From: Spirometra erinaceieuropaei
Lineage: Eukaryota > Platyhelminthes > Cestoda > Diphyllobothriidea > Diphyllobothriidae
Reading direction: 5' to 3'
Assembly (NCBI GenBank): GCA_902702965.1
Contig: CACRXP010000383.1
Coordinates: forward strand, 258,101-322,100
DNA length: 64,000 nucleotides
Shown piece after piece: positions 1 through 64,000 of this stretch (its first letter is position 1; each line of letters begins with the position of its first letter). Both the position numbers and the translations under genes were made by a program. Below the pieces are notes generated by a model that made no database searches, had not been told where the DNA came from, and saw only the letters and a program-made list of their open reading frames with translations.

Positions 1-770
1 CGTTGAAATCTTGTGGCGAACAGGGCGGTCGTCTCACGATGTTCTTTCAGATGACAAAGACGACACAGACCGTAGCTTTTAAGCAGTCAGTTAATTTTGG
101 CGATTTCCTCAATTTACTAGTTTTGAAGTTGGAGTCTTCATCTACTCTTCCGGCACATCTCTAGGCCTGTGTTAGTTAGAAATTAGCAAATGCTCGTTAG
201 GTGGAAGACCGCGTTTGCTATGTGACCACGTTTTGGGTGCTCGAGCATGTCTAATGTTATTGCTGTTGCACTGTCTGTAGCTGATGATTTGCCAGACCCG
301 AGAATCTCTCTCACTGCCTGAACCGTGTTGACCCACCACAGTGTAACCACAGTCTTCAAGTTGACTAACAGACAGACCTCGTCTTTTCGGAAAGTGCGGC
401 TGACTGGCTAATGCATAAACACGTGCTTACTTCCAGAAACGAGGAACTCCCCGACGTTCCCTAAAACGGCATTTCGGATGGCGAGTGCTCTGTCTCGTTG
501 GTATCAAGTCGTAGACAGGAAACGCTCACTAACAGCGAAAGAAATAACCCCGAACCGTGCGCATGGCATAGTGATTTTGCGTTGAGATGAGTGTGCTATC
601 ATCCTTTTTGAGTCATTGGCTTGTATATCTGGGTATTCCTCGCACATCTGATTTCCGCTAATGGAATAAATGATAGGGCCTGCTGCCCGTAGTGGAGAGG
701 AAGCTCACCAATCAGGTTACGAAACGTGCTCTTCAGACGGGCAGGTAAAAATCAATGATTTATTATATGC
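1..770. other. No gene recognised
   Basis: No open frame with recognisable protein character and no RNA gene is visible. The stretch near 690-720 contains a weak match to the GCTCACC end motif that recurs at the edges of several repeats further on, so it is probably old transposon-derived DNA. Confidence 0.4.
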
Positions 771-913
771 AGGAAGGGGTACCGACAAAGCCAAGGGAGA
801 AGCTCCATTACCAAATAATCGGGGTTAAATCTCAGGTCTTTCAGACTTCGGGGTGGTTATGGCTGGATGACCAGTCTTCCCGGTTTTTGTCGGCACACCT
901 TCCTGCTTTAAGA
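771..913. repeat. Inverted repeat around a decayed SINE piece
   Basis: The left flank at 771-803 and the right flank at about 876-913 are inverted copies of one another and both carry the ACCGACAAAG/CTTTGTCGG tail motif of the tRNA-derived SINE family B. The inside holds a degenerate match to the SINE stretch that reads ACTTCGGGG followed by TGGCTGG. It is best read as two decayed SINE tails in opposite orientation. Confidence 0.45.
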
Positions 914-2084
914 CCTCTTTGTCAATGAGTGTATTGAATTTTTTGGCCGTTTAATGGCAGACATAAGTGTAGTTACTAGACTGTAATGGGGCATAATATC
1001 GGGCAGTGTGAACCAGTGTGTTCTCAGTCACGAGGTATGATCTGAGAAGTGTCATAGAGCATGCTGGGTCTAAAAAGCAAGGAGCAAAGGGTTCTTAGCC
1101 CGTCTTAGTCATGTACTTCTAGGGAAAAACTGATGGTAACCTTTATGTTTACGTCCTCGCATCCGGCATATCCGGAAATGTAAAAGGAAGAGGTTCTTCG
1201 GAAAAAGTTGAGTTCTCCTCGTGAATTTTCAAGTTGGTGACACCAACCCGTCGTCAGACGAAATGAAAATAAAGGAGAAAGTGAGGTTAGTTGACGCGAC
1301 AGGACAGGCATTGACAGGCGGACCATTGGCGTGTGAGGGAGGTGATCCGGGCAGAGGGTCACGGTGGGTTCTGGGCCGGGAGGAGAGGAGGGGGGGGAGA
1401 TAATAGTTACGGTTCCCCGCATTGGCTCTCTTTACAACCTCTCTCGGTCGGGAGAAGACGCTTGTAAATCAACTAACACTGTCTGCCCCGGAGTCGAAGA
1501 CGGAGGGCTTAGAAATACCTCCCAGCAACTGAGCTCCTGATCTCCGAGCCACAGCTGAAAAATACGGTGTCTAAACAGTCGCCAGACAGGTCCCGTCATC
1601 GCTCGTAATTTTACGCGCCTGCTGAAGGCAACGATGACTCGGATGACTCGTCAGAAAATCCACTAGAACCGCGGCTCAGGGTCTTTCGGGCGGACGGTGA
1701 CGATGACGACGGTGGTGAGGATGATGATGGCGATAGTGCTGATTGTGGTGGTTTTGTGGGTTTTCTCTCCCCCTTATCTGCCCCGATGTTGGTCGAAAGC
1801 TGGGTAGGGAGGAGAAAGGAGACAGCGGGACTCATTATCCCGGCCAAATTGTCGGAGTCAGCGAAACCAGTCAGCTTTCATCATCCGGACCATGTTGCAT
1901 CCCCTCGGACGGACGTCTGAAGACGGGAGTGTAGCAATGGAAAAAGATGTGAGTAGATACGGGAGGGAGATGAAAATACTAATTTGCGTTTAGTCTTCGC
2001 CGGATTTCTTCGTCCAACAAGGCACGGAATTCGAGCTCAAAGCACCTCGCCCACCTTTTGAGCCCGCACTTTAGGATGTTGAGG
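914..2084. other. No gene recognised
   Basis: Short frames exist on both strands, but they are low complexity (serine/proline or glycine/arginine rich) and none resembles a known protein. A GGN/GATGAC-rich stretch at 1680-1740 explains the serine-rich frame on the minus strand. Confidence 0.4.
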
Positions 2085-2520
2085 CATCAGACGTGCAGTT
2101 CGACAGTCGTTCCCGCCGATGTCCACCATGCGCTCCCCAGCAAGACGAAATAGGTACGTGAATAATTTTATTGTGGGCGTAGACTTGCACAGCACCTACC
2201 GCACTCTCTCCTCCTCCACCAACTGAGCCCGTTGTCAATACAAAGTCAAGAAGACCGGAGACGGGCGAGGGCGCAGGCGGATGACATGGCCGTGTCCGCA
2301 CCCTGGCTCTCCACTCCACACGCCCTGGTCCACACAACATGACCTGGATTTTAATTAAAAGCAAAAATGGAGAGGGGCGGCAGGGATCCCAGTGTCCGCG
2401 ACGTAACTGGGCTTGGCACCACGCCCCGAATGTTGGCATTTGTTATAGTACACATTCCGATAACGCCTGCCAGAATCTTTTGTGACGCCCGTGTCGGTTC
2501 AGTGCATCTACTGCGTGGCC
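2085..2520 (-). repeat. Dispersed repeat family A, long copy
   Basis: This copy contains, in order, the CAGTTCGACAGTCG end, the GACTTGCACAGCACCTAC block, a CTCTCTCCTCC pyrimidine block, AAGTCAAGAAGACCGGAG, and the CCTGGTCCACACAA block. The same blocks occur in the same order at 27745, 45900 and 63256, and inverted at 22670, 30010, 39285, 44560, 48130 and 53970. Only this copy and the one at 63256 extend further, through a block containing CCGATAACGCCTGCCAGAAT. I infer a truncated retroelement tail; no reverse transcriptase is visible. Confidence 0.7.
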
Positions 2521-2833
2521 CGTTTTGGGGGACGCAGGGATCAAACAACTATAAAGGCCACACACATAGCGATTGCTCGAGGCGCCAGAGCTAGATGCGA
2601 GCCGTGCATATTGCCGGTATGCTTGAGCAGTCGCCTGGGTTGGTACCTAACCCTTTGGTTGACTTAAAATGGTTCTAAACTCCCCCCCCCCTCCTCAGTA
2701 TTGATTGTTTATAAACATGTTGCGGGTTGATCGTAGGTGGCCCCTGAGAACAATTTTTAAAAAGACTAACTTTGTCGCAAATCATACCTCCGAGAGGCGC
2801 GCGTCAAAATTGACATCAGAAGTTCACCATTAC
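2521..2833. other. Spacer with C homopolymer
   Basis: No gene is seen. A run of twelve C at about 2682-2693 is a simple homopolymer. Confidence 0.4.
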
Positions 2834-3831
2834 TACAGTGAGTGACCTATCTCATGAAATGTTGGCTGAAATTCTGAAATGCGTTTTCGATTAGGAAGGA
2901 TTCCTTGGTCGCGGTTGTAATACTGATTATCCTGCGGTATACTCTTATAACATTTGGGACTTGGCAGGATGTCGGCTTTTAAATTCACTTCTTTTACATC
3001 TCCTGTAGAAAGCGTGCTGGGTAAAAAATGACTACTTAAGTAGCACGCATTTTTCCCATTGATTTTCGATGGTGTTGGAAATTCAAAGATATTTTATAGA
3101 AACCATAAACAAAAATATGCTTTCTTTTAGTCAATCAATAGAGAATCACGTCTTCTTTTTATTTTATACTTAAGGAAGGAGTATAATTAGGTTTTAAAAG
3201 AGTTTCTAATTATGAGACTTTTTAAGACCGCGAAATGTCCATTCACATAGCATCGTACCTGGACGTTTACCACTGCTTCTCATGAAATGAACAACATGGT
3301 CCGCATCCATTGCAAAATTTTATGAACTCTGTATGATATCTCTTTAATGGCATAGAAAAATACGTGATTTTCTTTACGCGGAACGCATACACCTTGTAGG
3401 GTGAAATCACTAAGCTCTAATGCAACGAATGACCAGGCTCCAAATTATTCGGCAATTAGAAAAAATTTTTAAAACCTAATTCTACTCCTTCCTTAAGTAC
3501 AAACTATAAAGAAGACGTGATTTTCTATTGATTGACTAAAAGAAAGCATATTTTTGTTTATGGTTTCTATAAAATATGTTTGAATTTCCAAGACCATCGA
3601 AAATCAATGGGAAAAATGCGTGCTACTTAAGTAGCCATTTTTTACCGAACACGCTTTCTACAGGAGATGTAAAAGAAGTGCATTTAAAAGCCGACATCCT
3701 GCCAAGTCCCAAATGTTATAAGAGTATACCGCAAGATAATCAGTATTACAACCGCGACCAAGTAATCCTTCCTAATCGAAAACGAATTTCAGAATTTCAG
3801 CCAACATTTCATGAGATAGGTCACACTGCAG
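2834..3831. mobile_element. Foldback element family C, copy 1 (nearly complete)
   Basis: The left arm (about 2834-3210) and right arm (about 3453-3831) are near-perfect inverted copies of about 380 bp around a 240-bp centre. The outer ends read ACAGTGAGTGACC and GGTCACACTGCAG. Each arm carries the palindrome CTACTTAAGTAG (3032-3043 and 3623-3634). No transposase frame is present; the 91-residue frame at 3576-3851 simply reads through the right arm. This is the best reference copy of the family in the window. I infer a non-autonomous DNA transposon with very long terminal inverted repeats. Confidence 0.85.
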
Positions 3832-3974
3832 GTCTTCGGGAAGAAAATTAGCATCATTACAATTCTAGCACTAGGATCGGGGTTCGGCACCTCGGAGACG
3901 ATATAGAAGTGCAGCCGTTAAGCAGTGTGAGTGTGTAGTCAGAACGCCGCAATCATCAGGCTCAATCCTGAGTT

Positions 3975-4415
3975 GCAGAAAAAGGCAAAAGTCACTAGAA
4001 TGAGGAGTTTATTGTATACAGAACTGTGGGTTGTCCAGTCAGGCGACAGTGGCCACTAGCGAAGCCGGAGCTGGTGTTGACTGCGTCCATTCCTGCCTGA
4101 GAGTCCCTGGGACAGTGGTGGCGGCCGCTTTTGTAGGCTCGTGGGCCAAGCTCATGTGGTCTTCAATCCGTGATTGCTGCATTTGGTGAGTGGTGGTGTC
4201 CCAGTGGCTTTAGGTTGTGGTTGCAGGGTGGGGGGAGGTGCGTTTGAGTGGCCGCATGGACGCAGGTGTGTCCGAGCTGTAGAGTCGGTCGAGTGGCTTC
4301 AGGTCGGCGCGTTTGAAACGGCTCACTGCAAGGGCTGAATGACCTTGAGGCAGGCAGCTTGGCCTTAGACAACGACGCCAGACTGACCATGATGGATGCC
4401 CGCAACGGAAGCAAT
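3975..4415 (-). repeat. Repeat family D, copy 1
   Basis: About 430 bp shared with 14545-15165 and 17590-18020. Shared blocks include GAATGAGGAGTTTATTG, CAGTGGCCACT, GTCCATTCCTGCCTGAGAGT, GACAGTGGTGG and TGAATGACCTTGAGGCA. Read on the minus strand it ends near CAATAAACTCCTCATTC, which suits a polyadenylation-type 3' end, so the minus orientation is inferred. The short frames inside differ between copies and show no conserved protein. Confidence 0.7.
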
Positions 4416-4600
4416 AACCGCGTTGCGAGATTCTTTAGTCTATGAAAGTGATCTTTGATAAGAATTTACCCATCTGCAAGTAGATAACGGATGAGCCACA
4501 ATCATCACAGGAGAATATATGGTCTGGCACACACCAACTCTCCTCGACGGAGCGTTTTCACTGTTCGTAAACGTGCCCTTCAGACTTATGAGGAGACTAA

Positions 4601-5415
4601 TACAGTGAGCGACTTATCTCATGAAGAAATGACTACTTAAGTAGCACGCATTTTTCACATTGGTTTTCGATGGTCTTACAACTCCAAACATATTTTGCAG
4701 GGAAAATGCAAAAAAATATGCTTTCTTTCACTCGTTTGGTAGAAAATCAGGTTGTCTTCACATTTTTACTCTAAGATAGGGTTTTGAAAAGGTTCGAATC
4801 ATGAGATTTTTACAGACCGTACAATGTCCATTCATACGGCACGTACTTGTACTTTTACCAATGATCCTCATGAACTTTACAACATAGTCCGGATCCATTG
4901 CAAAATTTCATTAACGCTATATGATATCTCCTTAGAAGCATAGAGGAATATATGATTTTCCTACACGGAAAGCGTGTACCTTGTAGACTGAAATCGTTAA
5001 ACGTTAGTGCAACGGCTGACCAGGCTCAGAATTATCCAGGAATCAGGAAACTTTTCAAAACCTAAATATACCCTTTCTTAGGGTTTACAATGTGAAGACA
5101 ACGTGATTTTCTACCGAATGAGCAAAAGGAAGCATATTTTTGTGAATAGTTCCCATGAAATATATTTGAATTTATTAGAGCACCGCAAATCGACTTGAAA
5201 AATGCATACTACTTAAGTAGTCACTTTTACCGAGCGCGGTTTCTACAGAAGGTCGAAGCGAAGTTCGTTTAAAAGCTGACATCCTGGCGAGTCCGAAATA
5301 TTAAAGGATTATGTCGCGTGAAAATCAATATTACACCTCCGCCTGGGTAATCCGTCCTAATCGAAAACGCATTTTAGAATTTTGGTCGTTTCATGAGATT
5401 GGTCACTGACTGTGC
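4601..5415. mobile_element. Foldback element family C, copy 2 (left arm deleted inside)
   Basis: It begins with ACAGTGAGCGAC and ends with GGTCACTGACTGTG, matching the ends of copy 1. The left arm jumps from the terminal CTCATGA straight to the segment just before CTACTTAAGTAG (4633-4644), so about 180 bp of the left arm is missing; the right arm with its palindrome at 5209-5220 is complete. Confidence 0.8.
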
Positions 5416-6042
5416 ACTCTTCCCGAATGCTGCGTCATAGCAGTGGGGTCGATTCAATTTTGACTTCTCTTGTGCTTAAGTCTGCAGACCTTGAGTTATT
5501 TTTAGTAAGCTTTTTGAGAATTCGTTTGCGACGACTGTTTGTATGCCAATTAGGGTACGATAACGACAGGTGGAGAGATCAGACTCTTCTAGAATTATTC
5601 GTAGGTGCTCATCAGCTGGACGTTTTTAGTCCGCAGAAAGTCGCTGAAATGATGTATAGGACAATTGAACGGCTCAGAGCACATACAGGTGGGAAGCTGA
5701 CATAGTTCCGACTGATTTGATTCTCGACCGTACGTAGTATCAGTCAAATACTGTTGGGGCCGACCTTAAATCCATACCCTGTCGTGTCGTTGACCTCCGA
5801 AATTCTATCCACATCTGAGGTTGAGTGAGTCGTATGGTCTAACAGCTAGAATGCTCTCCTACATCGTCAGGCGCCGAGGGGCGGCTGCTTCATGCGACAT
5901 CTTGTCCCGCGTCAGTTCCGTTGATCAGCATTCACTCGGTTAATCAATGGCCCATTGCGCGTGAGTTGTAGTAGGACTGACTTGCGTAGCGCATACCTCA
6001 CCCCAATCAATGCAAGAGTGAATGGACATGAGATGGGCGTAT
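5416..6042. other. Unassigned; 97-codon frame without a match
   Basis: A + strand frame at 5412-5705 has a fairly protein-like second half (ending near RTIERLRAHTGGKLT), but I recognise no family, and its start lies inside the foldback end. No splice pattern links it to the dystrobrevin gene. The remainder to 6042 shows nothing recognisable. Confidence 0.3.
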
Positions 6043-6890
6043 GTGCAGTAAGTGGCATATCTCAAGAAATGACAATCAGAGTTCCCGAAGGTAATGTTTG
6101 TTGGAAAAGAATGCTTAGGTGCCGTTGTAAAGTTGAATACCATTTCTGTCATGCCAGGATGTCTGGATATGAATGCGTGTTTTTTCGTCGTATGAAAAAT
6201 TCGCACGAGACAAAAATGACTACTTAAGTAGTATGAAGTTTTCCGTTGATTTCCGACGCCAATAACAACCATTTAGTGGACTGGTTTTGCGGTGAAATGG
6301 CTTTTCTTAAAATTTTCTACCTGGATTAAAGGAATTTTCTTTAGTTTACTGAAGTCTTTTACTTCTTACATGCCGTTGCATTAACGTTAAGGTTTTTAAG
6401 CAATAGCTCCTACGCTTTCCGTTTGAGGAGAGTATATTCCTCTGTGCTTACAAGATGATACCATACGGAGTTCATGAATTTTGCAACGGATATGAACCAC
6501 ACTGCATACTTCATAAGTACAGTAATAGACCGGCAACTGAAAACTTCCTTAATCTCAAACTCCTTAAAACCAAAAGATGCAGTTTTTTTTCGAGCGGTAG
6601 ATTCGAAGAGGACACAGTTTACTACAAGATGAGTTTATGAACAGATATTTTTATGTATGATCTCGGTAAGACATTTTTCGAATAATGAGGACATTCGAAA
6701 TTTTTGAAAAAGTCGTACTGCTTAAGAAATATTTAGCCATCGCGATTTTCACAGACGGCCGGAAATACTTGCCTCCTACGACCGACCTCTGGACGGGATT
6801 CTTATAGTTTAGAATTATGCTGCGTGCTAAGCAACAATATTCTAAAATTTTAGCTGATGTTTCATGCGATAACAAGGATTAAGAACACTG
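6043..6890. mobile_element. Foldback element family C, copy 3 (degenerate)
   Basis: Starts with GCAGTAAGTGGCATATCTCA and carries CTACTTAAGTAG at 6220-6231. The right arm is recognisable at about 6690-6880, ending in GATGTTTCATGCGATAAC, but it is heavily mutated and the second CTACTTAAGTAG is lost. Confidence 0.65.
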
Positions 6891-7028
6891 GACTTAGATT
6901 CGCTGTCCGTGAAGCCAATTACAGGCAACAAAATTTTACGCAGTCAAATTGGCATAAAGGTCCTTTCTTCCCTCATCGTATGTTATTTGTAAAACCGAAT
7001 CAATCGGGGGGGTGCGTTTGAGAGCAAT

Positions 7029-7140
7029 GTACGGTAACAATCGGGAGATGGCACCCAAAAAAATCCGCCTAACCAAAGCAGCCTGCCTTACGAGACAGGT
7101 GGTAATAGGTGTTTTATGACTGGTGGCTGGTCGGGATGTA
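7029..7140 (+). mobile_element. Merlin transposon fragment, copy 1
   Basis: The 110 bp starting GGTAACAATCGGGAGATGGC are about 93% identical by eye to 10914-11024, where they run straight into a Merlin-type transposase frame. In the frame that continues the transposase of copy 2 the peptide ends in WWLVGMY and is broken by TAA and TAG codons, as in copy 2. Both copies start at the same base, suggesting a shared element end or deletion point. Confidence 0.6.
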
Positions 7141-8105
7141 CATTTATAGTGATTTTTTCAATTAAGCTGGTGCACATTTTTGGCAATTGTCTTGCTGTGA
7201 GACCCCCAGTGCTTGACCGGATGGTAGAAAAAGCGAATGGCCTGTCGGTGGAGAGTTAATTTAAGTAGTTTGAGATGTGCCGTAGTTGGGTAAAGCAATT
7301 GACGGCATGTTCGATTCGGAAACGCAAACTTCCTCCGAGTACACCCTTCCTGCCTACACGGTCAATACTGATCGATTTCAATAATTCGCATGAAGTTGAA
7401 CTTCGTCGCAAATGGACGAAGGAATGTAAGTCCCTCAGAAAAGCCTTTCATCTCACAATGCCAACGTTGTCGAACTGCAAGCAGTCAAAATAAGAGCATT
7501 CATGTCGGAATTATCCTTCTTTGTGGCCGTTACGAGGGCATTTGTTAGGTGTTCTTTAAATCGAACGAACAGAGAGAGGCCAAACGGTCGCCACAACGCT
7601 AATTTGGAGACAGAACCACTAAACACGACAACTCTCCGCTACAAACCACACCATTCAGTTAGTTGAAAGGTGGACCTGATTAAAAATGCATGACGCATGG
7701 TAATTCGGAGAACCTACGACAAAGAAAATGTACTGAAGTGAAATTGGGGATTGCTGAAGTCTACAGTGGTGACTTATGGGCAATCGGTCCGGACTTCATG
7801 CATAACACGAAGAGGCTATACTTCAGTCCCTAGAGTGAATTACGGACGTACAATTGTGGCGTCCACAAATCTGTGGTGGACCCTGAATTCTTCTGTACTT
7901 CGTGTTCAAACACTTGTGCTCCAGAGACCACTGCAGAGTCGGACTTTCATTCAGCTTTTTTGCGCAATCTCTAGTAAGTAACACCTTCGTTCACACAACG
8001 TACTGGGAAAAAGGAGACCTAGTTTTTAGAAAAATAATTTTTTTGCGGGACTGACCTCTGTGGACGTCTAAACAGGACATAGAAATAAGAATGCCCCGTC
8101 CAAGT
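7141..8105. other. No gene recognised
   Basis: Several short + strand frames exist (7275-7493, 7751-7981), none recognisable. Near 8053-8077 the block GGACGTCTAAACAGGACATA is the inverse of a block at about 9990-10010 and, less well, at 55700, so this edge belongs to a further dispersed repeat. Confidence 0.35.
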
Positions 8106-8640
8106 AACAAAGGTGGTCCTACGCATAATTCTAGGAACGCAAGTCCATTACCAGGTGCAACGAATTTCCCCTTCCGTACTCCGTGCTGAGACTTTGCCTA
8201 GGCGGAGTAATCAGACATGCGGGAAGCGCACAGGTGAACACAGTTCCCAAGGCCAGGTCGGTGGATCAGATGGTCGAGCAATCATCACACCGACATCCAA
8301 CGCACGTGATGAGATTGCAAAAATGAACGACACGAATGTCAGCCATCAAACAGTCAACACACCAAGTGCAACAATCCCGGATGAAGAGGGGAGCCGTGAA
8401 TGTTCATAAGTATGCGGTAGCATGGCGACTGCATCCTATAACCACTGCAGCCCCTTGTGCATGAACCACCCGTATCTGCTTTTGTCTCTGATGATGGGTT
8501 CGAGCAGGAGTCCGAAACGTCAGGCCAATAAAGCTGCTGTCCCAGCGATCGTGTCTCCCTCTTCAAGACTGCTTCTTGGGACGCGTCTCTTCGCTTCTAT
8601 TGGCAACCATTACATAAAACTAAACCGTTGGTAGAGGGGG
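8106..8640 (+). mobile_element. Repeat family G, copy 1 (Penelope-like or retrozyme-like, with hammerhead)
   Basis: About 500 bp shared with 31500-31930 and, over the second half, with 30655-30905. Shared blocks include GCGGGAAGCGCA, CGGTGGATCAG, GATCCCGGATGAAG, GCGGTAGCATGGCGAC and CTGCAGCCCCTTGTGCATGA. A hammerhead fold sits at 8484-8525, followed directly by CCAATAAAGC. Hammerheads of this compact kind are known from the terminal repeats of Penelope-like retroelements and from retrozymes; no reverse transcriptase or GIY-YIG frame is visible, so the element class is an inference. Confidence 0.6.
8484..8525 (+). ncRNA. Hammerhead ribozyme, compact type I (family G)
   Basis: Seen: GUCT (8484-8487), CUGAUGA (8488-8494), one extra U (8495), stem II GGGUUC/GAGUCC (8496-8501 with 8508-8513, six pairs including G-U and U-G), GAA, self-complementary stem III ACGU (8517-8520), then C8521 completing a GUC cleavage triplet and AGGC (8522-8525) pairing with GUCT. 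All invariant core bases are present. The four-base stem III cannot close on itself and would need a dimer, as known for minimal hammerheads. The extra U after the core A is unusual. Confidence 0.7.
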
Positions 8641-8689
8641 ACGCTCACCGGTCGTTTTACTGCCTTTACTATTGCATATTCCGGATCGC

Positions 8690-8870
8690 AACCGACAGGA
8701 CAGCGAGCCTGTGGCTCAGTGGTTAGAGGCGTTGGACTTCCAACTAACAGGTCGCAGGATTGAGCCCCAGGTGTTCCACACTTCGGGGTTAAATATGACT
8801 GGCTGACGACGATGGCTAATAAGCCAGAAATGCCCATTTCGGTCTCCCTTGTCTGACTAAACCGTTGCCC
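8690..8870 (+). repeat. tRNA-derived SINE family B, copy 1
   Basis: The head shows an A-box-like GTGGCTCAGTGGTTAGAGGC and a B-box-like GGTCGCAGGATTGAGCC, as in tRNA-derived RNA polymerase III promoters. It continues with GTGTTCCACACTTCGGGG, the hammerhead segment and GGTCTCCCTTGTCT. The tail beyond the last block is replaced by a TAACCCT-like array starting at 8865. Confidence 0.8.
8797..8844 (+). ncRNA. Hammerhead ribozyme in SINE B, copy 1 (stem II altered)
   Basis: GACUGG (8797-8802), core CUGACGA (8803-8809), GAA at 8827-8829, stem III AUGCCCAU (8830-8837), U8838 as the cleavage base, then UCGGUC (8839-8844). Stem I still has six pairs, including A-U where other copies have G-C or G-U. 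Three extra bases (GAU) lie before stem II and stem III has a mismatch, so this copy is probably weak or inactive. Confidence 0.55.
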
Positions 8871-8952
8871 TACCGTTGACTCTGACTCTAAACTAAACCT
8901 TAACTCTGCAGTTAACACTAGCCTCTACCTTAACTCTACGCTTGAGTCTGAC
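8865..8952. repeat. Degenerate TAACYCT array (family J)
   Basis: Irregular repeats of about 6 to 12 bp built on TTAACTCTA/CTAAACC, resembling degenerate telomere-type sequence. The block CAGTTAACACTAGC is shared exactly with the array at 9800-9960, so the two are copies of one repeat rather than independent simple sequence. Confidence 0.6.
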
Positions 8953-8953
8953 T

Positions 8954-9790
8954 TACAGTGGATGTGCTAACTCGTGGAATTTCAACCAACATGCTGAAAT
9001 GCGTTTTCGATTCGAAGGGAAAACATAAGTAGGATTATAATATTAACCATGTGCAGCATAATCCAGTACTAAATCAGTTACTATAAGATACTGGCTTTTG
9101 AGTAAATCTCTTTTCGGCCGCCTGAAAAAACGAAGCCCCGTAAAAATGACTACTTAAGTAGTAGGGATTTTTCTCATGGATTTGGAATGATCTGATAGCA
9201 AACATGCATAGCAGTATTCATTCTTTTACTCAGTTAGTAGTAAAATACATGTTATTTAAATCATATATTTAAAGGAAGAGTTTATTTTAGCTTTAGGAAA
9301 CTTTTCCAGTTCCTGAAGAATTATGTGCCCGACTTGCATTCAAGGTTTTCAAACTACAAGCTGTATATTTTCCGTGTGTGGAAAGTCAAACACTTCTCTA
9401 CGTTATTAAAAGGAAACCATATGGGGTTTATGAAATTAAGCAATGGATATGAGCAATATTGTAGACTTCACAAGCAAAATTATCAAATGCAGATGCACGT
9501 TGTTTTACGAAAAGGCACCTCGCGGTCTTAAAAATGTCATAATTATAAACTTTTTAAACCGAATTATTCCCTTCTTTTGAGTATAGAATTTGAACAGGGC
9601 TTTGACTTTTACCAATTGAGCAAAAGAATGAATATTTCTATACATTTTCTTATGCTATATATTTGGATTTATAAGGACATCAAAGATAAACGAGAAAATA
9701 CTAATTAGGCAGCCATTTTTTGCAGAGTGTAGTTTTTACAGGTGGCCGGAAAGGAGTCCGTTTAAAAGTCGGTAACTGTATTGCAGTGTC
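8954..9790. mobile_element. Foldback element family C, copy 4 (subfamily with GTGCTAACTC ends)
   Basis: Starts ACAGTGGATGTGCTAACTC and carries CTACTTAAGTAG at 9150-9161. The right arm at about 9540-9790 has lost its palindrome (CTAATTAGGCAG) and its last bases. The terminal sequence groups it with the copies at 47049, 50531 and 51862 rather than with copies 1 and 14. Confidence 0.7.
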
Positions 9791-9799
9791 CCAACCTAA

Positions 9800-9960
9800 T
9801 ATAAAACTTAACCGTTACCCTATTCTTGACCATAACCCTCCCCTGAACCTTAGTTCTACAGTTAACACTAGCCCCCCACCTTAACCCTAAACTCGATCCT
9901 GACTTACCTTAACGTTAACTGTAAATGTGATCACTTTCTTAAACCTAACCCTCAAATCCA
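9800..9960. repeat. Degenerate TAACCCT array (family J), copy 2
   Basis: About 160 bp of imperfect TTAACCCTA/CCTAACCCT-like units. It shares CAGTTAACACTAGC with 8865-8952 and the order of its blocks with 55470-55720. The following stretch GGCGGTTCGCGTTCTCATGT also recurs, diverged, after the 55.5-kb array. Confidence 0.6.
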
Positions 9961-10199
9961 CCCGTATTGTAGGCGGTTCGCGTTCTCATGTCCTGTTTAG
10001 ACGTCCACACAAGTCAGTTCCACCATTTTTTGTTCGCTGGACGTTTCGGTTTCGCATCTTCCAATCGCTGCGAACAATGGACGGGATCCGCATTCATTGT
10101 CCACCTCGGAAACGTTGTTCTGAACAATTTTCCTCCCAGCGCTAGTAAAAAAAGGGCAGTGATGTTTTTTTTAGGAAAGTCGGTTTTAGATTCGTTCGA

Positions 10200-10460
10200 A
10201 AATAACGGAACCAGTGAATTCCGTAAGATCAGTCGGTGAGCGCCCCCTACTATTGCATATTTCTGATCGAAACCGACAGGGCAACGGACTCGTGGTCCAG
10301 TTTTTAGAGGTGCGGACTTCTAGCAAACAGGTCGCGAGTTCGAGGCTCGGGTGTTCCACACTTCGGGCTTGGGTATGGCTGGCTGACGACGGCTAATAAG
10401 CCAGAAATGGCCATTCCAGCCTCCCTTGTCTTTGTCGGTAATAACATGCTGCCAAAATAA
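10200..10460 (+). repeat. tRNA-derived SINE family B, copy 2
   Basis: Begins with the GAATTCCGT / CGGTGAGCGCCCCCTA lead block, then AACCGACAGGGCAACGG, an A-box-like stretch near GTGGTCCAGTTTTTAGAGGT, a B-box-like GGTCGCGAGTTCGAGGCTC, the hammerhead, and the CTTTGTCGGTAATAACATGC tail. This is one of the better preserved copies. Confidence 0.8.
10377..10421 (+). ncRNA. Hammerhead ribozyme in SINE B, copy 2 (best preserved)
   Basis: Stem I GGCUGG (10377-10382) with CCAGCC (10416-10421), six Watson-Crick pairs. Core CUGACGA 10383-10389, stem II GGCU/AGCC (10391-10394 with 10399-10402, loop AAUA), GAA 10404-10406, self-complementary stem III AUGGCCAU (10407-10414), U10415 as cleavage base in an AUU triplet. 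The pair next to the core in stem II is C and A instead of the usual G-C, which may lower activity. An alternative hairpin CUGGCU/AGCCAG overlaps this fold. Confidence 0.65.
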
Positions 10461-10639
10461 TTTCTGTATAAATCTTCTAAGCGCCGGAACTAGACGTTTA
10501 CCTTGTACGTTGCTTATGGTCTGAGAAGTACACTAATAGACTCAACTTATGGAGAACCCGATACTTCGACTGTCACAAGCGGTGACGCCTGCCCCGGGCC
10601 ACACGGAGTGGGCAGTCCATCGGTGACCTAAGCATGTGT

Positions 10640-10810
10640 TATTTAATAGTGGGGTGGACTTGCGTAGCACCTACGGCGCCTCTCTCTGTCTAGCCAAGCC
10701 CTGACGACAAGGACATGTCAAGACAGCCGGAGGTGGACGCGGGCGCTATGGCGAGACAAAGTTATACAGTCCGTCGACACGTTCCACACACACACAGGTC
10801 CAAGTTCCCA
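10640..10810 (-). repeat. Dispersed repeat family A, diverged copy
   Basis: Shows TGGACTTGCGTAGCACCTAC, CTCTCTCTGTC, TGTCAAGACAGCCGGAGGTG and CACACACACAGGTCC, in the order of the family. It is more diverged than the 2.1-kb copy, and the CACACACA stretch is a local simple repeat. Confidence 0.55.
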
Positions 10811-10913
10811 CAAAATGTCCCAGGCTGCTGTAAGGTCGGGCTGTATTTCACAAGCAGCCTCTAGAGGCGTATTGCTGCCGCGCGTGTCCTGTAAGTCAGG
10901 TCATTTGCGGGGG

Positions 10914-11418
10914 TAACAATCGGGAGATGGCACCCAAAAAATCCGCCTAACCAAAGCATCCTGTCTTACGGGACAGGTGGTAATAGGGGTTTTATGGGTG
11001 GTGGCTGGTCGGGATGTACGATACTAGCCGACGGAAAGGCTTATTTGAACAGGTGAATGATCGAAGTTGGCCCGCTCTCCGCTCCGTTATAACAAAATGG
11101 GTCACCAAAGGCAGTATAGTAATAACGGACGAGTGGAAGACGAATAATCGTCTTCCTTCAGAAAGTTATCTGCAGTTCTCTGTTAACCACTCAAAGAACT
11201 TCAAGGACCCCACCACCGGACTGCACATTAATGCCATCGAAGCATACTGGAGTACACTAAAAAGGAAACTCTACTAGGGAGGCCCTGTATGTGATCGAGC
11301 TGTGTGGGCCCACATAGACGAAGTACAGTATCGTCTTTGGTGTGGCCTCAATACCATGTCTTTGACAGATGCCTGTGAACTGTTTCTGTCCCATGTTGTG
11401 CAGAGTTATCCTATTTAA
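10914..11418 (+). pseudogene. Merlin (IS1016-type) DDE transposase, broken
   Basis: The open part starts at 11014 and reads LFEQVNDRSWPALRSVITKW, then ITDEWK, VNHSKNF and GLHINAIEAYWSTLK, the order typical of ISXO2/IS1595-type DDE domains used by eukaryotic Merlin transposons. The D of TDEW and the E of AIEAYW are candidate catalytic residues. A TAG at 11275-11277 interrupts it; the same frame then continues (HIDEVQYRLWCGLN, LSHVVQSYP) to TAA at 11416-11418. Upstream, in-frame TAA and TAG codons break the N-terminal part, where the first catalytic D should lie. Merlin is known in schistosomes. Clearly inactive. Confidence 0.8.
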
Positions 11419-12224
11419 AAGTGATTTTTTTTGTAATAAACTGCCATAATGCGAATGTATGCCCTATATTCAGGTGTACGTGTATAACGATGGGGAAGGT
11501 TGGGTAACAGCGACCATCGTCCATGAAACCTCCTGCGATGTTCGTTCGGCCAGCTAATTTAAGGCCGTCGGGGAAAGTCCAAGTAGTGCGCGAAAGTCGG
11601 CCTGCAACCGCTGATGGAGACTGAAAGCGTTTGAGTCCACTGTTAAGGATACTATTTCTAGGTAACGGATTTTTTTGGTGCCATCTACCGATTGTTACCT
11701 TTGCGGTAATTCTAGGCTTTCTTCAATCTCGCGGCAAAACTGTCATACATCTAGTTGGATTTTGCGTTTCAGCCTCGGCTGCTTTCCCCACTTACGATTT
11801 CGGCATCCCCCTTCGGCCTACTTTGCTTTCAGTGTCCATATTGCGCTTACGCTTGGGACCAGGACACCATACCCGATCTTTGTTCAGTTTTATTATGGCG
11901 AGAAATGCACCCATGTGCTGTGAGGACGATTTACCCCGGTGTCCGTCTTACTCCTCACCTTCTCACTCGCCATTTGGCCCTTCGAGCCAGTCTGTCCTCC
12001 GGAGATCGGATTGGGTGCAGAGGTTGACGCGGGATGAAAGCATGCACGGCCGCAGTTAAGACCACGCACGGATCCTGCGCAGCCCAAGAAACTCCTGCCG
12101 CAAGACTAGTCTGACCCCAATTTGGTCCGGCGTATCTGCAGCGCAGAACGTTGTCAGGGGTCACAACTTTTTCCCAGTCAGGCAGGTACAGACAGTCACG
12201 GCGACCAGAGGAAACACTGATCGA
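11419..12224. other. No gene recognised; 142-codon frame
   Basis: A + strand frame (11631-12059) overlaps two other long frames on the same strand, which suggests compositional openness rather than selection. It resembles no protein I know and lacks a family-specific motif. Confidence 0.35.
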
Positions 12225-12650
12225 ATAAACCCTTCAATGTTCTGCTGGGGTTTGCTCTCGAATAGGAGACTAGATAGTGAGTAGCCAAAAGCCAACTGTC
12301 TCATGCAATAATTAGCTGAGACATCCGCACCACAGACCTCCGCTTCGTTATCTTACTCATTCAGATCAGAGAGTCCGTCGGGAGATCCCGGGGGTTTCAC
12401 GGACGCGCACACGATCGCCTGAGGTAGGGAGAATTTAAACGGTTGCCTTAGGCCAACTAACAGAGCTACGACCAATTAAAATTGAATTTTCGTATATGTA
12501 CAACGCCACTGCTCTAGGTGTATGATGCTGTATGCTTCGAAACCTAACTTCTGAGTCTCTTGCTGGCTTTGCTAGTAGATAGGACATCGGTTCTCTTAAC
12601 CTCAGTTGCCCTGGGAAAGTCTCACCACAGTGTGACTGTGGTAGGTGTCT
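12225..12650 (+). repeat. Repeat family H, copy 1
   Basis: About 430 bp shared with 16375-16830: matching blocks are ATAATTAGCTGAGAC, CTCCGCTTCGTTATCTTACT, GATCCCGGGGG, AACAGAGCTACG, TTCGAAACCTAAC and the CACCACA block near the end. Orientation is arbitrary. No conserved reading frame is seen. Confidence 0.6.
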
Positions 12651-13705
12651 GGTCGTCCAACCCCTCACCCCCATTCAGCTGCGACACACCGAAGGTGGAC
12701 CGGCTGGGTAAAATGGCTGTTTTCCGTGAATTCGGAAGTAGATATCTCCATCTCCCCCTTCTGCCACAGCAGTTGAATCTTCCGGTACTGTGCCAAATGA
12801 CAGCCGGGGGGGGGGGGTGCGGTGGTATGCATGACGGGTATCTAGGGGCTGGACATGGGCGGTTTTAGGGTACAATGCAGACAACACCGAGGAAGGCACT
12901 AATGGGTGTGAATTATGCGGAGGCCAATATTTCACCAAAGTACAGACTCATTTAACCAGCCTGCATCCACACAGCATGCGTAGATGTGCGGACATGCGTA
13001 GCGAACATTACGATAGGGAGCAACGAAATATTACGACCAAACGGTCGTCACCGCGCGCAAGCAGGCGTCTGTTGAGAGTTACACGCACACACACACACGC
13101 GCACAGAAGGCGCCTCGTTTCCTACTCCCCAGTCGAAGGCCTGCACGCGAGAGCGTCTACGCAAGCTGGCTAGCTAGCTAGCTCGCTCACTCAACTCCTC
13201 CTCCTCCATGCGCAAATCTGATTGGTTGGCTGGTATCCAAATAGTAATGGCGAGTCTGAGTACAGATTGCATCAACGTCCGACGCGGGAGGGCGGAGAGA
13301 TCGATGTGCGGGAGGATTTTGCAATGATGTTGAAGACGATGACGGCGAGAGCGGTGACCGCAGAAGGAGGGTGCCAAGGCGCAATGCGCGCATTTTTCTC
13401 CTGCGCTGTCTCCCTTCGCTGGCTCCTGCGTCCACAATTATCCGCGCACAGGCCAGATGGGGTGACCTCAAGGTGGGCGCAGCAGACCGACCCAGGAGGG
13501 AGCACATTTACTGCCGTGTTCCGCTGTGACTGGCAGCAAGGCCGGGGTGCTCGTATCCGGGACAACGAGAGCTTGTCAGACGGCAATTAGGTATTTGAAA
13601 TTGCAGGAAGGGTGATTTAAGTAGTTTGGGACGTGTGTCTGCTAATCAGAGTCCATAATTCATCTCAAAAGAGGGAGCACGGCGTCTTTGGAATGAGCGT
13701 TAGGT
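12651..13705. other. No gene; simple repeats
   Basis: Contains a G run at about 12806-12816, a CACACACACA/CGCACA stretch at 13081-13101 and a GCTAGCTAGCTAGCTAG run at about 13165-13184. Overlapping frames of about 100 codons on both strands at 13187-13590 are GC-rich and look non-coding. Confidence 0.4.
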
Positions 13706-13836
13706 CGGATCTTATTTCGTAGTCGTACCTGTAGTAGACAAGCCCTAGCCTAACCCCAAACAATATCCTTAACCCCCGGCCCTTCTAGCCGCTAACTTTA
13801 GCCCATAACAGGCACGGCTACGAAATAAGATCTTGC
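13706..13836. mobile_element. Family F element, short copy: inverted ends around a CCTAAC-like core
   Basis: The ends CGGATCTTATTTCGTAG and CTACGAAATAAGATCTTG form inverted repeats of about 28 bp, continuing through GTACCTGT and ACAGGCACGG. Between them lies a degenerate CCCTAACCCC/CCTTAACCCC stretch. The same end-core-end structure recurs at 28624-28890 with a longer core. Confidence 0.7.
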
Positions 13837-14006
13837 CGAATGTTTCGTTTGGTTGGGAGTTGGTTAAATAATCTCAACGAAACCCTCAAGGGCCGGACAC
13901 AGGAAGATGGACTTGTAGCGTTCACGAATGAAGGCGAAACTTCGACTTCCAGATGTATGCATAAGTGGAGAAGAAGAGTCGATCACCGGAACACTTTGTT
14001 TATTGT

Positions 14007-14046
14007 CCTGAGCTTTCAGACTCGTACAGGAGTCCATCGTCAGAGG
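14007..14046 (-). ncRNA. Hammerhead ribozyme, minus strand, core intact
   Basis: On the minus strand: stem I CCU/AGG (14046-14044 with 14009-14007), core CUGACGA (14043-14037), one extra U (14036), stem II GGACUC/GAGUCU (14035-14030 with 14023-14018, six pairs with one G-U), GAA (14017-14015), stem III AGCU (self-complementary, 14014-14011), C (14010) giving a CUC triplet. Same build as the family G hammerhead, including the extra U, although stem II, loop and stem III sequences differ. Stem I is only three pairs. Confidence 0.65.
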
Positions 14047-14393
14047 TAGTGACAGCAACAGAACAAGCGACAGTTATAAGGCATGTAGGCCAATCATCGA
14101 CCGACGGCGCAAGACCGGAGGTGACTGCGCAAAGCTCTATACCCCGGCGCCCGATCGATAAGGAAATTGACCGAGTACTCATCCGAGGCCCAGGCTTCAA
14201 TCAATTCTCGGCCTGTTTTGTTCCCGGCGTGGGCGACTATTCTGGTGGCTGCGAACTTAAACTAGTGACCCACGCCTCGTGACTCGCCCACGTCGAAAAC
14301 AAAAGAGACCGAGTGTGGATTGAAGACTGGGCCTCGGATGAGAACTCGGTCAATTGACTAATCAATCTGTCGCTTGTTCTGTTGCTGTCACTA

Positions 14394-14433
14394 CCTCTGA
14401 CGATGGAAACCTGTACGAGTCTGAAAGCTCAGG
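14394..14433 (+). ncRNA. Hammerhead ribozyme, right arm, stem II damaged
   Basis: Mirror copy of the minus-strand hammerhead: CCU, CUGACGA (14397-14403), U, GGAAAC, CUGUAC, GAGUCU, GAA, AGCUC and AGG. The change from GGACUC to GGAAAC breaks two of six stem II pairs, so this copy is probably inactive. Confidence 0.55.
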
Positions 14434-14544
14434 ACAATAAACTAAGTGTTCCGATGCTCGTTTCTTCTTCTTATTCACTTGTAGCGTTTTAGTGATGTGA
14501 GAGCGTACTCAGGGAGCTAAAATCACCAGAACAAATTCCGAGTT

Positions 14545-15165
14545 TTAGGAAAAGACAGAAGTCTCCAGGATGAGGGGTTTATTGCAATCGGAAACCGACT
14601 TGTCCTCCCAGGTGGCAGTGGACACTGCCGACGCCAGGACTAGTGTTGACCGCGTCCATTCATGCCTGAGAGTCTGTGGGACAGTGGTGGCTAACTCAAG
14701 TGCTGTCCGGCTGGTATGTGATGCATTTGCCGAGGTTGACCTTCAAACGGCGCATTGGCAGCTGCGACCCGTTGGTCGCGCATGTGGCCGTGGCCGCAGA
14801 TCAACCTGCCCGGAACCACCCGCTGCGGAGGTGAATGACCTTGACGCTGTGGAGCCCCGGACAAGGACTCCAGACGGGCGTCGCAACAGTAACGATGTAT
14901 GCCAATGTCCGAAAACTGGGACGAGTCCATCTCAGGAACCAGATGTTTATGGTTTAGGCAGGCTTTTACCACCACAGTAGGTATTGGTAAAGAGTTTCAC
15001 GGTAAATAAATGACAAGTATGGGCACCGTAGCGGCGGCAGTTGGTAGGAGGAGGGTGTAAATGACCTTGACGCTGAGGGGACCTGAATAAGGACGCCAGA
15101 CATGGCCATGACGCTGTACGCAACAGACGCGCCAAAGACAACAGGTGGCCTTGCGCCAAATTTCA
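14545..15165 (-). repeat. Repeat family D, copy 2 (rearranged)
   Basis: Matches the other D copies through CAGGATGAGGGGTTTATTG, GTCCATTCATGCCTGAGAGT, GGACAGTGGTGG and TGAATGACCTTGACG. A second partial match at 15055-15130 repeats the AATGACCTTGACGCTG block and its follow-up, so the 3' part is duplicated around about 100 bp of other sequence. No conserved protein frame. Confidence 0.6.
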
Positions 15166-15272
15166 GACCGTACAAATTCCCACCGCTAACATTAATCTTA
15201 ACTCTCTTCGCTAATCACAACCCTAATCGAAACCGCCCTGGAATTTGGTAAAACCACGAGGGGTCCACCTTC

Positions 15273-16220
15273 NNNNNNNNNNNNNNNNNNNNNNNNNNNN
15301 NNNNNNNNNNNNNNNNNNNNNNNNNNNNNNNNNNNNNNNNNNNNNNNNNNNNNNNNNNNNNNNNNNNNNNNNNNNNNNNNNNNNNNNNNNNNNNNNNNNN
15401 NNNNNNNNNNNNNNNNNNNNNNNNNNNNNNNNNNNNNNNNNNNNNNNNNNNNNNNNNNNNNNNNNNNNNNNNNNNNNNNNNNNNNNNNNNNNNNNNNNNN
15501 NNNNNNNNNNNNNNNNNNNNNNNNNNNNNNNNNNNNNNNNNNNNNNNNNNNNNNNNNNNNNNNNNNNNNNNNNNNNNNNNNNNNNNNNNNNNNNNNNNNN
15601 NNNNNNNNNNNNNNNNNNNNNNNNNNNNNNNNNNNNNNNNNNNNNNNNNNNNNNNNNNNNNNNNNNNNNNNNNNNNNNNNNNNNNNNNNNNNNNNNNNNN
15701 NNNNNNNNNNNNNNNNNNNNNNNNNNNNNNNNNNNNNNNNNNNNNNNNNNNNNNNNNNNNNNNNNNNNNNNNNNNNNNNNNNNNNNNNNNNNNNNNNNNN
15801 NNNNNNNNNNNNNNNNNNNNNNNNNNNNNNNNNNNNNNNNNNNNNNNNNNNNNNNNNNNNNNNNNNNNNNNNNNNNNNNNNNNNNNNNNNNNNNNNNNNN
15901 NNNNNNNNNNNNNNNNNNNNNNNNNNNNNNNNNNNNNNNNNNNNNNNNNNNNNNNNNNNNNNNNNNNNNNNNNNNNNNNNNNNNNNNNNNNNNNNNNNNN
16001 NNNNNNNNNNNNNNNNNNNNNNNNNNNNNNNNNNNNNNNNNNNNNNNNNNNNNNNNNNNNNNNNNNNNNNNNNNNNNNNNNNNNNNNNNNNNNNNNNNNN
16101 NNNNNNNNNNNNNNNNNNNNNNNNNNNNNNNNNNNNNNNNNNNNNNNNNNNNNNNNNNNNNNNNNNNNNNNNNNNNNNNNNNNNNNNNNNNNNNNNNNNN
16201 NNNNNNNNNNNNNNNNNNNN
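15273..16220. other. Assembly gap (948 N)
   Basis: A run of N with no sequence information. The 339-codon frame across it is an artefact. The left border is unassigned sequence with a short TTAACTCT/CCCTAATC stretch at 15190-15240; the right border is the end of a family A repeat, so the gap probably hides more repeat DNA. Confidence 0.95.
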
Positions 16221-16262
16221 TCAGACGGTGGATATCGTCGGCAACGATGGTCGAACTGTCGT
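16221..16262 (+). repeat. Family A end block next to the gap
   Basis: The bases ATATCGTCGGCAACGATGG followed by TCGAACTGTCGT match the terminal block of family A, best seen at 22855-22895. The rest of this copy is lost in the gap. Confidence 0.6.
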
Positions 16263-16374
16263 AGGTTGCGAATACTTAGGGTTAGTAGTTAGAAGCTCGA
16301 TGGCTCTCCGTCGGCATTAAATGACCGCTCTGGCATTGGTACATAGCACTACACAGTCGATCCTTGCTTATCTG

Positions 16375-16830
16375 CCTGGAATAGTATTGTCGCACCACAG
16401 TTTGAGCACAAGCGGACCCTGATAAATATTCAATTCTGTTTGATTGAGAAGCGAACCTAGCTGTTTAGTGCGATAATCAGCTAAAACGTCCCGGCCACTG
16501 ATCTCCGCTTCGTAATCTTACTCATTCCGATCAGAGACCCTGTCCGACAAACCCGGGGTTTTATGGACGCGTACAAGAACAACTATGGCAAGAACATCGT
16601 GTGGCAAGGAGGATTCAGACAGTTGTCTTCGACTCATTGACTAACGGAGCTACGGCCAACTGGAATTGCATGTCCGTATACGCATAGCGCCATTGCACTG
16701 GGTTCATTGTTCTGTGTTTTCGAAACCTAACGTCAGGGCCTGTCGCTAGTTTTGGGTTTAGACAGGACACTGATTCTTTTAATTCCAGCTGCCCTCGGAC
16801 AGGCCCACCACACAGCGCGACGACGATAGC
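16375..16830 (+). repeat. Repeat family H, copy 2
   Basis: Matches 12225-12650 through ATAATCAGCTAAAACGTCC, ATCTCCGCTTCGTAATCTTA, the ACGGAGCTACGGCCAA block and TTTTCGAAACCTAACG. Divergence by eye is about a quarter of positions, so the two insertions are old. Confidence 0.6.
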
Positions 16831-17589
16831 TCGCCGAGGAACTAGTCGTGACTAACCTAAAGTGAACCGGTTTGTCAAGTGGATGTTGCTGTTGGACTCG
16901 CAAGAAGACATCTCGACGCAGCATTCCGCCACAGCATTCTAGGATCCGAACCCTCCTTTATTGCGAGGACCATTATTTGTGCGGTAATACCATCGTATTT
17001 AGTGACCCCGATTTCTACAGTACCACCTTATGGTCGACGACCGCTTCCTCATTAGTCGTATTTCCGATGAGGGCCGTTCCACTGTATGCCGCCTATGGAG
17101 GCGCTGAGTAGCTCGCAGACAGGTTTTTGCCTTAACTGACATACAGAAACAGATGCTTACTTGGCTTGAGTTATTTTCAACTTTGTTTAATCTCGGCTAG
17201 ACTGGGATATAACTCCCAGACCGTACGTCAACTCCCTACACCACTCCAACGTCACAGTTGAATGCTTTGCGTCATGTCTGTGTTAAAGGCACCGGTAGAT
17301 CCGACGCATACCCCTATTCTCCTATATTAACATGTGCATTTCCTACCAAGTCCAGAATTTTGTAAAGTATTACACCTTGATGATAAGGCCATCCGTCACT
17401 GTGATCAAATTATGGACCATGCCAATAGAAGTAAAATCTCATTAGGCCACCGTATATGGTTGCCATGTTCGCCTTTTCTGCGAATTTGTGACTTGGTCCG
17501 TCAGTAAACAAGTATTTAAGGTGTTGAGACCATGCGGCGAGAGTAAGTGCTGTGAGCGCTACAACCACCAGATCGAATCCCAAGTCGTA
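16831..17589. other. No gene recognised
   Basis: Short frames only. No repeat family of the window is obvious here. Confidence 0.35.
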
Positions 17590-18020
17590 AGGAGAAGACA
17601 GAAGGCACCAGAATGAGGAGTTTATTGTGCACAAAACCCGGAATTGTCCTCTCAGACGGCAGTGGCCACTGGCGAAGCCAGGGCTGGTGTTGAATGCGTC
17701 CAGTCATGCCTGAGAGTTACTGAGACAGTGGTGGCAGACTCGTGGGCCAAGTTCAAGTGGTCTCCAATCGGTGTGTGTTGTATTTGCCGAGGGATGGAGT
17801 CCCAGTGGCTTGTTTGGCTGGTTGCAAGTGATGGGGTGCGTTCAAGTGGCCGCATGAACAGCCGCGGCTGTGCGGCCGCAGGTGTGCCCGAGTTGTCGGT
17901 CGTGTGACTTCAGGTCAGCGCGTCTGGAAGGGCTCACTGCAAAAGGGTGAATGACCTTGAGGCAGCGAGGTCTTAAACAATGACGCCAGACCGGTCATGA
18001 TTGCTGGCCGCCACAAAGGT
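17590..18020 (-). repeat. Repeat family D, copy 3
   Basis: Close to copy 1: CAGAATGAGGAGTTTATTG, CAGTGGCCACTGGCGAAGCC, the CAGTCATGCCTGAGAGT block, CCAGTGGCTTGTTTGG, GGTGAATGACCTTGAGGCA. A GC-rich insertion (GCCGCGGCTGTGCGGCCGC) makes it longer in the middle. The minus orientation is inferred from the CAATAAACTCC end. Confidence 0.7.
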
Positions 18021-18144
18021 GAGCATACTTTCAAATGTATATTTTTGGGATTGTTTACCAAACGTCGGCTGTAGCATCGTAGTCTAGGGAAATGAATTTG
18101 GCAAACATGCTGCTAGAAGAAACATTTACAACGGTAGAGAAGTG

Positions 18145-18320
18145 CGCAACCAATAGGGCAATGAGCCCGTGGCTCAACAGTTGGGACGTTGGACTTCCAA
18201 CCAACAGGTCACGAGATGGAACCTCGGGGGTGACTGGGTATGGCTGGCTGATGACGGATAACAAGCCAGAAATGGCCACTCCGGTCTCCCTTGTCTTTGT
18301 CGGCAACGCTATGCTGCCAG
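18145..18320 (+). repeat. tRNA-derived SINE family B, copy 3
   Basis: GAGCCCGTGGCTCAACAGTT at the A-box position, a degraded B-box (GGTCACGAGATGGAACCTC), a shortened middle, the hammerhead segment and GTCTCCCTTGTCTTTGTCGG. Preceded by unrelated sequence, so 5' truncated or diverged. Confidence 0.75.
18242..18286 (+). ncRNA. Hammerhead ribozyme in SINE B, copy 3 (N7 = U)
   Basis: Stem I GGCUGG/CCGGUC (18242-18247 with 18281-18286, six pairs with two G-U). Core CUGAUGA (18248-18254) with U at the tolerant position 7. GAA at 18269-18271. Stem II is reduced (GGA/GCC) and stem III is AUGGCCAC, so folding is weaker than in copy 2. Confidence 0.55.
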
Positions 18321-19035
18321 TACCATTTACATGGTTTGATAACCAAATGCAAACTTCAACACGACAGAAGTGATTAGCTATCACGCAAGCATCGCTTTCA
18401 CGGAGGGTGGTCGTGGGTAGGGGCTATATTTTAATTCTGTCTTTCGTCTCTTCCCTTCTGCCCCCCTCGCCTGTTGAGATATCTTCCGCAAATTAGGAAT
18501 TAGATCCAGACTGTTAACGTGGATTTAATTTTTGTGTGAGTGACGTAGCCCTAAGGGTACGCAGGTTCATGCGTGGGTGGGTCGGATCATTGCGCGAGGC
18601 CGCGCCGTCTGCCTGGTCTGCTGCTAACTGAAAACAGTAGCTGATCATCAGCGGCATGAACAGCTGTCGCGCGCGCGCAAAGGTTTGCGCAATCGTCTGG
18701 CAAATCGCTCCTTCGTGAGCGAGCGAGCGGCCCATTAGTCAGCTGTCCCGGTTCAGATAACAGGCATTGTCTGCATGGGTTGTGATGCTGCCCCGTCTAA
18801 AGGCGCTGGAGGAGGAAGTGGCATTTTTTGCAGAAAATAAAAAGTGGAGGCTTTTTGGAGTACTTTTTTTGGATGCATTTCAGCAGCAACCGGTTCAGCC
18901 AGAAGTGGGGATGATCTATATCTAGTGCTTGCCCTTTGAACGAAGCGTCCGAGATATCCCCATCACTTTACGGCTATAGTTAGGAACTTCTCAATGTATG
19001 TGAGCGCAGTGTTCTGTTTTATGGCACCTTTTTGC
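18321..19035. other. No gene recognised
   Basis: The stretch at 18640-18740 is GCGC-rich with GAGCGAGCGAGCG. The minus-strand 73-codon frame at 18514-18735 is unrecognised. I looked here for an upstream dystrobrevin exon and did not find one. Confidence 0.35.
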
Positions 19036-19395
19036 TTACAAGCAGAGAAGGAGTAAAAGTTTGACTGGGTTAGCAGAAGGCGTAATTTTCTACCGAATGA
19101 GCGAAAGGATGAATACTTTTATGCAAGCTTTCCAGGAAATGTAATTGTTCATTTAGGGCTACTGAAAACCAATGAGAAAAATTCATGCAACTTGAGTAGT
19201 CATTTTTTACAGAGTGTGAGTTTTACCTGCAGCCGAAAGAAAGTTCTTTCGAAAGCTCGCGGTCTGAGATAACTGATTTATGATAGCAATATGCTGCAGG
19301 CTGATTAATTTAAGAACCTTATTTAATTTATATTTTCGAAAAGGAAACGCATTTCGCAATTCCGGTTGACATTTCGTGAGTTATCAGGGGAATAA
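19036..19395. mobile_element. Foldback element family C, right arm only (copy 5)
   Basis: Matches right arms elsewhere: TTTTCTACCGAATGAGC, GGAAATGTAATTGTTCATTTA, AACTTGAGTAGTCATTTTTTAC and ACATTTCGTGAGTTATC. No left arm lies upstream. It ends only about 80 bp before the first visible dystrobrevin exon, so it borders the splice acceptor region. Confidence 0.65.
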
Positions 19396-19476
19396 TAAGG
19401 ATGGCCAGCTTTGAAAAAGTCACCTTCTCGTTGTAGAGTGGCTAAACTTCTGTTTTTTTCATCTGATCTCCCTCAG

Positions 19477-19818
19477 TGGGTTCGCTGGATATCTGGCGCG
19501 TTGTGGAGACCTTCCGTGATGTGGGCCTTCACTTGGCCGATCCCACAGTCACTCTCAATCGTCAGGGCACGGAACAGTTGCTGTGGCGCATATACGCCAG
19601 TCTGCCTCCCCCGGCAGACGCTCCAGTAGTCTGTGACGCCAGCGGCCAGAGGCAGATACTTCCCCTGCAATCGCCAATGCTCAGTCAGGCCGCGGAGATC
19701 CTTCTCGGTTGGCTCACCTATATCCTCGATCCAACCAACTGTGGCAGGCTGGCTGTCAGTGGTCTAAAGGTTGCCCTCTCCACACTGGCCGGCGGAAAGC
19801 CGGCAGACAAGTTCAGAT
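19477..19818 (+). CDS. DTN: Dystrobrevin exon: first EF-hand-like region
   Basis: The exon begins after CTCCCTCAG, completes a codon with TG, then reads GSLDIWRVVETFRDVGL... and ends LKVALSTLAGGKPADKFR plus one base before GTGAGT. This follows the dystrobrevin pattern of DIW-VIEAFR-NGL, then a helix pair and V-MALATLCGGK-DK-RY. Length 342 bases, intron phase 1 at the end. In the family this region forms the EF-hand-like fold next to the ZZ domain and takes part in the dystrophin complex at the membrane; the canonical calcium ligands are usually not kept. The preceding exon, which should encode the YRTACKLR-type helix, was not found. The frame does not start here: the GTG before it is the acceptor AG junction, not an initiator. 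Confidence 0.9.
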
Positions 19819-19961
19819 GTGAGTTAATTATAACCTACTCAAAATTTGCCGCATATCTACGCAGCCGAACGTATGAGCATGCTTGCCAGTATGTAACTAT
19901 TTTTATGCATTTATCATACAACTCATAGTGCATAGGATTTATGTTACGCAGTATAAATAGG

Positions 19962-20001
<40 letters not shown>

Positions 20002-20224
20002 GTAGCTCAGAGGGGGTATGCATTCCGAGTTGATATAATGAAAAAATAGAAGAACCTCTTCTATTTTTTCATATATATATATATGGCTGACATTTATATA
20101 TATGGCTGATATATATATATATATATCGGCAGTATGGTATTACCGCATATTTACATAACCGCAAGTTTGAGCACGCTTGCCAGTATGCAACTATTTTTAT
20201 GCATTTACCATACATCTCATAATG
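19819..20224. repeat. Intron start with AT dinucleotide runs
   Basis: An AT run at about 19965-19996 and shorter AT runs at 20072-20084, 20095-20102 and 20109-20126. Flanking copies of GCTTGCCAGTATG plus AACTATTTTTATGCATTTA (about 19880-19912 and 20175-20210) show a local direct duplication of about 80 bp around the AT runs. Confidence 0.6.
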
Positions 20225-20377
20225 CATGGGATTTATGAGCGCACACCACCATTGTATATTCGCGATCGAAAACCGACAGGGCAACGGGCTCGTGGCCCGG
20301 TGAGTAGAGGCGTTGACTTCTAAACCAACAGGTCGCGAGTTCGAGGCTCGGGTGTTCCACACTTCGGGCTTGGGTAT

Positions 20378-20422
20378 GACTGGCTGAAGACGGCCAATAA
20401 GCCAGAAATGGCCATTCCAGTC
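20378..20422 (+). ncRNA. Hammerhead ribozyme in SINE B, copy 4 (N7 = A)
   Basis: Stem I GACUGG/CCAGUC (20378-20383 with 20417-20422), six Watson-Crick pairs; the A-U pair replaces the G-C of copy 2, a two-sided change. Core CUGAAGA (20384-20390), stem II GGC/GCC, GAA 20405-20407, stem III AUGGCCAU (20408-20415), U20416 as cleavage base. Confidence 0.65.
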
Positions 20423-20685
20423 GCCCTTGTCTTTGTCGGTAATGTCATTCTGCCTATATATGATGCGCTGCTGTGCTGCTGCTGGTTGGGCTCGAGAGAG
20501 AGCCCTTAAGGCACAACGGAACGAGTGAGTTCCGTTTGAACGATCGGTGAGCGCCCCCTACCATTGTATATTCCCGAAAACCGACAGGGCAACGGGCTCG
20601 TGGCCCGGTGGGTAGAGGCGTGGACTTCTAAACTAACAGGTCGCGAGTTCGAGCCTCGGGTGTTCCACACTTCGGGCTCGGGTAT

Positions 20686-20730
20686 GGCTGGCTGACGACG
20701 GCTAATAAGCCAGAAATGGCGATTCCGGTC
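20686..20730 (+). ncRNA. Hammerhead ribozyme in SINE B, copy 5
   Basis: Stem I GGCUGG/CCGGUC (20686-20691 with 20725-20730), core CUGACGA (20692-20698), stem II GGCU/AGCC, GAA 20713-20715, stem III AUGGCGAU with one mismatch, U20724 as cleavage base. Together with copy 4 it would release an RNA of 308 nt (20417-20724). Confidence 0.65.
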
Positions 20731-20801
20731 TCCCTTGTCTTTGTCGGTAATACCATTCGGCAGTATACCATTACCGACAAAGACAAGGGAGACTGGTTGC
20801 T

Positions 20802-21567
20802 CCAAGTAACAGCTTTGAGAACGTGATTTTCTACAACCCCAAATGCTATCAAAAGCATCAAATGCTATTCATGCACAATAATTCTGAGAGAGATCAACCG
20901 AGAAAAGGATACCTTGTTTTTAGCGAATCTTCTGGGCCTAAGACTAAGTCCGCTGACCAGAAATAATTTTAGTCACTGCGATTCCTTGGCACATTCTATC
21001 ACTGTAGCAATTAGGGTATTTAGAGGGGGCAGATCACGTGAAAATAGGCAACCGACTCGGGAACGCCCAGTCTAACGGTCACTTGCGCTACAACAGACTC
21101 GCTGTGCAAATCGGTAAGAAGGCAGTATCGCTTATTCGCGGGTTGAAAGGCGTGTTCCCAGCGCGGTGTTAAGGAGGCATTCGGTGTCTTAACGCGACCT
21201 CGGCAGACTCACCCCTGACCCTGGGAGTTTCCCATCTTATTTACGTTTTCCCGGCAAGGACAAGGGCGTTGGGAAAACCACATTTTCCTATCCACCGGCT
21301 ACATGCCCCGCGGCTATTATTCAACTTTGTTTTTCTACTGTCTGTCACCAGAACTGTCTTTCTTGCAATGGTGGTAAGTGTTATCTCATGCAAATTATCG
21401 GGGAGAGTAGGTTCTACGTCCATGGGTGCTACAAAATCACACTAGCGCTCCCCCCTTACCTGAAAGCCCGATAAAAACCGCAGTACTGGGTTTCAGTGCC
21501 AGCATCCGGAAGTATAAATAAGCACATAGACGGTTCGTAATTTGCCAACGGGCGCTGATTAGCAAAT
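20802..21567. other. Intron, nothing recognised
   Basis: No exon or repeat family is evident. A 60-codon minus-strand frame at 21241-21423 is unrecognised. Confidence 0.35.
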
Positions 21568-22487
21568 ACAGTAGATGCGCTATTTCATGAAATGCTAAAT
21601 AAAATTCCGAAATGTGTCTCCTACTAAAAAAGAATGCCTAAGTAGGGTCGTAAGACTAACTGTCGCGCAGCATAGTCGCAGGATATTTCCGTCACGCCGT
21701 GATGCCGGCGTTTGAACGAATTTCTGTGCGACCGTTAAAATGACTACTTAATTTGTGTGAAGTTCTCCTACTGATTTTCAATTATCTTGTGCATTCAAAT
21801 ATATTTTTCTAGAAAAAATGCGAAAAAAACAGTTTTCCTTGTGCTTACTTCGTGGCAGATTACGTTTTTCAGATTGTATACTTGGAGGAGTATTTTGTGT
21901 TTTTAAAGAAGTTTATCATCGTAAAATCTTTCAAGGCTGTTCAATGCCTACCGTAAAGGCATCCCGTCCGTCCATTCATCAATGCTGCTCGTAAAGTATA
22001 CAAAAAAGTCCACATCCATGGCAATATTTAAAAAGCCTGTATGACGTATCCTTGAAAGCATGCATAAATTTGTGATTTTGCTTGCAGGAAAGATGTACAA
22101 CGTGTAATTTGAAAACCCTGAATACAAATGCAACGGCAGGTCAGGTTGAAAGTGGTTTGGGAACTGAGACCTTTTGAAACTGATAGATAAGCTTCGTTCA
22201 AGTATACATTTTGAAGAAAACATAATTTGCGCCCAATTAAGCAAAATAAAGGACACTTTTTCGCTTGTTTTCTATAGGGGCATTGAAAATCAATAGGAAA
22301 TATTTGTTGTTATTAATTAGTCACTTTTTACGGAGTGTAGGTTGTGCAAACGGATGGAAAGAAGCTCGTTTAAAAGCTGGCATCTTTGTGTCACTGAAAT
22401 ATCTTAGCAATCTTAAGTAATCTCTTTGAATCAAAGATACGGTTCAGAATTTCGGTTAACTTTACATTAAAAAGCTCATTTGCTGCA
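21568..22487. mobile_element. Foldback element family C, copy 6 (diverged)
   Basis: Begins TACAGTAGATGCGCTATTTCATGAAATG. Both arms are recognisable (ATGACTACTTAATTTGTGTG on the left, ATTAGTCACTTTTTACGG on the right) but CTACTTAAGTAG is broken on both sides. The minus-strand 102-codon frame at 21948-22256 is read from the centre and is not conserved in other copies. Confidence 0.65.
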
Positions 22488-22669
22488 TATCGTACGGGAA
22501 ATAAGTTTTGAACAGGATTATTTGATATCGACAGAATTGTATACATGCAGTTGGAGCAAATTTATCGGTGCAAACCTTTTCAGGTTAGACGCCAACTTTG
22601 ATGTGACTATTAGGGCTGAAATTCATCAGCTGGAGCGATATAACCGCGTGATATCCACGTTCTGCGGGC

Positions 22670-22895
22670 TCGACCGTGCCTTCCACCTGCACCCTTCCTT
22701 GCCTCCGGTTTCCCTGACTCTGCCTTGACACCGGGTCCAGGTTTGGGGGGGGAGGGAGTGCAGTAGATGTTGTGCAAGTCTGCTGTCCCTATAAACTAAA
22801 TTTTCGCACAAGTCATCATCTCTGCTCCCACCTTTCTGTGAAGCATGCGGTAGACATCGTCGGACGCGATGGTCGAACTGTCGTGTGACAAGCAG
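22670..22895 (+). repeat. Dispersed repeat family A
   Basis: In this orientation: CTCCGGTTTCCCTGACTCTG, CCTTGACACCGGGTCCAGG, a G run, CAGTAGATGTTGTGCAAGTC, CTATAAACTAA, CATGCGGTAGACATCGTCGG and GATGGTCGAACTGTCGTG. This is one of the clearest end blocks of the family. Confidence 0.7.
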
Positions 22896-23352
22896 TTTCT
22901 CGGAGGTCTTCGGTGCCGTCCTCCTTTTTCAGTAACGGACGTCTTACGGCTGGTCTGCATAATTTAGGCATTTTTTCCTACGTTTCCTTCTGCAAAAGCA
23001 CAGATCCCTTCTAATTTCACTTTGTATTCACACACTGCACTGAGACATCGCACGCCAACTCCCACCCCTTAACGTTCGAAGATCCAAGCACGGGCGTGAA
23101 AGTTACGGCATTTTCTGACTGAAAATTCACATTGGCAAACAAATCTTCTCAATAATCACTAATCAGGCCAAGACAACTATAATTACATGCTTAGTCACTG
23201 TTTACTGACATATCTGTGGTGGAAACAATAAACCACCTCCGCGACGTTATTCGGGCTGCAAATTACCAGAAAGGCATGACAGTGAAAACCCTAAGGGAAC
23301 TGCTGACATGACACGGCCAATATAAGATGTCCAGTTTCAATGCAGCGGCCAT
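22896..23352. other. Intron, nothing recognised
   Basis: No frame, exon or repeat family could be supported. Confidence 0.35.
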
Positions 23353-23690
23353 TTATACAGGCAAATAGCGGGGGCGTGGTGATGGATTCATCGCTTGGAC
23401 CGTTTTAGCAAATGTCCCCATGGACATGGTCGAGAAATCGAGCATGCTATTAATGACTTCGAATTCTGCGGTCGGTAGGGGGAAGACGTCTTTTGCAAAC
23501 GGGCCATACCACTGATAGAAGTTTAGACGCGCGAAGCCCTCGCTAAGGTTTGCTGCAGAGTCTAAACCGAATAACGAAATCGCGTTCTTCGGTGTCCTTC
23601 TAAGCAGGCAAGAGCCATCTAGCTTAAGGTGTTCCGAAGGAAAACTTGAACAGAACAAGGCATAACTTTTTGAATTTCTTTCCTGTAATG
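23353..23690 (-). pseudogene. Possible Ty3/Gypsy pol fragment
   Basis: A minus-strand frame of 101 codons contains KLDGSCLLRRTPKNAISLFG followed by LD and a LSEGFARL stretch. This resembles the segment between protease and reverse transcriptase of Ty3/Gypsy elements, where a Lx-G-C-x6-10-ISLFGLDW-like motif is common. No protease DTG or reverse transcriptase YxDD motif is visible next to it. The resemblance is weak and it could be chance. Confidence 0.3.
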
Positions 23691-24739
23691 TAAAGTGGAA
23701 GTTGTCCGGAGGTTGGTGGTCAGAATGCGACAGATTTGCTCGCCTGAGACTATTTAAACGGATCTCCGGCAGCTGCAGAATGCATCCGCAAAAACGGCTG
23801 TCCAGGAGGATTCATCATCTGCGTACCGTAAAGTCTACCTCCGAAACTGCAGAAGTGTTTCTAAGATTGCACTTTCTAGGGGACGCGGAATGCAAATTAG
23901 TAGGACGTGTCTGAAGGCGGCTATCACGAGGACTTACCCCCAGACGAACTTACGCGTATTTTTCACAGACTTTGCTCTCCTACGTTTGGGAGGTAAAGGC
24001 CGACCATTACCTGTGCAGACATCATCGATGCGTAGTTCATCATTCACTTGCTCCTGTGGAAAGAGGGTACGTGAACACATGTCTGCGTGGTTAGATGGAG
24101 GTGGGAATAGGCCGATTCCGAGTTCTGTTTTCGCACATCTAGTCTGTGCGGATCACCAATTTGACACAAAAAAGCCTTGTCTACCGGCTGCCGATAAACT
24201 ATTACAGAGAAGTACGCCAACGGGTATTAGCAACACCCGAGGAAGGGGTTATTCGGTCAACGAATTGAGCGTTTTGCTATCAGAAGACGTTGGTGCAAGC
24301 GTTCCATCGTCCGTCGCGATCGCACGTCGCCCAAACCCTCTAGTGACAGTGGTACACCCTTCACGTGTTTGACATACAGGCACCGTTCACACCCCACTCC
24401 AAACTCCCTCCCCGCGCGCCGATGACCACAACACGCCGACCTCGCCACGCGGGCAATGTGGGAACGTGGGGTATGGCCAACCCCCTGTGACGCCCTATAA
24501 GTCCTGTCCACGACTCATATCGTTATGTTCCATCTAATTGCGGTGGCCTGATGATGAATTACTGAAAACCTGTCTATCAAGTTGTCTCTTGAATCGTAAC
24601 CTGAAGTATTCACAGAACGTGGGCGTTTTATGGTTCCTCAACAAGATGCTTCAATAGCAAAAGTTTCCTACCGGCCCCAGGAAGGTTACTTAACAAAACA
24701 CGTCCGCTTTTACTGGTACGAATGAATAACAGAAAATTT
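23691..24739. other. Intron, nothing recognised; 160-codon frame
   Basis: The + strand frame 23890-24372 includes a CSCGKRVREHMSAWLDGGG stretch but matches no family I know, and lacks splice sites or repeats that would explain it. Confidence 0.35.
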
Positions 24740-25825
24740 GCTACAAAGGCAGCATTTTTATTAATTCACATTTTTCCGTCGCACCTGTATTTGTCGGTTC
24801 AAAGATCGATCATCATATTTCAGAGGGGAATAGGTGTCCGAAAAGTTGATTCCTAGACAGCGAGATCAGCTGAAGCTATTTAAATTAAAATAAGTTTGAC
24901 AGAGTGGCGCTCACCGATCAAGTTACGGAATATGCCAAGAAATGAAAAACGTCTCTTCTTTCAGTTCTAATATATTCGATAATTTTTTTTTGTCTCACCG
25001 CTTAACCTCCAGAGGTTCTTCATTTTCAGTCCTAGTCTCATGGATAATGTTTATGCTGGTTGAAAAATCTGCTTCCTTAAATTTTCTGCGATAGGGACTC
25101 GAGTCGTTAAATACTGCAATTCCATTATCATAATCGATCATTTGATTGGTAGTTGCCCGACTATGTAACGCTCTGATACCGTCACCGGGAGCTATTTTCG
25201 CCTGTGTGACCACTAATAATAAACGCACGAGCCGCTAAGTATGAAGGGTGTATCCTCGCATAACGACTGTGTACTTAAGACTGAACCGTTTGATTATCTC
25301 TTACTCCTTACCTGTCGCCGTGTTCTTGGTGATAAGTACAGCTCAATCTTTCCTGGTCTCATCACCCTGAATAACTTTTAAGTAGTAGTGGTAGAACTCG
25401 AACGTTTGGTTCCGCGCATTACTATTCATTCACTCCCCACCAACCATGCCATGAACCACTTTTGGTGTAACAAGCAGCATTCTGAGGAGGGGGGCTGTGA
25501 GCCGACACAGACATTATCCATGAGGCCAGGACTGAAAATGACGAACCTCTGGGGGTTGAGCGGTGAGACACCAAAAAACTATCGAATATATTGGAACTGA
25601 GAAAAGAGTAGGTTTTCGTTTCTTGGCATGTTCCGTCACCTGATCGGTGAGCGCCACTCTATCAAAATTAATTTAATGTTAAGAGCTTCTGCTGAGCTCG
25701 CTGTCTAGGGGTCAACGTTTCGGACACCTATCCCCCCTCTGAAATATAATGATCGACCTTTGAATCGACAACTACAGGTGCGAAGCAAAAACGTGAATGA
25801 ATAAAAATGCTGTGAACCAGTAGCG
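24740..25825. mobile_element. Large palindrome (family I)
   Basis: Inverted arms at about 24740-25052 and 25508-25825 around a 455-bp centre. Paired blocks: AGCATTTTTATT and its inverse, AGATCGATCAT and ATGATCGACC, the GAGTGGCGCTCACCGATC block at 24901 and its inverse at 25635-25652, and CATGGATAATGT with ACATTATCCATG. The GGTGAGCGCC ends inside the arms match the lead block of SINE B, so a second element with those ends (24901-25652) may be nested in the outer palindrome. No transposase frame. Confidence 0.75.
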
Positions 25826-27744
25826 GCAACGGTTCAGCCAGCCTACCTTCATTCTTACTCTGCCCAAATGACGTATATTTGTGAACCATCCGATCCACGG
25901 CGTCCATCGCTGTCAGTTCTTGTGGGAAGTTACCCCTCCCCCACTTGAACTGTTTTTGCAGTCTCCGTATCCAAGTCCGTGAATATGCGTCGATGGCATC
26001 CTCTTTGTTCGCCTTCACACCCTCTCCTCCATCAATAACGCGACTGAACTACCTCTTGAACATCCAGGCGACTTAAGCGTTGCCGCCTAACGGTGGCAGC
26101 TGCGTTTTTGAATCGTCTGAACACCTGCTTACGCGCAGTTTTCATTATTTATCCAGAAAATGTTTTAGCCATGCGTGAACAAACGGTCAGTGGGTGTTGT
26201 AGTAGCGACATCGCGTTTACGTGAAAAAGAAGACAGGTTCTACTGTTGTTGTTCACAACCCCCTGCAGTCATTGCGCGTTACCTGCCTTTTGTAATTTTG
26301 TCTCGTAGGCAACGAACCGGTCTGACAGCCAGCGCACAGGCAAATTTATTTAAATGCAAATGAGACCCGCGAGAATGTGTTTCCAGTCAGGCGGGCTTCG
26401 GTTTCTGTAACAATCCACTAGAAGACTGGGATCAGACAATTTGTCATGAAAGTGAAAAATAATCAGTCTAATCTTGAATTTTCAGTTCACCTTTGCTCAC
26501 TCTACAGTTTGGTACAGCCAAACTTATGGAGGTAATAGCACGTTCGTGCCTCTTGTCCAGGACGGATGAAAACTTTCGTCTTCTAGAGAACTAACATCGC
26601 AAGCTGCTGCAAGTGGATTTCCTTGACGGACCCCTTTGAAAGCAGTTATGTCGACAGCATAATTTCAGTAGACTTCGCAAATCATCACCCAGAACGTGTC
26701 AGTTAAACAATAGAATTCGTGGCTCTCATTCGCACAGGGAAAAAATGCACATTCCTACTTTTCGCCGTCTAATTTAAACTACTGAAAAAACGAGACAAGC
26801 ATTAAAGTAATTATTCTTTTCCGGAACCATTTTGGATAAGACAGGAAATAACTTACAAACAGTGCAATCCTCTTCGCTAAAAATGAACTCTTGAAGTCCG
26901 TTAGCTAGAAAGTCGTATCAGAACTACAGGTTTAGCTCGAAACATGCGTTCGCAGTTCGCTGTAATTTTTATCTTCATGCTGAATGAGTGGAAGGCGATC
27001 ATGCCAAAGCATACTCTCTATTGTTGGCCAATTCTATAGCAGTTCGCGGACTGATACCCTTGGGGTGCGTCCGTGCTCTGGAGCCCGGCCTGCCTACCAG
27101 ATGTACGCGACAATCCCAAAGTAGTTTATAGGTATTCACGTCAACTTTATATTGTTTTTCTCGTCAAGGCCGTTCCCGGAGACCATGAGGTAGCTCGCGC
27201 CTCAGGTGTGTACGTAGGACACTTGCCCCCCCCCACAATGCGTACCTGGCCGGGAAGAAGAGTTCGGCATTTTTTTAAAACTTGAACGACCTTGCCAGTT
27301 CTCAAGCTGTACCTGGGCATCGGCTCGTGTCAATCGTTTTCGGTCTCTGGTCATTGGAAGCCATTGGATGCACGCGAATGTCAGAGAGCTGGCTCAGCAG
27401 GTGTCCAGTTACATGGCACCTCAAAGGACACTTTCAGAAAAGCATAGTGACTGTAACCGAACAGGGCCTTGCAGGAGACATTTGAACAGAACCCCTGGTC
27501 CAGGCTGTGTAGTTGCAAAAAGTTCAAATTTTGGATGGCCTTTGCTTATGCCCAGATAGCAATATCCAGAGTCGTTTATTGATAGGATATGGGTCGAAGG
27601 AGGAAGGGGATGAGGAGGATACTTGGATGAAGCATGCATATTCTGTTCCGTCTTGCGTAGAATTAGTGATGGGCAATTTGTGTTTGTGTGGAGTGACGGG
27701 TTTCTGGCTCCTCAAAATCCGCTGCGGCGGCTCCTGTACACTAT
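25826..27744. other. Intron, nothing firmly recognised
   Basis: Short frames only (longest on the minus strand, 25728-26018, overlapping the palindrome). A weak foldback-like segment near 26750-26800 contains TAATTTAAACTACTGAAAAAAC, too diverged to call. Confidence 0.35.
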
Positions 27745-28015
27745 AGTTCGACCGTCGGTTTCGACGATGAACACTGTGTTCTCCACAGCAAGGCGGAGCA
27801 AGGACGGTGACTTGTGTGTGATGGCATACTTGCACAGCATTCACCTCACTCTCTCTTCCCCACTCCCCACATGGACCCGGTGTCACGAGATATTCAATAA
27901 GACCAGAGGTGGGAGGGGGGGGGCGCAGGTGGCTGGCACGGCCGCAGCCGCACCTAGACGTGCCACCAAACCCCCTGGTCCACACAAGAGATGACCAGGA
28001 TTTTTCGTCAACAAC
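27745..28015 (-). repeat. Dispersed repeat family A
   Basis: Runs GTTCGACCGTCGG, GGCATACTTGCACAGCATTC, CTCTCTCTTCCCC, TGGACCCGGTGTCACGAGAT, AAGACCAGAGGTGGGAGGGG, CCTGGTCCACACAA. Frames on both strands across it have no family match. It directly precedes the LINE finger fragment. Confidence 0.7.
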
Positions 28016-28059
28016 AACACCCCAACAGGAGCTAGAGCGACGAGGATGATTGGGCAGCT

Positions 28060-28204
28060 ATGCACCACTTCACACAATACCAACACACCAACAACCACCA
28101 ACCCCTTCCCACCAACAATCCGTGCGTTGCGGACTCGATCCATACCTGTCCTCATTGTGACCGCACCTCCACCGCACACATCGGCCTGGTCGGTCACTTA
28201 AGAA
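28060..28204 (+). pseudogene. LINE protein fragment with C2H2 finger, cut by a transposon
   Basis: The + strand frame contains HTCPHCDRTSTAHIGLVGHL, that is C-x2-C-x12-H, as in the finger found in proteins of flatworm non-LTR retrotransposons, where it normally continues into LRIHR with the second histidine. Here the family E element begins at 28205, right after GHLR, and replaces the end, so the second zinc histidine is lost. The upstream part is threonine/proline/asparagine rich, as usual for such linkers. Assignment to a LINE rests on memory of the motif. Confidence 0.55.
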
Positions 28205-28602
28205 GGCAACGGTATAGAGAAGGACCCCACTTAACTGCCAGTAGTCTGTGGATCGTGCCATACGTGATTTATGGTAAAGAGAGTTTTATGGATGGGGCAG
28301 CACGCTAGATAGTAAGCTGACAAAATGAAAGAAAACACACAAAAATCGCTTGAATTTGTGCCAAAAGTCTTATCCCACGCTATTGTACGACAACAGAAAT
28401 GACAGGAGTAATTAAACAGTAAACAAAAAGTTAATTTCATAAAATGACGAATTTTGAGTTAAGGTGTGAGGTCGTGGGAAGCAGTCTTTGTTGGCAGTGT
28501 GATTTCTGCAATAGCCTGCAAATGTACGCCGAGATAAAACCCCGTATAACACGATTCACAGGCTACTGACAGTTACGTGGGGTCCCTCTCTATACCGTTG
28601 CC
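28205..28602. mobile_element. Family E element with 60-bp terminal inverted repeats, copy 1
   Basis: The left end GGCAACGGTATAGAGAAGGA continues through CCCCACTTAACTG and the right end is its inverse, ending TATACCGTTGCC; about 60 bp pair with few mismatches. Length 398 bp, no protein. Shared inner blocks with the other copies: AAAGTCTTAT, AGTAAACAAAAAG, GCAGT(C/A)TTTGTTGGCAG. I infer a non-autonomous DNA transposon. Confidence 0.8.
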
Positions 28603-28623
28603 TGAAATATAACCAGCCCCGGC

Positions 28624-28890
28624 CGGATCTCATTTTGTAGCCGTAACTACAGTAGACAAGCGCCACCCTAACCCCAACTCCTAAACACTAACTCCTAACC
28701 TTAACCCCTTACCGCAACCCCTAACCCCCTGCCACTTAACCCAACCCCTAACTCCTAGCCCTAGCCCATAAACACTAGCTCCTAACCTTAACCCCTAACC
28801 CCTTACCGCAACCCCTGACCCCCTGCCCCTTACCCCAACCCCTAGCCCTGACCCCGAACTCCTAACAGGTACGGCTACGAAATGGGGTCT
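28624..28890. mobile_element. Family F element, long copy with CCCTAACCC array
   Basis: Inverted ends CGGATCTCATTTTGTAGCCG and CGGCTACGAAATGGGGTCT enclose about 200 bp of degenerate CTAACCCC units, with an internal direct repeat (AACACTAACTCCTAACCTTA and AACACTAGCTCCTAACCTTA). It follows the family E element by 22 bp. Confidence 0.75.
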
Positions 28891-30009
28891 AGTCGTAGCC
28901 GCTCCCCGTAATACAGGGTGAGGTGGTGTCCCAATTCCTGCGTCGTAATGGGACGAGGCAAACAACCGATCCCAACCGAAAAAGGGTTTCGTCCGTCAAA
29001 GTTTGGCGGATTGACACGTTGTTTTAACAGCTGTCACGGCCTGCTTTACTTAAGCCTAATGGCGAATTTAAGCGGACCAATGTCTCCACCCAGCTCGGCC
29101 TGCTCAGTGACAGGTCACGCACTACAGTACTACTGGTAGCTGTGCAAGTCGAAAGCATCGGACTTTCTGAGTCAATTTTCACCACCTTGCGACGCCTTAA
29201 CAAAGCGGTCGCTAGCTGATCAGTAGTGTCAAGCTACCGCCCGTTTTGCGGACAGGCCGGCGATACTGTCTGCTTTTACCGGCGAACATCAAGTCAGTGC
29301 CCAAGTTTACTTTTGTGAGTCTCCGTCCTACATGCCGCGGCTGAGAGTGGCCTGACATTTCCATCATATTTTCGAATCGACTTCGCCATTACTGCTGACG
29401 GAGAATACCTGAACACAGTCAGTGTGAATGTTTTAATCAGGAAAGGCATTCCTGTCCATTCTATTTCGGAAATCGTCGAAAAGACCTCGTGTGCAGTGGG
29501 TGATCGCTGAGCATCAAAGGCGACCGTTGTTCAACCGTACAGCACCACCAGTACAACGTTTGTAGTACCGCCTTCCGAAACCGGCCTGCAAATACTCCAA
29601 TCTAATGGCAGTATGATACGATAGCTGATTATCAGACCGAAGTAACTGCGCAAAAACTAACAAAAGCTTCCACGGTAGTACCACGTTTTTCGGTTGAGAA
29701 CTTAACCGGTCTGCGCATCTGCCAGAACCACTGCCATTACCACCCGTGCATGCATTCTTCACGCACGTACTCATAAAATAATTTGGAGTAAATGAGTTCG
29801 GGGCAGGCTTGGTGGAAATGCTTTAGTCGGAGTGAAAAGCGAAGTACCGACCTTAGGCCTCTGACACCTTCCGACCGTTGCGAAAGGGGACGTCCACTGA
29901 GCGCCCCACGGAGTGAGCTCATAATCGGTGTCTTGCGCGTGAACTAGTTTAGAGTGAGATAGACCTGCGCGCAACATCTGCCAAGGGTTTTTTATAGACC
30001 AGGATGTGT
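28891..30009. other. Intron, nothing recognised
   Basis: Minus-strand frames at 29514-29977 overlap one another and resemble no known family. No repeat of the window is obvious. Confidence 0.35.
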
Positions 30010-30240
30010 GGTGGTACGCCTAGGTGCGGGTCCGGCTGTGCCAGCCAACTGTGCTCTCTCTCCCCCCTTCGGTCTTGTTGACTATGTCTCGACACCGGGC
30101 CCAGGCAGGGGGGAAGGAGCGTGTGCAATAGTCGCTGTGCAAGCCTACCAATAAATTACGCGTAAGTCGCCGTGCCTGCTTTCGCCTTGTTTTGAAATAC
30201 ACGATGGAGACCGTCGGAAATGTCGTACTGAGGTATATTT
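30010..30240 (+). repeat. Dispersed repeat family A
   Basis: GTCTCGACACCGGGCCCAGG, GCTGTGCAAGCCTACCAATA, GTAAGTCGCCGTGCCTGCTT and a diverged end GAGACCGTCGG. The order matches 22670-22895. Confidence 0.65.
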
Positions 30241-30507
30241 GCGAACAACGTCTATCGCATTGCCTCCCCCCCCTCTGCTAACTGACTCCGACGGCGCAGT
30301 GACGGGCAAGGTCAAACGGCTGGTTTACGTACTCCACACACACTACCTAGTCCCCATTTCACATGTACAAGGCTTCTTTGGGAACGGCTCAGATCTTATT
30401 TCACTGGAAATGCCATAAGGGTCAGACTATAAAGAAGGCGCTGTAGGTCGATTCTCAGTCCAACGAGGATCGAATAATCCTGTCAGTTGACAAACTTTCA
30501 ATCAACA

Positions 30508-30650
30508 ACGGCAGAGGGTGGCGCTCGACGATCGCGCTAGGGAACTCGCCCGTCCCGTTGTGCCTTAGGGCTCTCTTTCCAGCCCCGCCTGCAGCTGCAC
30601 AAAGCTGCATATTATAGGCAGAATTGCATTACCAACAAAGACAACAACAA
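30508..30650 (-). repeat. SINE B tail and lead block, inverted
   Basis: The minus strand reads CTTTGTTGGTAATGCAATTC, then ATTCTGCCTATAATATGC, GAGAGCCCTAAGGCACAACG and GAGCGCCAC, the same series as at 20425-20560. This confirms that tail and lead block are contiguous in the repeat unit. The tRNA-like head and hammerhead are absent. Confidence 0.7.
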
Positions 30651-30654
30651 CAAC

Positions 30655-30905
30655 GCGGATTTCGGCCATCACAGAGTCATTACACCAAGTGCAGCGATCC
30701 CTGATGAAGAGAGGAAACCGTGAATTTTCATATGTATGCGGTAGCATGGCGACAGCATTCTATAAGTACTGCAGCCCCTTGAACAGGAACCACTCGCATC
30801 TGATTTTGTCCCTGATGGTGTGTTTGAGCAGGAAGGCGAAGTCAGGCGAATAAAGCTCTAGCCCCAGCCATCGTACGTCTGTCTTCACGTCTGTTTCATG
30901 TTTTA
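30655..30905 (+). repeat. Repeat family G, copy 2 (degenerate hammerhead)
   Basis: Matches the 3' half of family G: GATCCCTGATGAAGAGAGG, GCGGTAGCATGGCGACAGC, CTGCAGCCCCTTGAACAGGA, GAATAAAGCTC. The hammerhead region at 30806-30850 reads CTGATGG and CGAAGTC in place of CTGATGA and CGAAACGTC, so the ribozyme core is broken. Confidence 0.65.
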
Positions 30906-31327
30906 ACTCTTAAAGGTGGGAAATGTTACCGGGCATCGGGTGTCGTGCCCACTGCTTTCCTCACTGGTGGATGTCCTTCCCAACATTTGTCCCAAAGTAT
31001 AAGAAAAAAAACAGCCCTCCTTGCCTGCATCGGCAACATGTTTACGCAGACAGACAAATTGCGTGCACAACAGAATTCCATACTCCAACAAATTCAACTT
31101 TGCCGGTACTTGCTGTCATATGCGGGTAGTGTTCTAAAACGGAATAGGGAATTCCCGTTTCGAACGCTACAAGCTGCGTGATCCCCTGCGATACAACAGG
31201 GATGTCCACCATTGGCCCGCAGATAGGACTGGTTGGTATACAGCGCTCATTTATGGCTAGTGACTCTCAGTCGGCGATTGTTTGATTACCCAACCTTTGA
31301 AGGGTGACGGCCCAGAGTATATGCAGC

Positions 31328-31543
31328 ACCGAGTATGGAAGGGAAAGGTCGTTGCACTTGTTAATGGACTGGGGCCAGTAAAACATGATTTAAGTAGCTC
31401 CCGGCTCACGCTGTTGTCACCTCTTGCGAGAATTTCGGCCACGTGAGGTGACAACCGCGTCAGCCGGGAGCTACTTGATTCATGGTTTACTGGCCTCCAG
31501 TCCAATAACAAATGCAATGACCTTCCCCTTCAATACTCGGCGC
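31328..31543. repeat. Hairpin-forming inverted repeat at the head of a family G copy
   Basis: Arms of about 105 bp (31328-31430 and 31440-31543) around a loop of about 10-20 bp. Paired blocks: GAGTATGGAAGGGAAAGGTC and its inverse, the CCAGTAAAAC block and GTTTACTGG, AGTAGCTCCCGGCT and AGCCGGGAGCTACT, GTTGTCACCTC and GAGGTGACAAC. The right arm runs into family G sequence. Confidence 0.75.
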
Positions 31544-31930
31544 TGAAACTTCGCCTTGTTCGAGTAATTAGCCACGCGGGAAGCGCAGAGGTGAACACTT
31601 CCCAACGCCATGGTCGGTGGATCAGCCGGTCGAGCCATCATAACACCAATATCTTACGCACGTGATGAAATTCCGGCAATTAACGACGCGACTTTCGGCC
31701 ATCAAACAATTAGCACACCAAGTGCGACGATCCCGGATGAAGGGGGAGCCGTGAATGTTCATTGATATGCGGCAGCATGGCGACTGCATCCTATAAATAC
31801 TGCAGCCCCTTGTGCATGAAACACCCGTATCTGCTTTTTTCTCTCATGATGGGTTCGAGCAGGAATCCGAAACGTCAGGCTAATAAAGCTCTTTTCCCAG
31901 CAATCGTGTCTCTTTCTTAAAAATTGTCGA
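31500..31930 (+). mobile_element. Repeat family G, copy 3
   Basis: Parallel to 8106-8640 from CTTCCCCTTCAATACTCGG onward: CACGCGGGAAGCGCAGAGGT, GGTCGGTGGATCAG, GATCCCGGATGAAG, GCGGCAGCATGGCGACTGC, CAGCAATCGTGTCTC. The left part forms the right arm of the hairpin at 31328-31543. Confidence 0.65.
31839..31880 (+). ncRNA. Hammerhead remnant in family G, copy 3
   Basis: The core is CUCAUGA (31843-31849) instead of CUGAUGA, which removes the invariant G5 and should abolish cleavage. The extra U, stem II GGGUUC/GAAUCC (with U-A where copy 1 has U-G), GAA and ACGUC are kept. Confidence 0.5.
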
Positions 31931-34900
31931 TTGCTAAGACGCGACAAACCCTCCCCCCCTTTGTGGTAGGCTTTTCCTACAGACTTTTTAAAATTGTCCG
32001 TACTCGTGGATTCGTACTCAACCTTAAAATGGCAGTTTGTAGCACTCAAGGGGAACGACAAATTGGGGCATTTGAGAGGTAATTCCCGATTTGTGCTGCT
32101 TTGCTAAATCAAAAAGGAAAACGAAAATCCTTTTGGCAACTGGTCAACTAGTAAGACTTGTTTTTGCAGCAGTAGCAGCAGCAACAGGTAGCCATTTACA
32201 GGCTTGGACTTGCGATGACTGACTGATAGACCGGAAGTAGATGTTCCAGGCCTTCTGTTCTCTCTCTCTCTAAAAAAGGTATTGATTACCATAGCAACCT
32301 TCGAGGACATTCTGTTAGGGAGCTTGTAAAGTATTATATGGGTCCTTTGTTACCAAACTGCTAAGCCAACATTAGGAGGTACTAATAAGTCTGCGACAGA
32401 CAAAAATTGCTAAACTAAACCTCCTGTACAAGTGTAAGGCTCTTCAGTATCAATAGCACTGATAAAACAGAAAGTACTAGTCGCTGTTTCTTCCTTGTGT
32501 TGGTGTTTTGTTAACTTTCGGAGACTGCAGTGCGGCATGGTAGTGGATGCTGAATGTACGTTTCTTACTAATTTACTTCCTCAACTTCTATATGAAGGAA
32601 AATCCCCCGTAGTCTTTTTCAAACCCCCCGTAGGATGTTTTTTTTGCTCTAAAAACACAACTGGATCAGCCAACCGAAGCCATTTTTAACCAGAGACATA
32701 GTATCTATATTCAATGGGCCGAAAATGTCGTAAATGTTTCGGGGAATGGCGCAAGATGTTTACGAGTTGCCTTTTAGGAACGTTTTTCGAGCCAATCCCC
32801 CAAACGTCCTAAATGTCTGTTCAATGAGTCATTTATAATTTTGAACTTTCGCGTAAATAAAAACGTACGAACTCCTCGAAACTCCCTTATTTATATAGTA
32901 CGGAAAGAGCAATATTACCGTTTCAGGCTTATCATTAATTCTCACCACACTGTAGCCATTTACCGCCAGAGATTTTATTCGCATAATTTGGAACCCGAAC
33001 TGCCCGAAATCACAATCAGAATTGTCCGCTCTGGACGCCATCCATTAATGTTTGATTTTGCATTGTACGCGCGGCGCGGCAAAGAGCAAATTTGACGATT
33101 AGCAAAGTAAGTGCATTCGTCCCTCCGTAATTCCAGTCGCATCCACGGCAACAGACATCTTCGCCTGTCGTCTTACCCTAAATTAGTCAGTGTTTCATTT
33201 CAGAAAAGTTTTGAGGGTAGAGACTTTTGTGGCCAGCAGGGGTTGGCACCATGAACAAGCGTTGTCCTGTACAAATTCGTCAGTTATTTTTGATTTCCAC
33301 ACTATGTAAAAATTATTATAATATTTTGGAAGCAACTTTGTCGACGAAAAAAGCTTCAGCCTTATTTAAAGCTTACCTAACAGGCTGACACATCTCTGGG
33401 GTTGAAGACAAGACTGAGAGTTAGCGTTGAACAGTTTCTTGTCATGCTGCATGTGGGAGGCAATAGAAAATGCTCAAAGGAGTCTCCGTTCACTTTATTG
33501 ATGGATCGCTCTTGTTCGAGTCCGTTAATCGGGCTATTTTAGAGGAACCGTGAATTTGCCCGTCGATTATGAAAGCGGAACACATAACTGACCTGTACAC
33601 TGATTGGGTCATAATGCGTGGGAGGGGTGAGGACTGCGCAGTATCGACACCTCCATTAAATCCATCTTTCACCTATGGCAACCAAGGCGTTGGATAGGAC
33701 CAAAGTGAACTGCCGACAGCCGAATTGGTTACCGAGTTGTTGCCGTGTCCCTAGGCAGTACCACAGTGGAATACCTGTCTTGTCCAACTGAAGCATTTTC
33801 CATTCCTGGAACCCTCCCCCCCCTTCTTGAACAGCTAATTCGCGAGATATCTGCCATCTCAGGAGTGTCAAAGACCTGGAGAATAGTCTGTATATCTGTA
33901 CACTTTCCCTGCCAACCCCTCCTCGTTGGCTTGCATCTGTGCCTTCTGCCTGGTAATTTACCCTCTATGCCCACAAGGGCTCCTTAACTGGAGCTGACAG
34001 TCGCCGAGTACTGGAAAGAGCATATTACTGGAGAAAACATTGGGAACCTAGGTGTATAAAAAGAACAGTTACACAACGAAATGCCACAAACTCAGCTATG
34101 CCAATCAGGCTAACCTAAGACGGACCTCCCGCTCCAGTCCACGCGGACCTCAAATGACCAAGCGCCAAACACCAGAGTGGCTACAGCGGAGAGATCAGGG
34201 ACACGCCTTTGTGATTCGTCCGCTATGCGATTCAAGAAAAGTCTCCTCCAACGTGGACTCCAACAGTTTCTTGTCTCGCACACAGCCGCAGTTTCATGGA
34301 ACCGTGTCCGCTGTAACACATTAAGCATTAGGACTTCGGCACAACTGGGCAAAGACGTGAGTATTTGCCAAAAAACCTCGTGACACCAGTATGAATTACG
34401 TCTCCAGTCTTCCTTGAAATGAATCATTTTCGCAGCCAGCCTAAGCAGAGGCGTTCGGTCGTACAGCAGTATACAGAATCTTTTGATAAAGCCAGCCAAA
34501 TAATGTCCGGTCTATCTGAAAGCTAAAGTACGAATTGCCACTTGCAGGCCAGACAATCTAGCTGGCAACTGGAGAATGGGCAAATTTTATTTCCATTTCC
34601 GCATAAACGGTTTGACTTATAATCCCCCCCAACCTGCTTTGAAGTTAGGGCACATTCAGCGACAATCGGAGCTGTATTTGCGAGGCCGTAAAAACCCTGG
34701 CGTCGGTGTTGGGACAGAAGGAAAAAGTTAGAAACGTTTGCCTCGCCACTGAATTGGCGCGCCATATCTCATTAATCACCGTCTGTTTTGAGTTCAGGCT
34801 TCTGATATTCACTGGGGTTAAAAAACCTATCTGTTGAAATTTCATTTTTAATCGCCTGAAGGGATGAGCACGTTCGAGGAGGACTAAATGATGAGGTTCG

Positions 34901-35499
34901 GTAGTTTATCTGCTGGCTTACATCTCCAAAAGTCCCTAACTAACTCCAAACTAGAAGAGGACAATGTTACACGCGGATAAGCTATTTCTTGGAACTTGGC
35001 ATCAAGCACGCAGTCGGTTTTGGAGGAATCTCAAATTTGTGTGACAAGCTGCGCCGTCGCCGACTGCATCTTCGTCCCGAAAATCACCTTCATAAGTGGT
35101 GCTAAGGGTTTGGGGAGAGCAAATCGACCCCTTTAATGACACTTATTCATATTCTATCACACGAAACCCTAAGACACTGCGCATGGAACATCTGACAGTA
35201 AAGCGCGGGAGTACCGAACTCGAATTTTCCAGGACAGCTTCAGGTTTCGAGTAGGAGAGTTAGGAGTAGGACGGTTAGTTTGAGGGTTAACGTTCGGGCC
35301 AGGAAATAGATGCTCCCTAAGAATTTAATGCAGGGCCACCCGTAGTACGGGGAGAGTCCACATTTCCGTCTCGGATCCATCTGACTTCTCATCCGAAAAA
35401 GTGTAATGACAGAACTGTAGCTTAAATATAGAGGGAACGTCTTAACAATTGTTAGCGCCACAACCACATTCTCAGGTCACCGTATATGCGTCGCCGTGC
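31931..35499. other. Intron, no gene recognised
   Basis: Contains a short CAGCAGTAGCAGCAGCAACA stretch near 32166-32187 and several frames of 60 to 130 codons (33656-33974 minus, 34110-34499 minus, 32841-33095 plus) that match nothing I know and overlap frames on the other strand. Near 32700-32830 two imperfect inverted copies of AAATGTCGTAAATGTTT-like sequence occur. Confidence 0.3.
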
Positions 35500-35590
35500 G
35501 GCTGCTGGTGGGGCTCGAGGGAAAGCCCTAAGGCACAATGGGACGAGTGAGTTCCGTAGCACGATCGGTGCGCGTCCCTTAACCACATAT
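35500..35590 (+). repeat. SINE B lead block only
   Basis: GGCTGCTGGTGGGGCTCGAG, AGCCCTAAGGCACAATGGGA, GAGTGAGTTCCGT and CGATCGGTGCGCGTCCC match the lead block between SINE B copies 4 and 5. The tRNA-like part is missing. Confidence 0.65.
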
Positions 35591-35939
35591 ATGCGATGAC
35601 TTCCAACAGGAGTGGATATTCAAACGGGTTACTTCACTTTAAGTTCCAGACTCTCGAAAATGCTGGGCCTTCCGTCCGCCGACGTATGTTAGCGTATAAG
35701 TTGGTACTCGAAGAGTGGTGGTCCGGGATAACTCCAGGATTGGGTGTCACCCTTCTGGGTCTTAAGGTCTGCCATGCAAACATGGCCCTCGCAGCCTGGT
35801 GTGCGCTGGAAATTCTCCGGTACCTGGTTCCCTGCCAGTAGATGCGCTTGATCTCCTGCTGGGTATACAGGTCATGTGTGTGGTTGCCCAGCCATCCACG
35901 TCTTTTCTGCTGCTGATGTTGTTATCGGTCAGAATACTG

Positions 35940-36065
35940 GCCAAGCGATTGCTGTGGACCAGAGGGCGGGGGTGGAGGACCAAGATGCAAGTGCAGCCGC
36001 GCCATCCATCTGCGCCCTCCCCGCCTCCGGTCTTCTTGACTCTGTCTTGACACTGGGCACAGGTG
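35940..36065 (+). repeat. Family A fragment
   Basis: AGCCGCGCCATCCATCTGCG, CCGCCTCCGGTCTTCTTGAC and TGTCTTGACACTGGGCACAG match one half of family A; the end block is missing. Long frames on both strands here are due to the GC-rich repeat. Confidence 0.6.
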
Positions 36066-37744
36066 GCCACATGCGAGAATCGAACCACGATTTTGCCTTT
36101 GAGAAGGCGAGGGTAATTGGCCGAGCCAATGAAAAGATTGCCAGACTGGTGCTTGAAAGTTGGTCCTAGACTGACTCACTCAACCGAGCTATAGATCTTC
36201 ATCCCGCCTACCAGGCGCTGCGTTCAAGGCTCGGATCAGTCCGGACAGGACCAGTAAGGCAAGCGAGTACGCGTGACCGAGAGTCAACGCTCACGGAAAA
36301 GAGCAGAGTTGGGGGCCAGAGGTCATGTGACCAACGCCGAGCGCTGCCTCACCGATGCGCCCGCGGAGCTGAATGCTGCTTACATGAACAGCAACGACCG
36401 ATCAGTTCACCGGCTGACGTGGGAGAGGCCAACCGGCACGTGGATTTGACTACAATTACGCCGACCCCAAAGGGAATAAAGGTCACGCAGGCCTGTCAGC
36501 GGTCAGCCCCGGGGAGGTCTAAGCCAGTCAGCGGCAAACAGGCAGGCCAAAGTTCGTGCGTCGAGCATGGCTCTAATACGAGGCAAGCGCAAGACTGTAC
36601 AACTCAAGACCGGCAGGAGCAACAAGTACGCTACTTTGATGATGGAAATTAGGAAGTTTCCGAAACGTCAGTTCGAATACAATATGGTCCACGGCTTCGC
36701 CTTCTCTTCTTCTTTGTCTTCTTCGGGAGATGATGAACGCGATACAATGTCTGGACCCCGAATCTTTACGCATATCGATATATATATATGTACGCAAGGA
36801 GAAAAAATGCGGAAGCCCAGAGCGCACCCTGCCTCCCAACGTATTGGTTATCACTAAAGCGCTATCCGTTTGTTCCAACTTTACACAAGCGTGCATGTCT
36901 GGTACCCTTGTCCAAATTTTTTCCAAAAATAACACCCTGACAGCACAGACGAGTTAAGCGTACCTACACAAGCCCACGCCATTTGAACGAGCTAGCTTCC
37001 CGGCTATTTCCGATAGCACTACGCGCCTTGTGCTTTAGTTCAAGTAATTAATTTTAGTCCGGTCCCACTCCTTCTCTGCTCCTGATCTCGACGACTTTGC
37101 CGCCGGCAGTTTTGCCATTTTTAGGTTTAGTCCAAAACTGCGAAATAGACGTTTATTGCCAAGCAGCGTGCCAGTTAAGAGCTGTTACTTCTTTCTCAGA
37201 AAAAAAGCGTCCCTGCAGGCAACACCCTAAACATTAATCTGGCTTCCTTTCCTGCTTCTGACTGTCCCAGTGTGTGTGTGCGTGTCTGCATACGTTCCGT
37301 TGTTGGCATGGCACAGAAGTTGTGCGCGACTTGAAAACACATGGCGGGCCCCTAAAATTAGCATTTTCCCCCCAGAGGTCGGTAAACTGATGTCGCCTTC
37401 TAAACAACCGAGGTTTGAACTGGCAGTGAAATTAGCAGACCAACGGTCTGGCAGAGCACATCAGAGATAATTTGCTTCCATACAGAGCAAGCAAACCTTA
37501 TCTGGTTTACTTTTTGAGACTAATTAAAATACCAGAATCCGGTAAAAGCCGGATTTTCAGTTGACGTGTCTCCTTTAACATTATCTGATATTTTGAAAAA
37601 TGAATTTCGTTGAAAGGAAAGGCCAAGGCGCGTTCGTAGGATAGGTAATCATGCGGTATAAGTTTAAGATGTCTTCGTCGCGTCCGAATGACGGCATTTA
37701 AATGGGCGTTTTTCCGGCCGCCTGAAAGACCGCACTCACTAAAA
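36066..37744. other. Intron, nothing recognised
   Basis: A + strand frame from 36567 starts MALIRGKRKTVQLKTGR and looks somewhat protein-like, but it ends in an AT-rich run at 36778-36790 and has no known match. Confidence 0.3.
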
Positions 37745-38139
37745 GGATAACGGTAGGGCGAAAGACCCCACTTAACTGTCGGTGAGCTGCGGGTCGTGTT
37801 ATGCGGTAGTAATGGGGTCTCACGGGAGTCGGGGCAGCGAATCAGACAGTAAGCTCCCGAAATGCAAGAAAAACACGGAAATTGTTTGGATTTTTGCCGA
37901 AAGTCTTGTAGTACGCTTTCGCATGACACCAGAAATAAGCGCATCGGTTAGAAAGTAAATAAAAGCAGATTTTCAAAAAATAACGGAGTTTTGGTAGTGG
38001 TTTGAGGTCATTAGAAGTAATTCTTGTTGGCAGAATAATGTCTGCAACGGGCTACGAATAGATGCCAAGAGAAAACCCCATATGATGCGATCCACAGTCT
38101 ACCGACAGTTGAGTGTGGCCCTTCATCCTACTATTTCCG
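37745..38139. mobile_element. Family E element, copy 2
   Basis: GGATAACGGTAGGGCGAAAG, GACCCCACTTAACTGTCGGT, GCCGAAAGTCTTGTAGTACG, AATAACGGAGTTTTGG, ATGTCTGCAACGGGCTACGA and ACCGACAGTTGAGTGTGGCC follow the order of copy 1. The right end is eroded (TATTTCCG instead of TACCGTTGCC). Confidence 0.7.
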
Positions 38140-38459
38140 ATTTTCTTCCATTGATTTACGATGTCCAAGTAAATGAAGATGCAATTTATAGAAGACATAA
38201 AAAATATAATTTCTTGTACTTATTTTGTGAAGCATTAAGTTTTTTTAAAGTTCCTTTAAAGGAAATTGTATCCTTCATTCTTATAAAAAGTTCAATGCCC
38301 GCATGGTTGTGAAATCGATTTGCCAATGCACTTCGCTCCCAGGTTTCCAAAATGTAAATTGTGTACTTCCCATCAAAGGAACGCCCTACATTCCTCTAGG
38401 GTACTCGGAAGATACCAACCTGAATGCTTCATGGAGAACATTAATTGATTGACAAGTAC

Positions 38460-38830
38460 AATGCTATTTAAATTCATATTAACCGAACTGTGAAAAACTC
38501 GGCGCCTCGGTGGGACTCGAACCCACGCAATAAGGGGAAGGCTTTAGTACAGTCAGTGATCTAACCACTTGGGCTACGAGGCCCCGCCGGAAAACGCGAG
38601 TTTAATCATATTTAGGTCGAATTATCTGCCCAACCTACTGCAACGTCTGGAATCCACCAAATCCGATACAGTAAGTTGACTGTCCAGGCAGGATTTCCTA
38701 AGTAATTCACCTAGAATCCACCAGATGACTACTAGGCTTACGTAATTCATAGATGCAGGCGGGACATCTTGGGTTGCGTTCTTGGATGCTCTTATATTTT
38801 CAAGCATCTTAAACCAACAGATAGCGCTTC
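38460..38830 (-). repeat. tRNA-like SINE family L, copy 1
   Basis: On the minus strand 38589-38508 looks like a tRNA: GCCTCG and CGAGGC pair as an acceptor stem, TAGCCCAAGTGGTTAGA is an A-box, GTGGGTTCGAGTCCCAC is a perfect T arm with B-box. The anticodon arm is imperfect and an oversized spacer separates it from the T arm, so it is not a normal tRNA gene. About 220 bp on the other side (TGCAACGTCTGGAATCCACC, CCAGATGACTAC) recur at 40745-40920 and 40930-41040. Confidence 0.7.
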
Positions 38831-39284
38831 CCGAGGTAGTAAATGGGCATAAGCAAGCATATTTTTGTCCATGCTTTCCACAAAATATGTTTGGTTATGT
38901 AAGGACATCGTAAAGTAATGGAAGGTACTTTTGCTAATTCATCAGTCATTTTTATCAGTCAGAAAAACGCTCATCCCAACGCTGGCATCTTGGCATTACT
39001 GTGCTGTACGATAATTAATCTTGCACCTCAATCTAGGCGATGCTACTTAGTCGAAAATGATTTTGGATGCGTTAAATTTGTGATATCGAAGGATACTAAT
39101 TGGAGAGATAACTCGATTATCTGCGGATGGAAGGCTGTTCTGCAATGGGTCTTTCCTATTATGACCTCTAGGGCACCTCACCTCAGATGGGACCCGAGCG
39201 GTCTCCTTGTTTCTGTGAAAATCCGATCCGCTCTGCGCGGAAGCGGCGTGTGTGGCACGTGAAGACGGACCATTTTTTTGATCT
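38831..39284. other. Foldback C right-arm scrap, then unassigned
   Basis: 38850-39000 matches a right arm of family C (AAGCATATTTTTGTCCATGC, AAATATGTTTGGTTATGTAA, GGCATCTTGGCA) in degraded form. The + strand 114-codon frame 38918-39262 starts inside it and is unrecognised. Confidence 0.45.
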
Positions 39285-39475
39285 CCCCTCCTGCCGTCCC
39301 GATCTAGTCTTGTCATCGGGCCAAGTGGCGGAAGGGAAGAGATAGTGCGACAGATGCTGCGCAAGTCTGATGTTATTACTAACCAGTTCCCACGAAAGTC
39401 ACCGTCCCTGCATCCACTATGCTATGAGGCACGGTGAACATCGTCGCTCAGGACGGTCGAACTGACGAAGTACTC
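39285..39475 (+). repeat. Dispersed repeat family A, diverged
   Basis: CTCCTGCCGTCCCGATCTAG, GCGACAGATGCTGCGCAAGT, GAAAGTCACCGTCCCTGCAT, GTGAACATCGTCG, GGACGGTCGAACTG in family order. Confidence 0.6.
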
Positions 39476-39673
39476 TCTGCTAACCGAAGCCGTACTTCAG
39501 TAGATGTTTCATGGGACAGGTCGCATACTCTAGTTTTGTTTGCTGACTAAAAGAAAAACAAATCTTAATGCAAGACAAAGAATTTCGCTGCGCTTGACGA
39601 TCCGACCATGTGAAAGCACGCAGAAGAGGCTACTATGGAAGGGAACGTCGTAATAAACGACAGACATTGTCTG

Positions 39674-40084
39674 TCAGCGTTGAGGAGTTAATTTAGGTAA
39701 AGTTGTACACGCACACCAAATGGTAAGCCGGTCAATCGAGTTCAGTGCTTTTAGCCACCTCAGCCGGCTTTGGAGATCACGCATCAGTTGCTTCTTAGCG
39801 TTGATTTCGTATGTTTTAGAACCCACACTGCGATCGACAAGACATTTGTATCGGCAACGGTGGGAGATTTTAGATATATGCATTTTTGTCCCGTCCGCGT
39901 GTCTGAGTCTGTGAGTAATTCGGGCGTCCATATTAATGTTAACGTGGCCATTAAATCTTTTTTCTTAGATATCAGTTTTGTCAGGATTTTTCAACCAGAT
40001 TTTCGCATCAGGTTTGGCTTTTGTCTGGTCTTCCTTGCATTCAAATTGCCTGTTGACCGCTTCATCCCACACTATTTTTGACAT
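39674..40084 (-). pseudogene. Unidentified protein-like frame with one internal stop
   Basis: Starting at an ATG on the minus strand (40084), the frame reads MSKIVWDEAVNRQFECKEDQ, then KPDAKIWLKNPDKTDI and a TAA at 39967-39965. The same frame then continues (NINMDARITHRLRHADGTKM, RSVGSKTYEINAKKQLMRDL) to a stop at 39676-39674, 137 codons in all. Composition is balanced and charged, unlike the repeat shadows nearby. It lies in the dystrobrevin intron, antisense. I recognise no family; an old retroelement protein or a processed gene copy is possible. Confidence 0.4.
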
Positions 40085-40619
40085 GGCGATTCAACTGGAG
40101 CCCTGAGCACAATCCTTCCACCCGTCTCCCTGAGCAGCTAAATCAGGACACTGGATCCACTGCGGATTTGATTTATTAAGTTACTTCAAGGGCTTTTTCT
40201 CAGCCCCACGGCACAGTACTGCAATATACGTTTTTATCAGCGCTAATATCCACCGTCTAGCTAGACTCGCTGGTTATTTGGATTGAACCGCGTACTTTTA
40301 TGTCTTTGAGTTCCATTACAATTTTGTCATCAGAGAGTTTATCGTTGAGTGGCTACGTTTAAAGCCTCTTGGCTGATCGCCAGCGTTGAATAGACACAAT
40401 CAGTACCGGCTACAAGAATTCATACAGTGTAGGCTTTATGGGTTTGCTCTAAATATTGTCGTAAACTTGCCATCGAGACCGTATATACGATCATCCACGG
40501 GATGAATATTTAACCTAAAACCGAAGCAGTGGTCATGCTGTCAAGTTTTGTTCAAGATCTACCCTCTTAACTGATACAGAGGTTTTCGCCTCTCTTATGG
40601 AGGGGGTTACTAAAAAAAT
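40085..40619. other. Intron, nothing recognised
   Basis: No frames or repeats could be supported. Confidence 0.35.
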
Positions 40620-41165
40620 TATTTTCATATTGAATTTACTGTGAAAAACTCGGCCCTAGGTGGGGTTCGCGCACACGACATTAAAAGCATAGGTTTCATA
40701 CGGCTAACGCCCTAGCCAGCTGAGTTAATAGACCCCACCGGGAGACGTGAGTTCAATCAAATTTGGGTCACGTCACCCGCCCAAGATACTGCAACGTCTG
40801 GAATCCACCAAATTTGATACTGTGAGCTGAATATGTAAGCAGGATTCCCTGAGTAATCCGCCGAGAATCCGCCATATAACTACCGAGCTCATGAATTATT
40901 CAAAACCAGCCTGCTAGTCATCTGGTGAGGTCTAGGTGGAGCAATTAAGGGATCAAGCTTGGGCAATCGGCTTACTGTATCAGATTTGGTGGATTCCAGA
41001 AGTTGAAGTAGGAACAGAGGGTAACTTGACCCAAATGTGATTCAAGTCGTGTCGTCCGGCGGGGCCTCGAGGCTCAGGTGGTAAGAAAGTTGGCTGTACT
41101 AAAGTCTTCCTCTTACTGATGTGGGTTCGAATCTCACCGAGGCGAAAATTTTTTTTACAGTTAGT
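40620..41165. repeat. Two SINE L copies in opposite orientation (palindrome)
   Basis: 40620-40905 is a minus-strand copy and 40930-41165 a plus-strand copy. Outer ends are the tRNA-like parts (40645-40740 and 41059-41145, the latter with GTGGGTTCGAATCTC as T arm); inner parts pair through TGGAATCCACCAAATTTGAT and ATCAGATTTGGTGGATTCCA. The right copy is followed by AAAATTTTTTTT. Confidence 0.75.
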
Positions 41166-41426
41166 AAATGCGAATTATTCGAAAATCTGCCATAACATCT
41201 ATTAAAATATATTTTCTATATGTGACGGAGAAAGCGCTGCTTTTTCTGTCGCATCCGATGTTGGTCTCGAGAACCAGTCAGGAAAATCTGAAGTTGTATT
41301 ATGCAAAGTGGTGTTTTACATATCAAGTCACTAATCAACTATGCCTTTCCAAGCTGTCACGTTTTGTTCGTAGTTACGATCCGGTTAGCTGATTAGTAGT
41401 TGTCGGCTATGTCCAAGTTTTGCAAG

Positions 41427-42603
41427 TCGACTCAAAAGGATTACTTAGGTGGGGTTGCAATGTTAATTATCATGCTACATAATTGTATAATATTTCGGAC
41501 TCGCCATGATGTGCGCTATCAAAGGCACCTCTTTTCTACCTCTTATGGATCCCACAGTCAGTAAAACTGAACGCTTACATAGCATGCATTTATCGCATTG
41601 ATTTTCGATGGTCTTATTAATTTACATATATTTTATAAAAAAATTCACAATTTTGTTTAATTCATTTGGCAGAAAACCACGTTTTCTTTACATTTTATGC
41701 CCGAAGAAATGTAATCTTAAGGGTTTTAAAAAGGTTCCCCATTCCAAAACAATTCTCAGCTTGATCAGCTGTCGCATTACAGTTTAGCGATCTCAGTCTA
41801 CAAGGTGCATGCTTTCCGCATTAAGAAAATCCTTTGTCCTATATGTCTTTAAAAGATACCATAAAAATTTCATAAAATTTTGCAATGGATGCGGACTATG
41901 CTGTACGTTTCATGAGGAGTATCGGCAAACAGACAGTACTATTATATGGATGAACATAACGCGGCCTTAAAAATGCATTATTAGAAGCTTTTTTAAAACC
42001 CAAAGATATCCTTTCTTTAAATATAAAATGCAAAGGATGTGCTATTTTCGGCAACATGTGGTTATTTAGCTCCACATGATGAACACCATACTGTTGGGTT
42101 AGGGTTTAAAGCTGCTGTTAAGGGGTAGGGCTGGGGTTAAAGGGTTAGGGCAACTATTTCTCATCCTTTCATAGTACAACTGCACGTCCCCAATTGCTTT
42201 CTTTCGCATACAATTACTCGACCTCGTCGTCTGTGCGTTCCCCCGCCCCACCTGCGGTCCCGTTTTGCAAGTGGTTGGGGTTTGTTTACCTCAGGTGAGA
42301 CTGCATAACCAAATCTGACCCTATTCTCTATCAAGTGAACAAAAAGGCATGCTTTGTGAATGTCTTGTATAAAATATATTTGAATTTATGAGGAATCGAA
42401 AATCAACGTAAATAATTCAGGCTACTTAAGTAGTAATTTATTACCGAGTGGGGTTTCTATAGGAAATCAAAAGAAGTGCATTGAAAGACTGGAGTACTTC
42501 CGAGTCCGAAATATTACAACCCCGCCCAAGTTATCCTTCCTAATCGAAGACGAATTTCATAATTTCAGCAAACATTTCATTTAATCGGTCACTGACTCCA
42601 GCT
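41427..42603. mobile_element. Foldback element family C, copy 7, with an insertion
   Basis: The left part starts inside the arm (AAAAGGATTACTTAGG); the right arm has CTACTTAAGTAG at 42422-42433 and ends ATCGGTCACTGACTCC. The right arm is interrupted between about 42050 and 42335 by foreign sequence holding a GGTTAGGGTTTAAAG / GTTAAAGGGTTAGGGC telomere-like stretch. Confidence 0.7.
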
Positions 42604-42742
42604 TTGACATCTCCAAGGTCGACAGTTAGCGGTTCTTGTGACCTTTGATCCCTACTTGTCAGTCATTGTTTTAGCCAGGTCACTGTGCTTATTGGTCTGC
42701 CAGCCGGTACACTGATCACTCGTTGTCGTTCGTGCGAGTTTC

Positions 42743-42870
42743 TTTTGGACTCGCGGGGCGCGCCGGTGAAACAGTATTCCACGCTGCTGGCCTGACCTAT
42801 GGCGGGCCGCACATCATTTCGTAGTTGTGGTCGGTTACTTGCGATAATTCGTCACCTCGGCGCACAGCCA
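42743..42870 (+). repeat. 128-bp direct repeat M, copy 1
   Basis: Starts TTTTGGACTCGCGGGGCGCG and ends CTCGGCGCACAGCCA. Only two differences (CCT against TAA-side bases near 42797) separate it from 45054-45181. It lies 606 bp before dystrobrevin exon b. Confidence 0.85.
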
Positions 42871-43476
42871 GACAATTAACATTTCCGGTCAACATCAGCC
42901 CATAATTTCCATCCTTACCAGTAAACCCCTTCAGTTTACTTCTGCAGGCGAAAATAACGCTTGCAGGGTCATTAACCTGTCACCTCGCATGCCATCCAAT
43001 GGGTGCTTGATGAATGGCTTATGCAATCCTTCCTGAGACCATCAATCCGCTTCATTTAAACTGGTTTGTTCTACGCGTTGCGGGAAATTAGAGGGACAGC
43101 TTACTGCAGATATGAAAAATTAACGGACACGTGTCGATGCCTTCGTAGTTTAAGTTGTAAGGATGCTAGTTAAAATAGAGTTGTTTTTGTCACTGTTTTA
43201 AATCCTGCAAAAATACTTGACCTGGGTCAGTTATTTGCAATATGCGGGTCCTTTATATGTCCTGAATGTGCAAGATATGCACCGCTAAGCCATGAGGACG
43301 CAGGTAAATGCGTTTCGGATTTTTTCCACCTGGAGCTCAATGTGGATCTGACTACCATTTCCTGCTGCAAAAGTACAGGGGGGGGCTCACAGGTGATTAT
43401 ACGGCCTTTAGCTTGGCTTATTTATTTTTTTCCCTCTCCATTTTATCGACGTATTTATCTCTTCTGTTTCATCAAG

Positions 43477-43628
43477 ACCACTTCACACTACTCACAAATC
43501 CGGCCGGCGTCCTACAGATTCCACGGTTGGAAACCTACCTACAGGAACTGCTATCGCTGGCAGTCGGCGTCTTCGAGGAACCAAACTTCTCCTACAACGC
43601 CCAAACCTCCAAGTTTATTATCACTGGG
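43477..43628 (+). CDS. DTN: Dystrobrevin exon: second EF-hand-like region
   Basis: The acceptor is TTCTGTTTCATCAAG at 43476. The first two bases (AC) complete the codon TAC (Tyr) begun by the previous exon, giving DKFRYHFTLLTNPAGVLQ, which matches the family DKLRYIFSMISDSSGV. It continues with YLQELLSLAVGVFEEPNFSY, matching the VLKLPTAVFEGPSFGY segment, and stops after IITG before GTGCGT (intron phase 0). Length 152 bases. The frame upstream of 43477 is open but intronic. The exon sits between the two copies of direct repeat M. Confidence 0.88.
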
Positions 43629-43959
43629 GTGCGTTTTGAAGTGTGCTCTCTGTCTAAGCTGTCATTTATTTGAGGCGAAAATCGCCCCTGAATAATCTGC
43701 AGTTGCGTACGTCTCGATCAGACCCACAGCATGCTTTCTTGAGCCAAAACAAATTCTGCCCAAAGAGATTTAGAATTCGTCTTCTGCTAGAAAGAATTAG
43801 TTAGTCAGGATTGCAGTGTTTATTTTAATACGGCCACATTCCTAAATATTATAGTCACAACAGGATGCCTTTTTTGAATACGCGTCCCTTCGTTCATCAA
43901 AAAAATCGCACTTGCTAAATTATGGCTTCACAATTACGTTGGCGTCTACCGTTGAACTT

Positions 43960-44559
43960 CGATACCAGGCAAATTTAAATAAGGGTTTTCATTTAATATG
44001 CACAAAGTACATTTTGAGGCAATTTTTAAACGGTATACTCGATGATACTGTATCGTTCAGATTTAAGGTATTTTCGATTTCAAAATAGCTTTGAAACCGA
44101 CTTGCCATTCGGGTGGTGTTTAGGCGTTTTAAGTTGTAAGGTTGTATTTCTCTCCAGAATATTAAGAAGGTAGTTTATAGTGCTTCGAAAACTCTGCAAT
44201 GAATATATACAATGATGTATCCTCCAGAAGCAGCCTTAATAAACGAATGGACATGATATTATTTGAATAGACACCTTATGCTTTAAATAATTTTACAAGT
44301 GCAAACATTTTAAGGTCATCTAACATTTCTTCGGGCACAGTGAGGATGAATTAATTTAGTACCAAACGAATACAAGGAAGAAGGCCCCGTGGAACAATTC
44401 TGAGAAATGTGTTTGAATTCATAAGGGCATAGAAAGTGAATGGAGCCAATTCCTACGAATAAAGCACTCATTTTTCAATGAAACAGTGTTCTGCAGGCTG
44501 CTGGAAGGACGAACAGTTAAAAGCCAGGATTCTGTACTGGCTGAAATATCTTCAGATCA
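43960..44559. mobile_element. Possible decayed foldback C element
   Basis: Matches are clearest at the right side: AAATGTGTTTGAATTCATAAG followed by GGCATAGAAAGTGAATGG and GTTAAAAGCCAGGATTCTG. The left side is only suggestive. No CTACTTAAGTAG remains. Confidence 0.4.
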
Positions 44560-44700
44560 TGCAACGTGGTGTGATAGATGCTGCGCAAGTCTACATTCGA
44601 TTTAACCTAACTCACACGTAAGTCGCCGTGCCTGATTCGCCTCGCTGTGAAGCAGACGCTGTACATCGTTGGCAACGACGGTCGATCTGTCTTAACCACA
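44560..44700 (+). repeat. Family A, end part
   Basis: GATAGATGCTGCGCAAGTCT, ACGTAAGTCGCCGTGCCTGA, GAAGCAGACGCTGTACATCG and GACGGTCGATCTGTC match the second half of family A. Confidence 0.65.
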
Positions 44701-45053
44701 TTGAAGTAATTCTTCATAACTCAAAACGCATTTAACCAGCTACTCTATTTTATACTACTTGTTGCGTTCACCGAGTTATGTCAAGGCGCATCACAGTAAT
44801 AAATGCATAAAAAACTAATCTAAATATATCCCATCGGCAAGCGGTTCACGGTCACCATACTGTCAACAGTAAACAGTTACTGCTTTTGAAAAACACAATG
44901 TAGCCTGCAGTTCTTATTGGCTGACTTTTAAGTTTACTTCAGTTATCTTTTTTTGCTACAAGATTCACTGCCTCACTAGCTTTATGGGTAAACTGATTTT
45001 TAATTTTAACAATCTATGGCACGAGTAATTCTATTTGGGAAATAAATTTTCGG

Positions 45054-45181
45054 TTTTGGACTCGCGGGGCGCGCCGGTGAAACAGTATTCCACGCTGCTG
45101 GCCTGACTAATGGCGGGCCGCACATCATTTCGTAGTTGTGGTCGGTTACTTGCGATAATTCGTCACCTCGGCGCACAGCCA
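45054..45181 (+). repeat. 128-bp direct repeat M, copy 2
   Basis: 126 of 128 positions equal copy 1 by eye, in the same orientation, 2311 bp apart. The flanks differ on both sides right at the ends. The short + frame starting at its ATGGCGGGCC is also present in neither-conserved form downstream, so no protein is inferred. Confidence 0.85.
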
Positions 45182-45899
45182 CGTAGAGTAGATGTCGCCC
45201 TAACCACTTACTTACGTGTTAGTGGATTCCCTGCTCCATACGAGCTCCAAGGTGGTAAGGCATTAAAATCGCGGTGCACTGGAGCGCAGTATGATACGGC
45301 TCGGGAAAAATTGAAAAAAATAGGATTTTGAGGCTTGAGTACACGTGTATCATCATTTCTCCCCGGGTAGTTTACGGTTTCCAAAATATTTCCTTAAAAG
45401 TTAACTATGAGACTGCGGTTTAATTGAGGTCTACCTGTCGAAAGTAATTAACAAACATGCATGCATGCATTTTAGGTGGCGACCATAATTATTTATTCCC
45501 AAATAGACTGCGACATTCACTCTTTAATTACTTCGTTTCGTCAGGGACGCAGACGGATATTTATCCACCATATTACATTGATCAAAGCTGTCCAAACTTC
45601 TACTAAAACGGTTGAAAACAGACGTTAAAAGAAGGTTGCAAGTAAAAAAAACTTTTTTAATCACATAGGGATGTGTACACTCCGAAAAAACTAATCCGCG
45701 AAGCCCTGGTTGTAGGAGTCACTAACTAGTCACGAAACTCAAGTAAACAATAATAGGGTTCGGACAGCCAAAGTCGGGATCCTCAGGCAACAGCCGGTTC
45801 AGGCTTATTGACGGCTTTTGCACCCATCCAAATTCGGTTCGGCCGTTGTCAGTGGTGACGTACACCGTTGCTCATTGAGGTGGACCAAAAACAGTCACT
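45182..45899. other. Intron, nothing recognised
   Basis: Includes a CATGCATGCATGCAT run at about 45456-45470. No exon found. Confidence 0.35.
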
Positions 45900-46095
45900 T
45901 GGGTGTGAAGTAGTTTATTGTGAGGTGTAACGCAATCTCCCCTCCCCTACCCACCTTGTACCGATGACAGAACAAAGTCAAGACGACTGGGAGTGGGCGC
46001 GGGCTCAGTGGCTGACAACACTAGGCAGCCAGTCTACGCGTGCATCACACACGCCACGGTCCCCACTTCAGCCGCACCAGGCTGTTCTGGAGGCG
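45900..46095 (-). repeat. Dispersed repeat family A, diverged
   Basis: GTAGTTTATTGTGAGGTGTA, CTCCCCTCCCCTACCCACCT, AAAGTCAAGACGACTGGGAG and CACACACGCCACGGTCCCC follow the order of the minus-oriented copies. Confidence 0.55.
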
Positions 46096-47048
46096 GGCAG
46101 GATCCCAAATGAACCATAAAATTTGCCCTACATATCACATTAACATGGAGGCATTACAGTCTGATTGAAAGTACTTTGTACTTGCCCTTGGTTCAGCTGT
46201 GATCATACCTGATCCAGCCTACTTTGATGATGTCACAACTTGTACCCCTCCACGAGTGATGACGATATGCGGCAGCATATTCAGGGAGCTCGACACGTTC
46301 GGTCCCCCAGGAAGGAGATCAAAGGTAGATGTAACAAGAACAAACGAAAAAATGACCCTCCGATCGTACGTATGCCAGGCGCTCATTGACTGTTTCTCAT
46401 GAACGCAGTGCATATTTCACTTTTTGCAACAGGGCTATCGCTGCAGCGTGTCTACTTTGGAGCCCTGTGATACACAGGATTTTAAATCTTTATGTTCCGA
46501 GCTCCTGAGTAGAGAATTCTGACTTCTGACAGACAGTAGCCATCAATATTTTATTGGTAAAGGCTGCGCGTTCTCAGGATAGCCAACAGCTAAGTTAAGA
46601 GTACTCTGCCAATCCTGATAAGGATTGAGTTATCCGTCGATTGAGTGAATTTTCCGGCCACCACCCTCACAGCCAAGCGACGGATCCCAGCGCTGACTGG
46701 CCGTGAAGATGAATTCCTTGCTGTTGGCCAGTATATTCAAGAGCACACACTTGTGATCTCGACACGATCAGTCAGACGTATTATCAAGTCGCAGTTCTAT
46801 CAATGTCACCTGCTGTCAGTCAGTACGGATGACCGACGTAGACATTAATGCGTCAGAAGCAGCCTCTATCTCGTTCCAGTCCATCGTTGTCTGTCCTACA
46901 GCGTTTGTCATTTTTTGGCTATCTTAACACTGGCTGAGCACTGAAAGTCAAAGCAATTAGGCAGAAACTGTTGTTGTGGCGACTCCTTTCTTGTGTAGGA
47001 GATGAGCATTAACCAGTTAATCTTGGCTGTACCCTGAAGAATATTACT
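46096..47048. other. Intron, nothing recognised
   Basis: Frames at 46199-46402 and 46645-46848 are unrecognised. Confidence 0.35.
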
Positions 47049-48042
47049 TACAATTGGTAGGCTAACTCATGAAGTGTCAACCGAAATTCCGAAATGCATT
47101 TTCGTTTCGAGTAGATTAATTAAATAGGGTTGTAAAACTAGCCAGCCTGCAACAAAATTCTATAATATTTCACTTAGGATGCCGGCTTTCGAAAGAAGTT
47201 CATTCCGACTGCACGCAAAAACTGCACTCTGTAAAAAGTAATTACTTATGTAGCATGAATTTTCTCATCGATTTTCGATGCCCGTAAAAGTCCAATTATA
47301 TTTTATGGAAAACATGCATAAAAATATTTATTCTTTTGCTAATTCGGTAGAAAAATACGTCTTCTCCCAGTATTATACTCGAAGGAAGGGTATAATTCGG
47401 CTTTCAAAAACTTTTCCAATTCCCGAATAATTTCGAACTCGCTCTACCGTTACACTTGGATTCATGGTTTCCAAATTACCCGCCGTATACTCTCCGTGTA
47501 CGGCAAACCACACATTTCTCTACGGTAACAAAGGGGGACTATATGGGGTTCATAAAATTAAGCAGTGGGTTTGATCCATATTGTTAACCTTACAAGAGAC
47601 ATTGGTAAATGCAAAAACATGACGATTTATGAACGGCCATTGTACGGTATTTAGAATTCCCAAAATAAGAAAATTTTTTAAAACCGGATTTTGCCCCTCC
47701 TTTGAGTATAAAATTAGAAGAAGAGGATATTTTCTACAGAATGAGCAAAAGAGTGGATATTTGTATGCATGGTTTCTATAATATATTAGTGAAATTTTAA
47801 AGGCATCGAAGATCAATGAGAAAAATTCATGCCAATGAAGTAGTCATTTTTTACAGAGTGTGGTTTTTGCATGCAGCCAGAAGGAAGTTCATTCGAAAGC
47901 CGGCATCCTGAGGTAACTGGAATATTATATAATTATGTTGCAGACTGACCATTTTTACAACCCTACTGAAATAATATTTTCGAAACGAAAAGGCATTTCC
48001 GAATTTTGGTTGACATTTCATGAGTAAGCCCACCTACTGTAG
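47049..48042. mobile_element. Foldback element family C, copy 9 (GCTAACTC subfamily)
   Basis: Ends GGCTAACTCATGAAGTGTCA and TGACATTTCATGAGTAAGCC are inverted, and the arms pair over about 370 bp. The inner palindrome is altered (ATTACTTATGTAG on the left, CAATGAAGTAG on the right), as in the other members of this subfamily. Confidence 0.8.
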
Positions 48043-48129
48043 GCTCTTATCCTGCTAATTGACAAGTGGCCAGACTCGGGGTTCAGAAGGTCGTTATCTC
48101 GGAGCCGTCACTTTGGTGTGGTTGAAAGG

Positions 48130-48290
48130 AGTGGTGGTATGCCTAAGTGGTGATGTGGGAGGCCGGGAGAGTGCGATAGATCCAGGGAGAGCCTACTATC
48201 ACCATGCGTGAGTCATTGTCCTTGCTCTCGCCTTGATGAGGTCGGAGACATCGTCCAAACCGACGGTCGAATTCTCATGGCTGGCTGGAA
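48130..48290 (+). repeat. Family A, diverged
   Basis: GTGGTATGCCTAAGTGGTG, GAGAGTGCGATAGATCC, GTGAGTCATTGTCCTTGCTC, GGAGACATCGTCC and CGACGGTCGAATTCTC recall the family order; spacing is shortened. Confidence 0.5.
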
Positions 48291-48501
48291 ATAGCAAACA
48301 AGTATGTTGAAGTTCAGACCCAGGACCCAACTGCGAATAAATTCACGGCTTCTGGTCGGTTCTTGCAGTTAAGATAGTTAGAGCGTCGGCTGTGTAGAAG
48401 CGTTTCTCTTGTTGTCGAGGGTGCGAACTCCACCGAAGTCATCGCGTTTCTCACAATTAGGTTAGCCAGATAGGTACATGCTCATTTCTTTGCAAAATGA
48501 C

Positions 48502-49279
48502 GGCAACGGCATGGAGACGGATCCCACTTAACTGTCGGTAGACTGGGGAAAATGGGGAGTTTGTGGGTGGGACAGCACGTCAAACAGTAAGTTGACGAAA
48601 TGCACGAAAACATTGAAATTGTTTGGATTGTTGTCGAAAGTCTTGTCGTACGCCTTCGTATGACGGCGGAAATGGTAAAAATAGGGTGTAGGACCAACAA
48701 CTAACTTGAGTTAACCTTTTGACAGTGTCATAAGTTGAAAGGTGGGGGAGGGGGTTTTACGGGCGTGTCAACACACAGGACGGAGAACAAGAAGACAGAA
48801 AGTGGATACATTTCTGCGGGAAGTCATGTCGTATGTTGTCATTTGGCAAAGAAAGTGGGCGTGGTAACTAAAAAGTAAACAAAAAGCGATGTTCAAAAAA
48901 ACTGACTTTGAGCAAAGCGCCTCTGGTGAGTTTACGTCTAATCAGGACGGGAAGAAAATTTCAAACAATGAGAACGGTGAATAATAAGTCATGCTTGCAG
49001 TCACAATGAATTTTAAGGTATATTGTTGTAGGTACTGTCTACTTGTGGATCCTATGACAAATCGTTACAGCGGGAATGAGCGCGTTTGTTAGAAAATTAG
49101 CAAAAAGCAGATTTCAAAAAATAACGGAAATTGAGTAATGGTTTGAGGCCGTGAGAAATATTTGTCGTTGGGATATAATGTCTGCAAATGGGGTGAAAAT
49201 GGATACCAAGATAAAACTCTATATGATACCATCTACAGGCTACCGATAGTCAAGTGGAGTCCTTCACGCTATCATTGCC
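48502..49279. mobile_element. Family E element, copy 3 (expanded)
   Basis: Ends GGCAACGGCATGGAGACGGA and CACGCTATCATTGCC are inverted. The middle contains the AAGTCTTGTCGTACGCC, AAAGTAAACAAAAAGCGATG and AAAAAGCAGATTTCAAAAAA blocks more than once, which suggests that internal parts were duplicated or that a second copy inserted. Length 778 bp against 398 in copy 1. Confidence 0.65.
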
Positions 49280-49696
49280 AAAATGAATGTTTTCAAGCCC
49301 CCTGTACATAATTTTCATCTCGCGAGAAGTGCACACTCCCCGCCAGATACGGTTGACATGGCACGCTGTGGGTGCCAATACTCATGCTGGCCTCAGGCTT
49401 CGGGTTGGAATAAATACTCTCTTTTGAACGATGGTCGTGCTGTTGAGACTTACTGGACTGCCATCTTTCCTGACGGAACATGTAATCTTTTACCGCCCGA
49501 CAGAACGGACTTAATCAGCTTCTACGAGGCTACGGAACCACCACGTGCCCTGAATTAGTAACTGCAGTTTTGACTTAAGACTGCCCATCTGACTCGTTAT
49601 GTCATCTGGCTCAAAAAAGGGCTTAGACTAATTTAAGCGGACTGCTTGCGAAGCTTTTAAATTTCCCCGGATCTTAATCCTGGTTTTAACTTTCAG
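49280..49696. other. Intron before exon c; 91-codon frame
   Basis: The + strand frame 49283-49558 includes SGWNKYSLLNDGRAVETYWT and looks somewhat coding, but ends in TAG before the next exon and has no match in dystrobrevins. It could be an alternative exon or chance. Confidence 0.3.
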
Positions 49697-49808
49697 CGGT
49701 CAAAAAACATCCTTGTGGAGGAATTTCTCGAACGCATGCTAGCCGAGCCTGGCCCGCAGACCTTCAGCTGGCTCAAAGTATTCCACAGAATGGCGATTGT
49801 TGAAAATG
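49697..49808 (+). CDS. DTN: Dystrobrevin exon: end of the EF-hand-like region
   Basis: The acceptor GGTTTTAACTTTCAG precedes RSKNILVEEFLERMLAEPGP, followed by QTFSWLKVFHRMAIVEN and one base of the next codon before GTATGT. It aligns with the family segment [31 protein letters not shown], keeping the tryptophan, the HR pair and VEN. Length 112 bases; it joins exon b in phase 0 and the ZZ exon in phase 1. Confidence 0.9.
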
Positions 49809-50530
49809 GTATGTCCACATGCCGCTACCCAAAGCAGTGAACTTTTTTTAAAATCCTCGCCTTTCTTCTGACTTTACGGATTCTTTCTTCGAGATCCAGG
49901 CCACTCTGCTCCCACTCACTCAGAAACAAAAGCGGATCTAAATATTTCCTTAAATTCTAAAAAAATTCATAACAATATTAAAAAGACTAGTCGACGAGCA
50001 TACGTCTGCTTTCAATAAATTATCGTCAAACTATTGCCTTCATATGAAGGCGAGGTCTCGTACAACATGTCAGTAATTAGAGAACTTGGCGGGGGAGGGG
50101 ATAATTAGAGTCAAACCAGGGGCGGGATAAGGGCGGAGGTGCGCGACGCCTGAATGAGATGAAGATAAAACTCTGTTCCTCAAAGTCAACTTTTAAGCGG
50201 ACGCTGCGAGTAAAATCCTCAGAAGACGCACTGACCGAGCTGTCTCAAGATTCGTCCTAACAGCTAGGATTCAAAGATTATTCGCTACTAATACTATTTT
50301 ACGCGGAGATGGTAGTACTAGGTTGCCATCTCAGGCCACCTCAATGTGCATCTACTACTTCACTTGCTGCTATGTAGCAGGTTGTATTGGTTGCATGAGC
50401 CGCCGCTTTCCTAAATGAATACGAGAACCCCTCCGGGCATGGCTGGGAAAGGTGAAATTAGAAGCAAAGACAGTGTCATTCTCGTAGATTTTATTGATTC
50501 CGGACATCAAATAGACCCGGCGAGGCGTTT
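49809..50530. other. Intron, nothing recognised
   Basis: No exon or repeat family supported. Confidence 0.35.
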
Positions 50531-51519
50531 TGCTGGCTAACTCATGAAATGTCAACCAAAATTCTGTAATGCGTTTTCGTTTTAAAATGATTAATTAAGT
50601 ATGGTTGTAAAAATAATCACCGTACAGCATAATGCTATAATAGTTCAGTGCCTAGAGATACCGGCTTTCAAATAAATTTCCTTTCGGCTGCATGCAAAAA
50701 CTATACTCTGTAAAGAGTGACTACTCAATTAGCATGCAATTGTCTCATTGATTTTCAATGCTCTTAATATCTTATTATATTTCATGGTAAACATACATGA
50801 AAATATTTATTCTTTCACTCATTCGGTAGAAAATTACGTCTTCTTTCAATTTTATACTCAAAGGAAGGGTATAATTTGGTTTCTAAGACTTGTCCAATTC
50901 CCGAATAATTTTGAACCCCGAACTGTCGTTACACTTGCATTCAGGGTTTCCAATATACAAACCGTGTATTTTCCACGTGCGGAAAACCACACATTTCTCT
51001 ATGATATTAGGAGGAAACCATATGAAATTTATAAAATTTAATAGTGAATTTAGGCCATATTGTTAACTTTACAAGTTAAAGTGGTAAATGGAGAGAGATG
51101 AAGTTTTATGAACGGCCATTTCATGATATTAAATAATCTTACATTTTGACACTTCTTTAAAACCGAATTATGCCCTTACTTTAAGTAGAAAATTAGAAGA
51201 GGACGTAATATACCGAAAGGGCTAAAGAATGAATATTTGTATGCAAGTTTTCCATGAAAAATGATTGACTTTTTAAAGGCATCGACAATCAATGAAAACA
51301 CCGCATGCTACTGAAGCAGTCATTATTTACAGAGTAACGTTTTCGCATGTCACCGGAAGGAAGTTCGTTCGAAAGCCGGAATCCCTGGGGCAACCGAATT
51401 CTTATAAAATTACGCTGCACGAAGATGCGTTTTACAACTTTACTGAGTTAATCTTTTCGAAACGAAAACACGTTTTGTAATTTCGGTTAATATTTTCTAA
51501 GTTAGATTATCTACTGTAT
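50531..51519. mobile_element. Foldback element family C, copy 10 (GCTAACTC subfamily)
   Basis: Begins TGCTGGCTAACTCATGAAAT and ends AAGTTAGATTATCTACTGT. Left arm block AGAGTGACTACTCAATTAGC and right arm block GCTACTGAAGCAGTCATTAT pair over the altered inner palindrome. Very close to copy 9 throughout. Confidence 0.8.
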
Positions 51520-51861
51520 AAGGTTCCATAGAGTCTCTTTAGGACGCTGAGCCAGTGTCTATTAGCAACAGCAGAAGCGGCTGCTATCAGGTTGCGACAA
51601 CCGGTCTTTTGTGCGCAGAAGAACCTCGTTCAGGCTGCGCGTCCTTCCGCTCTCGACCCGCTCCTGACATTGACTGTTACTACCCCCCCCCCTCTATATT
51701 CGCACACCCCGAACTTTTACCGATCTATCTAATTGCTGACATGCCTTATTTGATCCCGTTCTGTCCGGACGAGAACTTATCTAGCGCAAACCTATGCTAG
51801 CCGCGTAGTCTTCAAATGCGCACTCTTACGTAGTCGATGACTCGTTACTTCAAGTAGTCTT
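51520..51861. other. Short spacer with C run
   Basis: Unassigned sequence with a run of C at about 51685-51693 between two foldback elements. Confidence 0.35.
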
Positions 51862-52240
51862 AGCATAATTAGAAACCTTTTAAAACCGAATTATACGCTT
51901 CCTGCAAGCATAAAATTTGAAGAAGTCGTAAATTTCTTCCAGATGAGTAAAATAATGCATATTTTGAAGCATGTTTTCCATGAAATATATTTAGATATAT
52001 AAGGGCATCGAAAATCAATATGATAAATTAATGCAATTTAAGTAGTCATTATCGAAAAATGTAGTTTTTATATGCAGCCAGAAAGAAGCCCGTCCAAAAG
52101 CAGACATCTTGAGGTAATTGAAATTTCTCGAGATTATGCTGCAAGACAATGAATATTACAAATTACGTGAGTAATCTTTCGAGTCGAAAACACATTTAAG
52201 AATCTCGGTTAACATTTCATGAGTTAGCACATCTACTGTT
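51862..52240. mobile_element. Foldback element family C, right arm only (copy 11)
   Basis: AGAAACCTTTTAAAACCGAA, GGGCATCGAAAATCAATATG, AATTTAAGTAGTCATTATCG and AACATTTCATGAGTTAGCAC, ending ATCTACTGTTAG. Same subfamily as copies 9 and 10. Confidence 0.7.
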
Positions 52241-52504
52241 AGTTAATCACGAGATATCTTTCCCACACGAAGTTACTGGTTTTTGACTGCGCTACTTTTC
52301 GGTCACTTGCGAAAGTCGCACCCACTGAAGATGACTTATGGAGTAGTTAGATTTTTTCAAACGATTCTGGGCGTCCTTTTAAAGCCAAGCATAGTTTTTG
52401 TCGAATTAACTTACACAAATACCGCTTCTGGTCTTTATTTCATACACGCTTGTTTCTGTTTAACATTTTGCATCCGAATAGTGTTTCTCTTGATTAAAAA
52501 AAGT

Positions 52505-53060
52505 TTGTGGCTATGAGGTTTTTCAAGATCGCGAAATGTCTGTCCAAATTGACATGGTACATGTTTGTTTAATAATAATCCTTACGAAATAAACACGATG
52601 ATCCGTATCTGTTGTCAAATTTTTAGAGTCTTATACGACTCCTAGTAAACATTTAGGATTCTTCTTTAGTAATAAACGAACAGCCTTTAGACTGCAATCC
52701 TTAAATTAAGGTGTAAAATCAGGTCGCATTCAACATTATTTGGAAACGGGAAACCATTTCAGGAACTGAAAAACACACCGCCTTCGAGTGTAAAGTAGGT
52801 GGAAATGTAGATTTCTACAAGATTAATTCAAAGATGGCTATTTCGGGACATGTTTTTAATGGTATTAGCAAGAAATTAGAAGGGCATGAAAAATCAACAA
52901 TAAAATGCATTCTTCTTAAGTCGCAATTTTTTATCCAGCATGGATTGCGCAGGCAACCTGGGAGAAAGCGCATTCATGGGCCAGGATTCTGGTATAACTG
53001 AAATATTTTGCGACAAAATCCAAATAATATTTTTGATGCAGGTCTGACTCCTGTAAATAT
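52505..53060. mobile_element. Foldback C centre plus decayed right arm (copy 12)
   Basis: The centre block (TTTTTCAAGATCGCGAAATG, ATCCTTACGAAATAAACACG) and a right arm with ATTCTTCTTAAGTCGCAATT and GGGCCAGGATTCTGGTATAA are present but diverged; the left arm is absent. Confidence 0.55.
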
Positions 53061-53103
53061 TTACTGGTATGCGTAGAGATTTTACGCAAGTTTTTATCTC
53101 TAT

Positions 53104-53870
53104 AAACTGATTTTTGATGGTCTTGAGAACTCAAATATATTTTAGAGAAACTACAAGCAGAAATATGCTTTCTTTCAGTCAGTTAATAGATAATCACGTC
53201 TTCTTGATATTGTATACTCAGGGAAGGAAAGTTTTCCAATCGCCGAATAATTTGAAGTTTGCTCATTCATTGCATTAGCGCTAAGTGATTTCAATCTAAA
53301 AAGTGCGTGCCTTCCGCGTAAAGAAAACCACATATTTTTCTCCGCCTTCAAAACGATATCATACAGAGTCCGTAAAATTTTTGCAATGGATGCGGACTGT
53401 GTTGTACATTTCATTTGGAGCTGTGGTAAACGGATAAGTACGATGCTACATGAATGGACGTGGCGCGGTCTTAAAAAAAACTCGTAATTAGAAATCTTTC
53501 TTAAAACCTAATTATACTCCTTCCTTGAGTATAAAATATAAAGAAGACGTAATTCTCTATTAATTGACTGAAATAAAGCATATTTTTCGCTTGTGGTTTC
53601 TATATAATATATTTGAATTTTCAAGATCATCGAAAATCAGTGGGAAAGATGCACGCTATTTACGTAGTCATTTTTTTTACCGAGTTCGGTTTCTACGGGA
53701 AATCTCAAATCAGTGCATTTAAAAGCTGACATCCTGCCTAGTCCGAAATATTATAGGCTTATGTCGCAAGATAATCAGTATTACAACCGCGCCGAAGTAG
53801 TCCTTCCTAATCGAAAACGGATTTCAGAATTTTAGCCAACATTCCATGAGGTCGGTCACTCACTGTACGT
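53104..53870. mobile_element. Foldback element family C, copy 13 (left arm truncated)
   Basis: Starts inside the left arm (AAACTGATTTTTGATGGTCT) and keeps the centre and right arm to GAGGTCGGTCACTCACTGTAC. The inner palindrome reads CTATTTACGTAG. Belongs to the GGTCACTCACTG subfamily of copies 1, 14 and 15. Confidence 0.75.
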
Positions 53871-53969
53871 CGAAAGATACTTACGAAACTTAGTGGGACC
53901 TTGAAGGCAAAAGTTCAAATTCAGAGGAAACTAATTGATCATAGGCATATAAGTCAACTGTCACCGGCC

Positions 53970-54130
53970 GTACAATCGGCCGCGCTCGCCTCCGGTTGAC
54001 CTGACTCTTTGTTGCCACCGCGACCCAGACGGGCGAGGAAGAAGATGGCGTGGCGTCTGCTGTCGCTATAAACTGATTCTTCATTACGTCACCGACCTTG
54101 CGCCCACATCGTCTTGCACGACGGCCAAAT
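53970..54130 (+). repeat. Family A, diverged
   Basis: GCTCGCCTCCGGTTGACCTG, GGCGTCTGCTGTCGCTATAA, CACCGACCTTGCGCCCACAT and CGACGGCCAAATCG recall the blocks at 22690-22895. It follows foldback copy 13 by 100 bp. Confidence 0.55.
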
Positions 54131-55469
54131 CGATAATCGTTTTGAGGCGTCCTGCTGCACACCGCACTTTATTTATGCCTTCTGCATAAAATATGGTTCA
54201 CTTAAAACGTAGCTGGCCTATTATGTCTGGAATTTCTCGTATTGATTTTACCTGATGTCTTCAGGAAAGCCCAACTGCCTACAAGGTTAATCATAAGTGC
54301 TATGTTTACGCGACATTTCCGGTTGTCTTGATCGTTAACGCAGAATTAAACCGCTCCCTCTCTTACTGGCACGTGTCTCGAGCGAATTTTATCCGGGTTC
54401 CGGCCGGCTTGACCTCAGTGGGGTCATAAACTGGGTGACAGTGTCTTCACTGAGCCGCTAGTAACGACACACACGCACTGCCTTCGCCTACCAGTCCCTA
54501 GGGGGAGTAAACCGAAACACCAGAATCTTCGAATTAGTGGAGTGCCGGCAGGAGCTCCGAATCAGATGAATTCATTAGATGAAGTCAGGTTCGTGCACAC
54601 GAGTCTTGCCATGATGGGTGTGCTCGTGCCGTTTACGTTTAGATTACTTTAAAATGGAGGTTTGTATTGATTTGTGGTAGGTGTTGATATGACGGGATTG
54701 CTTAGTACTACAGAGTTAGTAGAGCTTTTGGTTTTACATTATGTTGGCTTCGGTGGGCGTTATTGGTCATCTGGAGGTATTTTTGCCAAGAAGGCTTACA
54801 GCCTGACACCATGCGTTTGAAGGCGTTTGGGTCGCGACGGAACGCAACATCCCTACCTGGCCTTCCTTTAAAAAAGTTTGTGAATGCATCTGCTGTCAGC
54901 CAGACGGGCTGGCGTGATTTGCCCCTGAAGTTACTTTCCGTGAGATCATAATTTTGACCTTACTAAGCAAGGACGAGGAGGTCTGGAGTGGATAATTTGC
55001 GTACATTTCGTTCGTGACCAGTTTGAATATCAGGCCATGTAACCAGCTTCTGGGCTGGTTGCTTAAAACCAGTGTCAAGACTTTTTACTAGTAAACAGGT
55101 GCTTTGATATTTAGTTTAGATTTTTGGCTTCATTCGGATCAATATTACCTACGGGAGGTGACCTAACAGGCGAAAATTGTCGAAATTTACAAATGATTGC
55201 TTATCACTTGCAAACCGATACCAATGCATGGAGTCAATATCCATATTAGTAAATAACAACATTAGGAAACTGAGAATATAAAAGAAATATTAATGGTAAT
55301 ATTGTGTTCTTTAGAAATGTCACTTTTTCAGAAATGCGGAAAATTTGGCAATTCCAGAAATGGTTGTAATTGTGTTAAGTGCATGTCCATGCAAAAAAAT
55401 AAGTAAAAAATAATCAAGGTGAACCTGCGCATAATTACGGAAAGTGCCAATATGCCCATGCCTTAGTCA
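54131..55469. other. Intron, nothing recognised
   Basis: No exon, RNA or repeat family supported. Mostly AT-rich. Confidence 0.35.
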
Positions 55470-55720
55470 CATCTAAACCGTCTCCCTAATCTCAATTCTG
55501 ATCCCATCCTAAACCTTGCCCGGAAGATTACACTGGTCCTTATCGTAACCCTAAACTTGATCCCGGCTTACCTTAGCGCTAACTTTAAATCTAGTCTTAA
55601 ACCTAATCCTCAAGTTAGCCCTAACTCCCTGCATTTATTTTAACCTTAGTTTTACTTGGAATTAGTTCAAATTCACAGTTTTCCAAGCGGTTCCCGTTCT
55701 TATGTCCCGTTTAAGGGACC
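55470..55720. repeat. Degenerate TAACCCT array (family J), copy 3
   Basis: CATCCTAAACCTTGCCC, ATCGTAACCCTAAACTTGAT, CCCGGCTTACCTTAGCGCTA and TTAAACCTAATCCTCAAGTT follow the order of 9800-9960, including the trailing AAGCGGTTCCCGTTCTTATG block. Confidence 0.6.
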
Positions 55721-55899
55721 ATATTTAATCTGTATCACAAATAGTGTTTGACAAGAGTCTTTCAGTGAAGTTTACGCCTAAACATCGGGTAACAGTATGG
55801 TGTATGTAGGGCCCCCAAGTAGATAGCAACTCATAGAATGTACCCTAGAATTCACTGTGACTGTATGCATTGCCTATTATTGACCGTACCCATTGTTTG

Positions 55900-56102
55900 A
55901 AATTTCCTTCGTCCTTACTTTTTTTACTGGATGATAGCGTACGATAAGACTTTTGGCAGAAATTTACCTGTTGTCTGTGCTTTCTTGCTTCCCGTCCTGC
56001 CTGTTGCTCAAACCGTCAAACCTTCCCTACCACTATGTAACTTACGACATGGTTTACAGGCTAGCTGAAGTTAGTTGGGGGTTCCACTGCCTACCGTTGC
56101 CA
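55900..56102 (-). mobile_element. Family E element, one half (copy 4)
   Basis: The minus strand from 56102 reads GGCAACGGTAGGCAGTGGAA and further on TGCCAAAAGTCTTATCGTAC, as in the left half of copies 1 and 2. The other half is missing. Confidence 0.6.
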
Positions 56103-58416
56103 AATATCGTTTTAGAATTTGTGTAATGTCATGTATGGCGGTTTGCCAACAGCCTACATTTTAATTATAGATTCCAAACGATTTTTCGAAAATTCGCTGT
56201 ATTTTCTGCCATTTTGTTAGGGTAAGATGCGGTTAAGTAAGACAGACAGGATTTTGACTCGATTGTGCCGATAGGGACGTCATTGTGATAACAGTTTGCA
56301 TAAGGTAGTATATTGCCAGGCCGGTTGGTATCTAATGAATTAAAGTGGATTTATTAGACCCAATCGTAAACATGCCACTTTTTGTATATAAAAAGGAGTT
56401 TTTTCCATGAACTTGATTTGCAATTTTCCTTAGTTCTGGAGCACGTTAATTCTCAGGTCGGCCTTGAAATAACGCCGAATACTATATGATTTTAAACTTT
56501 TTCGGTGGATTGCCTATGAAGACAGATTTTAAGTTACAGGTTTATTAAAATCTTCTGAAAAAGACATTTCTTGAAGGTATTTATCGACGTAACGTGTGCT
56601 TGGACGTACTTTTTATGCAGATTGTCGATCGGGTTCCCCTTTGAAGATTCATTCACATTTGAAATCTCATTGTCAAAAAATAATCGCCCACAATTAAAAA
56701 CAGCAACGAGTATGATTTAGATAAATAAGGAAAATTTTTACAATCAGTTTCTTTCTCAAAGTGTGCTTTTATACTGCATTCCTTCGACGGATGCCTGTGT
56801 ACTTTACATTCCTGCATGATGAAACAATGAGAAAATTTGATACTTTTAGCTGTTTATTGTATGCTGCTAAAATACTTGTATTTTTCTACCTTAAACGGAA
56901 GAACATGCATTACTATGCTAAGTATATTTGCTTACTTTATGAATAGACGGCGGCATGGCCATATGGAATACTGATATTTTGTTGAAACTGTTAATCTCTT
57001 GCTCGTTCCATTGTTAAATTGCATATCTGCCGATGCTACATTACAGGAAACATATTGTTCCATATGTTCAAGACTGAAGCTGACTTTTGAAGATTGTCGC
57101 ATTGACGTCAAGCGATAATATTTTTTGAACAGTAAAATAGTTTGGCCCATATAAACAAAAGCGTGTCGGCGTGTTTTATTTGTGCTCCTAAGGGCACGGA
57201 AGCGCGCTGATTTAGTAAGTAGACATCTAAAAATCGATAAAACATTTGCTTCCCAAGAAATAACCTGTTTATTGGAAAGCAGATTCCCACGGTTAGCATC
57301 GGATATAAATCAATTTTAAGTGAGGCAAGCTCTATATAGTAAAGCTCCCGAGGGCAAATTACTATCCTCTCAAAGGAAAACACGCTCAGATACGAAACCG
57401 AAGTCCAGGGTAGATATCAGCAGAGGAAGTTACCATGTTCATGAATATTTTGCTTGATAAATTTGCGTTGACACATTTTCTGCACACGAGAAGGACATTT
57501 TGCTGAAGAGGTTGGACGAATAAGCACGATGCGCAAAGTTTAAGGCGTCCGAAAATTCTCATATTAGTTTCTGTCATCAGGTTTGATAAGATTGGTCGCG
57601 TACCGTATGTAAATAATTGTGAGACTGTTGACATTTCACAATCAAGCTAAACACTTTATCTTCTGCAATCTCCCCCTTTATTTATGATACAGGTCCTATG
57701 AAAATTAGCGGTGTCAACGTAATATTTGTGAATTTTAAATAATATTTAAAGCGTAAACGTGAGTATTTGTCACTGCTTGCGAAAGCGCTACCTACCGCAA
57801 AAAAAACTCAACATATGGACAGGAGTCTGTAGCCTGTTCAGACGCGTAATAATATTAATGTAAATGTTAGCTTATACCTTCCAATGGCAAAATCTACTGA
57901 AGATCTTTTTAGCAGTCTGCGACACTCAATCTGGGAAAAATAACGGCTACAACATTGTGCATTCTTCCTCTCATCCTACACTACCTTGGCCGTGTAGGAA
58001 CAGAAGATGTGGGATTGTGAGGAATGCTCTCGGGTCCCGTCGAGTTCAACATTTATAACAGCAATTTACCAACGTGTTGTTTTGAGCCAAATCTCATTGT
58101 GCGGACACGCCTATGCCAAGAGTAGGGGCGTTTGGCTACAATCAACCAGCGGGTTCATTGTTACGCGTTCTTTAGACGATGGGAAAATCCAGATTTTGGA
58201 CAAATGAATAAGCTTCCAAAAAACTTCCTCAATCCAAACGGACGTATTTCTGGACGGACATTCTTCTGCCTTTGTAGCTTCAAAATCAGGCTCTCCACAG
58301 TCGCGCACCCTCTCTGCTACCATAGGGAGTTGTTTTTATTCGTCTAGAACGAATGTAAAGGAAGGCACTGAGTGAAATTCAAGTCGCCAAAGTTCGAGAA
58401 AATGCACATTCGTGAC
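56103..58416. other. Intron, nothing recognised
   Basis: AT-rich sequence with short frames on both strands; none is recognisable and no splice-bordered exon of dystrobrevin was seen. Confidence 0.35.
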
Positions 58417-59415
58417 GCAGAGTGAGTGACCGATCTCATGAAATGTTGGCTGAAATTCTGAAATGCGTTTTTGATTGGGAAGGATTACTTAGGCACGGTT
58501 GCAACACTGATTATCTTGAGACATAATCCTACAATATTGCTGACTCGGCAGGGTGCCTGCATTTGAATGCACTGCTTTCCAATCTCCTCCAGAAACCGAA
58601 CTCGGTAAAAAGGACTACATATGTTGCAAGCAATTTTCATATTGATTTTTGATGGTCTTGCACATTCAAATATATTTTATAGAAACCACAAGCAAAATAT
58701 GCACCAGTTCTGTCGTTTGCTAGAGAATCACATCATATTTATATTTTATACTCGATGAAAAATTATAATTAGGCTTTTAAAAAGTTTCTTATTATGAGAT
58801 TTTTTAAGATCGTCCAGTGTCTATTCATACAGCATCGTACCCGTCCGTTTACGACTGCTCCTCATGAAATTTACAACATGGTCCGCATCCATTGCAAAAT
58901 TTAATGGACTCTATATGATATCGTTTTAAGAACATAGAAGAATATGCGATTTTCTTTACCCGGAGCGCATACATCTTGTAGACTGAAATCACTAAGCCCT
59001 AAAACAAATACTGATCAGGCTCCAAATTTTTCGGTAAATAGAAAACTTTTTTAAAACCTAATTATACTCCTTCCTTAAGTATAAAATATAAAGAAGACGT
59101 GATTCTCTATTGATTGACTAAAAGAAAGCACATTTTTGTTTGTGGTTTCTATAAAATATGTTTGAATTTCCAAGATCATCGAAAATCAATGGGAAAAATG
59201 CATGCTACTTAAGTAGTCATTTTTTACCGAGCACTCTTTCTACAGGAGGTTGAAAAGAAATACATTTTAAAGCCGACATCCTGCCAAGTCTAAAATGCTG
59301 TAAGAGTATGTCTTATGATAATCATTATCACAACCGCGACCAAGTAATCCTTCCTAACAGAAAGCGCATTTCAGAATTTCAGCCAACATTTCATGAGATA
59401 GGTCACGCACTGTAG
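58417..59415. mobile_element. Foldback element family C, copy 14 (full length)
   Basis: Ends AGTGAGTGACCGATCTCATG and ATGAGATAGGTCACGCACTG are inverted; length 999 bp, practically that of copy 1, and very similar to it throughout. The right arm keeps CTACTTAAGTAG (59205-59216); the left has GGACTACATATGTTGC instead. Confidence 0.85.
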
Positions 59416-59804
59416 GTTATTCGGTAATAAGGAAACGTTTTTAAAACCTAATTAAACTTCTTCTTCGAGTATACAATATAAGGAGGACGTGATTCTCTAT
59501 TAAACGACTGAAAGGAAGCATATTGTTTCTTGTCGTTTCTATAAAATATATGTGAATTTGCAAGACCATCGAAAATCAATGTGAAAAATTCTTGCTGCTT
59601 ATGTAGCCATATTTATCGAGTTCGGTTTCTAGAGGAGATTGAAAAGCAGTGCATTTAAAAGCTGACATCCTGCCGAGTCCGAAATTTTTTAGGATAATGT
59701 CTCAAGATAATCAATGTTGTAACCGCGCCTAAGTAATCCCTCTCAAGCGAAAACGCATTTCAGAATTTCAGCCAACATTTCGTGAGATGGGTCACTCACT
59801 GTAC
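59416..59804. mobile_element. Foldback C right arm abutting copy 14 (copy 15)
   Basis: Directly after the CACTGTAG end of copy 14 a further centre-edge and right arm follows: GTTATTCGGTAATAAGG, the ATTAAACTTCTTCTTCGAG block, CTGCTTATGTAGCCAT and GATGGGTCACTCACTGTAC. There is no spacer, which points to a tandem or end-to-inside insertion. Confidence 0.75.
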
Positions 59805-61032
59805 GCGTAAGACAAGCGTGCAATTATGGGCAAATCTCTCTCTCTGGTTGTATTCGCTATGGCATGATGGTTAGGGCTGCCTTTCAGTGAGTTTTTCAAC
59901 TAAAATACCTAGAGTTGGCACTGTTCTCGTTCTGCCTGAGGCAGCGTTCATTTCTGCAGCTTTTCCATGATACGTGAATTTGAACCCCCTGAGCCCCTGA
60001 CTAGCATCAGGACAAAATCAGCTGTTTTCCAATTTTTTTCTGCTGTAATCCCACTGAATAATTTGCACTCGGAGTGCCCAGAAGCATAAATAACGCCTGC
60101 TCTCAATGGGCTTCATAGGTTTTGGGGGGGGGGGGGAGTGCGCAACCGCTGTGGAGGCCTTATCTGCTAGGCCAAATATTTGCCTTTTTCTCGCCACTGA
60201 AACCGCGGCCTCTGTTTTTAATCCCCTCACCAGCGCTCCTTAAATCAGTCCTTTCACAATTCGTCCGCGTAACAGCTCCGTCTTCGTTTGATCTTTACCG
60301 AAGCACATTTTTCTCTGTCGCTGGACCCGTGTGGGCAAATCTCATCCCTGTATTTCAGTCCTGGTTTTGGTATTCATAACAGAAACGAGAGCTTGCGTTT
60401 ATTCAAGTGTCCAGAATTTTCTTGCTTCAAATATTATCAATTATCTCGAAGTCATTTTCAGTAGTTTACCCTGTAACATAATAACCACTTACACGAAAAA
60501 GGCTAATTATTGGCTAAGGGCCATCTCGAAGTGCAAGGTAACTTGTAGCAAACACGTGAGTTAAATGGTGCAAAGCTTCAAGTCGCAATTCCACAAGCCA
60601 GATTCGGTTTCACTTCCCTGCAGCCCATGTCTTTTTCAAATGTAATTCAAGCCCATCATGCTTGGCAAAAATATTCCGCAAATTGCGCTGGGCTCATCGG
60701 ATCAGTGGACTTGAGTGGCTGGCGTTTCGAAGGCATTGTCCGGTTCTCCATTATCAATGAGCTCTGTGCAAAACATTGACCATAGTTTTTGAATTTGTTG
60801 GCCTCGAGCTGATCGATTGTTTGTACAAAACGCTTCAAAATTGGTGAACCGGTCAGGCCCTCCAAAGCGTCAGCCACTGATTCGACGAGCCCATCACATT
60901 TCTCAGATTATCGACCCTCATTTCCTATGTTTTCTTACCTGAAAAAATACTACCCATGATTGCTTACTGGCTGTGGAAGTATGCTGTTTGAAGTTGGTGA
61001 CTATGAGCTGTTTTTGTCTGGACCAATCACAG
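59805..61032. other. Intron before the ZZ exon
   Basis: A G run at about 60123-60134. Frames at 60122-60379 and 60656-60877 are unrecognised. The end of the intron is GTTTTTGTCTGGACCAATCACAG. Confidence 0.4.
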
Positions 61033-61202
61033 TTCGACACCCGGTCAAATGCGAGGGCTGCAAACGGGAACCAATCATTGGCCTGCGATACAAGTGCACC
61101 CGATGTCCCCGTTACAACCTCTGCCAAGACTGCTTCTGGACCGGTATCACAACCGATGCTCACACAAACAGCCATGATGTCAAGGAGTACACCGCCTCCA
61201 CT
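61033..61202 (+). CDS. DTN: Dystrobrevin exon: ZZ zinc finger
   Basis: After CAATCACAG, TT completes a valine codon begun by exon c, giving VENVRHPVKCEGCKREPIIG. The ZZ finger follows: CEGC, CTRC, the LCQDCFW motif, then two histidines in AHTNSHDVKEY. ZZ fingers bind two zinc ions through such Cys pairs and the late Cys/His ligands; in dystrophin relatives they stabilise contact with dystroglycan-type partners. CQDCFW and KEYT favour dystrobrevin over dystrophin. Length 170 bases, ending before GTGAGT in phase 0. The following exon was not found before the end of the window. Confidence 0.95.
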
Positions 61203-63255
61203 GTGAGTTCCTGCTGTCGTTTATTTAAAAAATGCACCTGTTCAATTGTGCAGTAGAAAAAAGCGAAGGATTCGTTTAATGCACAAAAGAACTGTGCTGA
61301 GTTGGAGGCGCTCTTGTGCGTAATGCGTTGTCCAATCAATGATTTTTCCGTTATAGTAATCGTTCTGCGTATGCTGTAATCAGTGTGCAAAATGGGACTT
61401 TTACTTGAGAAAATTAACAGCACAAGATTAGTAGACATTTTGATTCCCCCTCCCACCACAGACGCGCTGTCCAAATAGACGAAAACACTACGAGTAATTC
61501 AACGAAAGTCTAGGCTTTTTTGCGTAACAGAAATGTCTCAGTTGCCTGCAAGAGGGGTTTGCAGCGTCAACGAAAGATAACTTAACATCGAAGAGCAGCA
61601 TAAGATATCAGAAGTTGATTTTAGATTCACAAGAAAGTTTTGTTTACCGTTTTGTCCTCATTTCAAGAGACCGAAATCGTGCTTCTTTGAAAATATTGGT
61701 TGGGGATTCTAGCTCATTTAAATCACTCGCAGAAGTGCAGTCGATATCTGCCTTTTGATGAAAGGTAGATTGCTTTGGAAATATTTTAACATTATCGAAA
61801 ATGCTTATACTGCAATATTTGGTTATTAAGATGCGCATGCGCTTACAATGATTGCTAACATTACACTAGAACAAACAGATATAGTCGACAGCGTGTATGA
61901 TTTATTTTTAAAATACCGCATTTTTATCGACAACTAAATTCTGTCGTGCAGTTCAAATGCTGTGAGCAAGGATTGACTTCCCTTTTATAATATGAAATTG
62001 AAAGACTTGACATTAAATAGTTGAAGTTTGGCATTTTTAAAAGTCCCCATGGAGTCTGCTCGAAGTTTGCGCACACTAGAGTAACGGGAGGCAAAACCTT
62101 TCCAGTTCAACTGGGCAGATGTTACTTTCGCTTAAAAACCAAAAAATAGTGCGCATTATGCCGTAGAGCAGGCACAGATACTTCCGTCGTCATTCGCTTA
62201 GGTTGAAGATTGACAACTCACTATTTGGCCCCTAACAATAACATAAGCATAACCCTTTTTATAAATTGCTAAATTCTGTCGTCCAGCTCACATGCTGTTA
62301 GCGAAGGTCGACTTCTCATTTACAACATGAAATTGGAAAATGTAACATTAAAATGTAAACCTTACGCACTTTTTAAAAAAGTCCTACTGGTGTCTGCTCG
62401 GGGGTTGCGCATAATGGCGAAACTCGGTAGAACTTAATTTCGCTCAAAAACCAGAAAAAGTATGCATTTTGCCATAGAGCAGCACAGATACTCCCGTCGT
62501 CATTTGCTAAGGTCGAGGATTAGCGACTCACTATTCAGCCCCCAGCAATCTCATAAGCGCACTGTTTCATTTAATTGCTGTTCCGAATATTTTCAAGATA
62601 CTGTCCTCCTCACAAGCAAGCAGACACTGCTGTGTTGGCTTCCGCAATTTGTTTAGTCTTCTGGTCGCGTCAAATTTGCCCTTTGGCTTGCCTTAAATCA
62701 CTCACACAGGGAGCGTCACTGCGCAGTGCCTTGCCATCCCGAATAAACTTGGCCCGACGTGGACAATTTTCCCAGACAAGGTCACCCGGCATTAGTACGC
62801 CAGCAGGTTTGGGAGTGAGGGAATGCGACGGAGAGAGGGGGGAGGATGCGAGCTTCCGGGCGGGAAAGAACCGGTGGCTCAATTGCGTGATGCTAGGGAA
62901 AAATTCACTCTATGCAGCGTTTGCAACGCAGTCCAGGTGGAGAATTCGAGCAGAAGTCTGGCGACTTCCTGGGCAGCCAAGCTCTCATCCTTGATAAAAG
63001 TTTCGGGGAGGGGAGAGGAGTGAAAAGTTATTCTGTGTCCCCCTTATTGAGAAAGGTCTCGATTGGTCGTCCTTCACATGGCTTTAGCCATCTCCTGAGT
63101 GCCACCCCGTTTTCTCTGCTCCGGTGCTGGTTTCGTTTGACATAAGATAATTTTTTTAATTTACGCATGGAGGACACATTAGCAAGACTGCCTGCAAGCG
63201 CTTCTTGCCGCCATATGCTATTACTCTGTTAAAAAGCGACGGTGTGAATAACTAC
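61203..63255. other. Downstream intron or unassigned
   Basis: Two related blocks of about 260 bp occur at about 61925-62225 and 62270-62560 (AATTCTGTCGT, CATGCTGT, TATGAAATTGAAA, GTCTGCTCG, CTCACTATTTGGCCC), a direct duplication. A GC-rich patch lies at 62690-62960. No further dystrobrevin exon was recognised. Confidence 0.4.
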
Positions 63256-63700
63256 TCACGTGGCAGTTCGACCGTCACACCCGGCGATGTCCACCGTGTG
63301 CTTCAACGCCAGGTGAAGCAGGCACGGTGGCTTGGCAGGAATTAGTTTATAATGAGAGTAGACTTCCAGATCATCTACCGCGCCTGGGCTCGGTGTTAAG
63401 ACAGAGGCAAGAAGACCAGAGGCGGGGGGAGGACGCAGGTGGATGGCGCGGCCGAGCCCGCGCCTCGACGCTCCATCCCACACTCCTTGGTTCACACAAC
63501 GATTGACCAGGATTTTAACTAACAACAACAACAATGGGGAGGACCGCAGGGTTCCCGATATGCGTGACGTCTGCCGGCAACTGGGTCTGCCACCGCACCC
63601 CAAAATGTTGGCACTTATAGTGGTGCGCATGCCGATAACGCCTGCCAGAATCCGATACGGTCCCACAAAGGGGAACTGCCGCATCCTCAAAACTGAAATA
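63256..63700 (-). repeat. Dispersed repeat family A, long copy
   Basis: CAGTTCGACCGTC, GCCAGGTGAAGCAGGCACGG, AGGCAAGAAGACCAGAGGCG, GTGGATGGCGCGGCC, CTTGGTTCACACAACG, then the extension CGATAACGCCTGCCAGAATC shared with 2085-2520. The 178-codon minus-strand frame crosses the repeat; its ILAGVIGM stretch is partly shared with the 2.4-kb copy, so an old coding origin is possible but unproven. Confidence 0.7.
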
Positions 63701-64000
63701 CTGGCTTGAGCGTCGATGCTGGACCCTAGTTTAACAGCCTCTATTGCGCAGCCAACAAGAGTTCCACCAGGATCCGTCTTCGGTAACCCCAAACATCCCT
63801 TGAACAGATGAATTTCCCTACCTCCAAAGGGACAGAGCCTTTAAAGTCACAAATACGTATGAGAAGCGGAACGAAAACACGCAACATATAACCGGTCTGA
63901 CGCCAACTGCGACAACACCTCCACGGGTCAGAGGGAGGAGGATGATTGGGCAGCCATACACACGACCTGTATACCCAGCGGTACTGGGAGAGCAAACGCA
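63701..64000. other. Unassigned, repeat-like
   Basis: GAGGATGATTGGGCAGCCAT near 63938 repeats a block at 28034-28053, which there leads into the LINE finger fragment. The window may end just before a second copy of that fragment. Confidence 0.4.

Follow-up and report, generated by a model that had tools for sequence, protein, structure and literature searches.

The locus examined here, a 64,000-nt stretch of DNA from the tapeworm Spirometra erinaceieuropaei (the window), raises the question of whether a repeat of high copy number, headed by a tRNA-like sequence, carries a hammerhead ribozyme, and of how such a repeat is moved. A precedent is the Smalpha SINE of Schistosoma mansoni (also Sjalpha), which is described as high-copy, tRNA-derived and equipped with a type I hammerhead (PMC2770079, PMC8490949).

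The 312-bp repeat and its genomic forms

The repeat was found to consist of a 312-bp unit in which a linker, a tRNA-like head, a hammerhead-like segment and a tail follow one another, and it occurs singly, in tandem arrays and as insertions inverted head to head (Table 1). A Smalpha-like SINE is expected to form tandem units of about 300-350 bp in thousands of copies; for the 312-bp unit, a first look returned 2,841 candidates, of which 40 were scored. As these 40 matches are the best of the 2,841 by similarity to a window copy, counts of young copies are biased toward young, head-containing ones. A simple single-unit SINE was ruled out by the tandem 312-bp units and arrays. Locus L062 holds a 4.5-unit array with an exact 312-bp period, in which three units are identical (312/312) and a fourth matches at 310/312, and which terminates at the usual 3' end, followed by a TA run. 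Locus L063 contains part of an array whose units have diverged. The Rfam tRNA model scored 23.4 bits on the head of an old copy in locus L002 (cut-off 29, E 1.5), and ARAGORN called no tRNA on the window copies of the repeat. Motifs in the head that were named by eye are presumably box A-like and box B-like. A weak Rfam mir-576 match at 20715-20806 is explained by the inverted tail fragment, a foldback remnant. One 28-base pattern sought in viral and prokaryote contigs gave no exact match.

The first-pass annotation of this DNA had interpreted the repeat as a counterpart of Smalpha. The parallel to Smalpha, in the sense of a repeat present in many copies that combines a tRNA-like head with a hammerhead-like segment, is supported; the covariation argument offered for it did not hold, as set out below. 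The W-element, which is related to Smalpha, is given as 335 bp, and about 38,500 hammerhead candidates and tRNA-Gln-like heads are described for S. mansoni (PMC2770079, PMC8490949). The likeness in copy number, tRNA-like head and type I-like hammerhead motif is one of description. Set beside the published accounts of Smalpha, the tapeworm repeat has a stem II starting with C.A and an 8-nt palindromic stem III. The SINE fraction reported for the tapeworm amounts to 35,223 elements or 1.09% of the assembly (PMC8166898), much of which may be supplied by the 312-bp repeat if, as we infer, the repeats are the same.

Table 1. Repeat copies and Penelope-type hammerheads in the window.
Feature	Position	Strand	Remarks
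Very degenerate head/tail relative	820..892	+	No hammerhead core; nhmmer 8e-06
Penelope-type hammerhead and start of tail	8478..8536	+	Comparison motif
Old repeat copy, unit 110-291	8671..8854	+	blastn to unit, 79% identity; degenerate hammerhead-like segment 8797-8844, fails descriptor
Repeat copy, unit 62-312, 3' end at unit 312	10204..10452	+	Hammerhead-like segment 10377-10421; blastn and descriptor
Penelope-type hammerhead	13995..14053	-	Downstream of Penelope protein remnant 14112-14309 (-)
Penelope-type hammerhead	14387..14445	+	
Old repeat copy, unit 130-301	18148..18306	+	Hammerhead-like segment 18242-18286, broken at stem II and U16.1
Tandem dimer, first unit (unit 95-312)	20236..20453	+	Hammerhead-like segment 20378-20422, N7 = A
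Tandem dimer, second unit, complete (unit 1-312)	20454..20761	+	Hammerhead-like segment 20686-20730
tRNA-like head in second dimer unit	~20590-20660	+	Box A-like ~20600-20618, box B-like 20645-20657, by eye
Inverted tail fragment, unit 278-302, foldback remnant	20770..20794	-	blastn to unit
Linker fragment, unit 19-105	30517..30601	-	blastn to unit
Decayed Penelope-type hammerhead	30802..30858	+	
Penelope-type hammerhead	31833..31891	+	Downstream of weakly matching Penelope protein remnant 31447-31572 (+)
Linker fragment, unit 10-109	35486..35583	+	blastn to unit
Penelope-type hammerhead	36626..36684	+	Downstream of Penelope protein remnant 36065-36277 (+)

Core, pairing and conservation of the hammerhead-like segment

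All five motif copies reported from the window were found in place with CUGANGA and GAA(A), the variable core base reads C, C, U, A and C as claimed, and six stem I pairs are possible in every copy if wobbles are counted. Of the layout said to be common to the five, the core stood, but AUGGCCAU is present in only two (10377, 20378) and stem II is broken in two others. Copies 8797 and 20686 carry AUGCCCAU and AUGGCGAU, respectively, in its place, and copy 18242 carries AUGGCCAC, whose C occupies the required U16.1; among the distinct family copies, AUGGCCAU occurs in 29/52. The break in stem II consists of three extra bases, CGA, in copy 8797 and of GGAUAACAAGCC in copy 18242.

The full type I core (C3 U4 G5 A6 N7 G8 A9, G12 A13 A14, A15.1-U16.1, H17) is present in three of the five window copies and agrees at each site with the majority base of the young segments. 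A type I descriptor that had been loosened so that 10.1/11.1 could be mismatched accepted three window copies (10383, 20384, 20692) and gave no match on 20 arbitrary 10-kb stretches, though some of these contain old repeat copies. When the window was shuffled with its dinucleotides retained, 16,248 shuffles yielded 113 matches with a stem I of at least five pairs (0.0070 per window) and 44 with at least six (0.0027 per window). The hammerhead-like motif exceeds chance; since the five window copies belong to one repeat family, they represent one observation, not five.

Pair 10.1-11.1 is the most conserved stem II pair in hammerheads and is normally G-C. In the SINE motif, C stands opposite A in 46 of the 52 distinct copies, and pairing is possible in three (two U-A, one C-G). 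A U-U at this position is described from nature with activity kept (PMC3088659). The covariance-model search that had been proposed went against a type I assignment: the Rfam hammerhead models gave no match to the SINE motif even at E 10 on 251 bases, and the same models also miss the Penelope-type hammerheads of the window.

The compensatory changes claimed for stem I were not recovered, as none of its six pairs varies on both sides in the 52 distinct copies, which were obtained from 96 matches by removing rows with more than two gaps, rows with N, duplicates and rows beyond the fetched pieces. The covariation score was 0.127, compared with 0.129 in shuffles. The variable pair reflects one-sided changes, with G238 or A238 facing a nearly constant U280 (46 G and 14 A at position 238, 61 U and 2 C at position 280 in the young segments). 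One of 16 pairs overall, in stem III, showed a double change with a score not above shuffles, and RNAalifold predicted no pair on the motif copies. A large alignment without signal above background is the outcome that the first-pass annotation had itself named as contradicting its claim; the power of the test is low, with neutral decay within one family. As a caution, one-sided variation within one SINE family can appear compensatory. The competing hairpin raised as a concern is kept in 92.3% of cells, about as well as the hammerhead pairs (91.5%).

Conservation was scored in 82 young segments of at least 90% identity, with 32 segments of 70-90% kept separate. By rare variants, the 24 nt of unit 243-266 (CUGANGA - stem II - GAA) are the least variable of 289 windows in the young segments, and by all variants they rank 34; in the 32 older segments the ranks are 122/289 and 28, respectively. 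The 11 core bases alone are weakly conserved (permutation 0.12 by rare variants, 0.04 by all), and N7 is among 18 diagnostic sites of the young segments.

Stem III forms an 8-nt palindrome. For one 55-nt RNA on its own, the calculated energy of the hammerhead fold lies 5 to 7 kcal/mol above that of the optimal structure, and a lone copy is predicted not to fold as a hammerhead. Two-strand co-folding, read by eye, gave a double hammerhead in all four SINE sequences tried and none for one Penelope-type hammerhead. Dimer energy as evidence for a ribozyme was weakened by comparison with shuffles, of which 29, 107, 44 and 124 out of 200 reached equally low values; two paired copies thus gain no unusual amount of energy.

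Chance resemblance, with the segment a mere SINE stem-loop region that was never a ribozyme, would fit the need to relax the descriptor, the equally well-kept rival hairpin and the absent covariation. It is nevertheless highly improbable, given the low expectation for a stem I of at least six pairs and the position of the motif within tandem units headed by a tRNA-like sequence, the setting described for schistosome hammerheads (PMC2770079, PMC8490949).

Insertion anatomy and Penelope-type elements

Of 69 copying tracks, 64 were found to end at unit 300-312 (39) or 98-126 (25); this set excludes chains whose best piece is less than 88% identical and an L058 track running off the fetched end, and includes a few tracks of 25-65 nt. 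Ends near the predicted cut are not enriched (2/69 within 3 nt, about 1.5 expected). Target-site duplications of 8-14 nt flank the insertions: flanking repeats of at least 8 nt were identified in 19/36, compared with 5.5% of 2,000 mismatched flank pairs, and 14 of the 36 have duplications free of TA runs. In all ten inverted insertions with non-TA duplications, the two outer ends are of different kinds, and the same holds for 16 of 20 inverted arrangements classed by eye. Like ends were seen in the other four (the first parts of L035 and L038, L051 and L055); the classification left aside L005 and L058, the remainder of L038 (its second part) and old copies. Of the marks expected for mobilization by Penelope, ends at fixed internal sites were found in the 64 tracks, and the ten inverted insertions agree with extension of both strands.

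The anole Penelope protein is described as extending both DNA strands, using two internal RNA start sites, cutting AT-rich DNA and accepting uncut RNA in vitro, and Penelope-like elements as forming tandem or partly tandem copies with a hammerhead upstream of the copying start (PMC11167929). The SINE resembles them, so far as that source describes them, in its tandem copies, the hammerhead-like motif upstream of the copying start, two putative internal starts, probable extension of both target strands and AT-rich targets. In contrast to Penelope, it has no reverse transcriptase (RT), a tRNA-like head and a different hammerhead sequence, and its start sites are about 112 nt apart rather than 30-40 (PMC11167929). 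Two fixed ends and inversions with target-site duplications match the biochemistry of the Penelope protein (PMC11167929), and the question of the mobilizer therefore becomes testable from genome sequence. The insertion pattern suggests that Penelope-type jumping genes carry the SINE along, and such a partnership would help to explain the spread of ribozyme-bearing parasites.

It is possible, though rather unlikely, that the hammerhead is a relic: the same element, its stem II base broken (C.A), would no longer cut and would spread on uncut RNA, as an ordinary tRNA-derived SINE or as a rider on Penelope. The predominance of C opposite A at 10.1/11.1, the predicted single-copy fold, the silent Rfam models and the insertions that read through the cut site instead of ending there agree with such a loss, whereas the core window, which by rare variants varies least in the young unit, and the diagnostic N7 do not. 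Reading through is moreover described for the anole Penelope, whose hammerhead is nonetheless active with protein.

The Penelope-type hammerheads of the window do covary, and the nearest precedes the first SINE motif by about 300 bp. At 5/17 Penelope-type hammerheads, a Penelope protein remnant is located about 350 bp or less upstream on the same strand. A model built from these hammerheads gave no match to the SINE motif at E <= 10, and comparison of the tails by eye found no sequence common to SINE and Penelope. At locus L027, a Penelope-type hammerhead region is fused to the SINE at a common GGCCAATAA, and at L062 the 312-bp array adjoins sequence coding for Penelope (tblastn 1e-67), a single N marking the boundary. 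An ORF for Penelope RT at L018 was identified through homologues, which are named from Spirometra, Sparganum and Schistocephalus and include one with RT and GIY-YIG domains; Pfam assigned no family to this ORF or to two others, and PDB chains gave no match to the L018 ORF. The Penelope-type hammerheads in the window, the 312-bp tandem unit, the frequent inversions and the two fixed 3' ends were absent from the first-pass annotation.

Proposed cycle and comparison with retrozymes

On balance, we lean toward a Smalpha- or retrozyme-like, tRNA-derived, non-autonomous 312-nt element that rides the Penelope machinery and whose hammerhead-like segment is a candidate ribozyme. A cycle can be proposed whose inferred steps would lead to the observed fixed ends, inversions and duplications. 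The tRNA-like head is probably an internal promoter, from which RNA polymerase III would make one-unit or multi-unit RNA. The hammerhead-like segment is predicted to fold best when two units pair and may then cleave, possibly requiring a protein partner. A Penelope-like reverse transcriptase would take the SINE RNA and initiate synthesis at either of two fixed positions inside the unit, 312 or about 112, with a TATAT-like stretch after each. Extension would be possible from both ends of the broken target, giving head-to-head inverted insertions with target-site duplications of 8-14 nt, and copying could continue beyond a full unit, whether the template is multi-unit RNA or a circle.

A more specific version is tentative and in our view unlikely: a Pol III-driven, tRNA-derived retrozyme would parasitize Penelope, its palindromic stem III allowing a double hammerhead of two units, the Penelope enzyme copying from two built-in starts on both target strands, and identical arrays like that of L062 being rolling copies of a 312-nt RNA circle. 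If true, the helper of hammerhead SINEs would be named.

Ordinary tRNA-derived SINEs, which are moved by LINEs, have a tRNA-like head, high copy number and target-site duplications. The 312-bp SINE differs from them in its tandem units, two-ended foldback insertions and hammerhead-like segment. Metazoan non-LTR retrozymes are described as non-coding 150-450-bp repeats in tandem that carry type I hammerheads and show target-site duplications, and their helper enzyme is called unknown (PMC7229834, PMC7761336); according to the review, no conserved motif betrays the mobilizing autonomous element (PMC7761336). The tapeworm SINE resembles them in its tandem short units, target-site duplications, lack of coding capacity and putative hammerhead, and differs by a tRNA-like head, a promoter of this kind not being mentioned in the cited parts of these papers. 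Circular RNA has been shown for metazoan retrozymes; for the SINE, the L062 array is a genomic hint of such circles.

For an active retrozyme, the hammerhead would release 312-nt monomers from multi-unit RNA, these would be circularized by a host ligase, and the circle would be copied round and round. Such a route is quite improbable, even though metazoan type I hammerhead repeats of 150-450 bp are reported to be expressed as circles (PMC7229834), 25/69 tracks exceed one unit and L062 ends in the usual way after its near-identical units; only 2/69 tracks exceed two units, and later unequal exchange can also yield identical units. One outer end of each kind, considered as proof of a monomeric circle, was weakened by the four like-ended inverted arrangements, and also because, along a concatemer, the closest second site is likewise of the other kind. 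Mean lap identity was 0.957 for same-strand pairs (17), 0.965 for inverted pairs (36) and 0.948 between loci (2,736), leaving out the window, L062 and L063. Laps inside one insertion often differ, for example at N7 in L007, and this also argues against a circular template; part of the difference is later decay.

Architecture and abundance of the 312-bp repeat

A search of the genome (758.7 Mb in 1,932 contigs), with 1.2–3.2 kb read around each of the 40 scored matches (the best of 2,841 first-look candidates by similarity to a window copy), revealed that the element called a SINE in the first-pass annotation is a 312-bp unit, in which a linker, a tRNA-like head, a hammerhead-like segment and a tail follow each other (Table). 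Units also occur in tandem. Window positions 20236–20761 form a dimer, and a locus fetched elsewhere in the genome (L062) carries an array of 4.5 nearly identical units (period 312, 99% matches) with a single N at 540 and a TA run at the opposite end. A further locus, L063, covers a portion of an older array with a mean identity of 91% between units; its positions 1–3001 appear satellite-like, with diverged units and a stretch of short period (129 bp) within. Within 200 kb sampled at 20 arbitrary places, nhmmer identified eight matches at E <1e-5 in six stretches, or about one per 25 kb, and extrapolation of this density therefore gives, very roughly, 30,000 copies genome-wide. A second, different tRNA-like repeat was observed at window 38501–38583 (-) and at L003 1837–1919 (-), where ARAGORN reports tRNA-Ser and the Rfam tRNA model scores 37.7 bits in L003. 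The window reads as N from about 15270 to 16220.

Features of the 312-bp unit, Penelope-type hammerheads and selected insertions
Feature	Position	Strand	Remark
Linker	unit 1–110		
tRNA-like head	unit about 125–225		
Hammerhead-like segment	unit 231–285		
Tail	unit 286–312		
Penelope-type hammerhead	window 8478–8536		CTGATGATGG...GAAACGTCAGG motif, as in the five hammerhead rows below
Penelope-type hammerhead	window 13995–14053	-	Penelope protein remnant upstream
Penelope-type hammerhead	window 14387–14445		
Penelope-type hammerhead	window 30802–30858		
Penelope-type hammerhead	window 31833–31891		Penelope protein remnant upstream
Penelope-type hammerhead	window 36626–36684		Penelope protein remnant upstream
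Penelope-type stretch	L013 2972		Penelope protein remnant upstream
Penelope-type stretch	L024 2546		Penelope protein remnant upstream
SINE array	L062 1–1982		adjoins Penelope coding sequence (128–538 on +); inverted piece 3–137
Inverted insertions with duplications	L003, L006, L007, L031, L032, L037, L039, L041, L047, L059		

The hammerhead-like segment and a control within the window

The five hammerhead-like copies that the first-pass annotation had located in the window were confirmed in place. Each contains GAA(A) as well as CUGANGA, and the base at N7 is C, C, U, A and C, as it had read. An exact AUGGCCAU occurs in two copies and an inexact one in the other three. A type I descriptor tolerating a mismatch at 10.1/11.1 accepted three copies, the other two being broken. 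The five copies belong to one repeat family. The relaxed descriptor found no match in 20 arbitrary 10-kb stretches of the genome, and 16,248 shuffles of the window satisfied it 44 times at a stem I of at least 6 pairs and 113 times at one of at least 5. Because it is so rarely or never satisfied, the motif in the window is not a chance match.

Several features favor a hammerhead. In the majority sequence of young segments the core is intact, N7 is a subfamily site, and unit 243–266 is the least variable 24-nt window as judged by rare variants. Stem III is palindromic, a feature reported for hammerheads thought to function as dimers (PMC3088659), and in predicted co-folding the best two-strand fold was a double hammerhead for all four SINE sequences. 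Other results argue against it. The dimer energy gain of these sequences did not exceed that of shuffles, and the predicted single-strand fold is not a hammerhead. At the base of stem II, C lies opposite A in 46 of 52 distinct copies. A covariation test over these 52 copies gave no signal, a rival hairpin is retained as well as the hammerhead pairs across copies, and the Rfam hammerhead models did not match the segment.

A control was available in the same window in the form of CTGATGATGG...GAAACGTCAGG motifs, which look like hammerheads of Penelope-like elements, a reading suggested by Penelope protein remnants lying on the same strand within about 350 bp upstream in 5 of 17 aligned stretches; in the other 12, relatives of the Penelope RT ORF of L018 revealed no remnant. 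The stems of the 17 stretches scored 0.407 for covariation compared with 0.229 in shuffles (reached in 0 of 500), with 90.5% of cells paired, double changes in 5 of 10 pairs and 13 doubly changed cells vs. 3.5 in shuffles. A slid control (+1) had more doubly changed cells (15), yet a pairing of 53% and a score of 0.210. The covariation test therefore works on Penelope-type hammerheads, whereas it fails for the SINE. A model built from the former found six matches in the window, all members of the building set, and nine at E <0.01 in the 200 kb, seven from that set; it did not match the SINE motif at E ≤ 10. Among the 17 stretches, stem III of the Penelope type reads ACGU 11 times and AGCU twice, both sequences being palindromic. 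In L010, a Penelope-type motif sits inside an open frame.

The SINE segment is likely descended from a real hammerhead. A tRNA-derived SINE with a hammerhead is already known in schistosome Smalpha (PMC2770079), and the tapeworm repeat probably works like Smalpha and like retrozymes and is a putative member of the hammerhead family. A literature search, with most subscription papers outside its reach, found no paper on a hammerhead ribozyme in Spirometra. Titles and opening lines of abstracts on cestode hammerheads named no such SINE, and listed titles and abstracts on hammerhead SINEs in flatworms concerned schistosomes or other matters only.

Insertion anatomy and Penelope as a candidate helper

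The fetched copies, among which the choice of best matches favors young copies with a head, were mapped on the unit and yielded 69 same-strand copying tracks. Track ends fall at unit 300–312 in 39 tracks, at 98–126 in 25 and elsewhere in five; 25 tracks exceed one unit and two exceed two. TATAT-like sequence follows both 3' end sites in the unit (CTATATATC and GTATATTC). The 5' ends cluster at unit 90–95 (7/69), and only 2/69 lie within 3 nt of the predicted ribozyme cut at unit 275/276, where no pile-up is seen. Five tracks start precisely at unit 92, a hint that the RNA has either a fixed 5' end or a strong stop at this position.

Flanking repeats of at least 8 nt occur at 19 of 36 insertions vs. 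5.5% in mismatched controls, and 14 of them are not TA runs. Each of ten inverted, head-to-head insertions carries clear flanking duplications and is therefore best seen as a single event; in all ten, the two outer ends differ in kind (Table). Six more without clear duplications again have one end of each kind; like ends were found in four inverted arrangements (the first parts of L035 and L038, L051 and L055).

These insertions look like products of an enzyme resembling anole Penelope. That protein is reported to cut AT-rich DNA, to extend both strands and to start at two internal RNA sites, its hammerhead being dispensable for insertion in vitro and cleaving only with protein present (PMC11167929). 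The two start sites and extension of both strands would have their counterpart in the two fixed 3' ends and inverted insertions of the SINE. The Penelope RT ORF of L018 has relatives from Spirometra, Sparganum and Schistocephalus among 45 listed, others being from nematodes and beetles, and is 60–64% identical to the listed Spirometra proteins. In the published genome, Penelope is reported to account for about 10% of the sequence (PMC8166898), and closeness of the SINE to Penelope alone therefore proves little. RTE and CR1 are equally abundant there. At L027 8012–8109, a diverged Penelope-type hammerhead region is fused to the SINE at a common GGCCAATAA, and in L062 the array adjoins Penelope coding DNA (tblastn 1e-67) with one N at the junction; these single cases are compatible with template switching. 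A foldback at L035 408–491 is centered on the stem III palindrome AATGGCCATT.
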